A stretch of 64,000 nt of DNA from Liolophura sinensis (Eukaryota > Mollusca > Polyplacophora > Chitonida > Chitonidae): assembly GCF_032854445.1 (NCBI RefSeq), contig NC_088300.1:77057966-77121965 (forward strand), given 5' to 3'. A program made the position numbers and the translations under genes. Shown here one piece after another: positions 1-64,000 of the stretch (position 1 is its first letter; the number at the start of each line of letters is the position of its first letter). Below the pieces are notes generated by a model. The model worked only from the letters and a program-made list of their open reading frames with translations. It was not told the origin of the DNA and did no database searches.

Positions 1-3000
1 TTACTTTCTCCTACTAGTCAAAACCACAAATAACTGCTACTACAATAACTGTTAATAGTGTGGTTTACTTCCTTTAACTTGGATTCATGTTGTGTTCCTT
101 TCTCACAACCTTCTGACATTTACTACCTCATTTGCCTTGCAGGCGGATCAAATTTCATGTATAGTAAGTTGAATTGGCATTTCAGGAGTGTCGCAAGTTC
201 ATGCAGGTTTAGTCCAGATAAGGTGGAAGCTCTTGCAAAGTAACGTGGCCAACTTACCCGAGTTGGCCTGTATTGTATGTCGTGGTTGAGCCGACAGACC
301 TGTTTATGCAAAATATATATTCAATCCAGCAACTTCCATAAAATTACAACTTTAGCCACGTTGGTTTGCGAGCGATACAACCTTATCTTGTATCGCTCGC
401 TTCATCACGACTCAGAATTCAGTATAACACATGCTCACAAATGCGTGATCCAATTCTTGTAACAAAGTGTTGTTGCAAACAACTATATGCCTACATACTT
501 GCATTTCCTTTAAGAAAACCTTCAGATTCTTTCCATTCAGTCTTGATTATTATGTGAAAGTTGTGATACCATACTGATTTGGCTTACAATTAACACCCAG
601 CATCAAACTCTGTCCTGTTACACATGAATAGGTCAGTCTTCGGATAACAAACTTCACAGAACACTCTTCGCTTGTAACACTGTAGGCAGATTTGTCTCCC
701 ATCAACAGCATTGCATTGAGGGAGAGGTGTAATAGACTTTCACAGATGAATCTGTTCTGTGAACTCTGGTAATCTGTGTGACATAAAAGACAGTAACTTC
801 AATACTCACCGGCCTGTCACTTCAGCTCTATGTTAAAATGGAACTGTGATTAATAAAATATGGATATGTCATTCCTGTGGGTCACAGTTGACATCCCCTC
901 ACACCTGTGGTTTTATTTGCTAGCAAGTTTATCAATCCATTCTAACATGATGGTTAATGATCTCGTTTTAGCCATTAATTAATCAATCAAGACAGCTGAA
1001 GACTGCGGATATTATGATGAACGGTAAACCTAGTTTACCTGAAGGTTACCTGAATTAATTTTTAGGCCACCTTTTTTACAAAGTTTTACTCATACTTTTG
1101 ATTGCTGAAGATAATTGTTAATCATTCAAGATAAAACAAAACAAAGTCATTTTTGTTTGGGAAAATTTACTTTGAACAAAAAAAAAATTAAAAAAAAAAA
1201 AAAAAAAAAAAAAACCAAAGGCAAGGAAAAAAAAAATCAGGATATAATCTCTTAATTAAGATAATTTGTCATAAAATGTACATCTATATTTATAATGTGC
1301 CATCATGCAGCACAAAGAAATTAACACATTTCCCAGTCAGCTGAAGTGTTGAAAAAAAAAACAACCGCTAAACAAAACATGATGATAGCAGAAACATGGT
1401 TTGATAAGCCTGATGTATCCTGTAAAAAGTATACAGCATGCATTGTCTACATTTCTATAGAACCCTCTGAATAATAGCTTGGGACACTTTATAAACAGCT
1501 GAACAATGACAAGAAAAAAGCTCACATGTGAAGATTTCATTGAAAAAAAATATAAATAAAAGTAAAAAATAGAAAAACAATAGATGCGTTAAACATATAT
1601 GTAATTCTTATTCATTCATACAAGGGTCAACACTGGCAAAGTTGTTTTTGTAACTTAACATTTCATACAAAACTTCACAGTTGTGGTGTAAATGCACATA
1701 TACATGAACATGTATAAGGATACTGATTTACAGCTTGTACAGAAAAAGGTTTGGGCTTTATAACAATCAGACCTTTTCTGACAATATATATGCAAAATGT
1801 ATTTGTACACGATGGAAACTGCGCATGAAACTGGAATACGCAAATACCACAGTACACATGTCTGTAATTATAGCACACTAACTTAGTGTCCTTAGTTCTT
1901 GCTGAACCATGGCCTGAATATACAGATAATGGCTGAGTCAGAAAGCAGCTCAGTGAAGGTTCTAGGCACAGAATACCAGTCCATCAGGAATTACATACAT
2001 CATCACTTGTAGACTTGCAGACACTGAAACAATCTCAGTTTCAACTAGCATTTTCGTTGATCTCAAACTAACCTGTTTCAGTGCCTAACTTACATCAAGA
2101 TATCAAACTCAGTCTTAAATTTGAAGCAACAACCAATACACAATAAGCATGCTTTCATTACTACAGTACAAAGCATTAAATTTTAATCACCTATTAATAG
2201 AGCTTTTGTGAATTTGAAGCTTGAAGAACTCAAAATATTCTCAAGGTTTGTACTCTTACAGGTTACTATGTCAGAGCACAAGTTGGAAAAAAAGCCTGTC
2301 CATACAAGAACAAGTCACAATTTGAAGTGTAGCAAATACAATAGTAGTATTCCCCTCTGACCACGGGCATTAGGCTTACATTATTAAACAATGTTGGTCC
2401 TTGAGCAACCTCTCGAGACCAATGAATACGAGATGGCATGCCTGGTACCATCACTGTAAATATTGTTATCAAGGTCATGGTTAATGCAGATAGAGAATAT
2501 TCCTTGATCTTATTTCACAATTTTTTGCTACAAATACGTAACAGAAACTGTCATGCCAATATACGGCATAGCATGTTCCACTGGCATAAATTCTTTGTGT
2601 GCTTTATGAAGCAGACACTGGCTAGAAGGATCTAAGGCAGTGATCATTAACTGTGGTGATGTGGTTAGAATTTGTGTGGGAATATTCTGGTGCAATTTAC
2701 ACTTCATCAAACACAATACTCACTTCATGGCCACTTTTTATGCTGACATACAGTACATGTGATCTCATGAAACAAACAACCTAAAACTCTCCACCAAGAA
2801 AGAATCACCACCTATCTGACTACTATCAAACTAATAACATGGATCATTGCCACTGGTCAGTTTTTCTTCAGGAGTATAGATGTCAATCCTACAACTTACT
2901 ACTTGTTCTTATTGAACATTTATTCTGATGGCTATGTTTCTGCAGAAAAACAAATGCCACAGTGGTGCTACATCCTTAAAACATTTGCTGCACAGGTTAG

Positions 3001-4208
3001 ATCACGACAAATCAAGTAGAGAAACCAGATCTGGTTCGAACCTCTCTAAGCCTCTAGAATGTTTGAATAATGCTGGCACCAAGAATTCAATCGGAACCAA
3101 AATATCCCATAATAGTAATTGGCGCCAGTGCCATAGTTTTAATCCTAAACGAACAGGCTGTGGACAACCATGAAACATAACTTTACACAAAAATATATTT
3201 CAAGTCCAAAACAGCAGGAAAAATTCAAAACGAAGAGTTGTCTTATTAAAACAAAAATGCATCTTTACTTTAAATTAAGAAAGTTTTAAAAACAAAGCCA
3301 AAAGACTCAACACAGCTTTAACAAAAGTTTTCCCAACCTTTCTTGATTCTAGTATAAAAAAAAAATCATTCTGAATCCTTATGATCTTAATGTGGCATGT
3401 TTATACTTCACTGAAAGGTAAATGTATCAAGAGTGTGATGGTCTGGGAACCTTTTCTTGTACTGCAAAGGGCAAAACTAACAAATCTATAAAAGTATATG
3501 TGTAGATGAGTCTGTGTCGGGTGATTAACATGTTCACAGCACAACCATTATCTCAGGAAGTAATTTCATTTAGCAACAAGAACTTTAGCCATTCACTGAT
3601 GCCCTTGAAAACTTTCTTGAATATTGGCCAAGTTAAAAGTTCCAGAGTAATTTCCTGATTACAGCTACATATACGATAGATCTGATTAGCTGGTTGACAG
3701 CCCAAAAGCACTCATCTTCACCGCTTAAGGAAACCACTTCCCATCTTGGAAGACTTGGGCACTTTCTAATACAAGCCATCTGATTGGTTGTCACAATTCT
3801 TGCAGGAAGAGTAACTTCCTCTGACTGATCATATAAAATGCATACATGTCTCCCAGGCAATGTCTCTGTCAACACCCATCTGTACACATCAGTAATATCT
3901 ATCATATATATATATACGCAGATACATATACCATCATCATATATACAAGCTCCTGACAACCTTCTGCAGGAATTGTGAGTTACTCATCTCTGTGGCACAG
4001 CTGTGCATTTCATTAAAAGCAAACGTCGTGTGTGTATTTAATATCCTCTTCCTCCCAACTCAATCCTCGAGGGCATTGACCTGTAAGTGCAAACACACAC
4101 ACTCACACGCACACAGGATTCCCAGTTAAAACTGCTGAAATATGGATGATGATGAGTATATGGAAGTTGAAACGTTACAGGCGTGCTGTGATATCCTTGG
4201 CATCAATG
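1..4208 (-). other. ARF6 3' flank / 3' UTR region, no coding exon seen
   Basis: No convincing exon or repeat family is seen on either strand. The stretch is AT-rich, with a poly-A tract around 1185-1214 (plus strand) and only short random ORFs. It lies directly downstream of the ARF6 stop codon, so part of it is probably 3' UTR. Several AATAAA hexamers exist on the minus strand (for example at 2919-2924), but I cannot tell which is used. Confidence 0.45.
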
Positions 4209-7200
4209 TTAAAATGTTTTATAGTTTGATGTTAACCACGTAAGTCCTTCATACAGTCCGTCCCCTGTCGTAGCACAAGACGGCTGAACATACCAGTTCC
4301 TGTCACGAATCCGTGTTAATCCTAATTTTTCCTGAATTTCATGAGGCTTCATGGCTGTGAAACAAAAACAGGCAATATGATGAACTTGGCACAGTAATTT
4401 CCAGCAGACCAATTTAGAATGTATCTATAGAATTATCACCGAGGTCAAGTGGTACATGTATTATGCAAGTTGGAATATCGCAAGTTGGAGATTGCTCCAG
4501 AGTAGGCAGAAACAAAAATACTCAGGCTATCTGAAAAGCTGAATATTATACAAATCCAATGAAAACACTATCACCGACAGTGATTTCAAAATAGGCATTA
4601 TGATAATGTAACAGCATAGGCTTGAAATACATCTTGCAAACATGTGAAAAGGCTGAAGAATTACAGTATTTTGGGACCATGATCACAAAGTCAGCCTGTA
4701 CATTTGAATAATCTACATCTCAACACCTGACAGAACATAATACTAATTCAACTGACTTATTTACATTATTTGATATCTATATTGCATCATATGAAGAATA
4801 TTTCACTTTAATTATAACAGAAGTCAAGCTTAAAGGGTAGAGCAAACCAAGCACAGCACTGAGGATATTGCCACACCTTGGCAGCTAAACATGTAGCCAA
4901 CAAGCTTCCTGATTTAAAGTTGCAGCCTAACCAGCAGGTGGATTCAAAAAGTCAACTTCATTGGCCATTGGTAATTTGATAATGAAAAAAAAAATTAACC
5001 AAAAAAAAACAAACAAATCCATCCAGGCAAAATATTACCTTCTTCTTAATTAACTGATATGACCTTGTGTATTGAAGCTTTAATGCTCAGTGCCAGCTGC
5101 TATGGTAATATATTTATTTATTTATTTGATTGGTGTTTTGCGCCGTACTCAAGCATTATGGTGGGTGGAAACCGGGCAGAGCCCGGGGGAAACCCACGAC
5201 CATCCGCAGGTTGCTGTCAGACCTTCCCACTTATGGCCGGAGAGGAAGCCAGGGTACGGTAATATAACAAGATTCTCTAATTTAGCTCAAGCAACATGTA
5301 CACCAGTAATCAACCACTTAAAAATTGATACAATTTAACTTACCTTCTGGTAAATCCTGCTTGTTGGCATATATTAATATTATGGCGTCTCTCATTTCTC
5401 GGTCATTTATTATCCTATGCAGTTCTGTTCTAGCTTCGTCTATCCTGTCCCGATCAGCACAGTCTACCACAAAGATAAGGCCCTGGGTACCTGTATAGTA
5501 GTGTCGCCACAGTGGACGGATTTTGTCTTGGCCACCTACATCCTATAACAAACAGTAAGCCACTGTAGCAACATAGCTTATGCTTCCGATAATATTTTCA
5601 CTAACGGACACTTCATTGAACATTGAAAAAAATTGTTGTTCAATATTACTTTACCACATAGCAAGCTGAAGTAGCGAAATGTTTTGATGGGAGGAGTTAT
5701 CATGAATATTGATGTGATGTGCTCTTGGTCATAATGGTGTGAAGTTGTCATTGTACAGGTACTTACCCACACACTAAATTTGACTTTTTTATAGTTGACT
5801 GATTCCACATTGAACCCAACAGTTGGTATAGTTGTAACAGACTGGCCTAATTTCAACTTGTATAGAATAGCTGAACAATTGTTAAGGAAAAAAGAGACAA
5901 ATACAATACACTGCTTTTAATATACATGTTGATATATACTGGAAAGTTGTTATCACTAAGCATATTAACATTGGAGAACAACCAGTACCTCATTAACAAA
6001 CCAATAACTTTGTGGAAATGCTGAAAACCTCTTCCTGGTCAGTAAAACTAATAACGTGCGCATAAGGCAAAATGCTTTCTCCCTATGGTTGTCCAAAACC
6101 TCATCATTTCCTCGGACTGAAGCTTCCTGGCCCACCACATGAAAACTGCGCACTACATGTGGTCTGAACTGATGCTTTGTACTGTACCACAGCTACCACA
6201 CATGCCAGTCATTATATACCTGCTTGTAACATATGGAATAAAAGTACCAGAAGGTAACTGGCATTAAATGTGAAAAACAAGCCATTTAGTGGGAAATGGT
6301 TGCATGAATACAACTTCAAGGGAGGCAACTACCATCAGATGATATCAGATATATGCTAACAGACAACTAATGCCCATCACTGTTTAGATAACAAGTCAGA
6401 AATATCACTTCAGCATGTGTACAGATTTTCTAACAAGCTGCTGAACAAAGCTTAAATTATGAATTTAACCAATGGAACACAGGGCTCTCTTAAAGAACAT
6501 TTAGTCATCAATGGGTAACATTTGTCTAGAAAGGATTTTCTACTTCATTCCACAAAAATATGTCTACAGATTTGATTTTTGAAGACATGTTCAATAAATA
6601 ATACATGTATAACATCTAAAATGTTCTATATTAAGAAGGAGAGAAGTTGGTATTAATATGGCTGATGTCAGATAGTGGACAATGCTTAACAGTAGCACTT
6701 ATCTTGTTTTTACTTATTTATTTATTTGATTGGTGCCATACTCAACAATATTTCACTTATACAACTGTGGCCAGCATTATAGTGGGGGGAAACCGGGCAC
6801 AGCCCGGGGGAAAACCCACAATCATTCACAGGTTGCTGCCAGGCCTCTAATCTTGTAAAAGCTTACCTGTACACACATGTATGGTGACACCTTGCACCAG
6901 ATTACTTGTACTACTTTTATTCTAACATTATCACATGTTTAAATGGATTTCTTAAATGGCTATCAGATCTCTTCCCCCAATCTCCCTTCAATACATTTTT
7001 CACCATTATGTCCTTAACCTAATATCACCTGAACACAAATTTATTTTATTATGAAGAGTGCGTTGCCAATGGCAAATGAGATCACAACAGAAGAGAGGGT
7101 AGGGTAGGGTAACAGGGGTTAAGGCACTGCCAAGGTGGCGTGCACAACACACACACAGTGTAGTATCTAATGATCAGCAGCATGACACCGCAGCTCATCA

Positions 7201-9508
7201 GTGCCTGTCTGGTAGTACCTGCTGAACAGTGGCTTCTGTCTACACACACACACACACACTGGTGTACACAAGCGTGCTAAAAATAGCTGAAGTGACAGAG
7301 TAGGTACATGTTCAGGTCCCGCATTCAAGCTTGCAGAGCGCAAGTGGGGCCTAACTTTTCTGGTTTGACATGTCCACCAGGGACTACTTCTCTCACGCTG
7401 CCAGCCTGACACAGATCTGACGCCCACCTCCGCTCATCTGCAGCCAGAAGTGTTTCTACTTAATTTATGCAGGAATTTACATCCTTTAAGGCGACAATGC
7501 CGGCGCATCTGGACCACTATCTTATCCTTCCGTCAGAAGAAAATGACTTGTACTATGAAAGCTAACGTTACATGAGCTGTTATCTCTGTGGCTCTCACTG
7601 AATCAAAACTGCATCATCTACACACGCACACGTAGTCTCTGCTCTATCTCATCTTAACACTTGTGACTATGGACATGTTGTAAGGTGAATACGCTACATG
7701 TATCTAATTTTATCTAATTCTGCAAATAAATTTTTGTGTGATTTTACAGACTACTGAATATGACGGGGTAGGTAGCTATTCCTGTGATAGTGGCAAATCT
7801 TTACTATAGAACACTAGACATTTTTACAGGATTTTCATCCTAGCTATCACACATGCACATCAATATTTGACACAGATATTAAATTTAAGTTAAATAAAAT
7901 CACAGTAACCCTACTCGTCTCTTTCATGATAGTTTAAGAAGATGAAAAGATCTGAAATACCAGGTTATTTTATACTGAAGGAGCTCACTGTGTCCACATG
8001 CATATCTTGTACATATCTATCATCAGTTCACGCAATCTCTCCAGTTGCAGTCTTATATTATCATACAGATATCTACAGAGTGATATTTTATATGCAGTTA
8101 CATGTATTTCTTGGGTACCTGGTATTTGGAGATACAAACATTTTTTTTTATATTTTAGCATTTTAAATGAAAACCACTTGCATAAAACTTAACTACCTGT
8201 CACAGGCCCCAAATCCAGACATGTATACATGTTTGGTGCGAGCAGTGTGCTACTCTAATAGCTGTACCAGCTGTGTGTATAGCCCTAGTACATGTGGGAG
8301 TACTTGTACATCACTGCTATGAACTTCTGGACTCTCCACGCTCCATCATCTAATCCTCTACACACTACCTTCCTCACTTACCCCACACTGATGAAACATC
8401 ATAAGATTTAGAGATAAAATGATATCTGTATGTATGTGCACGTTTGTTTCTGCCAGCCCCTACTACAGAGTACGAGAAACTGTGTAATATCAGAATCTCT
8501 AGCTCATTACAAGAATGTACAGTATATAACCAGTGAAACAAGCATTCAATGGCCTCAACTATTCAGCCAACATGTTTTTGTTAGTTTGCCCTCCACTCAA
8601 AAATTCTGTTTACAGGTGACTGAAACTTCAGCCACCTACGCCTACAGTGCATGTATTAAACTAACTCAAAATCAATGGTTTACAACTGATACAACTCCTC
8701 ACTCATTTATACAATCACCCTCAAACCCAAAGTTTGAGAAAACAATAGCTAGTCTAATATACTGTCATTCACACTAACACAATTAACCAACATTGGATAC
8801 ATTTGTTTATGTGGCTTTGTGGAATCGAAGATATAATAATGTCAATGTCCATTACATACCCATGTCCACATGAATGCAGAGTAAAATCTAATAAAGGCAT
8901 ATCTTTGTTCAGTGCTCTTGAGGTAATCTAGCACACCTGTTAATCGTTAATGATATTACATGCTGTTAAATTCTAAATGTTGACCCAGAAAAAAAGGTAT
9001 CCCACAGCTCTGCTACAGCAGTGTAGCTATAAATAGCACAGGAAATATTCAGTGCCTTGGACAAGTAACGCCTGTGAATCCTATTAAATCAATAGGGGAG
9101 GGGAAAGTAGGGCTAAGGGCAAGGGTGAAAAGCAGAGGCTGATTTGTTAACACAACTATTCAACATTGCTTCAATTAACCAGGTTACAAACACACTTTGA
9201 CAGGCCTTCCCCAGTAGCTCTGTAAAGCAAAAAATATGTAGTGTTTCAATTTAACTCACACCCAATTCATACACATGACAGTATGGCCAGTTCAAGGCGT
9301 TTATGGACACTTCAGGAAGAGGGTGTTTCTCTCCACAGGAAATAATGTATAAGCAAAAGCTAGGGAGCTAAGCCAAGAGTTTTGATCTGACATAAGTTAC
9401 ATTAGAGAGACCTGCTGTAATCAGGAAGAGTAGCTATAAATGTTGCAAAATCTGGTGTGAAAAAAAAGAAATATATATAGAGAGAGAGAGAGAGAAGTTT
9501 ATATATAC

Positions 9509-9552
<44 letters not shown>

Positions 9553-10183
9553 ATGTGCCTGTTGATGGGTTAAATCATCTAAAGGATTAGGACAGTTGGG
9601 GATAGCAGCACAATTTTTTGATTAATTTTGTCAAACGATATGATACTCCAGCTGCACTATGATCTCTAGTATACCGAAAACATTTGCTGTGATAATGTCC
9701 TTAAACAATCCCTGATTTGATGTCGGTGTAAAACAGTACAGCATGTTTTTTGCCAAGTAAGACAACTGTACAGAAGGTCCTTTCTGATGAACCTAATGGG
9801 TTGTAATTGATACTCTACTAGGTCCTTCAAATACAGACAGTTAAGCAAAGCCACGCAATGAGGTAACTAAAATTACACACACTATACTTTTGGTACCAAC
9901 ACTTTTCATAATATACACACGCCTATTGTAGTACATAAACATTAAGGTTTCACCTTATAAGTAGAGCTTCAAACTGCTGAAACTGACTTCTTGAGTAGTA
10001 GTGTGTACAAAGGCTTTCTCATGCTGTTGTATTACTTCACGAGGATAAAATATCATACAATGAAAAAGAAAGATTTCAGAAAACTGAGAATCAAAGGATA
10101 CTGGTTTTTCCCGCTGCATCTAACCCCAACATCAATATCCTCATCTCTTTGTTACCAAACACCTTGGACATCAACTTCCCCAT
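4209..10183 (-). CDS. ARF6: ARF6-type ADP-ribosylation factor GTPase, 4 coding exons
   Basis: Coding exons on the minus strand are 10102-10183, 5767-5870, 5344-5542 and 4209-4354 (531 nt, 176 residues). Seen: the N-terminus [12 protein letters not shown] with Gly2 available for myristoylation; P-loop GLDAAGKT at 20-27; switch I with Thr44; DVGGQ at 63-67 with Gln67; NKQD at 122-125; SCATTGDG near the C-terminus. These positions fall exactly where they do in known ARF6 (175 residues). The C-terminus NYKTF is one residue longer. Known of the family: ARF6 cycles GDP/GTP at the plasma membrane and endosomes and controls endocytic recycling, PIP2 synthesis and cortical actin. All junctions have GT/AG; the exon 1 donor (gtatcc) is weak. 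The start ATG sits in a good context (caccATGG), and no other upstream ATG is needed. The match in motif spacing and residues separates it from ARF1-like paralogues. Confidence 0.95.
5106..5260 (-). mobile_element. tRNA-derived SINE, 5'-truncated
   Basis: On the plus strand this begins with TTTA repeats and ttgattggtgttttgcgcc, followed by the block containing gcattatggtgggtggaaac and cgggggaaacccacgacc. This is the reverse complement of the 3' half of the full-length SINE at 29432-29670. It lies in the ARF6 intron close to the third coding exon; the tRNA head is missing. Confidence 0.8.
6711..6847 (-). mobile_element. tRNA-derived SINE, 5'-truncated
   Basis: Same family as 29432-29670 in reverse orientation. 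It has a TTTA tail, ttgattggtgccatactc, gccagcattatagtgggggg and cccgggggaaaacccac. It lies in the long ARF6 intron 1. Confidence 0.8.
9477..9546. repeat. (GA)n and (AT)n microsatellite
   Basis: A run of GA dinucleotides at about 9479-9495 is followed by a long AT run at about 9510-9545. It lies in ARF6 intron 1. The AT run is self-complementary and likely to be length-polymorphic. Confidence 0.9.
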
Positions 10184-10208
10184 GGTGCAAGCTTCTCCAG
10201 GGCTACAG
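10184..10208 (-). other. ARF6 5' UTR part of first coding exon
   Basis: Just upstream of the ATG a pyrimidine-rich tract ending in ttttcag lies at 10209 upward. This is a good 3' splice site, so about 25 nt of 5' UTR precede the ATG in this exon and at least one upstream noncoding exon is expected. Confidence 0.55.
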
Positions 10209-13200
10209 CTGAAAACATAGAAAAACAAGGCAGAGATCAAACAACATGTACACAAAAACAAGTTACATGTACCTTTTTAAGTGTACAATGATCAGTAATT
10301 CCTTTTCGAGCAATCAACCTTCTACTCTTAGGTGGCAAAAAATTCTAACAACTCCCAGAGAACATCCAAGAAATGTAGCTGTATTATTATGTCATCCACT
10401 GGTGTACAGCCACTTAGGACTTCTTTCTGCTAAATGCCAATAATACACTTAACAAACTGTGAGGTCAGAGTTGTGGGAATTAGCTCACTAGGTTAATATA
10501 ACTCGCCTCCATATGTATGGTTCATCTCTAATAATAGGTATGACGGGTTTTCAAATTAAGCTTTTCCACCTGAGGCATGAGTTTCACAGCAATGCATTAC
10601 ACGCCAATGTTGATTACAAACATTAAAACAGGACTTGTTACACACAGTCAGTATAGGTAAAACAGCAAATAAAACTGTTCAGTCCATTTTGTATTAACAA
10701 CGGATTTGATGATTCCTGCTGGAAACACTGTCCTGGTAACCTTTCCAATGTCACAGAAATTTAGCAACAGCCAGAGGTCCTTGTGAGTGAGGATAACAGA
10801 TTACAAAGTCTGTCACTGAGTGCTCTATATGCATGGCCCAGGGTTGCGCCTTTTGATTATTTATTTATTCTTCATGTCTACCAACACACCCTAACAAGAA
10901 AATTCATTTATGGTACTTTGTAGGCACATACAGAAGGAAGACGGATGAAATATATTCTGAAATCAATTCATAACTGGAAATCTTTAGTAAAGTGACTGGC
11001 TCTGCAGTAATGAAATCTGTTATCCCTATTCATAAAATCCTGTGGTTCGTGCAACATTTCCACAACACTCAACTGCCTCTTACATATTACAGGGCATCAG
11101 TTATGACAATGTTTTTACTTTGACCATACTCAACTTCTCTATATGTAAGTTCAATAATTTCAACAGTTTCCTGATACTAGGAAATTATCCTTCAGGACCA
11201 ACTGTTTTGCATATTGGTGCTTCATTAAAAAGAATTAGATCCACACTGACACGTATATGTACATGCAGTCACAAGGTATGAACAGACCAGCTGAAAATGT
11301 CAACACATGACTGATGAGCTAAGGACCTAAACTGTAAAAAAATGAAATTGTATTATAACTGCTGTTTTAAGTTTCTGAGGATAAGAATGAAAGATATGTT
11401 TTCCCTCGTTTCCAATTATGACGTTATTCAAGTCCACCATTTCTGACATACAGCCACAAATGTAACGTCATTCCAGCTTAACTGCTTTACTCATAGTTAT
11501 ATGTCTCTCATTCAATGTGACATAAGGAACATTATCTTGTCACCATCACAACAGGAAAACTTCACAGAAACTGATGAAGATTTTGATTTTAAGGATTCTT
11601 CACTTACAAGGGGTAAATAGTGTTATTCATACTAAGTAAATCCTAATGAACAATGGTGTTAGCGCTGTTTCAAAGGGTATCTTTCATATGATTTTAATAT
11701 TTCTGTCTGGTTTCCCTAGCACTTTAAGATTTTTATTTAGTAGTAGGTATTTTAGCACCATACCCTAATTCTTCTAAAATTTGGGACAGGTATTAGTAAT
11801 GTTGAAAGAAGAATATTACATTTCTTTACCAGCCTTTTGGAAATTCCTGCTAGAATTACATATATATTGGCTAAAATGAGCAGAAAAGGTGTCCCAAATT
11901 TCAAAAGAAATAGGGTAATTAAGAATTTTTCGCTTATACGATGCTGGTTAAGGCCAGAGAAAACCACCACACCTTACCGTTTGCTAGAAAGATGTACATG
12001 TACATAACCCTATATGATCATAACTTGCAACAATAATATATTAGCACTAGTTCCCCAGAAGCTTAATACATGTATATGCATTGATCAATTAAGCCCGTTG
12101 AAATAACAAATTTCAGACTTAGGAAGCAGTCACAAGTGACAATTTAATTTCCTTCCTGCAGATGTTAAACCCTTGATTTATGTTTCATCCATAGATACTA
12201 CACAGCTGTGTACAAGCATTTTGGACATTGCAATTCAATTATACAAAAGTAAATACATGAAACCTTTATATTCCAGTGCCATACACTGAAAGTTTTTTGA
12301 CACCTTATGTATGCTTAGTTGTACATGTACATGACCAACTGTGCATGTGTAAAAACGCCCTTGCCTAATGCAGTTTACTATGAAATACGTTATTTGTATG
12401 ACTCATTTACACTGGCCTCCACCTCCCAAACATAATCAAAATACTGCTCAAGCCCACATAGCAGAATGCTGATAATATCGGACTAATCCTTAGACTTAAA
12501 TATTGTTCCACTCCCAAACAGAATGGATTACCACCTATTTGGCCATGGGAGTATACTAAGGTCCAGTGATCTGTTACTGGTGGCAGCAGAAGCTAAAGGC
12601 AGCGCTCTACATGCACCTGACTGTTGAACCATTAAATTAAATAACCTGTGCCTGAGCGACTAGAGTTCTGAGTATAACAGGAACCAGCCTAGTCCTAATG
12701 TAGGCCTAATACCTACTGGTACAAATGATATCAGATAATAATACAGTATCCATTACCTTTTGGCTATAATAATAACCATAATATATAACATGTTATTATG
12801 AAGTTAATTTTACTTTTCTACTACAGAAGTTAACAATTAACAAAAGCTCGCCGAAGATTAAATCTGTAGCTGCTATGCTAAATTTGGCAAAACTGTAAAT
12901 TACACAGCAGATGTAACTGTTAAACTTTGAAGATCTTTAGCCCAATATATTAGAAAATTTGCCAATCAATAAGACAAGACATCATTAATTTCAGATCACA
13001 CTCTTTTAAAGGCATTTTGCACTCCTGTCAGACAAAATTGTAGTTTAATGACCACTCATCTCTTTATTTGAAATTTTAAAAATTAAAAAAAAGTTTTTTT
13101 AAAATTCTGACAGGTAAAGATAAAGTGAAAATCTTTATATTTGTGTGATACATGTATGGGATAGAGTTGTTTATAGTGTAGGAGTGGAAAGACCATTTGA

Positions 13201-13845
13201 ATGTATTTTAATTGCTCATTAGACAAAAAAGTATTTGGGTGACCCCCATTTCTTATTTGATATTACAAAGAATGATTTATAAAAATCTTAGCATTTCAGA
13301 TAAACTCAAGCAAGTTACGTTCTACCCTCTGAATGCAACAAAAGTTTTCACACCACAGACAATCAAAATTATCATCATGCTTCTACATATAGGTTGGACG
13401 AACACAAGAATTTATTAATAAAAGGATTAAATTCCAGGACCCAAGATACATGAACACAGCAACATGTGATTGAGCCCTGAACACGGAAAATCTTTATTTA
13501 GAATACGTGAGTCATAAGATAGTTTTGATTACAATACCAATGAACATGTAAAATGAGAGTGTCACTGCAGCTGTTCAGCACGTAGAAATAACCATTAAAA
13601 AGGATTTTACCGCAATCAACAATCAGACAGAAATTAGATATTATTAACAAAGTCTTTCATTTTAAAATAATCTAGTAATTAACCCCTACTGTCCAGCCTG
13701 TATTAAAGCAATTCCTTAAAGCTTTGATAGTTTGTTTGAAGTCGTTGATGGTCACATGAGAAAAGGAACATTCTAACCAAATTATAGACTGTTCAGCCTT
13801 GCGCAGTTTATTTCTGATAAAAATTTTGGTATTACAAGCTTTGAG

Positions 13846-13950
13846 TTTATTTATTTACTTACTGTTATTTTACTGTTGTTTAGTGCCATGCTTACAAATT
13901 TTTACTTGTACAACAGGCGGCATTTTGATGGAAAGAGGAAGCAAGAGTGG
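13846..13950 (-). mobile_element. Very degraded SINE fragment
   Basis: A TTTA-rich start, ttgtttagtgccatgctt and aggcggcattttgatgg follow the same order as the SINE 3' domain but with many changes. This is a weak call. Confidence 0.4.
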
Positions 13951-14157
13951 CCGAAATAAACCGAAATAAACCACTGACACGTATCAAGTTACTGACAAAC
14001 TTTCACAGATGTGACAGACGTACAGATATACACAACATAGCGATGGGAGACTAGCGGCCTTCAATGAACATTAAACTGTCGAGCAAGAGTCATGAACTGC
14101 TGCATCTCATGTAAGCTGCACATGAATTCGATATAACCCATACCAAATGAGACATTG

Positions 14158-14255
14158 ATTTCATTGGTGTTTAACACCATACTCAACAGCCAAGTTTATT
14201 TCACCTATGCGATGGCGGCCAGCATTATGGTAGGAGGAAACTGGACCAAATAATA
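14158..14255 (-). mobile_element. Degraded SINE fragment
   Basis: A plus-strand stretch with cattggtgtttaacaccata and gcggccagcattatggtagg matches the 3' domain of the 29432-29670 SINE family in reverse, with more divergence than the other copies. Confidence 0.65.
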
Positions 14256-16192
14256 CAATGATTTAACACAATGAATCATCATCACGCCTTCCCTATTTTA
14301 GTAGCAAATCCAAAGCTTTTGCATTCTATGTGGAGTGCATTGTCAGCTACATGAAAAAGGACAATGGTATACAGTGTACCATGGGTATTCCTGTTTTCTC
14401 CACATTTAAACCTGAGTGACAATCATCTTTTAAGTGAAATGTTTTATGAGTGGAGTTTTACAAATCGCTAAATATTCTTTTTTACCTTATTCTGCTTACC
14501 ATGTTGCTAGAGAGTATGCACTTTGCTACTATTTAACTATTTACACAAACAGTTGGAACACATAGATATCACCTCACACACAAGGTGAAATACAGGCTAT
14601 GCACAACACTCAACATCAGCATTCAACCGTAACGCGTTCCTTTACTAAAACTCATAAAGGTTTTCAGGCTGAATATATGCCCTTAACAAACAAGGTCATA
14701 GTGACAGACAGGTGAATGTATGAATGGCAGAATGGTCCCAGGGAAGTACATGAGCATCACAGTAACTCTCGCCACATTAATGAAATCCTTGCCCCCACCA
14801 TTGCGAACAAATTAAAATGAGTTAACCCAGAGAACAGTTCAAGCTCACTGCAAATCATGCTGTAAAAAATTATTACTGTAATCATCCAAGCATGAAATAC
14901 AAATTTCCTTAATAACTTTATTGCCACCCACTTCCAATCAGTCAGCAAGAAAAAAGAACTGTTTTGTGTCTAATAAATTAAGGCAGACATGATGAGATAG
15001 ACTATTATTAAATTTGAATATTTTCAAGCTTTGTAAGTAATAAGAATTTGAAAAAGTATTATTTGAAGTTAGAAGTTACAAGTTCAAATTATAAATCGTA
15101 ACTTCAAACCAGAATTAAGTGGATGTATTCTTATTTGAAGTTATATACAGCACTGAGTGGAATGGCATAGTAAGATCACCACAAACTGACATTAAATTAT
15201 TTGCCTGAGCTTCGTGTGTATAAACACAAACCTTGTATATGGAGTTTCACACTACATGGTTACATTATCTTTAGGAGATCATCCTGGAATGGCTTTGGAT
15301 ACGTTTATTTGATCAGTGCCCTCATGAGATGCTATAAACTATTTTTTTCTCTACACTGGCAACTGGGCAGGCACAAACATTTTCACTTAGAGCCACAAGC
15401 ATTTCCATTTCAGGACTACAATTGTGACAGGCAACAAAAAGTACCATATGCTTTCCTCCAGTTACAAACTAGTTAATGATACTGTGGACCTTAACATAAC
15501 GACTGACAATTACAAAAGGGTTTAATGTTATTTATGTTCTTAGAGGGCAGTAAAAGGGAAACATCAAATTCCTGAAACTTCTAAACTAAATTCTGTTCAC
15601 TGCTGAATCAACATATTTGAATATGAGGACAACTAGTTACTCAGGTATTTTTCAGTCCAGTGCGAAAAGTAAAACTTTGGAGTCATGCACTGTAAACACT
15701 GACCTACAAACTATGGGGAAAAATGCAGCTCACTGTCAAGATGTGCTGGGTCAGACAAAAGTTGTCAGACCAGGTCAGGTGGTAACCAGTAATGTGCCAG
15801 TAGCAGCTCAGTAAGGCATCCATAAACCTACGAATAATATAATCACTGAAAAGCATACAGCTGACATCTTACTGTCATAAAACACAGTGCTTTCAGTAAG
15901 GATAGTTACACTCTCAAGCATAAAATCTACAACAATTACATGTATAACATATCCCTCCACATCTAATGATTTAGCCAGAATGATGATATGGTTTGGTTCC
16001 AACAAATATCACGCTGGATCAAGAAGACAAATAATACACAGCACGTGTCAAAGGTATGATTAAGATACCACTTGGTGCAATTTTTTTCTAAGCCGAGGAG
16101 GATCGGATTTGTGTACTCTGTTGGGGTAAACAACAACAACGGCGTCAAAATCATATGCACCTAACACCAATCCCAGGGTACACACCTACCGC

Positions 16193-16420
16193 TGAACGCC
16201 GGGTACCACTAGATTCCTTTCCTTTCTTGCCACCGAACCCCAGGTCACTGCCACATTAAAGAGCAACCTATGTTGCCACACCCAGATACAACTGTTCTAC
16301 AGCAGTTTTTCCAGAAATATCAAGACATTTCATAAATTTCAACTTGTCATCAATTCATCGTCTGTTTCCCAAGAAGTAATGGCGGTTGCAGACCAGCAAA
16401 TCCGCGGAAATGGCGAATAA
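16193..16420 (-). promoter_or_regulatory. Possible ARF6 noncoding first exon and promoter
   Basis: On the minus strand the sequence ttcagcg is followed by gtaggtgtgt, a good 5' splice site that would end an upstream noncoding exon at 16193. The stretch just upstream is richer in CpG than its surroundings. Gene orientation and the expected upstream exon (see the splice acceptor at 10209) fit, but there is no TATA box and no direct evidence of transcription. Confidence 0.25.
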
Positions 16421-18131
16421 AAATAGTCCCAAAGGTGATCGGTCTGAAATGGAAGTTATGACTTCTGATCGCGGGTGTATTTCATTAATCCATAGTCAGA
16501 AAGTCAGAAGCCTTAACCTGTTTTAGTTGGTATAAAAGCTCACAAAATACAGAAATGGTTACGACCCACATAACGCGCAGTAATATACGAAGTTCTTGGG
16601 CTGTGTGGGGATATCCGTGAACGGTGAGGTGGAATCTCTGATGTCATTCACGCCACTACTCGGGGCTCACTTGGGGGTACTACTACAACTCGTCACAATT
16701 AATTTGGCCGATAATCATGACATTGTGAACAATTCAAATTTAGGACCTGAATTTTGTCATATTTGTCGTATATAAGCTATGAGATGGCTAAATGCAGCTA
16801 ACTGCAAATTACTTAAATGATCACCAGAGATTTAAATCTCGGTACGATTTCAGTGTAGCCTTCTCTGCAGAAGGTATTTAAATTGTGTCGGTATGAATTC
16901 ACAAATTGAAATCCCCTGTGGAACTGAAAAATCTTGTTCTTGCCAAAAAAAAAATAGTGTACAGAAACAAATTCCCAGCTGATATAATAATAATCCCATG
17001 ATTAACCTACAGAGTATAATGGCTTCAGTTCGTCTTTGCACGGCAAGAGGCCGTAGGAGCCTTGTTGCAGGCCATACGAATTCTGTCACAAGACAATGCT
17101 CCACCATAAATGGGCACCCTAGGACCCCTCCAATTTTTCGGGAGGGAGTGAGTGTGATATACTTCAAGATCCCCCAACCCACATACACTAACGTGAATTT
17201 GAGAAAGTAAGAAAGTACTTAAAATGCTACATTCGGTAAAATTATCCGTCGATCAAAAAATTAAAATTGTCGATCTTTGACTTTAGGCTGTTATACATGT
17301 AGAATCCACCACAGGTCTAAATGGCTGAGAACTCTGAGAGTTTTGAGAACTGGCTGATGGCCTATTGCACTGATAGACTAACCTATTTGTATTGTCCTGG
17401 GGCAGGCCTACTTAGTTGCACCCCTTCCCCAACTCCCCCAACCAACGCGAACTTTCAACAACATTGTTTGTGTATCAATGGATATCTGGAATGTGTTAAA
17501 TATACATACATATACATTTACTATACGGTTACAGTAACAAGCCCATAATAATTAATAACCTTGTATACGTGCAGGCCATCTGTATATATTATATGACTTT
17601 CCACCAAAAAGGACAAATCTCACTTTCCGATCATCGGTCATTTTATTAACCAAAAATCGCCGAAAATTCGTCTATCTATAGCTACTTAAGAGGTCAGAAT
17701 TCCCGGGGCCCTGGTTGGCGGCCCTTGCATGGAGCAAAACTTCTCTGACCTGAATTGCAGACCTGCTCCTTTACCATCCTAAAATTACATGATCTAACAT
17801 GAGCCGAACAAGGTAAACTACATATTGCTACCTACTTAACATAAATGTAGCATGTACTGTATATTAACAATTAGGCTTATAAAATCAAAACTTAGCACAA
17901 TAAAAGCATTTTCTGCATGACGAATTTGGTTTCCATAGCCTAATAGGTATGGAAGCCGATTGAGGACACCTCACTATAGCTCAACCTTTCTCAGAATGCA
18001 GTGAGATATCGATCGAGACAGCGAAAAGTTCCCTATGGAGTTTAACAAATATCTGATAGATTTAACTTTAAAATCTGAGTAAATGCATAATTAATACCAT
18101 TATATCAGGATAGTTCAGCCTGACACGTCAT
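16421..18131. other. Spacer, no gene recognised
   Basis: Overlapping ORFs on both strands at 16850-17210 (112 and 70 codons) lack any motif, repeat or splice context I recognise and look random. Nothing else is seen. Confidence 0.4.
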
Positions 18132-20060
18132 TTGCAGGGGTGTAGGAAGCAAATGAAAAGTGGAAGGGGGACATTATCCCAACCGATGAGGCGAGGGTTC
18201 AGTAATGGCCGCCAAGGCTTACGCGCTCTTTCTGTAAGACCGTGGGATAAACCCCGGATGACTAGCGACGTTCCCTATAAACTAAGAGTTAGAAATAGAT
18301 GCTTTAGACGATCTAAATGTACCGATTCTGAACAACACAAGTTTTTGTGGTATTTGGCAAGGAGGGAAGCAAATCACGCGAAGCGTGAGGCACTGAAAAG
18401 GTATTCCCATTCACTGTAAACTTTCTAATCCGCAGTTATACGCAAAATCATATTGGTCAACAATGAAAACTGTTCTGGGAAATAAAGCTAAATCTCCACT
18501 ACCTCCAATGTTAGTAGACTGTAATATCTTATCCTCAGATACAGACAAAGTTTATATATTTTGTACATTTTTTAGTTCTCATTCTCAACGCCCTTTTCGT
18601 ATACCAGACTTACCCACCTTTTCGTTCATTATCGAATCCTGTATAGGCATCATCCAAATCACCGCGACAGAAGTTTTATGTTTACCTAAATCTTACCTAA
18701 GCATTAAAAAGGCTTCTGGCGTTGATGGGATTTCCAACTTTACGCTCAAATGTTCTGCTGATTGCACTGCCATATCTGTTGCTACTGTATTCAATTATTC
18801 CCTCAGTAGTGGCACTTCCCCGCCCCAATGGAAGCTGTCTCATGTAGCACCTGTTTGTGAAAAAGGGGAATCGAAACGAAATATCAAATTACAGACCAGT
18901 CTACCTACTTTTGTCTTTGTTTAAAATATTAGAAAATATCGTATATAAACGTATATATACGGATATTGTTTATCTAATAGTATTCTTAAACCTAACAATT
19001 CTGGTTTTAAACAGGGTGACTCCACTCTGTTTCAGTTGACCAAAATAGTACATAGCATTTATAAGGATCTAGAAAAGGGTAACGATTTATGACTCTTTTT
19101 TTTCGACGTGAGTAAAGCTTTGAAAAAGTCTGGCACGAGGGATTATTGTTTAAGCTCAGACAGATTGGGGTATACAGTCTGGTTCTGAGTTGGCATGAAC
19201 TCCATTTGATGGCCAGAAAAATAGAAGTTTGGGTTAATCGGTTAAGTTCTGCTTCTCAGTGTGTTTATTCTGCATGGTGTACCTTAGGGTTGACTTCTTG
19301 GACCGTTACTTTTTCTGTATTTGTAAATGATATCAATGTTGATATTAAATCCGAAACGAGTGTTTTTGCTGATGATACATCTTTGTATGAACCTATTGTA
19401 AATGTTGCTGACTCCCAAAATAAGTTAAATAGAGATTTAAAGCGGCTGGAGTTCTGGGCACATCAGTGGGTTGTTAATTTTAATGCTCTTAAGACCGTGT
19501 CTCTTCTTGTATCATTGAGGAATAATCCAGCTTACCTTAATCTGACAATTATTCTGTCTCATAAACATCTGGGTATAACACTTCAGCACAATGGCAAATG
19601 GGATATCTACTTCAGGGAACTAATATGTATAAGTAATATAAAATTATGCATGATGACTAGAGCTAAAAGGACATTAAGCAGAAAGTGTATGATTAATAGA
19701 TTTTGTAGTATAATTCGATCGGCCTTAGAATATGGCAATGTATTATTTGACAATTGCAGAATTACCTTGTCTCAAAAATTGGAAAATGTACAACAACGAG
19801 CTGCTCTGTTATGTACAGGGGGATTAAGACGAACACCATATGCGACATTAATGAATGAACTAAACTGGGAACTTCTACATGTTCGTCGAAAAATCAACAG
19901 AAATACTTCTCTTTTCAAAAATACTTAACAACTTAACCCCAAATTACCTTAAAGATCTTTTTACAAATAGAAATGACATAAATGCAAGGTATGCTTTGAG
20001 AAACAACCCAAATTTACGTCTATTCAATTGCCGTTTTTTCTCTTTTTCGTCGTCGTTTTA
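18132..20060 (+). pseudogene. Decayed non-LTR retrotransposon (reverse transcriptase ORF2)
   Basis: Several reading frames in sequence give one degenerate LINE ORF2. 18200-18419 gives the linker between endonuclease and RT (a PWDKP start, then basic RNRCFRRSK). 18463-18920 gives the RT fingers (KKASGVDGIS, then SGTSPPQWKLSHVAPV). 18857-19130 gives NYRPV, ILENIVYKRIY and, past a stop, FFDVSKA (RT motif A). 19146-19925 gives FADDTSLY (catalytic motif C, at about 19365) and HKHLGITL. 19879-20060 gives LFSKILNNLTPNYLKDLF. At least four frame changes and stops make it inactive, and the endonuclease domain is absent, as is usual for 5'-truncated copies. The motif set fits the Jockey/I/CR1 group; I cannot name the clade. 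Confidence 0.85.
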
Positions 20061-20061
20061 T

Positions 20062-20400
20062 GGTGTCCATGCACAGATCAATGATGTCATCTAGTGCCCT
20101 GGTATCCATGCACAGATCAATGATGTCATCTAGTGCCCTGGTATCCAAGCACAGATCAATGATGTCATCTAGTGTCCTGGTATCCATGCACAGATCAATG
20201 ATGTCATCTAGTGTCCTGGTATCCATGCACAGATCAATGGTGTCATCTAGTGTCCTGGTATCCATGCACAGATCAGTGATGTCATCAATTGTCCTAGTAT
20301 CCATGCACAGATCAATGATGTCATCTAGTGTCCTGGTATCCATGCACAGATCAATGATGTCATCTAGTGTCCTGGTATCCATGCACTCATCAATGATATC
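20062..20400. repeat. 39-bp minisatellite at the retrotransposon 3' end
   Basis: About 8.7 copies of a 39-bp unit (ggtatccatgcacagatcaa, then tgatgtcatctagtg and ccct or tcct) follow the decayed retrotransposon. Because 39 is a multiple of 3, both strands stay open: a 13-residue repeat peptide appears on each. These ORFs are artefacts of the period and not genes. Confidence 0.9.
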
Positions 20401-20673
20401 ATCCAACTTATTCGTCAGAAACGTACAATTAATTTACTGTTGAAAGGCTCAACAGACTTAGACCAAAGTGATAACGTATTATTCCTTAAGAACGTGCACA
20501 CTCACATGAACGCCACAGAGAGATTTAGAGAGAATTAATCTAGAAACGATTAACAGATAATTAAAAAGTGAAGCCTACATCCTTATTACTTTTACGTTTA
20601 CATTTAATTATTTACGAAAATAATAATGTGTATAAAGTATGTAATGCTGTGCTGTTAAATTCTTGAAATTGTA

Positions 20674-20711
20674 CAAGGTCACATGTGAACTAGTGCTCAA
20701 AAGAAAGTATA
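20674..20711 (+). repeat. Tc1 left terminal inverted repeat
   Basis: Its inner 24 bases (starting aactagtgctcaaaag, 20688-20711) are identical to the reverse complement of 22166-22189. The outer 14 or so bases match with a few changes and one indel. Confidence 0.85.
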
Positions 20712-20987
20712 AACCAAAACAAATACATAAAAATCGCGCAAAGTAAAAAATTGAGAAATTATCCATGATGAGCCCTATTACCCGTGTAAACGCCGATCCA
20801 TCCAGGGAACAAACTGGCCCAACAAAGCAAGATTTGCCTAAACTTGGCCCTTCCACGTGTAACACGACATGAACGTGCATTTTGGCGGTATAAATGAGTC
20901 GACGGGAAACGTTAGGAACACAGTCGTCAGAAAAACACCAGAGGTATGCCACGTTTGAGCCAAGTTGAGTGAAAGAGAGCTGTCGGT

Positions 20988-21935
20988 ATGGCCCAGCAAG
21001 GAGCGACCAACGCCGCCATTGCCAGAACCTTTGGTTGCACAAGAGCAACTATCGTCAGGCTTATGCAGCGACTCCGGCAGACAGGCGTTACATCCGACAG
21101 GCCTAGGAGCGGTCGACCACGCGTCACCACCCCCGCTGAAGATCGACACATCCGGACCATTCACCTCCGCAATCGGAACGTAACGGCAACGTCAACGGCG
21201 GCGACGGCACTAGGGCACACGATTAGTCGACACACAGTCTACCGTTGACTACGTCAACACGGTATTAGGGCACGTCGACCGTATTGTGGAGTTTATCTGA
21301 CGCCTCAAAATCAACGTCGTCGGCTGATATGGGCCAGGCGCGTTCTACGCTGGCAGAGGCGTGAATGGGCACGGGTAATGTTCTCCGACGAGAGCAGGTT
21401 TTGCGTGTACAAAAATGACGGTTGGGCTAGGGTATACAGGCGTGTAGGAGAACGTTTGGTGCCAAATTGCGTTCAGCAAGTTCGAGCGTTTGGAGGTGGT
21501 AGTGTGATGGTGTGGGGAGGCATCTGTGGCGATCTGAAGACGAGGCTGGTGGTGATTCATGGGAACCTCAATGCTCGCAGATACACGGATGAAGTTTTAC
21601 GACCGGTTGTAATGCCATTCATCCACCAACAGCAAAGAGGAATTTTGTACCAGCATGATAATGCAAGACCTCATACTTGCATTATCGCCAACATCGATCT
21701 CTTACCATGGCCGGCATGTTCACCCGACCTCAGTCCAATTGAGCACTTGTGGGGCCACCTGGGCAGACAAGTCAGAAGACTGCCAGTGCCACCTGTGACC
21801 GTTCAACAGCTGGAAGAGTGTCTCCAACAAGAATGGCAACGAATCACACCTAACGTCATTCGACGTCTGATGTCATCAATGCGTCGACGTGTTGTGGCCT
21901 GCATCAATGCCAGTGGAGGACACACTCGCTACTGA
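20988..21935 (+). pseudogene. Tc1/mariner transposase, broken by a stop codon and a short DDE spacer
   Basis: One frame of 316 codons runs from ATG 20988 to TGA 21935. Residues 1-60 form the helix-turn-helix DNA-binding part (NAAIARTFGCTRATIVRLMQ), followed by the GRPR hook (SGRPRVTT). An in-frame TGA at codon 87 (21246-21248) interrupts it, and the frame continues unchanged afterwards. DDE residues are Asp134 in FSDESRF, Asp224 in QHDNARPHT and Glu252 in SPDLSPIEHLW. Only 27 residues separate Asp224 from Glu252, against 34 in standard Tc1 transposases, which implies about 21 bp lost in frame just after DNARPHT. Other blocks (VMVWGGI, WARVYRRVGER) are well kept, so inactivation looks fairly recent. 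It probably cannot make active enzyme. Confidence 0.9.
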
Positions 21936-22165
21936 GCATGATTTGAATGACATTTCCAGAGGGAAAAATGCTTCATTTGAATTTTGCAAATGTGTAAATG
22001 TTCTGTTGACACCACATCTCTTTGACTGACCATCAAACCAAACCTTCACCATTTAATGAACTGTATGTATGGACGTTTCAGGTGAAATGGAATATTCTTA
22101 TGGAATTAAAAATAATTTCAAATATATTTCTTTCCGTTTTTATTTGATGTCTGATCAAACAGCTG

Positions 22166-22204
22166 TATACTTTCTTTTGAGCACTAGTTTATATGTGTGC
22201 CATG
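22166..22204 (-). repeat. Tc1 right terminal inverted repeat
   Basis: Reverse complement of the left repeat, with a 24-bp perfect inner core beginning tatactttcttttgagc and a diverged outer end. It is followed by TA at 22205-22206. Confidence 0.85.
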
Positions 22205-23080
22205 TACCTTTGTATTGTTTAAAGAGGAGTCCCACTTGTGGCCAACGGCTGTTGGGAATCCTCTATAAATAAACTGTACTCGCGTTTGAACGTGACAAAA
22301 TATCCGCCCTCAAGGATGTGATGAAGAAGGCCTATGCTGTACATTTTGGCACAAATTTAGTTTTCGGATTGCTTCCATTTTTTACATGTACATATCATTT
22401 ACTTCCTTTCCGTTTAAATACCGATATCATGAATAATTCTTTGTGAATTGTGAAATATTTACTCTAATAGCGTATGCGGATAAACTGAACAGTTGGGTCG
22501 TGGAGAGATGGTGGAGTCGTACACAGGCAATCGAACGACTGTCCCAGTCAATTATAGGCGAGGGTTCATGGGCTGCTCAGGTCCCCGAAGCCCCGAGATT
22601 CCAGACGTCCGGAGATATGCTCTAAATGCCTCTTCGACCAATTAAAGTAAATACAAACAGATGTACGAAGCCTTTAATTTTAACATATTGAAAATCTGTG
22701 CGCTAAGATGAAGATCTTCTGAACTCGGAGCTAGAAGCATTCACAAAATGGCAAAGGGAAATTCTTGTGTAGGGGGCACGGGTGGACACCGCCCCCTCCT
22801 CAAGCTTCCTACGCCACTCATTTGTATCATGTGTATCAAATTAATGGTTACTAAAATAATAGCTTTCAAACGATGAGTAAGCATAAGACCCATTTCAGAC
22901 AAGCATATGAAATAGGAAATGAAAACTAAAAACAGCAAAAACGATCACAATTATCTGTAGTAATTATCAAAGCCAGCGAGTGAAATGTTTGTGTTCCCCC
23001 TACAGAGCCTCGTTCCTATGCACTCGTATTTTACAAATTGTATATATTAACTAATGGTTTAGTAAATGTACGAGTTACCG
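22205..23080. other. Spacer between Tc1 element and FICD, no gene seen
   Basis: No motif-bearing ORF. At about 22766-22820 a GC-rich stretch contains, on the minus strand, ggcgtaggaagc and gagggggcgg, resembling sequence at 18136-18170 on the plus strand (see findings). Confidence 0.4.
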
Positions 23081-23143
23081 TGACGTCTGATTAACGTCAC
23101 TGTATCTTGCTCTGACAAGAAATTCCTATCAAGAACAGCCAAT
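23081..23143 (+). promoter_or_regulatory. Putative FICD promoter elements: paired TGACGT half-sites and CCAAT box
   Basis: TGACGT at 23081-23086 and its inverse ACGTCA at 23094-23099 lie 56-118 bp before the FICD ATG, with CCAAT at 23139-23143. TGACGT is the core of CRE, ATF6 and XBP1 sites. FICD is a stress-responsive ER gene in other animals, so a role in unfolded-protein-response control is plausible. This rests on motif matching alone; a complete ERSE (CCAAT-N9-CCACG) is not present. Confidence 0.35.
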
Positions 23144-23198
23144 CAAATGATGACAAATTCCCTCGTCAACTTTCACTTCCGGTTTTAATTTCAACACG

Positions 23199-25408
23199 AT
23201 GAGTGAATGTCTTCGGAAAATGTGTGCGGAAAGAAACATTTACAGTCATTATGGCTATTTAAAAATGAAGTATGGCGGTGTTAGGAGCAGTATGAACTCA
23301 CCAGCTCTGTTACTGTTTGTGTTTCTATCAGGGGCTTTGCTGACTTACCTAGTAACACTCGTGCCATGGGCAGAAATATTGGGAGGGAAACGTCAGGAAA
23401 TGACAGCCGGTGACAGAGGATACCACGAGACATCTGTCATGTTGCGGGGTAGACAACAACACCCTGTCAACTCAGGTAAACGGTATTGTTGACTGATAGA
23501 AACAGCACTACAGCAGTATATATATTGCTTTAATTGTCGTACGTAATTTGTTTGTCTATACAATATGATAATGTGTGGTTCAACTCTTGGATGTGCTTAG
23601 TCAGCGTTTTGACACCCATTAATAGATCGACAGGCCATATTGAAAATAGAAATAGATTAGCTCTCGTGTCGTATGCTGGTAGATGGAAAGGTATAGAGTG
23701 AAAGCTAACAGAATTGGTGACTTAGCTCTTATTCCTTTGCTAAACATTTCCCCCTCCACGCTATACATTCACTTGTCAAGAAATGCGCGAAATCAACGCA
23801 GGCTGGAGGTGAAGACGAGAGATTCTGCATAAAGTAAACTAATTGAAAGGTTTATACTAGGCTAGTTTGATCAATGATTAGCTCAGAGGGGTGTAAAGGG
23901 AAACTGCGAGCAGTCTCAAATACTGTAAATATACTGTGTATATCATATTTTAACATTACCATGTGAAATACCGATAATGTGGTGTCGAAACTAACTGTGG
24001 TGTTGTTACCCTGGGTTTCACATTGGCCAGTCCAAATCAGGCACCAGCTAACCTGTTATGGATGTTAACTGTCCTTACTATTTGGCCTATAGTCCTCCCA
24101 CAAAAACTAGGAAACTTTACACTTTACTGTGAACATGTAGGCCTATGCACTATGATTACCATGTTGTCAGGTTGTTTCTGATCTTCATAAAGTAGAATCC
24201 CAAGTAATCAGAAAGTTACACATAGGCAATTTCTAAATGATATCAAGCACTATGGTACGTTTAGTTTAATTCATTTGTTGAATCAGTGTTTATAGTGCAT
24301 GCCTCTTTTGTTTATTTCAGATTTGAAAGCAGAAGCCCTAGCAGCCTTGAATTTAGCCCTGGATATGCAGGCTCAGGGAAAGAAGGAGAAGGCATTGAAA
24401 TTATTTCAACATGCACTTGTTTTGGATCCTTCTCATGCAGATATTTTAATAGAATATGGTGAATTTTTAGAAAAGCATGAGCGCGATGTTTTAACTGCAG
24501 ATCATTTATACAGGAAAGCTCTAATTGTAAGCCCTGGTCACAGCCGTGCTCTGGCCAATAGGCAGAGGACCCAGCCTCTGGTGGAGGAAATTGACCAAAC
24601 CAAGTTTAACAGAATTGACAAGAAGAGAGACATGCTGTATAAGGTGCCAGGAAATCATCCGGGCCTAAGGAGAATGAAAAAAGAGGCATACTTCATGAAT
24701 ATATATCACAGTAATGCCATTGAAGGGAATACATTAACACTGGCCCAGACACGATCTATAATAGAGACGAAAATAGCAGTAGGTGGTAAGAGTCTTGTTG
24801 AACAGAATGAAGTGCTAGGACTGCATGCAGCTCTTTCGTATATCAACAGCACCCTAATACACAGAGTAGGAGAGATAACTCTGACTGATATTCTGGAAAT
24901 TCACAAGAGAGTTCTAGGATTTGTGGACCTGGAAGAGGCTGGAAGGTTCAGGACATCACAAGTGTACGTTGGTGATTACCAGCCCCCAGGCCCTCTGGAG
25001 CTGAATCATTTAATGGAGGAATTTATGGAATGGTTAAACTCTGACGAGGCTTTAAAACTTCATCCTATAGAGTACGCTGCATTGGCCCATTACAAACTTG
25101 TCATCATTCATCCATTTTTTGATGGCAATGGAAGGACTTCCAGACTTCTTATGAATCTCATTCTAATGCAGGCTGGATTCCCTGCTGTTACTATTCGTGT
25201 GGAAGACCGGCTACGATATTATGAAACCCTGAATATAGCCAATAATGGTGATGTTCGGCCATTTATAAGATTTATCGCAGAATGTGCAGAGACCATGCTG
25301 GATCAGTTCTTGTACTCCACTGTGGAGAATCCTAAGGAGAATTTTCCTCAGTTATCAAACAGTAATCGCTCTGGGGATAGGGTTATAACTATAGAAAGTT
25401 CTCCTTAG
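23199..25408 (+). CDS. FICD: FICD: ER protein adenylyltransferase (Fic domain, AMPylation of BiP)
   Basis: Exons 23199-23475 and 24321-25408 (phase 1 intron, gtaaac...ttcag) give 454 residues; human FICD has 458. Seen: a single membrane anchor at about 36-55 ([20 protein letters not shown]); two TPR repeats at about 95-164; inhibitory helix motif SNAIEGN with Ser223 and Glu227; an N-glycosylation sequon Asn268-Ser-Thr in YINSTL, where the human protein is also glycosylated; Fic catalytic loop HPFFDGNGR at 356-364 with His356. Known of the family: a type II ER membrane protein that AMPylates and de-AMPylates the chaperone BiP/HSPA5, with Glu227-type autoinhibition setting the direction. All key residues are present, so it should be functional. 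The first ATG was chosen because it precedes the anchor; Met8, Met23 and Met32 are in-frame alternatives. Confidence 0.96.
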
Positions 25409-25806
25409 CTTAGCCCATTTTTTTTCATGTTTTCTGTGTTGTTTTGAGATTAAATGTGTGAATCTGTGAATGAGTTTAATAGTGATATTAAAATGGTGCA
25501 ATACTGTGAGTAATATATGTCATCATATATGTTGATGACCATTGTTGTTTTGCCAAAATCAGAAGTAGGTAGAAAATGTGATACTGTAATATTGATGGTT
25601 GTTAAAAATCCATTGTTAAATCCTTCAGCTTGTTCTTCAGGTGACGAGTATTTTAAGAATTATTTGCCAGTTGTCAATGTAGGTTTTCACATTCACTTTG
25701 CATAGCTTATGATTTTGATTTCTTTTCTCATATATTCTCTAATTAACATTGTCATTAGAGTGTCCTTTTATTGCATAATTTATGATAAAACTATTGTCAT
25801 TGTCAC

Positions 25807-25812
25807 AATAAA
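25807..25812 (+). terminator. FICD polyadenylation signal (AATAAA)
   Basis: AATAAA lies about 400 nt after the FICD stop codon in an AT-rich 3' UTR, in cacaataaagtaaatg. It is the first canonical signal noticed after the stop. Confidence 0.55.
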
Positions 25813-28800
25813 GTAAATGACTGAATTATTTAATGCACAGCTTGGCCAAAGCTTTTCGGACTGATATTCTGTGCCAGATTGCGCTTTAAATGAATAGTTA
25901 GTGATATAATTTGTTGAGTTCCACACACACACACACACACATTTGGTGAATGTTGTTACTTAACCATGTTCTGCTTTAATAAGACACCAAATTATCAAGT
26001 ATCTCTTTGTATTTCAAGAATAACCAGAAAACTAAATGTTATGACTCCTCACCATCGCTAAATTGACTGCTGAACTAAAACTAAATGCTATGACCCCTCA
26101 TCGTCGCTAAATTGACTGCTGAGCGTAATGTGAAGAAGCTGAACATTTTTCTTTGTATTAGTTCACTTTTCAGTATAATTGAAAAGATAATTATGAAGAA
26201 AGGTAAAATTTACATACATCTTGCTGTTTGCTACTGGTAGACCACTTCTTGTTTTGTTATGTAACAGTCGGTCATGCACAAAACTTTCCCTCGTGGTATT
26301 TTGTCTTATTTCCTTCATCAAGAAATTCACAAATGAAGCTTCTTTATATATTGTCTACATGTATGTACAACACTGTTTCAGCACACTGTTCAAAAAATGT
26401 CTCCTTGTCTCTGTCTCAGTCAGGAACACTTAAAAACAACATGCTGTTAAATCTTGTTGGGGACACCAGATTAATACCAGATTGTGGCTACATGTGTAGC
26501 GATTACTGTAAATCTTCAGCATTTTATACCACTAAAGTACTTTTATAAATATAATTTGTATGTATCACTAAAGATGCAGCCTTCATAAAACTGTGCAAAT
26601 TATTTATCTACACCCCACAGTGCTCAGAATGTTTCAAAATATTGGTTACTGTGGAGGTTGAAAAGGTTGAAGAATTAAGGTATATACCAAATTTGTTCAT
26701 GCATGTATCCTATCAGTGGTAAACTAACCATATTCTCAGTCAGTGATGTTTGAGTTACAGACACTTTCATAGGTGCTCTCCATGTAGGGGTGTTTGTTAA
26801 GTTGAGCACGGATAATCACAGCACTAAAGCAGCAATGAGAACCTTGTATACATGCATTCTCATTAGCCTTTTTAAAATTAATACTGATTGTATTAACTAC
26901 CAGTAGTGGTAAACTTCCTCATACAGCATTGTTATCAGTAAATCCCATCTGCTCAGTGGTGGACGGAGCTCTGTTATCTGGATTGTGCAGAACAAAATTT
27001 AAATTTATCATCAAGAACAGGTGAGAAAATAACATGAAATCATGTGCTCAGTATTTGTTAACTGTTCAAGTGCATTGTTTTAAAAATAGCTAGTATTTGA
27101 TTCTCATGGCCAAAATATTCAAATCGGCTCTATGAAGTGGATAGGGTAGGGGAGGTGGGGGTGGGGGGTGTCAGAGTTGTCATGTTTTCACTTTACATTA
27201 GCTTTTTTTTCACTTTCGGTTTGAATGTTATTTAAATATTCCCAAGCTACGCAATCACAGATCTGAAAAAGTGAGCTTTTTTTTCTGTGTTATCTTCATA
27301 CCCTAAAGTGTTTCATAGTATTGCATGTGTCTTAGAATTTCCTTGTTCATGTCTTCCTGACATGATGTAGGGTTTGCGATACTGGCATAGACCTGCTGTG
27401 AAGCATTTTCTACCTCCATGATGTTTGTGAAGATTAAGTGTGTATTGTGTGACTGAAGGAGGATGAGCATTTGTTGTATGAATGTCAAACTTTACAAGTA
27501 CCGTCATATTTGTATACCAGGAAGGAATAGTCCGGTGATATGAGGAAAGTTAGCCTTTGAACTACATTGTTTGTCTGTGTCTCTGTGCCCTGATTACGTG
27601 TGAACTTCACTGTGGTTATTGTGACGGGTAAAGTGTTTGCATTTATGTTATGTATGGATAAACAAGGTGATCTGTTTTCTGTATGTATGATTGCCAAACA
27701 CTAAGCTTTGGTCACTTACACTTTATACACCTATAAATAGTCCTGCTATGAAATGTTATATATTACTTGTACAGAGAGGGATATTGTAAATAAATACATA
27801 TATTTATTATATCAGTTCTTTCTGCCTTACTGTCTCAGAAACTTACAATCACATACACGCATTTTCAAGTTGATGTTCTCGATGTAAAGCCAATTCAAAA
27901 TTCATACAGTTTTCATTCAGTGTGTGAAGGAGCATTAGTACCATGAAGGATAAATGAATAGGCAACATTAAACAAAGAGCATGGTTTTAAGGAACATGAA
28001 GAAATGCCTGCCAACAGTGAGAAAAAAAAAGTAATTTTTGAGGCATATGTTATATTTCTTAATAACCACTCAACAGTATGCATATTTTCCATTAATGGTT
28101 GGAAATATTCAGACATCACGTAATCGATGAACATATGGGGAACACGGGATCGGCTTAGTGCCCTGATTTTGGCCCAACCCCCAAAGGACAGTTGTTATCG
28201 TTGACGTCACCACACCTGGCTTCTTAATTTCCGAACTGACCACTGGGGCCTTACGAAAACCATAGTTTAAACCATTTGTACGCCCCAAAAAGAAAGCTGA
28301 TAAGCTTTTTTGTAGCTTTATATTTTAGGCCACATCATAGGTATTAAGGAGTCAAAAGTCAAGTGTTTCATATGTCCTTTAGGTAACTCAGGCCACATTT
28401 GTGTGGTTTATTGTTCATTCCAGCCTCTCAATGACATTTTGTGGGCAAACTTGTAACATTTCTTGGGCATTGCAAGAGACAATGATCAATGCAGCTTGGA
28501 TCTGAATCGTTGCACAGGAAGGTGACCTATTACTTGATCAGTTTTCCTATTACTTTACCCATGGTTCTATTACTGCTGTAATGTACATAAGGTGACATTT
28601 CTTTTGGATGTTTGATCCATTGATATTTTTACAAATGTTCACAGTTTTCTTTCAGGAATCTTGTCAAGCTTTGAAATTGAAGTCCTGTAGCATATTGCTC
28701 AAGCATGTATAAAAGAGAAGTCATGGTCAGTTTACGTTATGTCACACAATGGTGTATAAAATTTTATTTAGAAAAATGTATGAATCATTTTCAGTCAGCT

Positions 28801-28900
28801 GCCATTATACGTTCAGGCATAATCAATAATCAATAGAGAACAAGGTGAAATATAGAATTTTCAGACATCAATGTAAAAACATTCACCTTCATTCACACAG
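25813..28900. other. Convergent spacer between FICD and the ankyrin gene
   Basis: No coding exon is seen. It holds a (CA)10 tract at 25923-25942, a two-copy direct duplication of about 50 bp at 26029-26127 (aaactaaatg... twice), and a G-rich run near 27148-27172. FICD ends on the left and the ankyrin gene on the right, so this is 3' flank for both. Confidence 0.5.
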
Positions 28901-28906
28901 TTTATT
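28901..28906 (-). terminator. Polyadenylation signal of the ankyrin gene (AATAAA, minus strand)
   Basis: TTTATT on the plus strand reads AATAAA on the minus strand, about 80 nt after the ankyrin gene stop codon at 28988-28990. Confidence 0.5.
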
Positions 28907-28987
28907 AAAATTAATGGATTATTTCAAGTCTGATCAGATGGGTTATTGTGTATATAATGATCTGTCCATCATTATAAAAGTATCACT

Positions 28988-31900
28988 TCAAATAGTATTG
29001 TCTTTGGTGAGTCGAAGTAGAGATTTTGCGTCTTCTGTGGTCTTGGCAACATCACCAACTTGTTTGCTGTCCAGTGGCACCCTCTGTAAGATCAAGAGCA
29101 TCAAATCAGTTTCATCAAGTGTGTAAAAGTAAAATGTATATAAAATTTCCTGATAGACATATGAAGTGTTATTCAACCCTTAGGCCTACATCCTTATCAT
29201 TGTGTATCAACTGTTTTTATCAGTTCTTCTCCTCATTGGCTGGTTACAGGAAATGTGTCAGAGCCAGATTTTTAGAGGTGCTCAGCTAAGATAAAGGACA
29301 AGCATTTATACCACATAACACACGGAACAGAAAAATTAGTTTGTTGAATGGAAACTGAACATGTGTTGGGTGTCACCCTATGGTAAATAGGGATATAGTT
29401 TAGCATCAAATATCACACCCATTGTGAGATCGGGGGCCTCCGTGGCTCAGCTGGATAGCGCGCTAGCGCAGCGTAATGACTCAGGAGGCTCTCACCAATG
29501 CGGCCGCTGTGAGTTCAAGTCTAGCTCATGCTGTCTTCCTCTCTGAACGCATGTTGGAAGGTCTTCCAGCAACCTCTGCCTGGTTTCCTCCCACCACAAT
29601 GCTGGCCATTGTTGTATAAGTGAAATATTAATGACTATGGCGTAAAACACCAATCAAATAAATAAATATATTGTGAAATCATTATTTGAAATTTTACTTC
29701 ATCTGTCTTCTGTTTAGAATCTTTTCATTGAGTAAAAGGTGGTGAAAAAGCTGCATGCCTAACTTCAGCTGACTAGCAGATTACATGTATATGGCCTGTA
29801 TAGGCCTTTTCTCCTCAAGGCCCTGTTCTTTGTACTATTATTATTATTATTATTATTAACCTTATTAACATAAATCTGCATACAGCTCTTTAATATAAAT
29901 GAACCCACTCGCCTAGAATGATAACCAAGCTTGATGTCCAGTTAAACATGAGATAATTAAGCATCAATACTTCACCTCTCTGTAAGCATTCAGTGTCCTT
30001 GCATCAAACAACATCTGGGTTATTTCTTCGGAATCCCGAATGTTCCTGTATTCTGCAGGAATCCTTCCATCCTGACAATGAGATAAAGAAAAACACTGAA
30101 CAAGAAGCAAGACATCATTTTTTTTTTGTTTTTTTTTTATAGTAAACTTAATTCATGCCCTAAAAATTCACCTGAATATGAAATATTTTTAGAGGTAAAT
30201 AATGGTCATAAATTATAAAATGAAATTGTGGGAGCTGAAACTATCATTTTTCATAAAGAATGTCATCTTACATTCAGGCATTAAAGCATGTTTCCTCGAT
30301 TAATAGAACTTCCTGGTTCAGACAAACTAACAAAATAACTTTTGATTAGATTTTCCTGATTGAATACTTTGCTTAGAGCTGTTTGACACTAAATAGGCCT
30401 TTCAATGCCGATGCACATAGATGTAGGCTACAAACTTCATGTACCACTTGTGAACTGTAGACTTGATGTTTCATGTTTACTCTGGCTTCTTATACACTCT
30501 TCAACTACCTTTACACAAATTATTTGTAACAAATTGAGAATTTCCACCTTGTCTTGTCGTCGTTCAAGGTCATCTGGGTTTTTCTCCAACAAAAGTCGCA
30601 CAAATGGCTGTCCTTGGTCCTCTGGTAGTGCATAAGCATAATGCAATGGGTAACGGTTACACTGAAAATAATATCAATACTTGTACTGCAGTTCCCATCA
30701 ATACTTGTACTGCAGTTCCCATATGTATTTGTATTGCACTTCCCATCAATACTTGTACTGTAGTTCCCATATGTATTTGTATTGCAGTTTTCATCAATAC
30801 TTGTAAAGCAGTCCCCATCAATACTTGAAAGCAGTTTCCATCCATACTTGTACTGTAGTTCCCATAGGTATTTGTATTGCAGTTTCCATCAATACTTGTA
30901 ATGCAGTCCCCATCAATACTTGTACTGCAGTTCCCAACAATACTTGTACTGTAGTTCCCATATGTATTTGTATTGCAGTTCCCATCAATACTTGTACTGT
31001 AGTTCCCATATGTATTTGTATTGCAGTTTCCATCAATACTTGTACTGCAGTTCCCATATGTATTTGTATTGCAGTTTCCATCAATACTTGTACTGCAGTT
31101 CCCATAAGTATCTATATTGCAGTGTCCATCAATACTTGTAATGCAGTCCCCATCAATACTTGAAATCAGTTTCCATCCATACTTGTACTGAAGTTTCCAT
31201 CAATTCTTGTACTGTAGTTCCCATCAATATTATACTGCAGTTCCCATCAATACTTGTACTGCAGTTCCCATTATTACTTGTACTACAGTTCCCATTAATA
31301 CTTGTACTGCAGTTCCATCAACACATGTACTGCAGTTCCCATTGATACATGTACTATAGTTCCCATCAATACTTGTACTACACTGTCAAGAATAGTGCTA
31401 CCCTGTCCATACACTAACATTGCCAGGAATACATGTAGTTCTCAGCACAGGCCTGTCTATACAATTACATTGTCATGAATAGTTCTCAGCTCTGGTCTGT
31501 CTATACACTTACATTAGCAGGAATAGTTCTCAGCACAGGCCTGTCTATACAATTACATTGTCATGAATAGTTCTCAGCACTGGTCTGTTACACACTTACA
31601 TCATCAGGAATAGTTCTCAGCACAGGCCAGTCTATACACTTACATCATCATGAATAGTTCTCAGCACTGTTCTGTCAAAACTTACATCATCAGGAATAGT
31701 TCTCAGCACGGGTCTGTCTATACCCATACATTACCAGGAACGGTTCTCAGGACCTGTCTATACACTTACATTGTCATGAATAGCTCTCAGCACAGGCCTG
31801 TCTATACAATTACATTGTCATGAATAGTTCTCAGTACTGGTCTGCCTCTACACTTACATTGTCAGGAATAGTTCTCAGCACTGGTCTGTCTACACTTACA

Positions 31901-34900
31901 TTGTCAGGAATAGTTCTCAGCACTGGTCTGTCTACACTTACATTGTCATGAATAGTTCTCAGTACTGGTCTGCCTCTACACTTACATTGTCAGGAATAGT
32001 TCTCAGCACTGGTCTGTCTACACTTACATTACCAGGCATAGTTCTCAGGACCTGTCTACACACTTACATTGTCAGGAATAGTTCTCAGCACTGGTCTGTC
32101 TACACTTACATTGTCATGAATAGTTCTCAGTAGGGGCCTACTGGTCTGCCTCTACACTTACATTGTCAGGAATAGTTCTCAGCACTGGTCTGTCTATACA
32201 CAACTGTCTGCCCACTTCCACTTGGTTGAAAACCATGGCTCTGGTCAAAGCTGTGTAACCATTCTACAATAATAAAAACACAAGGAAATAATATTTGGAA
32301 CAAATGGATGTGTACCTGGACTGTGCTGTGATTACATTCCTTTGCCTATACATGAGAATGAACACAAATGTTACTGAGCAGTTGTAAACAAATATCCATT
32401 ATTTGTGTTTCATTTGTGTCTTAACAATGGGGAAAATTGTGACTGAATAATTAGGATATTTGTCTTTTGATCACTAGGATGAAAGACGCGTGAGTTTAAA
32501 TCTCAGCCTTGAGTCACAGAATTTGTGGATTTCCTAGATCTAGATTCCTAGATTGTTTGTAGTTTTCAGCAAAGTAAAGTGAGGCAACATGAAAGGGAGC
32601 AGTTTACCACTGAACTTCTGACTCCTCCACCCACACAAAAAAACCCTTGTATTAGTGGAAAATTCTTGAGTACTCGAAACACCAATCAAATAAACAAATA
32701 CATTTCTCGAGTTAACCCACCTTGTCCTTATAGTCTGCATCATTCAAATTTTTCACATCCTCCATGTTGCCAGCTGCTGCTGCTTGAAACAGGGCTAATC
32801 CTCTGGCCTACATCCACACAAAAACAATGATCAGCAAACAGGGTGAATCCTCAGGCATACATCCACACAAAAACAATGATCAGCAAACAGGGCTAATCCT
32901 CTGGCCTACATCCACACAAAAACAATGATCAGCAAACAGGGTGAATCCTCAGGCATACATCCACACAAAAACAATGATCAACAATCAGGGCTTATCCTCT
33001 TTCAAACATCCACACAAAAACACTTATCAGGAGTGAATCCTCTGACATACATCCACACAAAAACAGTAATTAGCTGATAACAAAGCTAAAAAAAGCAAAA
33101 ATGCTAGCCTAAATACATACACTAAATCTAACAATCATCAGCAATGATTGTATACCACATAGGATACGGGCAATCTATGGGAACCCAGCAATATCATTTT
33201 CAATAGAATGACTTAAAGCATTGCCTACTTGCGATTAGCATAGGCCTACTGGCTCTTGGAAGATCACCACTGCTTGGAATGGCTACACTGTGTTACCACA
33301 TGAGCACTGTGAGGTTTATCACCACTGCTTGGGATGGCTACCCTGTGTGACCACATTAGTACTGTGAGGTGTATCACCACTGCTTGGAATGGCTGCCCTG
33401 TGTGACCACATGAGTACTGTGAGGTGTATCACCTCTGCTTGGGATGGCTACCCTATGTGACCACATGAGTACTGTGAGGTGCATCACCCCTGCTTAGGAT
33501 GGCTACCCTGTGTGACAACATGAGTACTGTGAGGTTTATCACCACTGCTTAGGATGGCTACCCTGTGTGACAACATGAGTACTGTGAGGCTTATCACCAC
33601 TGCTTGGAATGGCTAGCCTGTGTAGCCATATGTGCACTATAAGGTGTATCACCTCTGCTTGGGATGGCTACCCTATGTGACCTCATGAGTACTGTGAGGC
33701 TTATCACCACTGCTTGCAATGGCTACCTTGTGTAACCATATGTGCACTATGAGGTGTATCAGAACTGCTTGGGATGGCTACACTGTGTAACCACCGATCA
33801 TAGTCAGGTGTATCAGAACTGCTTGGAATGGCTGGCGCTACTTGGAATAGCTACTGGGTTATATCAATCTCACTTTATTTTGAAATATGATCCAATATAT
33901 TTTCTTACCTCAATGTTTTTATATCGCTTTAAAACCTTGAAGTCTGCATCTGTATTTTTGTTGACTCTGGCCAGGTCCAATAAAGGTTGTCCTGTCTGTG
34001 GATAATTTACCAGAAGACATCAGAAGAGCATTTTTGAGTAAAAAATTCAACAGTATATTAGTTTTTCGCAAGTCAGGAATTAAAACTTTGACATTTTGCC
34101 ATGAAAGAAGTCCATGCAAATATCCTTCTTCAGAAAGGACATTTATTAACTGCATAAAAGTTTTTCGCAACTTAGGAGTTAAAACTTTGACATTTTGTGC
34201 TGAAAGAAGTCCTTGTGAATTCTTCAGAAGTGTCATTTGTTAAATTTTGGTAAAATCCTGAAGTGTAAATTGTGGTAAAATGCTGAAGCTGCTGAAGTGG
34301 GCCTACTACAATTGGTACATGTTGTGATTAGTGACATGATAGGTGATACGTTTACATCAGACATGAGAGCTCACCTCTGTGTCTGTGACATTTGTGTTAC
34401 CTTCGCCATAAAATGTCACTGGTAAATGAAACAGCAACAGTTTCCCCAATTGGTGTACAATGAACTGAAAAAAGCCATCATCAACATGTAATCTATGATA
34501 ATCTACACATCTTATCATCTCAGGAAAAAAAAGTCAGGTAGTCTGCTCTTACAGATAATGAGGTAATTCTCAGCAAAATTGAAACTTTGATTCTTTTGCA
34601 TACATAACAGGTTGAAACACATTTAGTGCATGCATGGTATGGAAGTACAAATGGCCTTGTCACATAAACTGGTGTGCAATCTACCAGAACATGTATACAG
34701 ATATTAGGGTAATTCCCAGTAAAACAGAAGCCTTCATTCCTTAAGCACATATGTGCAACATGATTGGTTAAACAAATTCTCATTTAGTGCATGCATATGT
34801 AGAAGTGAAAATGCTCACTAAAACTGGAACAATATTTAATATATGCTTAATAGAAAAAAAACAATGTGATGAACAAGACAGTAAATTAGACTCCTCTTTC

Positions 34901-35398
34901 AGTTCTCAGATGTACTTGTAGAAATGTAGGTATGTCTGCTAATGTTGACACAGCTCACCTTGTCAATAGCTTGTACAATGTCCTCATGGCCTAAACAAGC
35001 CGCTAATTCTCGTGGTGTCAATCCATCCTGTATACAAGGTCACCAAAACAGAGAAACACTCTAAACTCATCAACACATTTCCTATGCAGTTTTATTAATC
35101 TGACTGCTGTACATGTGCTGAAAAATTCAGGATGACCATTTTAATTCCATTAATATCATTGATTTATTTACTGCCTCATATTTTTATGAAAGTATTTCAG
35201 TTTACCAGTGTTAATTTCAGCACAAAAGTTTTATTGATGAATACAAAAATATGTGTCAATATTTACCATGTTCCTATCTGTCACATTGTACCCATAATTC
35301 TCTCTCAAAATCCACTGTATCCAGTTGGGAGACATTCCTTCCTGGACAGCACGTAGTATTGGGGTATTACCGTCCTAGCATGAAAAATACAAGCCACT

Positions 35399-35429
<31 letters not shown>

Positions 35430-38400
35430 TTTCTTTCTTTCTTTCTTTCTTTCTTTCTTTATTTATTTATTTATTTATTTATTTATTTCATTTCATTTCA
35501 TTTCATTTCATTTTAAACCGTGCTCAAGAATATTTCACTTATGTTTGTCAGCCAGCATTATGTTGGGAAGAATCTGTGCAGAGTTCAGGGGAAGCTCGTG
35601 ACCATCTGCACATTGCTGGCACCATTTTCGGTCATTAACTTAATTAATTAATAAAGTAATTTATTAACAACATATTAACACCCAAATTCTTCAGCTGTTT
35701 GTGCCATCTATATATGCTGTACTTACATTCATTCATTCATGTTCATGTTGAACAAACTAATCCACACAAAACAACACAGCTAAAGCACCAGTACATATTC
35801 CTCTGTGCTGTTGAAACAGGTTTTATAATAACATAGAAATATACTGAATTTGACACTCAGGAGATCATTTCTCTCAAATGGGAGAAAAACAATACAGTTC
35901 AATCAGAGGCTCAGAGGAATAGACTGGAACATCATTTTTATGAACTTTATGTTGTCACATAGAAGTGAAAACAAGGAATGTGTTACAAGACAAAGGAGAA
36001 CAAAGACAAAGTATTTAAACAATCCTGTTTACTGGCTATTAACAAATCCTACACAACACCATGTGTCAACAATGATAAGCCTACCATGTCTTTCTCATCT
36101 CGTTCTTCAGGACTGAGAGCAGAGAACATCAATCTGGCAATGTTAATTGGACATTGTCGCCGGATACATCTTTGGAACAGGGGCTCAGTTCTGCTAGACT
36201 GAAATAGGTACATGTAAACCAGACATATGATTACCCATACACATTCATTACAAGCATCTCATACTGGTCATTCATGAGTCACAGACAAATTCATCTTCAC
36301 CCACCTGTATGCTCACCCACCTGTATGCTCACCCACCTGTATGTTCACCCACCTGTATGCTCACCCACCTGTATGCTCACCCACCTGTATGCTCACCCAC
36401 CTGTATGCTCACCCACTTGTATGCTCACCCACCTGTATGTCCACCCACCTGTATGCTCACCCACCTGTATGCTCACCCACCTGTATGCTCACCCACCTGT
36501 ATGTTCACCCACCTGTATCCTTGGTACAAGGCTGTATGATGCAGAGGCTACAGCTGATTTTTTTCCTTTAATGTCGTACTCAAGAATTTTTCACTTACAT
36601 GATGTTGAACAGTTTTATATGGGTGGAGGTTAAGCAGAGTGCCCTCCCAACAGTGATGGTCAAACTCCCATACCATACTGGTGCCCTCCCAACAGTGATG
36701 GTCAAACTCCCATACCATACTGATGGAGGTTAAGCAGAGTGCCCTCCCAACAGTGATGGTCAAACTCCCATACCATACTGGTGCCCTCCCAACGGTGATG
36801 GTCAAACTCCCATACCATACTGGTGCCCTCCCAACAGTGATGGTCAAACTCCCATACCATACTGATGGAGGTTAAGCAGAGTGCCCTCCCAACAGTGATG
36901 GTCAAACTCCCATACCATACTGGTGCCCTCCCAACAGTGATGGTCAAACTCCCATACTATACTGATGGAGGTTAAGCAGAGTGCCCTCCCAACAGTGATG
37001 GTCAAACTCCCATACCATACTGGTGCCCTCCCAACGGTGATGGTCAAACTCCCATATCATAATGGTGCCCTCCCAACAGTGATGGTCAAACTCCCATACC
37101 ATACTGGTGCCCTCCCAACAGTGATGGTCAAACTCCCATACCATACTGATGGAGGTTAAGCAGAGTGCCCTCCCAACAGTGATGGTCAAACTCCCATACC
37201 ATACTGGTGCCCTCCCAACGGTGATGGTCAAACTCCCATACCATAATGGTGCCCTCCCAACGGTGATGGTCAAACTCCCAAACTGGTGGAGGACTGCACT
37301 AACAGACCCTCAACATTGAACAATTTCAATGTAAACCAGTTTTTTGCACATGAGTTTTTCAGTATTTTCCCCTCCAGTTTCTTCTGTTGATGGCACACAT
37401 GTAAGACATCATGCTGTAAAATCTGTGTATTTAGAAAACAAAAACTCATGCTCCAGCTACGAAAGTTTGATAAACAGTGTAACATAATCCATTAGAGCTT
37501 ACCCCAGGAGCTTCTTGCACCCTCATCTGTCCCACCTTAGCCCCATGTTTCAGCAGTAACTGTACCAGTTGCAAATTGTTCCTGTCTATCGCACAGGACA
37601 GTAAGGTCTTCCCGTAGGGACCCTGTGGAGACAAGTGATAAGCCGGCTCTGTCACAGTCATATCTAGAGTATGCCTTAAATGTCTACAACTTAATGTAAC
37701 ATCTCCACTCTATCAAAATCATCTTTGTACCAGGCCTTAAATGTCTACAGCTAAATATAAAATGTTAACCATCTTTAAATCATATATGGATTAGGTCTTC
37801 AGGTACTGCGTCACTTACCCAGTTTTCATCTACAGGGGGTCGGCAATTATCGTCGCAAAGGCACCTTACATTGATTTCCATAGCTTATGACAGAAATTTA
37901 GATTCCAAAGATAAAGTGAGCTGTATTTGGTTGTGTCAGATAACAAGCAAATATTCCATTTGACTGAATACTGATCCTGGCTAACTTCTGACGTACAATA
38001 CAGGCACCTGGAGATGTTTTCTGAGCAGGAAAATGGAGGTATAGACTGGAATATGTGAAGAAGGCTTACCCCAAACCTAGAATTGATGCTCCAACCTTTC
38101 TGCGTCATCAGAATTTTCTTTGTAGTAAGAAGATCCTCACTCAAGACACCATGGATCAGCTCCTGAAACGGTCACAAGAATACTGTTAACACATAACTGC
38201 TTACCATTACTTTCCAGCAGGATTTTCCAAATCAACAGCTGACAATTTTATGTTCTTTTAACATTAAAAGAGAGCACTTGCTAATACTGAATTTTTTTTT
38301 TTTCCCTTGTTTGAAGAATATTTCTCTTAGATGATGACTGCCAGCATTTTTGTGGGAGGAAAGGAAGCAGAGTCTGGGGAGGGAGAACCCATGAACATCC

Positions 38401-41400
38401 ACAAGTTGCTGGCAGACCTTCCTATGTAAGACAGAAGATAAAGCCAGCATGGGCACAGTAGCCATATTGGTAAGAGGCACAGTGGCCACATTGGTGAGAG
38501 GCTCAGCGGCCACACTGGTGAGAGGCTCTCGATGATGTGCTAGCATGCTAACAACACTGAATTTAACATAATGTAAAATACCTAAATCTATCTAGTTATC
38601 AAAAGCATCTGTGCATTCATTTACTCATTTATAATTTGAATAATCTGTGGTATGGCTGGAATATTAACATACTGGTACTATTGTGCTTTGCAATGATCTG
38701 AATTGATCAGTCATTCAGTGAGAGATATATCAGCACACAAATAAATACATAAATGGACTTACACTTGTTTTGCTGTTCTCCTGCAATATTCTCAAGCAAT
38801 CTGACACAGCTGGAGGATTATTTCTTCTAGATTCAGCCAGTTCAATGATGGTTTTGTTCTCCTGTAATATAACAAGTAAGTAAGTCTATGATCATGCACA
38901 TTTCATTTTCAGCCCCCATCCTGGTGTAATTACCTGTGGAAGTAGCATATAGCATCCGAGAGGTTAGTTATGTTCTGGTAGATAAAACTTCACATACTTA
39001 TGATTGGGTTTGCACTGATCATATTCGACACAGGTCCACACTCGTATGTTATTCTTGAAAATTAAATTCATTTTTTTAAAAGAATCTCACCTTGACAATA
39101 CAGTTGACACTACACCATAGTCTGATCATTAGTTTGGTCACCATGCGAGTGTTTCCTTTACACACCGCTGTCACCAGACCTGGCTGCAATGACAGTAAAT
39201 CAGAGAATAGGTGAGATTATATATAATCTGTGTGCTTGAATGTTTTATTGATTACATTACTCTACTGTAGATCGATCCTGAAAGCGACAAGTTGAAATCC
39301 ACAGATTTAAATAAAAGAAATAAGACAAATGATACAAACAGGGGGAGACAACATATTGGACTAGGGGGAATAACTCTTATTCATAAAAACAAATCTGTAC
39401 TATATACCAGAAAATACATGCATATTTTACAAAACTGAACTAAACTATATTTAGAACTACCTCAAACATTTCTAGAAGAGCCTTCATATGTCCGTCTGCT
39501 TCATCAAGGGGCGTTTGGCCAAGCTACAAGAAAAGTAAACCATATTTCATGAAAACCATATGAATACACAAACATGTATTTCTGACAGTGAGAAATACAT
39601 CAAATGTTAAACAGTGGCTGTTGTTTGTGTAAATCATGTTGGGCATACTCATTTCAAATTCAGCCTTGATATACCACAAGTAGGTTTGGGATAATTATGA
39701 AGTACAAGTAACAGGAAGTAATTCCTGTGTTGTAATTGCTAAGTGTCTTGCTCCATCAAAATGTGCTAATGAATAGCCTGTTAAATAGTTATTGCACAAA
39801 CAGCCTACAAAACTTACATCAGGAAAGTGACAATCAGTACAAAGCTTATGTTATAAACTAGTTACAGTACCTTGTTTCTGACAGACAGATCTGCACCACA
39901 CTGCAGAAGGCTCTCGGCCACTAGATGGCAGCCCTTCCTCACTGCTATATGTAAGGCCGTGTCCCCATCCTGAGCAATAAACACACACACTATAGTCACT
40001 AGTTACCTGACTACATCATTTGACAACATAAATACCCCACATATGTGAAACTTTCCATAGGTTGTTGGTCTTTCTTTGATGTCCTAATAACACTGTGTTT
40101 GAACATAGCTAGAGCTTGGCCCCTCAGGCTCAGATGAAATGTGTCAGTAGCCCGACTGACAGCCACATGGGGACAGTGTGATTTTCCCAATCCAAATTAC
40201 TGAGAGAAGTATAAAGAAGTTACCTTGTTTTGCACATTGACAGGAACTCCGTTATTTGCATAGACATATACATGGGAACTTGATTTGTCAGCACATCCAT
40301 GCAGTAATGTGTTGTTGTTCTGAAAGACATGTAACCAAATTTACAGTCACAAAATACCCTCATTATGTCAATGATAAATGCAGGCATTTGGATTTTAAAC
40401 TTTTTACCTTTGACCTTTAATGCCATACTCTAGAATTTTTGCTTATATGATGGCAGTCAGGTTAAGAGGCAGCAGAAAATGGACAGCTCAGCTAGGTTAT
40501 TATGTCTTACCTCATTTCAGTAGCAGAGTCTCTCTTTAGAAGTTTCGTTACAGCTAGCAAAATTCTTTTACAATCTCTGACTTTCACTGGTAAACTGAGC
40601 TTTTGGTTGCAGAAGCTCACCTTTGTTGCTATGTTTGAACCCAGTTTAGTGACAATATCTCTGGCCTGGTCAGCCTCAGACCATTCTGTGCTGTACAATA
40701 CTGTCATTGGCTGCAATAAGAAAGAACAATTACAAAATCAAATGTGATGTGGCTAATAAAGAGCTAGTGGTCAGACCTGAGGCAAGTGTATACAAGCCCA
40801 TGGGAGCTGAGGCATTGTATACAAACTCCTGGGAGCTGAGGCAGTGTATACAAGCCCATGGGAGCTGAGGCAGTGCATACAAACCCCTGGCAGCTGAGGC
40901 AGTGTATACAAGCCCCTGGCATCAGAGGCAGTGTATACAAGCCCCTGGAGCTGAGGCAGTGCATACAAACCCCTGGCAGCTGAGGCAGTGTATACAAGCC
41001 CCTGGGAGCTGAGGCAATGTATACAAACTCCTGGGAGCTGAGGAAGTGCATACAAACCCCTGGCAGCTGAGGCAGTGTATACAAACCCCTGGCAGCAGAG
41101 GCAGTGTATACAAGCCCCTGGGAGCTGAGGCAGTGTATACAAGCCCCTGGCAGCTGAGGCAGTGTATACAAGCCTCTGGCAGCTGAGGCAGTGTATACAA
41201 ACCCCTGGGAGCCGAGGCAGTGTATACAAGTCCCTGGGAGCATTTTAATCAGGGAAAGTTTTAAAGTGTCATATACACCATTAACTCCCAAGGTAACATC
41301 TTGTTTGCACTTAGGATTTGTTTCACTACTTAACATGCGTTAGTCTGTGTAATTACATGCACATGCTGATTATCCCAGTGAATTTACTCCATGATTTCCA

Positions 41401-43770
41401 TACCTTTCCCTTGCTGCTGTTCCTTGCCCGTTCTTTCACTCTAATCACAGGTGTGGGGCTCACGAGAGATTCCCCTGGTCGCCGCCTGCCGCTGCGGATA
41501 GAGTCAATCAGTAATTTGACCTTGACCAGATGTTTGTCTGCGGCATTATCTGAGGCATCGTACTCCCATGGACACTTCCCACTCCCGTCATCATGACTGC
41601 TCCAAATGTTAGCCTTGGATTCTGGCCACTGTCAAATGAAAGTATTACCATCACATAAGTCAGGAGCACAGGTGAATGAAACCTTAGGAATGTTTGAAAG
41701 TAAGAAAAACATTCAATCTAAAAATTTCCAGTACTGAGTGACAGACTGACAGACTGTAATGTATGTATTAAACACTGACCTGGTAGATGTTGTCTGTACA
41801 GAAGCATTTCTCCACCAAGTAGCAGGCTATCGTCTCATCTTTGTGGTCAATAGCAAGGTTTACAGGGTCAGTCCCCTCAAACTGTAACAACACAACACAG
41901 CACAGGGGATAACATCCTGAAACTAGATGTATCCCTCAAACTGTAATGACACAACACAGGGGATAACATACTGGAACCAGATGTATCTCTCAAACTGTAA
42001 CAACACAACAGACAGAGGTAACATGCTGAAGCTAGATGTATCCCTCAAACTGTAACAAGACAACAGAAGGAGGTAACATACTGAAGGCACATGTATCCCT
42101 CAAACTGTAACTACACAACAGAAGGAGGTATCATACTGAAGCTAGATGTATCCCTCAATCTGTACTGGTAATAACACAACAGAAGAGGACAGCATACTGA
42201 AAAATGATATATTCCTCAAACTGTAACAACATAACACAACAAAGGAGGTAACAAACTAAAACATGGTGCATCCCTCAACTGCAGCATTACAACACAGGGG
42301 ATGACATATACTGATGATGTATCCTCAAACAGTACAACACAAAGGACGGGATAGCATGCTGAAATGTAACATATCCCTCAAACTGTAACAACACAACACA
42401 TCAGAGGGGATAATATATAGAAACACTTATTATTTACTTGACTGATGTTTTGTCAGCTAATTATTTATTTGGTGTTTTATGCCGTACACAAGAATATTTC
42501 AGCATTATGGTGGGAGGAAATTGGGCAGAACCTGGGGTAAACCCACGACCAACCGCAGGTTGCTGACAGGCCTCCCACATACGTCCAGGGAGGAGGCAAG
42601 CATGAACTGGACTTGAACTCATAGCAACAGCATTGATGGGGGGCTCCATGGTCATTTCGCCATGCTGGCATGCTAAATCCCTCAGCCACAGAGGCCCCCT
42701 CTCAGCTAATTAGGCAGCTGCATCATTTCTGATCTTTAACGGGGTAATACATATTTATTTAAAAGTCTATGATAAACTAGCTCCTATTTTCGTGGGAGGC
42801 AATTATTGGCTGAACAGCATAGAACAGCATAGTTGGTAGTGTATTGCTAGTGATTTTGTGCCTGACTCTATGGTTGCTGGATCAAAGCCCAGGGGGTATC
42901 AGACAATTTTCAGCACACGAATGTGTACTATATCCAGAAAGTATAATCACTAACAGCTGTAATAATTTACACTATGTATTTATTAATATTTTTGCATGCT
43001 ACATAACTTATGGGGATATTCACTGTACATGGATCATGAATGAAAGACCCACAGATTCATGTTAAAGCTTAAATCCTTCATTTCCTGTCATGTATATTAA
43101 CAAATGATGGCTAACTCACGCAAGCTTCAATGTGCTGAATGTGGTCATAATCACTGATGTGGTCCAGAAGATGCCGAACACAGCCAAAATCACGAGACTT
43201 AATCGCTTCTGACAGCTGCAGAACAGAAAAATTAGTCATCTTGGAGAAGTAATGAAGTAATAATAACTACACAAGGAATGTAGAAATGAAGCATTTAGAT
43301 CCACTGGTCTATTTAACAACGTATTGAAATGAATTCAAGCCCACAAATTCATCAGGTTTTCATTAGGAACATCATAAACGTTAAGTACCAAGTTACTTTT
43401 GTTTTCTGGAAACTTTCCTGGTCACAGAGAACCATCAATTATTACCAGCATTTTGAATTTTATAATTTGTTATTATTCCACCGTTTTATTATGACATGAT
43501 GAAATGAGCTATGCTTTGATGTATAGGTGAAGGAAATTCACAATGATGATGAAAACATAATGCCTGGTCATGTATGGAGCTATCCAACCAATCCTGCGCA
43601 AGCCAGATTTGAACTCATGACCTCATTAGCCAGGGGCTAGTTCTCTTCCAAGAGAATCCATATGATGGAACAACTAATATTATCAACCCACAACACTCTG
43701 ATGAAATGTAAGTATCAGTAATCCAGCCCAATACCTTTTTGGCAGTTTCCACCCAGCTCATAGTGTCCAT
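28988..43770 (-). CDS. Ankyrin-repeat protein, 22 coding exons, family not recognised
   Basis: Exons in transcript order: 43735-43770, 43120-43215, 41780-41881, 41404-41628, 40621-40710, 40224-40319, 39871-39969, 39461-39523, 39091-39183, 38763-38861, 38070-38162, 37503-37622, 36085-36198, 35267-35374, 34959-35027, 34375-34464, 33909-33995, 32721-32807, 32162-32263, 30548-30661, 29976-30071, 28988-29083. They join in frame to 724 residues plus TGA. The ATG has an in-frame TAA 18 nt upstream. Ankyrin hallmarks: DGDTALHIAVRKG (216 on), GKTLLSCAIDRNN (368 on), DGNTPILRAVQEG (443 on), DGLTPRELAACLGH (479 on), NGYTALTRAM (590 on), YPLHYAYALPED (627 on). Exon edges usually fall just before the DG/NG of a repeat. 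A basic, Ser/Pro-rich linker lies near 120-153. No FYVE, BTB, kinase, SOCS, death or membrane segment is seen. Probably a soluble scaffold; function unknown. Every exon is a multiple of 3. Individual splice sites are inferred by eye. Confidence 0.88.
29432..29670 (+). mobile_element. Full-length tRNA-derived SINE
   Basis: The head is tRNA-like: A-box-like gtggctcagctgg at 29442-29454 and B-box-like gagttcaagtc at 29511-29521. A conserved body follows (tggaaggtcttccagcaacc, cccaccacaatgctggcc), ending at caccaatcaaataaataaat. It inserts in the last intron of the ankyrin gene. It is the reference copy for the other SINE fragments in this window; the head lacks a proper acceptor stem, so it is not a functional tRNA gene. 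Confidence 0.88.
29835..29860. repeat. (ATT)n microsatellite
   Basis: About eight ATT units in the last intron of the ankyrin gene. Confidence 0.9.
30680..31380. repeat. 24-bp minisatellite in ankyrin intron 19 (acceptor side)
   Basis: About 28 copies of a 24-bp unit such as cccatcaatacttgtactgc followed by agtt, mixed with a related variant containing catatgtatttgtattgcag. The period is a multiple of 3, so it leaves ORFs of 60-110 codons open on both strands; these are not genes. Together with the neighbouring array it makes up almost all of intron 19 (30662-32161). Confidence 0.92.
31430..32161. repeat. 42-46-bp minisatellite built from the exon 19 / donor junction
   Basis: About 17 units. 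On the minus strand each carries a copy of the last 30-36 nt of exon 19 (gctgagaactattcctgaca) followed by the 5' splice site AAT|GTAAGTG or a near variant such as GTAATTG. The first member is the real exon end at 32162. The array fills the donor half of intron 19. Confidence 0.93.
32450..32705 (+). mobile_element. Diverged SINE copy near exon 18
   Basis: The stretch ends with cgaaacaccaatcaaataaa, matching the SINE 3' end, and has gtgagtttaaatctcagcc, a B-box-like segment, near its start. The middle is poorly conserved. Confidence 0.45.
32790..33062. repeat. 49-bp minisatellite spanning the exon 18 acceptor
   Basis: About five units. The first overlaps the start of exon 18 (boundary at 32807/32808). 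Plus-strand unit: cagggctaatcctctggc, then the splice-site complement ctacatccacac, then aaaaacaatgatcagcaaa. The copy at 32887-32911 repeats the exon start and the TAG acceptor without change; others differ at a few positions. Confidence 0.9.
33255..33850. repeat. 55-bp minisatellite in ankyrin intron 17
   Basis: About 10-11 units containing tatcaccactgcttgggatg, gctaccctgtgtgaccaca and tgagtactgtgaggt. Spacing between tgcttgg markers (33271, 33326) is 55 bp. Units differ by point changes, so this is an older array. Confidence 0.9.
35398..35512. repeat. Compound (TTTA)n(TTTC)n(TTTA)n(ATTTC)n microsatellite
   Basis: TTTA units, then TTTC, then TTTA again, then ATTTC. It continues directly into a reverse-oriented SINE, so it most likely grew from the SINE's TAAA tail. 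Confidence 0.9.
35513..35635 (-). mobile_element. SINE fragment, reverse orientation
   Basis: Contains accgtgctcaagaatatttc, cagccagcattatgttggg and cgtgaccatctgcacattgc in the family order. The head is missing. It lies in intron 13 of the ankyrin gene. Confidence 0.75.
36297..36520. repeat. 16-bp minisatellite in ankyrin intron 12
   Basis: About 14 near-identical units of cacccacctgtatgct. The 16-bp period makes three units equal 16 codons, so all three plus-strand frames stay open (ORFs of 76-119 codons, not genes). Confidence 0.94.
36553..36630 (-). mobile_element. SINE remnant at the edge of a minisatellite
   Basis: tcgtactcaagaatttttca then tgatgttgaacag and gggtggaggttaagcagag match the SINE 3' domain with changes. 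The final part is carried into the adjoining array. Confidence 0.6.
36630..37285. repeat. 42/58-bp composite minisatellite, SINE-derived
   Basis: Two unit types alternate: 42 bp (actggtgccctcccaacagt, then gatggtcaaactcccatacc, at) and 58 bp, which adds gatggaggttaagcagag. The long type recurs at irregular multiples. The added part matches the SINE remnant at 36600-36640, so the array seems to have grown from that insertion. Confidence 0.92.
37819..37881 (-). other. Possible alternative first coding exon in ankyrin intron 11
   Basis: An ATG at 37879-37881 (minus) opens 21 codons (MEINVRCLC, DDNCRPPVDENW) and ends exactly at a consensus donor, TGG|gtaagtg. It is phase 0, so it would join in frame to exon 12 (GPYGKT). 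An in-frame stop lies six bases upstream of the ATG. It could start a short isoform of about 380 residues, or be chance. Confidence 0.3.
38290..38540 (-). mobile_element. SINE copy with internal 24-bp triplication
   Basis: Matches the family from ttgaagaatatttctcttag through tgccagcatttttgtggg and ccatgaacatccacaagttg into the tRNA-like head. Near 38450-38528 a head segment (gaggcacagtggccacattg) occurs three times in tandem. Confidence 0.75.
40405..40490 (-). mobile_element. SINE fragment, reverse orientation
   Basis: Contains taatgccatactctagaat and tatatgatggcagtcagg, matching the SINE 3' domain with divergence. It lies in intron 5 of the ankyrin gene. Confidence 0.5.
40775..41245. repeat. 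29-bp minisatellite in ankyrin intron 4
   Basis: About 16 units of gagctgaggcagtgtataca then agcccctgg, with variants (gcatac, aaacc, cagcag). The minus-strand frames lack stops over up to 190 codons; these are not genes, as the array lies between exons 4 and 5. Confidence 0.93.
41866..42412. repeat. About 58-bp degenerate minisatellite spanning the exon 3 acceptor
   Basis: About nine units. The first overlaps the start of exon 3 (boundary at 41881/41882). Minus strand: gttacag|tttgaggg at the real site, and gttacagtttgaggga in most units. Plus-strand unit parts: tatccctcaaactgtaac, acacaaca, ggataacatactgaaac. Units vary more than in the other arrays. Confidence 0.88.
42460..42700 (-). mobile_element. 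Full-length SINE, reverse orientation
   Basis: Runs from ttatttatttggtgttttat through agcattatggtgggaggaaa and ccgcaggttgctgacaggcc to a tRNA-like head ending cacagaggccccc. It lies in intron 2 of the ankyrin gene. Confidence 0.85.
43550..43640 (-). mobile_element. Possible tRNA-derived SINE head of another family
   Basis: On the minus strand gagttcaaatctggcttg gives a B-box-like segment with gcctggctaatgaggtc before it. The body does not match the main SINE family. This is a weak call. A similar piece is at 47548-47575. Confidence 0.3.
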
Positions 43771-44259
43771 GGTTAAAGTATTTGTTTACATCTGTGCCAC
43801 ATCATTGCAAATAACCCTGGGAGATTCAGTCAGTTGTTTACCTGGATACAAATACAGGTGAAACAAAGCCATGCTTACATCTTACCTCTGTTTCTTCAAT
43901 GTTGGCACAAAGTATTTAACCACCAAAACGGGGGTTAACATATAATGATTAAGCTCAGTATGATTGATGAAAATCTGACTGCGAAACTTCATTCTCTTTT
44001 CAACACCCTTTTCAATATTTTTTCATGGCAATAAATCACCATAGCTGTGTGCTAACTTTCAGACATTAGGATTGCATATATTTATTCCTTTTGACACTTT
44101 CCACCAAAAGAACCAGAATGTAGGTTGAAATACCAGAGTCACGACTACCTGCCCGTATACATGGAGCAGACCAAGCCATTTTAGCAACATCAGTCTATTT
44201 CTGGTCAATAATGTTTACTTCTGTACAAGAGATTAATGGACTTTGTTATGTCATCAGTA
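43771..44259 (-). other. 5' flank of ankyrin gene start codon
   Basis: No upstream coding continuation is possible because TAA precedes the ATG in frame. Two donor-like sites (43896 region, agag|gtaaga) and an acceptor-like ctcccag suggest 5' UTR splicing, but none is certain. Confidence 0.35.
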
Positions 44260-44880
44260 TCAATCAATCAATCAATCAGTCAATCAGTCAATCACTGGGA
44301 TGATTGATGGTGGGTACATGAACCCACTGCTGGATACACTAACTGTCTATACGCTGTAGATCTGGTGAGCTCTGGATGAAGCATGTTTATGCAGTCTCAA
44401 TCAATCAGTCAATCACTGGGATGATTGATGGTGGGTACATGTACCCACTGCTGGATACACTAACTGTCTATACACTGTAGATCTGGTGAGCTCTGGATGA
44501 AGCATGTTTATGCAGTCTCAATCAATCAGTCAATCACTGGGATGATTGATGGTGGGTACATGTACCCACTGCTGGATACACTAACTGTCTATACGCTGTA
44601 GATCTGGTGAGCTCTGGATGAAGCATGTTTATGCAGTCTCAATCAATCAGTCAATCACTGGGATGATTGATGGTGGGTACATGTACCCACTGCTGGATAC
44701 ACTAACTGTCTATACACTGTAGATCTGGTGAGCTCTGGATGAAGCATGTTTATGCAGTCTCAATTAATCAGTCAATCACTGGGATGATTGATGGTGGGTA
44801 CATGTACCCACTGCTGGATACACTAACTGTCTATACACTGTAGATCTGGTGAGCTCTGGATGAAGCATGTTTATGGAGTC
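44260..44880. repeat. 121-bp tandem repeat with internal palindrome
   Basis: About 5.1 nearly identical units of 121 bp, each with caatcaatcagtcaatcact, gggatgattgatggtgggta, an 18-bp palindrome gtgggtacatgtacccac, and tagatctggtgagctctgg. Marker gcagtct recurs 121 bp apart (44391, 44512). The first unit has a one-base break in the palindrome. It lies upstream of the ankyrin gene start codon. Confidence 0.94.
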
Positions 44881-47800
44881 CGATTTCCGATACCTGTACT
44901 AGACAGCTAACATAATAATTACTGACACAAAGATTAAACAGGTAAACCAGTAGGTCTACCAAAAATCAATTCAGGAAAATAGTCCAACTTTAAATAGTGC
45001 GTGACTTGTCACAGGTTTGTACATACCTTAACCTGACAAGTGGTAAGTCATAGTAAAACCAGTGTTGCTGATCTGGGAGGAATGTGCCATCAGTGTTAAG
45101 TGGTTTGTGGACTTCTGTAAGCAAAGACAAGCACAGCTAGGCTTATTACTGTACTGTGTTCTGTCTTTGTTTAGGAGAACAGTATTGAATAGAGGGAACA
45201 CACTGCCACAGTAATGTATATATAGAGGGGACAAACTGCCACAAACAGCTAGTGGCACATTAGAGGGAAGTTAACAGCGTGACCAGCACCTTCTAATCAC
45301 ACCAGCTGGGTGTGGCAATAAGGAACTGGGCTTGTGCAGGCATATGTAATAAGGGTGCTGAGCATTTTCTGCTGTGGTTAGGCACATACAGGTGTGGTTA
45401 TTGTTTGTTACCTACATAACATCACATGTCAAACACTGTGATTGGTTTTCATTGAATTGCCGACATGCTGGTCATATTATGTGATAAACTTTATATTCCA
45501 TACAATTAATTATATCAAGCATCAACATTTGCTTTCTGTCTGCAGATTAAATGATTAGCATTTTTTTCCTCACTGTGTACACAGCCAGTGAGCATATTTA
45601 CATTTGGCAACAAACCAAAGGCTATATACACCTGTTATAAACTCTCAGGTAAATTATAGCTAGGTGTCAAAGATCAAAACAAACTTAGGAACTCAACTCT
45701 TAACGATGAATGGTTTGTAATGGGTCAAGTGCTTGTTATATTTATACTAAATTGTCTGAAATGTGTCCTTAGCACTTCATATTATAAAACTTCATAATAT
45801 AGTTTAGTAGCATTTATGTGAATACAATGGTGGCGGCTGTACTTAATTTATATGGTTCAAAGATAAATTGATCTTCTCTTCTGATATCCATTATGAATCA
45901 GACTTTTGGCTGAAACAGAGTAGGATACTGGATTTACACACTTTTTAAGATTGACTACCTGCACGTTTTAATTGGCCAGTCCTAAATGGAACTACCTCAC
46001 ATCATACATCTCAAACTGTTTTACTTCAAACAGAATACCACTCAGGTACTCAATAAAGTGTTGAGAGAAAATAAGCTCTTACCTGGTTAAGCTATTCCCT
46101 TTGATCTGCTGTGTGTTGACAGTTACCCTAACAATGTCTCACTGGACAGGTGTTATACTCCCAGACTTAGCCACGTTTATGCTGTAGAAGTTTGGAGAAA
46201 GGTTGTCTAACCAGACACGACCAGCAACTCCAACAAGAGCTGGCAATTCAGGTATTAATACACTGTTTACTACACCACTCTAAATTACTGGCTCACACGT
46301 AGAAAAAACATGTCCAATTCACATCACGGCTATCTTCACAGTTATTTTGTATAGAGGCTTTTCTCGCTAAGTACAAAAACATGCATGCCAAATCGCTAAA
46401 CACTTTATTCTTGATATTAAGACAAGTTACCACCTTTCAGTGATTTCTGAATTTGATAAAATTGCAATAACTTGTAATTTCCTGACAAAGACTTCCCACT
46501 TTGTCCTCAGTGTAACGTACTGACTTACTTTTACTTGACTTGAAATGTATTCTGAGGGGAATTTCAGATATCTGTACCTGACACAAATGAACAAAAAAAA
46601 AAAAAAACCTGGAAAATGTTTAGGATAATTATGGTAAGCATAAGTACAGGTTATGCGACTCCCCACCACCAGTCTGGAGATCTAACTATTGCCTGCATTG
46701 AGAGCTAACAAAGAAGAATTGCCTGATTGCCATAGTGAGATGTAAACAAAATCCAATGGTATTAAGACGGTCCCAATAAAGTGGTCCACATCAATCATAG
46801 CCAACAATACCCATTGACCACTCAGTTGGTACACATAAGGGATCAGTAAGCCTGAATACTGTCAGCAGTGAAGAAACACCTACCAGTACACAAACCACAG
46901 TTATGACAATTCAGGGCACAAAACATGCCAGACAAGCACTTACATTGTGATATAAAGTCTGTTTAGTTTTGTTTTTTTGGTGTTTAATTTTATTATCAGT
47001 TATGTGTTGAGAGAAATCCAGTTTAATGTTAATGTTCCAATGACTTTCAAGATGGTACAGTTGAACGCAGTGCTAAACAGAGATCACGACCATTAGCTCA
47101 AAACAAACTAAACCACTAATGCATGTATCTAATTTCAGAATGTAATTTTTTCTCAGTTTCTAACACCACTCAGTATTTTGGTCTATTCAATGGAATTTTG
47201 ACATGGAAAAATAGATAACATATATTGCTGATGCCTGCTTTAAGCCTTAGGTCTTTAACAATGTAATAAAGGGTTAAATAACTTAATATTTTAAGTGGCC
47301 ATGCTGGAGGAAAGCTACAATACATGCATGCTTACTGGTTAATGTTACCCTGGTAACATTGCTCCAATATGGCCAATAAATGATTACTCTATCAGCGTGA
47401 TGATGATGCAAGATTGATAGAGTGAGGACTCCACAAGATCAACACACATACTGCTACATGCACCTTGATTCTCAAACCACTGTACACAGATCAGGGTCAT
47501 CTGGTCAAGACTTTCTCATTTACAGGTACAGAAACAATTAAGAGCATTACACAAGCCGGATTTGAACTCTTTTCGAGGACCAGAAAAAACACCATAAATA
47601 TCAAATATCCTCGGGTGAGAAATCAAGTATAGAAGGTCAACGTTACAAAAAACATAGAAACACATAGGACAGGTAATAAAAATAGTTTTATTCTTTACCA
47701 GCAGATAACCTGTAGAGGACACATGAACAATTGCCATGAGCATGTTTACCAGTCAGATGAAGCACAAATACTTCATCAAGTGATAGCAGATGAAATAATG

Positions 47801-50670
47801 AAGGAATGCTGGGTTGTCAGCCATAAAATAACACGCACTCTGACAGCATAAATAGATTATGTCAGCATACTGAAAACAGAAAGAAACTGGCAATTCAAAC
47901 TCTCTAAATTACATGAAAGTGAAGGAATGCTTTAAAATTTGGGATTGATTTTCCATTTAAATGTACTTTACATTTACCCCAATATGTGCGCAAGTAACCC
48001 TAGGTGTATGATGCATACAGATCTAAAACAAATGTACAAATTTGTATGATATGGCTTAAAATGTTTCTTTTTCTATGCATGTATCAAAGAATATTACATG
48101 ATACGGATATCCATGTATATATGTTTTTGTTTTATTTTTGTATCTGTTTTGTATCTGGTTTAACGCTGATATAAGGTATATCATACAAGGAGTAATGTAT
48201 TAGGCTTCAATCTGTTGGGTCACAAATAAATACAAGAGCTTACATACAGCAGTTTACAGACAAACTGTACACAAGAGTAGCTTCCTGACCTCTGCACATG
48301 TATCAGCGAGCTGCACAAATGACACTGGCATGACAAATACCCCCAATAATAAGTTAAGATTTAAGAAATTCCCCAGCATGGTATAAGTACACCCAGTGTC
48401 AGACATGTTAGTACATATCATTCAGATTCAATGATCTCCTCTTTTTTTTTCTTTATTCTTTGTTTCCTTTTATTAGTTGTGTCTTGATTTACAAAACTTC
48501 CAATATGTAGTCTGAGCTACCTCTGAGTCACACTGCAAAATGTCACCGCTTTAGGGCAAGATAGGGTTGCTTGCATATCTTTTAACAATATACAGACAGT
48601 ATCATTATTTTTGCAACAGAGAGAACTCAAACCCACGCAAAAACCAAATTCAGACGCTCTGTCTAATTTTGCTTAATTAATCTATATTCTATATCACCAG
48701 ATGTTAAAATTTGCAGAATTGATCCTACCATGTTGTTAAGCTAGAGCATCCCACATAACAAGCCTGGTTTTAAAATAAAGCAGACAATTGTGCAGGAGAG
48801 TTGTGTAACACTTAAGCTGTAGCCACTGTTAAGTTAGCAACACCAGCTTTGGTAAAGCAATCACAGCTTATTATGTGAGGGAAAAACAGGTCACAGTTAC
48901 ATGTATGTACAAGGCACAGTACAGGTGATTTCCCAGGTACAGGTGTGTCGCAAATAATCAAATTAGAACAACAGTGATAGACTATAGAACAAGTTTCAAT
49001 TAGTAACTCATAGCCATATTCTTGTGCACTTCGCAATGAAGGATTAAATATAACCATTACACTTTCAACAAGATTTCTGGCCTTTTGTTGGTCTTAAACT
49101 CTTCATTCTGTTATGAGGCACATCAATGTGGGCAAAGACATAGATGAATAGATTAACAGTTAAGACATGGGTATATCTGCTATTCACTCAACCAAGTGGA
49201 TTACTGAACAGCTAGCATGCAATCTGCACTGTCTTGGATACTTGGAATGTGGTAAAATTGACTTCACAAATTCACAAAATAGGTATGCAAACTTCACCTG
49301 AATGTAACTTAAATGCAACATTTTGACAATGGCATATATCACAAGTTGACCTATGACATCTGATAATGACAATCAGGGCAGTAACTACCCAGCCAAACGC
49401 AGATGAGACAGTGTCTGTATATAACAAATAACAGTTTTAACAATTACAATAAAACAGTGTTCTAAGTATCAACAGTAACACCAAAAAGTAATTAACAAGC
49501 GGTTGTTTTCTGGTGCAAAGTAGTTCTGCAGGTAACACCTTGGAGTTACACGAATGTCCTGGTTCTCCAAGTACAGCACAAAATATGCAAATTCTACCTG
49601 CATTATCCGTACCAACAAATGGTCAAAACATCCGAAAGACAAAAAACTTTGACCATAACATTTCAATTAGAAGCACAACAGAGGTTCAAGTCCACCCTTA
49701 GACATATATGTAACAAAATATTAATGAAAGCAGTGCAGAGTTGTATGGGGACTTACGTATAACAGTGTGCACAAACAAAAAATCTGCCTGGCACAAGAAT
49801 TTGTAATCTTTTAATTCAAGTAGTTTATATACATGTACTCCAAATAGATCAAGGGCTTCCAACCACTGAAGTGTACAACATACAAAAAGCCACCTGTATG
49901 CATATGTCTGAATGGACATTGAATGATCAGCCTTCATGATGATTTAATACACGTGTACTCTGTGTAATGTTGTGTTAAATGTCTGACTACAGACTACTCA
50001 TAAAACTAGAGTCTTCTTTATTAATCAACCAATTGTGAGACTGTCTCAGTGTACACTGAATTTTAGGAGCTATAAAAAATGTTGTTTTTTTTTGCATTTT
50101 AATCTAGACCAGCCAACAAATATTTCTATGGCCACCTCCAATGAGCAACAATTGTTTGCTTTTAAGATAAAGGTGTACTGTAATTCTGAAAAATACAGCT
50201 GAGAACAGAAGAATCAACCTTGTCACCCAACCTGTGTGAAAATACAGATGTTCCCCACCAATCATGTTTCTTGTGTTCTCAGCAAGGAGTTAATTCATGT
50301 ACATGTTAGGTTGGCTGTGGATTATTTACAATCCGGATGTATGTAGCACAGCTTCAAAAATTAATGTACATTTAAAATACCCAAACCTATTTATTTTCCA
50401 ACAAATGTTTAAACAAAGTGTATCCCTGTGAAAAACTCTGTCAAATTAAGTGTTTTGGAATGTTATAAATCATTAAAAATTTGCAAAAAAGAAATGGCTT
50501 AAATATGCAGGTAATAATTTTCCTTATCAAACCAGGAAATCATTAAAATATTGGGCCGGAATGTGTTCTGTACAATGGAATGGCAAGAAAGGTAAAAAAT
50601 TCCAACTTGTTGTTTCCAATGTGGCTCTGAGATCTATGAACAGTGGTTAAAAAAAGTTGCAGTCGCAGAT
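44881..50670. other. Spacer between the ankyrin and KIF21 genes, no coding exon seen
   Basis: No domain-bearing ORF. A strong donor on the minus strand at 46083 (ccag|gtaagagc) may end a noncoding first exon of the ankyrin gene. A few degraded repeat pieces (46965-47100) are present. The right part is 3' flank of KIF21. Confidence 0.4.
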
Positions 50671-50678
50671 TATTATTA

Positions 50679-50688
50679 TTTATTTATT
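50679..50688 (-). terminator. Candidate KIF21 polyadenylation signals
   Basis: Two overlapping AATAAA hexamers on the minus strand, about 690 nt after the KIF21 stop codon. The surrounding TTTA repeats make a chance match possible. Confidence 0.3.
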
Positions 50689-51371
50689 TAATTTTTTTTT
50701 GTTTAAGCGATTCAATTAACATGGCACAAAGATGATACAAAGCACTTCTCAAAGACAACTGTCAACAGTGGACTAGCATAACTGGTAACCGCTTCCTGGC
50801 AAACTACAAGCTAGAACAAGCAACACTGCTGTAAAGACCTAGTACTTGGGATTGTTCACCCTCTCAACACACAGCTGTTTGAAGAGAGTTACACACTGAC
50901 ACACTCCTCACTTTCATTCATTGTCTTTAAATACCAGCAGTAACAACAAAAACTGATGACTCTTCTGCAAGAGATTTCACTTCACTGAGGTAGATAGCTT
51001 ACATGACTACTGAGGTAAAAAATGACTTTTACATGGCTTATCTGTAAAGAACAGTGTTAACAGTGCTTATGTAAACTTATTTAAATGTGCTCAGCACTAA
51101 TGTAGAATTTCCCAGGCGTCATGACCTGACTGTGAACTTTAGCACTTTCTGAAGCCTGGGATTCCTTTACCTTGAAAAGCTGAAGGCAGCAGAGGAACCA
51201 GCTTAACATTGTGTATGTGTATGTGTATACGTATGTGACATATTATACTCTGGCAGACAGACAATTACAGAGCACTAGCTTCTAATGCAGAAAAACCTCC
51301 AGCAAAATGTCATGGATAAGCAGAGCACTGAGGAAGATGAATCCCACAAAGGTCTGCCATGTCAGCCACCA

Positions 51372-51469
51372 TCATGATTCACTGCTGCGGTCATCTGTCA
51401 CATCCGAGCTGTCCGAAGGGTCAAGGCTGGACTTCTGCTTCCAGATGGCCACAGTATTGTCACTGTGGG

Positions 51470-51501
<32 letters not shown>

Positions 51502-54500
51502 TTACCTATAATTAGACATGGTCAAGGAAAAACATGGCTGCAACCGTGCAATACAGGACAAGTGCAAGGAAGAGAAAAGAAAACAGATGCATGCAACTGT
51601 GCAATATAGGACAAGTGCAAGGAAGAGAAAAGGAAACAGATGCATGCAACTGTGCAATATAGGACAAGTGCAAGGAAGAGAAAAGGAAACAGATGCATGC
51701 AACTGTGCAATATAGGACAAGTGCAAGGAAGAGAAAAGGAAACAGATGCATGCAACTGTGCAATATAGGACAAGTGCAAGGAAGAGAAAAGGAAACAGAT
51801 GCATGCAACTGTGCAATATAGGACAAGTGCAAGGAAGAGAAAAGGAAACAGATGCATGCAACTGTGCAATATAGGGCAAGTGCAAGGAAGAGAAAAGGAA
51901 ACAGATGCATGCAACTGTGCAATATAGGACAAGTGCAAGGAAGAGAAAAGGAAACAGATGCATGCAACCGTGCAATACAGGACAAGTGCAAGGAAGAGAA
52001 AAGGAAACAGATGCATGCAACTGTGCAATACAGGACAAGTGCAAGGAAGAGAAAAGGAAACAGATGCATGCAACTGTGCAATATAGGACAAGTGCAAGGA
52101 AGAGAAAAGGAAACAGATGCATGCAACTGTGCAATATAGGACAAGTGCAAGGAAGAGAAAAGGAAACAGATGCATGCAACTGTGCAATATAGGACAAGTG
52201 CAAGGAAGAGAAAAGGAAACAGATGCATGCAACCGTGTAAAATACGACAAGTGCAAGGAAGAGAAAAGGAAACAGATGCATGCAACTGTGCAATACAGGA
52301 CAAGTGCAAGGAAGAGAAAAGGAAACAGATGCATGCAACTGTGCAATACAGGACAAGTGCAAGGAGGAGAAAAGGAAACAGATGCATGCAACTGTGAAAT
52401 ATAGGACAAGTGCAAGGAAGAGAAAAGGAAACAGATAAGTACATGTATCAACTTGAAATACAAGACAGAAAGGTCGCAAATGTAACAATGAGCACAGGTC
52501 TGTTTTTCTTAGCAAACTTAGAACTATGGTCATCTTTGCTAAATACATGTATTTGACTGGTGTTTTAAGCCATGGTCAAGATTATATCACTGATGACTGC
52601 AGAGCGGTTAGAGGCCAGAGTGGTTAGTTCATTGGAGGAATGAACTGTCGTTCCCAGGTAAACCAAAAACCCCTTGGACTTCTAACCCAGACTGAGCCAC
52701 TGGGGTCTGGACTCAATCCTGTGACCCCAATGGTCAAGGAGGACAGTGTTCTACAGTTTCAAATTAAGTCAAAATGCACAAGATATCAAACACTGGGTAT
52801 CAAACCTTTGTCATATACTGAAGTTCTAGTTGTGAATTTCTCTCAGAGATCACTGATCAATGTACACAGAAGCATGGGCTACTTACTTTGATGCAGTGAA
52901 GATGGACGTGGAATTGGTGGCAATGGCATTGATGGGGCTGGTGTGGGCTTTGATCTCCCCCTCTGGACTGCAGGTGTCCACCTGCCACAGCTTCAAGTAG
53001 CCAGTCCGACAGCCACTCAGCAGTATGTCCCCTGAGGGCAGCAAGGCCAGGGCACAGATCCAGTCCTTATGGGCCGCGTTGACAGACTGACAGGAAATAA
53101 ACACTGCAGGTTATCACTTAGTTCAGATCAAGTCAACTCACAAAAATCTGATACTTCTCTTATAACCAGACTTAAGCATAATGTGCATGTAATGTTCTCA
53201 GGCCAGACTGGTTGCTGCCGCCAAGGCCCCATGTAGGGCAGGTGTATCTACAAATTCCCTGTTACAGGCAAGGCTTGAGCCCATACCTCATTTGTCCTTG
53301 TGACTGCAAGACAAATGCCTTAACTACTCCACAATGGCCTACTCCTTTGTCTTATGTCATATCCTACTCCCTTGCCTATGTCATGGCCTACTTCCTTGTC
53401 TATGCCATGGTCTACTCCTTTGCCTATGTCATGGCCTACTCCCTTGCTTATGTCATGGCCAACTCCCCTGCCTAAGCCATGGCCTACTCCCCTGCCTATG
53501 TCATGGAATATTTCCTTGCCTATGCCTATGTCCCTTGTCTGTGTCATGGCCTATCCCCATGCTTATGTCATGGCATATTCCCTTGCCTATGTCATAGCCT
53601 ACTCCCTTGTCTATGGCATGGTCTACTCCTTTGCCTTGTCTATGCCATGGTCTACTCCTCTGCCTATGTCATAGCCTATTCCCTTCTTTACGTCATGGCC
53701 TATTCCCTTCTTTACGTCATGGCCTATTCCCTTCCTTACGTCATGGCCTACTCCCTTGCCTATGCCATGGCCTACTCCCTTGCCTATGCCATGGCCTACT
53801 CCCTTATCTATGGCATGGTGTACTCCTTTGCCTTGTCTATGCCATGGTCTACTCCTCTGCCTATGTCATGGCCTACTCCCTTGTTTATGTTATGGCCTAC
53901 TCCCTTGCCTATGTCATGGCCTATTTCCTTGTCTATCTAATGGCCTAATCCCTTGTTTATGCCATAGCCTACTCCCTTGCCTATGTCGTGGCCTATTCCC
54001 TTGTCTATGTCATGGCCTATTACCTTGTCTATGCCATGGCCTACTCCCTTGTCCGTGCTGTGAAGAACACAATGAACAACAGATACTAGACAGCACAAAC
54101 ACAATATGATTCCCACAATATGGTCTGGGGGAGACATAACTAAGGTAGCTTGTTTTGAGCGAAAGCTACAAAGGCCATAATACTGTAAATTTAGAAAGAT
54201 CAATCGAGCCAGACAAGAGGAAGAGCTTACCTGTTTGAGTTGATGAGTGCCCAGGTCCCACTTTTTGATGCAGGTATCGCGTGAGCCACTGAATAGTGTG
54301 TGGCCCTGGATGGCCAAAGACTGGATGCCGTCATAGTGAGGGGGTTCAAGGTTATACTTGGGGGTGAACACACCAGCCGCTTCAGCAGGTACCTCAAATA
54401 TCTGAGCCAGCAATGGACAAAGAATCACTTGATTGTACATACGATGATATGTGTACACCACTGCACAGTCATGCAATCAGAATTTTTAATATTTTTAACA

Positions 54501-57500
54501 CTAATCTGCTAACGAATTCATAAAACTTGAAATCAAGATCGATCTCTTTGCTTTTCAAATAATGTTACATGTAGACCCAACGTTTGAATGTTTAAACCTT
54601 AATAATATGTACATTATGCCCCACCCAGTCACAAAACACTTAGACTGGGATGGGACAAACACTTTGCCTAGCCCAAGCAATGAGTACAAGCATATCTGTT
54701 TTAAACATGACCTCACAATTTTGTCACAGGCAGTCTGTCCATATATTTTCCATTAACAAGCAACATACACTAACAGGCTCTCCATGCATTTGAAAGTTTG
54801 CCATAGTTTTTAGATAGCATTTAATATTACACTTTTTAACTAAAACAAAAAATAGCAGAAGTTAACACAAAAGCATCTTTCAATACACACAAAAAAATAA
54901 ACACTGACTTGGACTGTCAAAGAAACTGTCCAACTTCACAAACATGTGTCTGATAAAATGAGAGCTATACCTTGATGTAGTGATCTTTAGAACCAGTAAC
55001 TAACAAGTCCTTGCTGTCCAATTCATCCAGGGCCAAGACCATGACTGGTGCAGCATGACCTCCACTTAGTTTACCAACAGCACTGAACCTGAAAATCAAA
55101 CTCCCAAGGTCAGCTCAAAGTCACAGATGAAACAATGATACAACCTGGTACAACACACATACATGTACAATGTAGAGAATAGTACTGGAAGACTACGTTG
55201 ACACATGGCCAAATATAACTGTTAGTAAAATGAATAGGAGGAAAAGAGTTAGATTTACTGATGAAACCTCACTGAAACACACAAATGTAGGACTTACTTG
55301 AGTCCAGGATACATGCCTGTGTTAACATGCATGACAACAGGTCCTACAGACATTGATCACTATGGACAGTGCTCTTTACCAAAGACTGCGTTAGCTTGGC
55401 AAAACAGGTTTGAAAACAATAAACTGAGGTCAGTTTGTGTACTATGGCTAATGATGAATGCAGTGTAAATGTTATGTTTTCCATGCTGATGTTGTTTGAC
55501 AGTAAAGCAGAGTCATGTTGGTACTCACTTCCTCAGGTCCCACACCCTGACCATGTTCCCAGAGGCTGAATACAGCGTCGTCCCATCAGAGTTCAGTGCG
55601 ATATCATTGATCTGATGTTCTCCCATTGGCAGGCCCACCTGGCGACCTCCAGATCGGGTCACAGAGCTGTCAGAGGTAAGCCCAGACGAACTGACAAGAA
55701 CAGACGGACGCAAAATATATTTATGGTTAACAGACATGGAATCAGGTATACAGGAAAGTATTCAGGATTGCAGGTAATTAAACTGTGACCAAATAAAGGA
55801 GCATCCCCATACATCCATTTCTGTTCATTCACGAAAAACGAACCAAAAACAAACCAAAAAAGCAGAATCAGATCTACACTAATCATTTTTCCATTCGTTT
55901 AAATGATAATCTGAAACAGCCTGGTGCTGTGAGAAGGGTGAGGGAAAAACGATAAACGATATACAGAAGCATTTGCGCATGAATACGCAAACAGACTGAT
56001 CTACCTGCTAATCCACTAACAACGGGATATTAATCTTAAGACAGCGCGCGAGAAAGCAGTCCACGGGAGCTCCCACTAACACGTGTTCATTGCAACAACA
56101 ACAACATAATGACTGACAAGAACGGATTTTATAAAGTTTTATATTCTGTCTGCACCTTTTTTTGCAGGATCAAAGACAGTAGCATGCTACATGAAATGCT
56201 CAAACTGATTCACGGACGTTGCCGTTTTTTGTGTATCTGTACGTTTGTTTCAGATTCACAAAGAACAGTGTAGCACTTGTGGTGGCCGTCCTAGCCAGGT
56301 ATAAATATCTATCGAGGTGTGCTGGCCGTCAATGAACACTGCTTTTCACAAGTGCGGTGAAAAAAAGCAGACACGAATTCTCGTTATGCTAACGGCATTT
56401 TAGAGCACATAATCTGGTGTTAACTATGCTGAACCATCGTTTGTTTGCTGTTTTTTTGTTTTGTTTAAGAAAAGTAATTCTCTGGTTTGAATTTTCTAGC
56501 AATGTTTTGTGTTCCCCTGGGGTTATTTATAATATATGTTCTCATCTCTATAATAAGGTATATCCCTAATTACCTGAATTATGACTTGATGAAATATATT
56601 TACAGTCATTAGGCTATGCCTTGGTGTGTCTGAAGTTTTAGCATGCTGACCTGACCTGACAAACCACATGCAGGTTTTCATCGTATAAACTCACCATGTG
56701 ACTAGCACGCACATGTGGCTTGGTTTAACATTGGGAGAGGAGGCGGCAGGGTGAGGGGAGAGGAGGGGAGTGGGGTGGGGCATCTATGGACCTTACAGGT
56801 TTTCAGAAACCAAGAGGAAGTTGGTCCGAAGAAACTGTGTGTAAATTTCTGTATCATAATCTGTGACAGTCTCTGCAGGCGTTAAAATTCTGTGCAGTGG
56901 AGCTCAGGTGCTTTGGTCTCCATTTCAGCCAAGTATATGCCAATAAGAAGAAAGTCAATATGACAAAAGGTCATGTGAGCAGACGAATGGGCTGGACTGG
57001 AATAAAGATTTCTCACAAAGTCCCAGTATTGTAACCTGTGTACAGTTTGCTTGGTGTTTTATGCCATATTTAGGAATATTTCACTTTTACGACAGTGGCC
57101 AGCATTATGGTAGAAGCAAACTGACCGAGCCCCGGGGACTTTTTGTTTTGTGATACCAGTCAAATGTTTTCATTTTCATTTCAAGGTTAAGAGCTGCAAA
57201 CGTCGGAGTGAACATAACTATGTGTTTTATTAATTGTTTGCAAAGATATATCAAGAGGGACATATGTGCAGATAGCTCTTAACTTTGTTCAGCAAGTTTA
57301 AACCCACATGTCCCGATGAACTGTGCTCACATACAATGTATACTCCCCACTTAGGTGCTACCATATGATTTTATTTAATACTTCACACTGCCCTTCATAG
57401 CTAGTGGTTTATATTTACATTCGATTTCCAAACGTGAAATTTGACTACGTAAAAGATGCAATGTACAAGTTGTGTGCAAACCCAAATACAGCGGTAGCAA

Positions 57501-60500
57501 GTAGATTTAGACTCAGGGTTACTTGTAGGCCTAATTTTATTTGTCATGAATGAACATATCGACCACGGCCCCGTTTTTTTCTATGCTAAGTACCTAAATA
57601 CACTCGTTATCGGAGTCTCTGGTAGTGTGTCCTTTATCAAGATTTTGTATGCCAAACACTTTGATCCGGTCCAGTAAAATGAACAAGCCTAAACTTTATG
57701 GCAACCGGGCTGGCATGTGTGACCCATGGGACTCTTTTTAACACCTGTCCGTGCATATCTTATACGTCTGTGTAGTGATCATGTTTATCAAGATAACACA
57801 ACACCCAGCCTTATTCAATCTTCCTTCTGTTCCTCAGAAAACTGTCAATGTACATGTTGGCCTACATGCTGCTGTTGTTGTTGTTGCAGTAATCAGCGTG
57901 GATCAAGCCTAATACACCTGATACCGCCTCCCCTGAACCCCTTCCTCTCCTCCACACTCACCGCTGTTATAAGCTCTCTCCTGCTGTCTGTTTGTCAGTG
58001 TTGTTTTAGCTCACATGGACTACTTTTGAAGAAATCGCGAATGAGCCATTTCAAATTATTAGTTTTGGTTCGTTTTTCTTGAGGCTAAAACGAATGACAC
58101 CATTCATTTTTGTATTCAGGATTTCCATTTGCGAAAAGTGAAGAAAACATGAAGGATATATGGGGATGCTCTTTAAGTGACACCTGGTCAGGGTAATGAC
58201 TGCCATCACACCTGGCCAGGGTAGTGACTGTTATCACACCTGGTCAGGGTAGTGACCGCAACCACACCTGGTCAGGGTAGTGACTGCCACCACACCTGGT
58301 CAGGGTAGTGACTGCCACCACACCTGGTCAGGGTAGTGACTGCCACCACACCTGGTCAGGGTAGTGACTGCAACAACATCTGGTCAGGGTAGTGACTGCA
58401 ACCAAACCTGGTCAGGGTAGCAACTGTCATCATACATGGTCAGGGTAGTGACTGCAACCACATCTAGTCAGGGTAACGTCTGTTATCACACCTGGTCAGG
58501 GTAGTGAGCGTCATCACACCTGGTCAGGGTAGTGACTGCAACAACATCTGGTCAGGGTAGTGACTGTCACCACACCTGGTCAAGGTAGTGACTGTTATCA
58601 CACCTGGTCAGGGTAGTGACTGCAACAACACCTGGTCAGGGTAGTGACTGTTATCACACCTGGTCAGGGTAGTGACTGCAACCACACCTGGTCAGGGTAG
58701 TGACTGCAACCACACCTGGTCAGGGTAGTGACTGTTATCACACCTGGTCAGGGTAGTGACTGCCACCACACCTGGCCAGGGTAGTGACTGTTATCACACC
58801 TGGTCAGGGTAGTGACTGTTATCACACCTGGTCAGGGTAGTGACTGCAACAACACCTGGTCAGGGTAGTGACTGTTATCACACCTGGTCAGGGTAGTGAC
58901 TGCAACAACACCTGGTCAGGGTAGTGACTGCAACCACACCTGGTCAGGGTAGTGACTGCCACCACACCTGGTCAGGGTAGTGACTGCAACAACATCTGGT
59001 CAGGGTAGTGACTGCAACCAAACCTGGTCAGGGTAGCAACTGTCATCATACATGGTCAGGGTAGTGACTGCAACCACATCTAGTCAGGGTAACGTCTGTT
59101 ATCACACCTGGTCAGGGTAGTGAGCGTCATCACACCTGGTCAGGGTAGTGACTGCAACAACATCTGGTCAGGGTAGTGACTGTCACCACACCTGGTCAAG
59201 GTAGTGACTGTTATCACACCTGGTCAGGGTAGTGACTGCAACAACACCTGGTCAGGGTAGTGACTGTTATCACACCTGGTCAGGGTAGTGACTGCAACCA
59301 CACCTGGTCAGGGTAGTGACTGCAACCACACCTGGTCAGGGTAGTGACTGTTATCACACCTGGTCAGGGTAGTGACTGCCACCACACCTGGCCAGGGTAG
59401 TGACTGTTATCACACCTGGTCAGGGTAGTGACTGTTATCACACCTGGTCAGGGTAGTGACTGCAACAACACCTGGTCAGGGTAGTGACTGTTATCACACC
59501 TGGTCAGGGTAGTGACTGCAACAACACCTGGTCAGGGTAGTGACTGCAACCACACCTGGTCAGGGTAGTGACTGCCACCACACCTGGTCAGGGTAGTGAC
59601 TGCAACAACACCTGGTCAGGGTAGTGACTGCAACCAAACCTGGTCAGGGTAGCAACTGTCATCATACATGGTCAGGGCAGTGACTGCAACCACATTTAGT
59701 CAGGGTAGTGTCTGTTATCACACCTGGTCAGGGTAGTGAGCGTCATCACACCTGGTCAGGGTAGTGAGCGTCATCACACCTGGTCAGGGTAGCGACTGTC
59801 ATCACACCTGGTCAGGGTAGCGACTGTCATCACAACTGGTCAGGGTAGCGACTGTCATCACACCTGGTCAGGGTACTGACTGCCATCAGACCTGGTCCGG
59901 GTAATGACTGCCAACACACCTGGTCAGGGTAGTGATTGCCACCACACCTGGCCAGGGTAGTGAGTGCAACCACACCTGGTCAGGTTAGTGACTGCCATCA
60001 GACCTGGTCATGGTATTGATTGTCATCACAACTGGTCCGGGTAATGACTGCCGACACACCTGGTCAGGGTAGTGACTGCCATCAGACCTGGTCAGGGTAG
60101 TGACTGCCATCAGACCTGGTCACGGTATTGACTGTCATCACACCTGGTCTGGGTGATGACTGCAGACACACCTGGTCAGGGTAGTGAGTGTCACCACACC
60201 TGGTCCAGGTAGTGACTGCCACCACACTTGGTCAGGGTAGTGACTGTTACCACACCTGGTCAGGGTAATGACTGCCACCACACCTGGTCAGGGTAGCGAG
60301 TGCCACCACACCCGATCAGGGTAGTGACTGTTATCACACCTAGTCAGGGTAGTGACTGTTATCACACATGGTCAGGGTAATGACTGTCATCACACCTGGT
60401 CAGGGTAATGACTGCCGACACACCTGGTCAGGGTAGTCAGTGCCATCAGACCTGGTCAGGGTAGTGACTGCCATCAGACCTGGTCATGGTATTGACTGTC

Positions 60501-63478
60501 ATCACACCTCGTCCAGGTAATGACTGCCGACACACCTGGTCAGGGTAGTCAGTGCCATCAGACCTGGTCAGGGTAGTGACTGCCATCACACCTGGTCAGG
60601 GTAATGACTGTCATCACACCTGGTCAGGGTAATGACTGCCAACACATCTGGTCAGGGTAGTGACTGCCACCACACCTGGTCAGGGTAGTGACTGTTATCA
60701 CACCTGGTCAGGGTAGTGACTGCCACCACACCTGGTCAGGGTAGGGACTGTTATCACACCTGGTCAGGGTAGTGACTGCCACCATGCCTGGTCAGGTTAG
60801 TGACTGCCATCAGACCTGGTCATGGTATTGACTGCCATCAGACCTGGCCAGGGTAGTGACTGCCGACACACCTGGCCAGGGTAGTGACTGCCATCAGACC
60901 TGGTCAGGGTAGTGACTGCCATCAGACCTGGTCATGGTATTGACTGCCATCAAACCTGGCCAGGGTAGTGACTGCCGACACACCTGGCCAGGGTAGTGAC
61001 TGCCATCAGACCTGGTCAGGGTAGTGACTGCCATCAGACCTGGTCATGGTATTGACTGCCATCACACCTGGCCAGGGTAGTGACTGCCGACACACCTGGC
61101 CAGGGTAGTGGGTGATACTCAGAAAGTGAAGACAAAATGTAAATATAAATATTTTTTGGCAATAAAGAACCATATTTTCAAGCAGGCAAAAACAGATAGG
61201 CCTACATGTACATATTAATTACAATATCTCACACAGAGCTATGTAGCCACAAATATCTCTGATTTAGCATGGTCCTACTCACTTGAGATTCTTGACACAC
61301 TTGACGGGCTTTTCCCTGGTGTCCCACACATTGATGCAGTTCAGAGAGACAGTGAAGGCCAGTTGTGTCCCCTCGCTGTATTTCACCTTCACCACATTAT
61401 TAGGATGACCAGGAAATGATAAGAGCTCTTTCCCGGTTTGAAGATCCCATGCCTTAGCTGTTCGGTCTGAAAATTCCAACAGATAAGTATCTTAGTATTC
61501 TCCCGCATAGGTATCCTTCCACTGACCAGTCAACAAGGCCTACTTTCACGAAACTTCATAAGTCCTATGTCTCATAACTTTTTCTTGATGCTTTTTAGGT
61601 CACAGTGTCATGAGGTGACACCATTATGAGAAAAAGGAACGAAACACGGAGTTACAAAGTTCTGTGAAAGTGGACCCAGTGTTTATTACATTCATTCAGG
61701 TGTAAATGAGCAAAAAATTATAGAATTTGCCCACTGATTCCATTTAATGCAGAACACTTCATGTGCTGTGAATCGATATAAAAATATCCCACCTTTACTG
61801 CTTGAAAAGAGCATATCTTCTGTAGCATAGACAGAGAGAACAGCTTTGGTGTGACCCTCAGCTGTGTGAGTGCACACTAAGGGAGATAATCGTCCTGGCA
61901 AATTCTTCCCTGATCCTGTGGGGGTTATAGACCCTCTGGGGAGAAAAACAAGGGGTGAAATTTGGATAAAGGTAAAACTGAAAAATACCAGAATGCACTT
62001 TATGCCTGAACGTCCAGTTACTAAATGTTTGTTTCATGTGATGATAAAATACTTATTACGTTGCCCATTAATGCATCAAATGGGGAGAAGCCAAAACACA
62101 ACCTTGACATCACACACTATTCGTATGAAATCTAACTCAAAAAATTTTACAGGGATAGTAAGGTAGCAGGAAAAATGTGATGGCTATCTTTTGGTCAGCA
62201 TACATCATACAAAACATGTCATAGGTATAGTGGAGACAAGAGTCTAGTCTTACATGTACTTAGGATACACCAGAACGTACATTTCTGAAAATCACAGCCA
62301 CTTGGTTGCTGTTGAATTTTGAACTGGACAACTATAGCATTTTCTCCCCAAAAGTTACTTGACAGCAGGGCTAGTAGATATATATTTTTACTGGACCTGT
62401 TTGTATTCTACTAAACCAGTAACAGACCTTTAGACATTTGGCTTATCATCAAACTGACAAAAAAAGCACATTAAATGATGAACAATTTAACCACCAGTAT
62501 CTGCTTGTGTCTTTGCTTAGACATAGCCAAGTTGATAGTGAGGTTTCCCCATAAAGGTATAAACAAAATAAACATTACTAAATAATTAACCATACTACTT
62601 TTGTGAAGAACAAAAATCTCCAAAATATACGGATTCACAACCACTATTTCGACTTTTCACTTCACATTAATTTCTTCAGTGTTAAATTTTACTGAAAACA
62701 TGATGTCACTGCATGACAATACAACAAAGGAAACAGATACTTTGTCATGTTTTTTTTTTGAATTGCTATATCATAAAATATTTTAACTTTTTGCCAACAG
62801 AAAGTCTCTCATGTTGGATATTAGCAGTCCATGAGACATAATGATAGTTTCAAGTCATAATATTTTGCATCAACAAAAATTCTTCCCGCAAAGAGTCTTG
62901 TAGGCAGATTATGTTTTACAACTGATGCACACTTACACTTGGGATTTGTTTGCATGTAACTTAGTAAGCTGCCACTGTCTTTAACACGTTCAACAACAGC
63001 AACATGTTATGTAGGCACGGATTTGAAAAAGTTTACAAAGATTTTATCTGAAAATGTTACATACTTTTGTTGTCACACTCTAGCATGTTCGTGGTCTTTT
63101 GTTTTGTATTCTCGTAAAACTCCTCAGAAATCTGAGAAAGTCTGTGTGGTTTTGCTTGGCAATGTGTGCCTTGTCAGTCAGATTTACAGTCAAGTTAAAT
63201 TTCCAGACAATGTACAAGTCACACAAGAATGGATGAACAAATATAGTTAGATAAGCCTCTGCTTTACAAAACAAAACAAAAAAATCAGACCTTTAGCATC
63301 TCTTAAAATTCTTTGTTTTGATCAACCAATGGAATACGTTCAATGTTACCTGTTCGGGTGGGGAGAGCTTGGATTAGAGTTGGTGAGCCTAGAGAAGACA
63401 TTGTTGCCACGACTTAATGATCGGCGAAGACCCATGGGTGATGTGGGAGGAGTGGAATCTCGAGAATTGGGCAGCTCT
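51372..63478 (-). CDS. KIF21: KIF21-type kinesin, C-terminal WD40 part (5' end beyond window)
   Basis: Exons in transcript order: 63350-63478, 61793-61935, 61283-61466, 55529-55690, 54971-55088, 54231-54401, 52887-53086, 51372-51462; about 398 residues plus TGA. The first exon gives a Ser/Pro-rich linker ([16 protein letters not shown], then NVFSRLT) typical of KIF21A/B just before the propeller. Seven WD blades follow: [18 protein letters not shown] with [15 protein letters not shown] with [17 protein letters not shown] with [18 protein letters not shown] with [17 protein letters not shown] with LKLWQV, and [10 protein letters not shown] with NTVAIWK. All match the KIF21 order. The tail is acidic and Ser-rich ([13 protein letters not shown]). 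Known: KIF21 kinesins move to microtubule plus ends and pause their growth; the WD40 domain binds partners and tubulin. The motor and coiled coil must lie beyond 64000. A or B paralogue cannot be assigned. Confidence 0.94.
51525..52437. repeat. 53-bp minisatellite in the last KIF21 intron
   Basis: About 17 very similar units: cagatgcatgcaactgtgca, atataggacaagtgcaagg, aagagaaaaggaaa. Successive ATGs are 53 bp apart (51852, 51905). No stop occurs in any of the three minus-strand frames, giving overlapping ORFs of 310-348 codons on the gene's own strand. They are array artefacts between exons. Confidence 0.95.
52545..52730 (-). mobile_element. Diverged SINE remnant
   Basis: ttgactggtgttttaagcca then tggtcaagattatatcac match the SINE 3' end in reverse. 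The rest is barely recognisable. It lies in the last KIF21 intron. Confidence 0.4.
53330..54060. repeat. 24-bp minisatellite in a KIF21 intron
   Basis: About 30 units of tatgtcatggcctactccct followed by tgcc, with many variants (gccatgg, tccttt). The period of 8 codons keeps frames open on both strands, giving peptides such as repeated MAYSLAYV; these are not genes. It lies between the sixth- and seventh-listed KIF21 exons. Confidence 0.93.
55691..58179. other. Large KIF21 intron, unique part
   Basis: Apart from the SINE fragment at 57046-57140, I see no exon or RNA gene. A 118-codon plus-strand ORF at 57726-58082 has a Cys-rich stretch from a short trinucleotide run and no domain; it is treated as random. 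Confidence 0.5.
57046..57140 (-). mobile_element. SINE fragment, reverse orientation
   Basis: Contains ttggtgttttatgccatatt, gtggccagcattatggtag and gagccccgggga of the SINE 3' domain. It lies in the large KIF21 intron. Confidence 0.7.
58180..61110. repeat. 28-bp minisatellite with 616-bp higher-order period, KIF21 intron
   Basis: About 105 units of cacacctggtcagggtagtg then actgttat (or gcaacc, ccacca). The distinctive unit with caactgtcatcatacatgg occurs at 58421, 59037 and 59653, spaced exactly 616 bp (22 units). The variant aacgtctg recurs at 58475 and 59091, again 616 bp apart. Past about 59750 the units are more mixed (catcagacctggtcatggta, tattgact) and show a shorter secondary period. 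It fills about half of the intron between exons 55529-55690 and 61283-61466. Confidence 0.95.
61936..63349 (-). other. KIF21 intron, nothing recognised
   Basis: Intron with consensus ends (gtaaca donor, ccccag acceptor). No repeat or ORF with a recognisable domain. Confidence 0.5.
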
Positions 63479-64000
63479 CTGAAATCAGTCATCACCAGGT
63501 CAGGCAACAGGTACAAACATACGCAGATCAGGCTCATCGCCATTAATATACCTGTGCACATAATCAAACTACCATACAGCAGACAAATACCCATAACATT
63601 CAGGATGGAACTGTTGCTAACGGTAGTACCGTATTCCTATTATAATTCTTCAACCTTTCGCATGTTTGCAAGGTGTTTATTCAAGCCTACTCTGTAGGCA
63701 TAATTCTGTGCTGACTGATAAAATTATACCTTGTGTTACCCTGAAACTGTCCAACCAATTCATCTCCAAATTCAAATTAAAAAGGTGCATACATTGCACT
63801 GAAAGTTGCTCTTTCATATGCGAAATTGTTAAAGAATTACAGTAACTGGAAAATAAGTTTGCTCAGTTGCTGGTATCAGTGACTGTTGATCAAATATGTA
63901 CCAGAAACAATCTGTCAAAAAAAAACAAAAGATCTCACCAAAAAAAGCAAGCTACCATTATCCAGATTATTTTTATATCAATTAAATATGCCCAAAATAA
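63479..64000 (-). other. KIF21 intron at window edge
   Basis: The exon at 63350-63478 begins after a good acceptor (gatttcag) and needs two bases from a previous exon, so the gene continues to the right. No further exon is recognised before 64000. Confidence 0.6.

Follow-up and report, generated by a model that had tools for sequence, protein, structure and literature searches.

A tandem array of copied donor sites extends from one coding exon of an ankyrin-repeat gene into the following intron, which raises the question of whether these copies regulate splicing or are a repeat that arose on the exon edge and is tolerated there. The gene lies on the minus strand of the window (the whole 64,000-nt stretch of DNA that was analysed), to which the coordinates below refer unless a flank is named.

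Host gene and native donor

The gene was modelled by eye and script as 21 exons (28988-43215, minus strand; the 5' end was not sought), and one open frame of 712 codons runs through it to a TGA, and each of the 20 introns is in phase 0. The whole model matched the Pfam profile Ank_2 (PF12796) at 114 bits against a cut-off of 27.3 (E=4.7e-33). An earlier note on this DNA had named the host as an ankyrin gene, which the profile bears out; the exon that it had called exon 19 is instead the 18th of the 21 modelled.

Exon 18 (32162-32263, minus strand; 102 nt, NGYTALTRAMVFNQVEVGRQLCIDRPVLRTIPDN) is joined in phase 0 to exon 19 (30548-30661, minus strand), whose product begins CNRYPLHYAY. When exons 18 and 19 were searched by themselves, Pfam gave no match at E 0.001; the best Ank_2 stretch comprises residues 6-93 of joined exons 17-20 and crosses joined exons 17-19. 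Because the introns are all in phase 0 and the Ank_2 match runs through exons 17-19, the native 5' splice site is supported at the GT of GTAAGTG (32160-32161, minus strand, phase 0). About 1433 of the 1500 bases of intron 18 are tandem repeat, including a second minisatellite with a 24-bp unit and about 30 copies (30673-31379, minus strand) that ends 11 nt before exon 19.

Anatomy of the donor array

The array was detected by TRF as a 44-bp minisatellite of 17.7 copies (31436-32201, minus strand). It spans the exon-intron boundary, with exon bases 32162-32201 included, and its first unit (unit 0) is the last 40 nt of exon 18 plus the donor. When the array was cut at the donor, 18 unit ends were obtained, one from the exon copy and 17 intronic, with unit lengths of 40-52 bp. 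The first intron bases of the 17 decoy donors lie, on the minus strand, at 32109, 32067, 32027, 31985, 31941, 31899, 31857, 31813, 31769, 31729, 31685, 31643, 31599, 31556, 31512, 31468 and 31418. GT was retained at all 18 unit ends, the native one counted (17/17 decoys), GTAAGT at 13 (12/17 decoys, 5 having lost it) and GTAAGTG at 12 (11/17 decoys). A 24-nt probe spanning the junction, with up to 3 mismatches allowed, found 10 matches in the window and none in 100 shuffles.

Predicted U1 pairing energy was the same as that of the native donor in 11 of the 17 decoys, and four decoys were identical to it for 35 nt on the upstream side and for 8-23 nt on the downstream side. Translation past the native donor gives V-S-V-E-A-D-Q-stop, the TAG being the eighth codon. 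This stop is carried by the exons of all 17 decoys (0/17 leave the frame open), of which those of 154, 196 and 236 nt would still have an ordinary size. The stop in codon 8 rules out a coding expansion of the exon. The earlier note had described much of this anatomy correctly: a tandem repeat of a coding-exon end and its 5' splice site, about 17 units downstream of the exon, about a dozen intact GTAAGTG, near-perfect decoys in native exon context, and an in-frame TAG within about eight codons of the native donor. Its figure of 30-36 nt for the repeated coding part was right as to the exon share, and the length is slightly greater (40 nt).

Origin of the array and choice of donor

The exon copy has the unit consensus sequence at all of its 40 nt. 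Its mean identity is 96.7% to units 1-8 and 89.6% to units 9-17, and the units nearer the exon are also more alike among themselves (94.8% within units 1-8, 85.8% within units 9-17). Units 2, 4, 6 and 7 are identical, as are units 5 and 8. The gradient of identity to the exon copy along the array is borderline (Spearman -0.48, p 0.053). No dispersed source was found, because the sole match in a genome search that skipped very common words was the array itself; a dispersed or mobile origin is accordingly not supported, rarity being unproved by such a search.

We give a probability of about three in four to the reading that the minisatellite was seeded on the exon edge and is tolerated since the exon-proximal site wins. 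Tandem duplication over the exon 18/intron 18 junction would have copied the last 40 coding nt and the donor into the intron, and further duplication or conversion, mainly on the exon side, would then have enlarged the minisatellite. Selection at the protein level would preserve the coding copy and give the array one stable end, and the distal units, presumably older, would drift. The first, exon-proximal donor would mainly be used, and the decoys would be tolerated as functionless copies whose leaky use leads to an early stop and probably to decay. Nothing local explains why the first donor should win, because four decoys share its context and 11 its predicted U1 energy; it may win because pairing with the acceptor 102 nt upstream defines a coding exon of normal size. 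When a donor is duplicated at equal strength, splicing often prefers the intron-proximal copy, which is the opposite of what this explanation assumes. An excerpt of PMC8724738 cites a title about activation of proximal sites.

Possible functions of the decoys

The earlier note had proposed that donor choice switches between full-length and truncated protein or triggers decay. According to this proposal, the decoys would compete with the native donor, their regulated use would cause early termination and decay, and array length or trans factors would set the amount of full protein. In favour of such a switch, all 17 decoys have GT and lead to the codon-8 stop, predicted U1 pairing is the same as at the native donor in 11, and four lie in the identical 35-nt context; however, GTAAGT is gone from 5 of them, and a stop is likely by chance in about 17 new codons, sibling arrays having stops too. 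When units of this single array in one species were compared ungapped, the mean heterozygosity of the donor hexamer GTAAGT was 0.099 vs 0.146 for the 24 nt upstream, and it falls inside the range of the upstream six-base blocks (0.07 to 0.26). The donor bases vary a little less than the average of the unit, with no clear excess conservation. A neutral pattern of unit decay at the GT positions had been named in advance as the mark of a passive repeat; the unit pattern is closer to the neutral one. The anatomy, the decoys and the early stop of the proposed switch stand, its function gained no further support, and on the sequence evidence it appears improbable.

Downstream U1 sites might instead raise U1 occupancy and so aid recognition of an exon with a middling donor. 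By predicted U1 energy, the native donor of exon 18 is 12th of the 20 in the gene, and AAT stands before its GT in place of the usual AG, which is consistent with such help. The absence of a clear conservation excess argues against it, and the acceptor-side arrays of the same gene could not work in this way. A helper role appears somewhat less probable still than a switch. Concealment of the decoys by RNA structure was ruled out, since all of the 100 shuffled sequences gave a more stable fold than exon 18 with the first units (407 nt; z +2.35 for the native sequence); Rfam gave no match to a known structured RNA in 30500-33100.

Other exon-edge arrays

Two further arrays of the ankyrin gene lie over 3' splice sites. 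A 55-bp minisatellite (41874-42407, minus strand) takes in the acceptor and reaches 8 nt into exon 2, which starts at 41881; six decoys keep TTACAG/TTTGAG, and all six read into a stop. A 49-bp minisatellite (32787-33065, minus strand) overlaps the acceptor of exon 17, which was picked by frame and phase, and extends 21 nt into the exon (start 32807); GTAG/GCC is kept by one of its five other units. In a uniform-seeding simulation, made post hoc and with unit lengths set by the analyst, 0.64 arrays were expected to touch junctions, against three observed among the gene's eight (P 0.019). The recurrence of such arrays favours the exon-edge explanation, and their surplus over uniform seeding counts against it.

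A heuristic for exon-edge arrays, which missed the exon 17 array, gave 15 rows over 40 arrays. Three were accepted (31436-32201; 41874-42164, part of 41874-42407; and flank 13288-13872, in L007), and 12 were dropped for absence of protein support. Flank 110113-110320, with the look of a WD-repeat exon, was dropped as it had no Pfam match, and flank 21401-24077, adjoining a KIF21-like exon, as it had no protein support. In the KIF21-like neighbour gene, a 104-bp unit of exon end plus GTAAGT donor forms a ladder (L007:3297-3974).

Assembly errors are common in long tandem arrays, and a ladder that is such an artefact, or that sits in a decaying gene, would carry no biological weight. This is very unlikely: the 21 exons are open with 20/20 introns in phase 0, many units are distinct (though the two sets named above are identical), and a second gene has a similar ladder.

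Repeat context in the genome

Minisatellites with a period of at least 10 and a length of at least 100 bp make up 14.7% of the window and 9.5% of the 200 kb that follow. Genome-wide, counted as overlapping places rather than arrays, there were 1617 triplets of GTAAGTG and 2770 of the reversed motif; in a small local sample of 264 kb, 37 and 60 single copies, respectively, lay outside arrays. An excess of GTAAGTG triplets was rejected because the reversed motif scales alike (about 44 triplets per sampled single for GTAAGTG, 46 for the reversal), and triplets that are common in the genome without exceeding the reversed motif argue against the proposed switch. Inside the arrays of the 264-kb sample, donor words exceeded their reversals (GTAAGTG 12 vs 4, GTAAGT 18 vs 7, GTGAGT 35 vs 8), mostly from two arrays, namely the ankyrin array (12 GTAAGTG, 13 GTAAGT) and one flank array (30 GTRAGT); this surplus weighs against a purely passive origin.

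The perfect donor CAGGTAAGT occurred at 9807 places in the genome vs 4849 for its reversal. Among the first 100 matches listed on C1, 58 grouped into five clusters with at least three members each at a linkage of 700 bp, a count made on the donor list only. When the five clusters were inspected by eye, only L027 began at an exon-like open stretch, in which no Pfam match was found. In this repeat-rich genome, the ankyrin ladder resembles a by-product that keeps arising more than it does a switch by design.

Comparison with known systems

The human IFI6 minisatellite reportedly has a 12-bp, in-frame unit, and decoy use is said to add a few residues. Two downstream units of this repeat act as splice donors and give three mRNAs, as described in an excerpt of PMC4526556, so that the ankyrin ladder has a known human precedent of the same repeat type, a minisatellite across an exon-intron boundary whose units bear splice donors. 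In contrast, the ankyrin units are 40-52 bp long, carry native exon context and leave the frame open in 0/17 decoys, and the decoys are putative donors. ATP2A1, the 24-bp AGGT repeats of fission yeast and potato RdRp, with extra copies of splice signals inside an intron, are presented in an excerpt of PMC4974935; there too, splice signals were copied with exon sequence by tandem duplication, whereas the ankyrin intron, already present, seemingly grew at its 5' edge without the birth of a new one. In human segmental duplications, internal tandem repeats with units of about 30 bp alter exon-intron structure, according to an excerpt of PMC2812944; that excerpt concerns recent primate paralogues and does not describe a donor ladder with native exon context.

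Implications

A broader idea, speculative and in our view improbable, is that minisatellites arise again and again at exon edges in this genome, that the selected coding copy would re-seed splice sites into the intron, and that leakage into decay may tune output. If this is true, many genes would carry evolving ladders of donors or acceptors, and copy number would be a heritable, fast-mutating dial on output. At the ankyrin locus, several donors of identical local sequence compete, which makes it a natural experiment on how splice sites are chosen; the selector must therefore be the body of the exon, its acceptor or position. Should exon-edge arrays be as common as the 264-kb sample suggests, replicated ladders of donors and acceptors would allow exon definition to be tested against proximity rules, and the genome would also permit the rate of decoy leakage to be measured.

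Exon-end minisatellite of the ankyrin gene

The ankyrin gene (43215-28988) was modelled with 21 exons, each of a length divisible by three, which form a single open frame of 712 codons with 20/20 introns in phase 0 (exons are numbered within this model); the complete model matched Ank_2 in Pfam (E=4.7e-33). A 44-bp minisatellite was located by TRF at 31436-32201 on the minus strand, where it overlaps the last 40 nt of exon 18 (32263-32162, minus; NGYTALTRAMVFNQVEVGRQLCIDRPVLRTIPDN), and the native donor GTAAGTG follows directly at 32161. When the array was cut at the donor, 18 unit ends were obtained, native site included, with GT in 18/18, GTAAGT in 13/18 and GTAAGTG in 12/18. The altered sites among the 17 intronic decoys were GTAATTG (three), GTATGGG, GTTAGTG and GTAAGTT (one each). 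A 24-nt junction probe gave 10 matches within the window, compared with 0 in 100 shuffles. The earlier note had described an exon end and its donor repeated in about 17 downstream copies, about a dozen of them intact, and these counts confirm it.

The array is a genuine and clean case of a known kind. The human gene IFI6 has a minisatellite from which several splice donors derive (Turri et al. 1995, as summarised in PMC4526556), and its donor-carrying units resemble those of 31436-32201 as far as that summary goes. Tandem duplication of splice signals is likewise described for intron gain (PMC4974935) and for repeats that alter human gene structure (PMC2812944). A second minisatellite (30673-31379) takes up most of the remaining intron 18.

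Native donor and decoys

When exons 17-20 were joined, the best stretch matching Ank_2 comprised residues 6-93, from exon 17 via 18 into 19 (E=2.1e-9, Pfam); exons 18 and 19 by themselves gave no Pfam match at E 0.001. Because the stretch runs across these junctions, the ankyrin profile is evidence, separate from donor strength, in favour of 32161 as the coding donor. Strength was expressed as the predicted energy of the duplex that each donor forms with the 5' end of U1. By this prediction, 11 of the 17 decoys equalled the native donor (-7.3 kcal/mol), which ranked 12 among the 20 donors of the gene, and the decoys at 32067, 31985, 31899 and 31857 share the identical 35 nt upstream. Thus, if the first donor is used, discrimination must come from exon sequence further upstream, from acceptor pairing or from position, and we infer exon definition as the basis of the choice. 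No structure hiding the decoys was found by folding (z +2.35). Among duplicated donors of equal strength, the intron-proximal one can be favoured. Given this possible preference and the likeness of the decoys, leakage of splicing to them is a real possibility. In the literature searched, passages of PMC8724738 included, no firm support was found on which of duplicated equal donors wins.

Reading past the native donor would add VSVEADQ and then a stop, which is contained in 17/17 decoy exons (52 to 743 nt longer); the early in-frame stop proposed previously was found. Chance stops are frequent in any new 17-codon stretch, so that this outcome requires no design.

Origin of the array

The sole match of the array in the 609-Mb genome, by a search that leaves out very common words, was the array itself. 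Across its 40 nt, the exon copy is the same as the unit consensus. Mean likeness was 94.8% within units 1-8, numbered outward from the exon, and 85.8% within units 9-17; the exon copy shared 96.7% identity with the first group and 89.6% with the second, and identity to it tended downward with distance (Spearman -0.48, p 0.053). The comparison fits an array that grew next to the exon as its older units diverged from the exon copy, although the array may instead have converted the exon.

Mean heterozygosity among units was 0.099 in the donor hexamer. For the 24 nt preceding it the mean was 0.146, and single six-base blocks of that stretch ranged from 0.07 to 0.26. GT was invariant, and since several other unit columns were equally so, no special constraint on the donor bases is read from the comparison. 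This pattern adds nothing in favour of the suggested donor-choice switch between full-length and truncated protein or decay; a regulatory role of the decoy ladder is unproven and, judged by the units, unlikely.

Frequency of donor-bearing arrays

The window contains 13 minisatellites of at least 100 bp, which cover 14.7% of its bases; for the next 200 kb the figures are 27 and 9.5%. Across the genome, GTAAGTG triplets with gaps of 28-45 nt occurred at 1617 places versus 2770 for the reversed motif, these being overlapping places in which a few long arrays carry much weight. The ratio is like that of single motifs outside arrays in the window plus the next 200 kb (37 versus 60). Inside the arrays of this 264-kb sample, donor words outnumbered their reversals (GTAAGT 18 vs 7, GTGAGT 35 vs 8), mainly through array 31436-32201 and one flank array. 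On balance, donor-bearing arrays are common in this genome. Elsewhere, at G000:C1:1290800-1293000, 11 perfect CAGGTAAGT donors, spaced mostly 84-96 bp, start at an open exon-like stretch.

Further splice-junction arrays

Two other arrays of the ankyrin gene touch acceptors. That at 41874-42407 (minus) is built from the exon 2 acceptor together with the start of this exon; its decoy 3' splice sites form a ladder, with TTACAG|TTTGAG intact in six, and stops are also reached from these six exact decoys. The array at 32787-33065 overlaps the exon 17 acceptor and the first 21 nt of that exon, and of its five other units one keeps an intact acceptor. A simulation that placed eight seed units at random in this gene, itself picked on account of the finding, gave a mean of 0.64 junction contacts versus 3 observed (P 0.019). 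In the passages searched of the open-licence literature on minisatellites and splice sites, no description was found of a single gene with recurrent donor and acceptor ladders. Minisatellites are dense in the gene (28988-43215), whose 14.2 kb contain eight arrays of 100 bp or more versus 27 in the next 200 kb, and a mid-intron 16-bp array (36297-36518) has units of ACAGGTGGGTGAGCAT (minus), each with donor-like and acceptor-like signals.

A ladder of exon end plus GTAAGTCT, with a 104-bp period, lies in a gene resembling KIF21 (minus strand; 3297-3974 of L007, a piece of the 200-kb flank). Its native donor at L007:3817 is accompanied by five decoys spaced 104 nt (GTAAGTCT in four, GTAAATCT in one), with the exon part matching at 59-63 of 66 nt; all five lead to stops in a frame chosen by us. 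The ladder exon presumably resembles human KIF21A and gave no significant Pfam match. The KIF21-like stretches on both sides share the strand of the ladder: one, exon-like and located at about 24.1 kb of the flank, matched KIF21A_4th (E=1.9e-16), and a WD-repeat-like frame at 53937-54476 of the window, which we take to be the C-terminal end of KIF21, had Beta-prop_TEP1_C as its sole Pfam match, below cut-off. Upstream of this frame on the minus strand is a 28-bp minisatellite of ~105 copies (58180-61110). Two other open frames in the window have Pfam domains: one (24296-25408, plus strand) is FICD-like, having a Fic domain and matching TPR weakly, and the other (21249-21935) has a transposase DDE_3 domain.

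The array at 31436-32201 gains added interest from its surroundings, where several splice junctions are hit in two neighbouring genes, on the donor side as well as the acceptor side.
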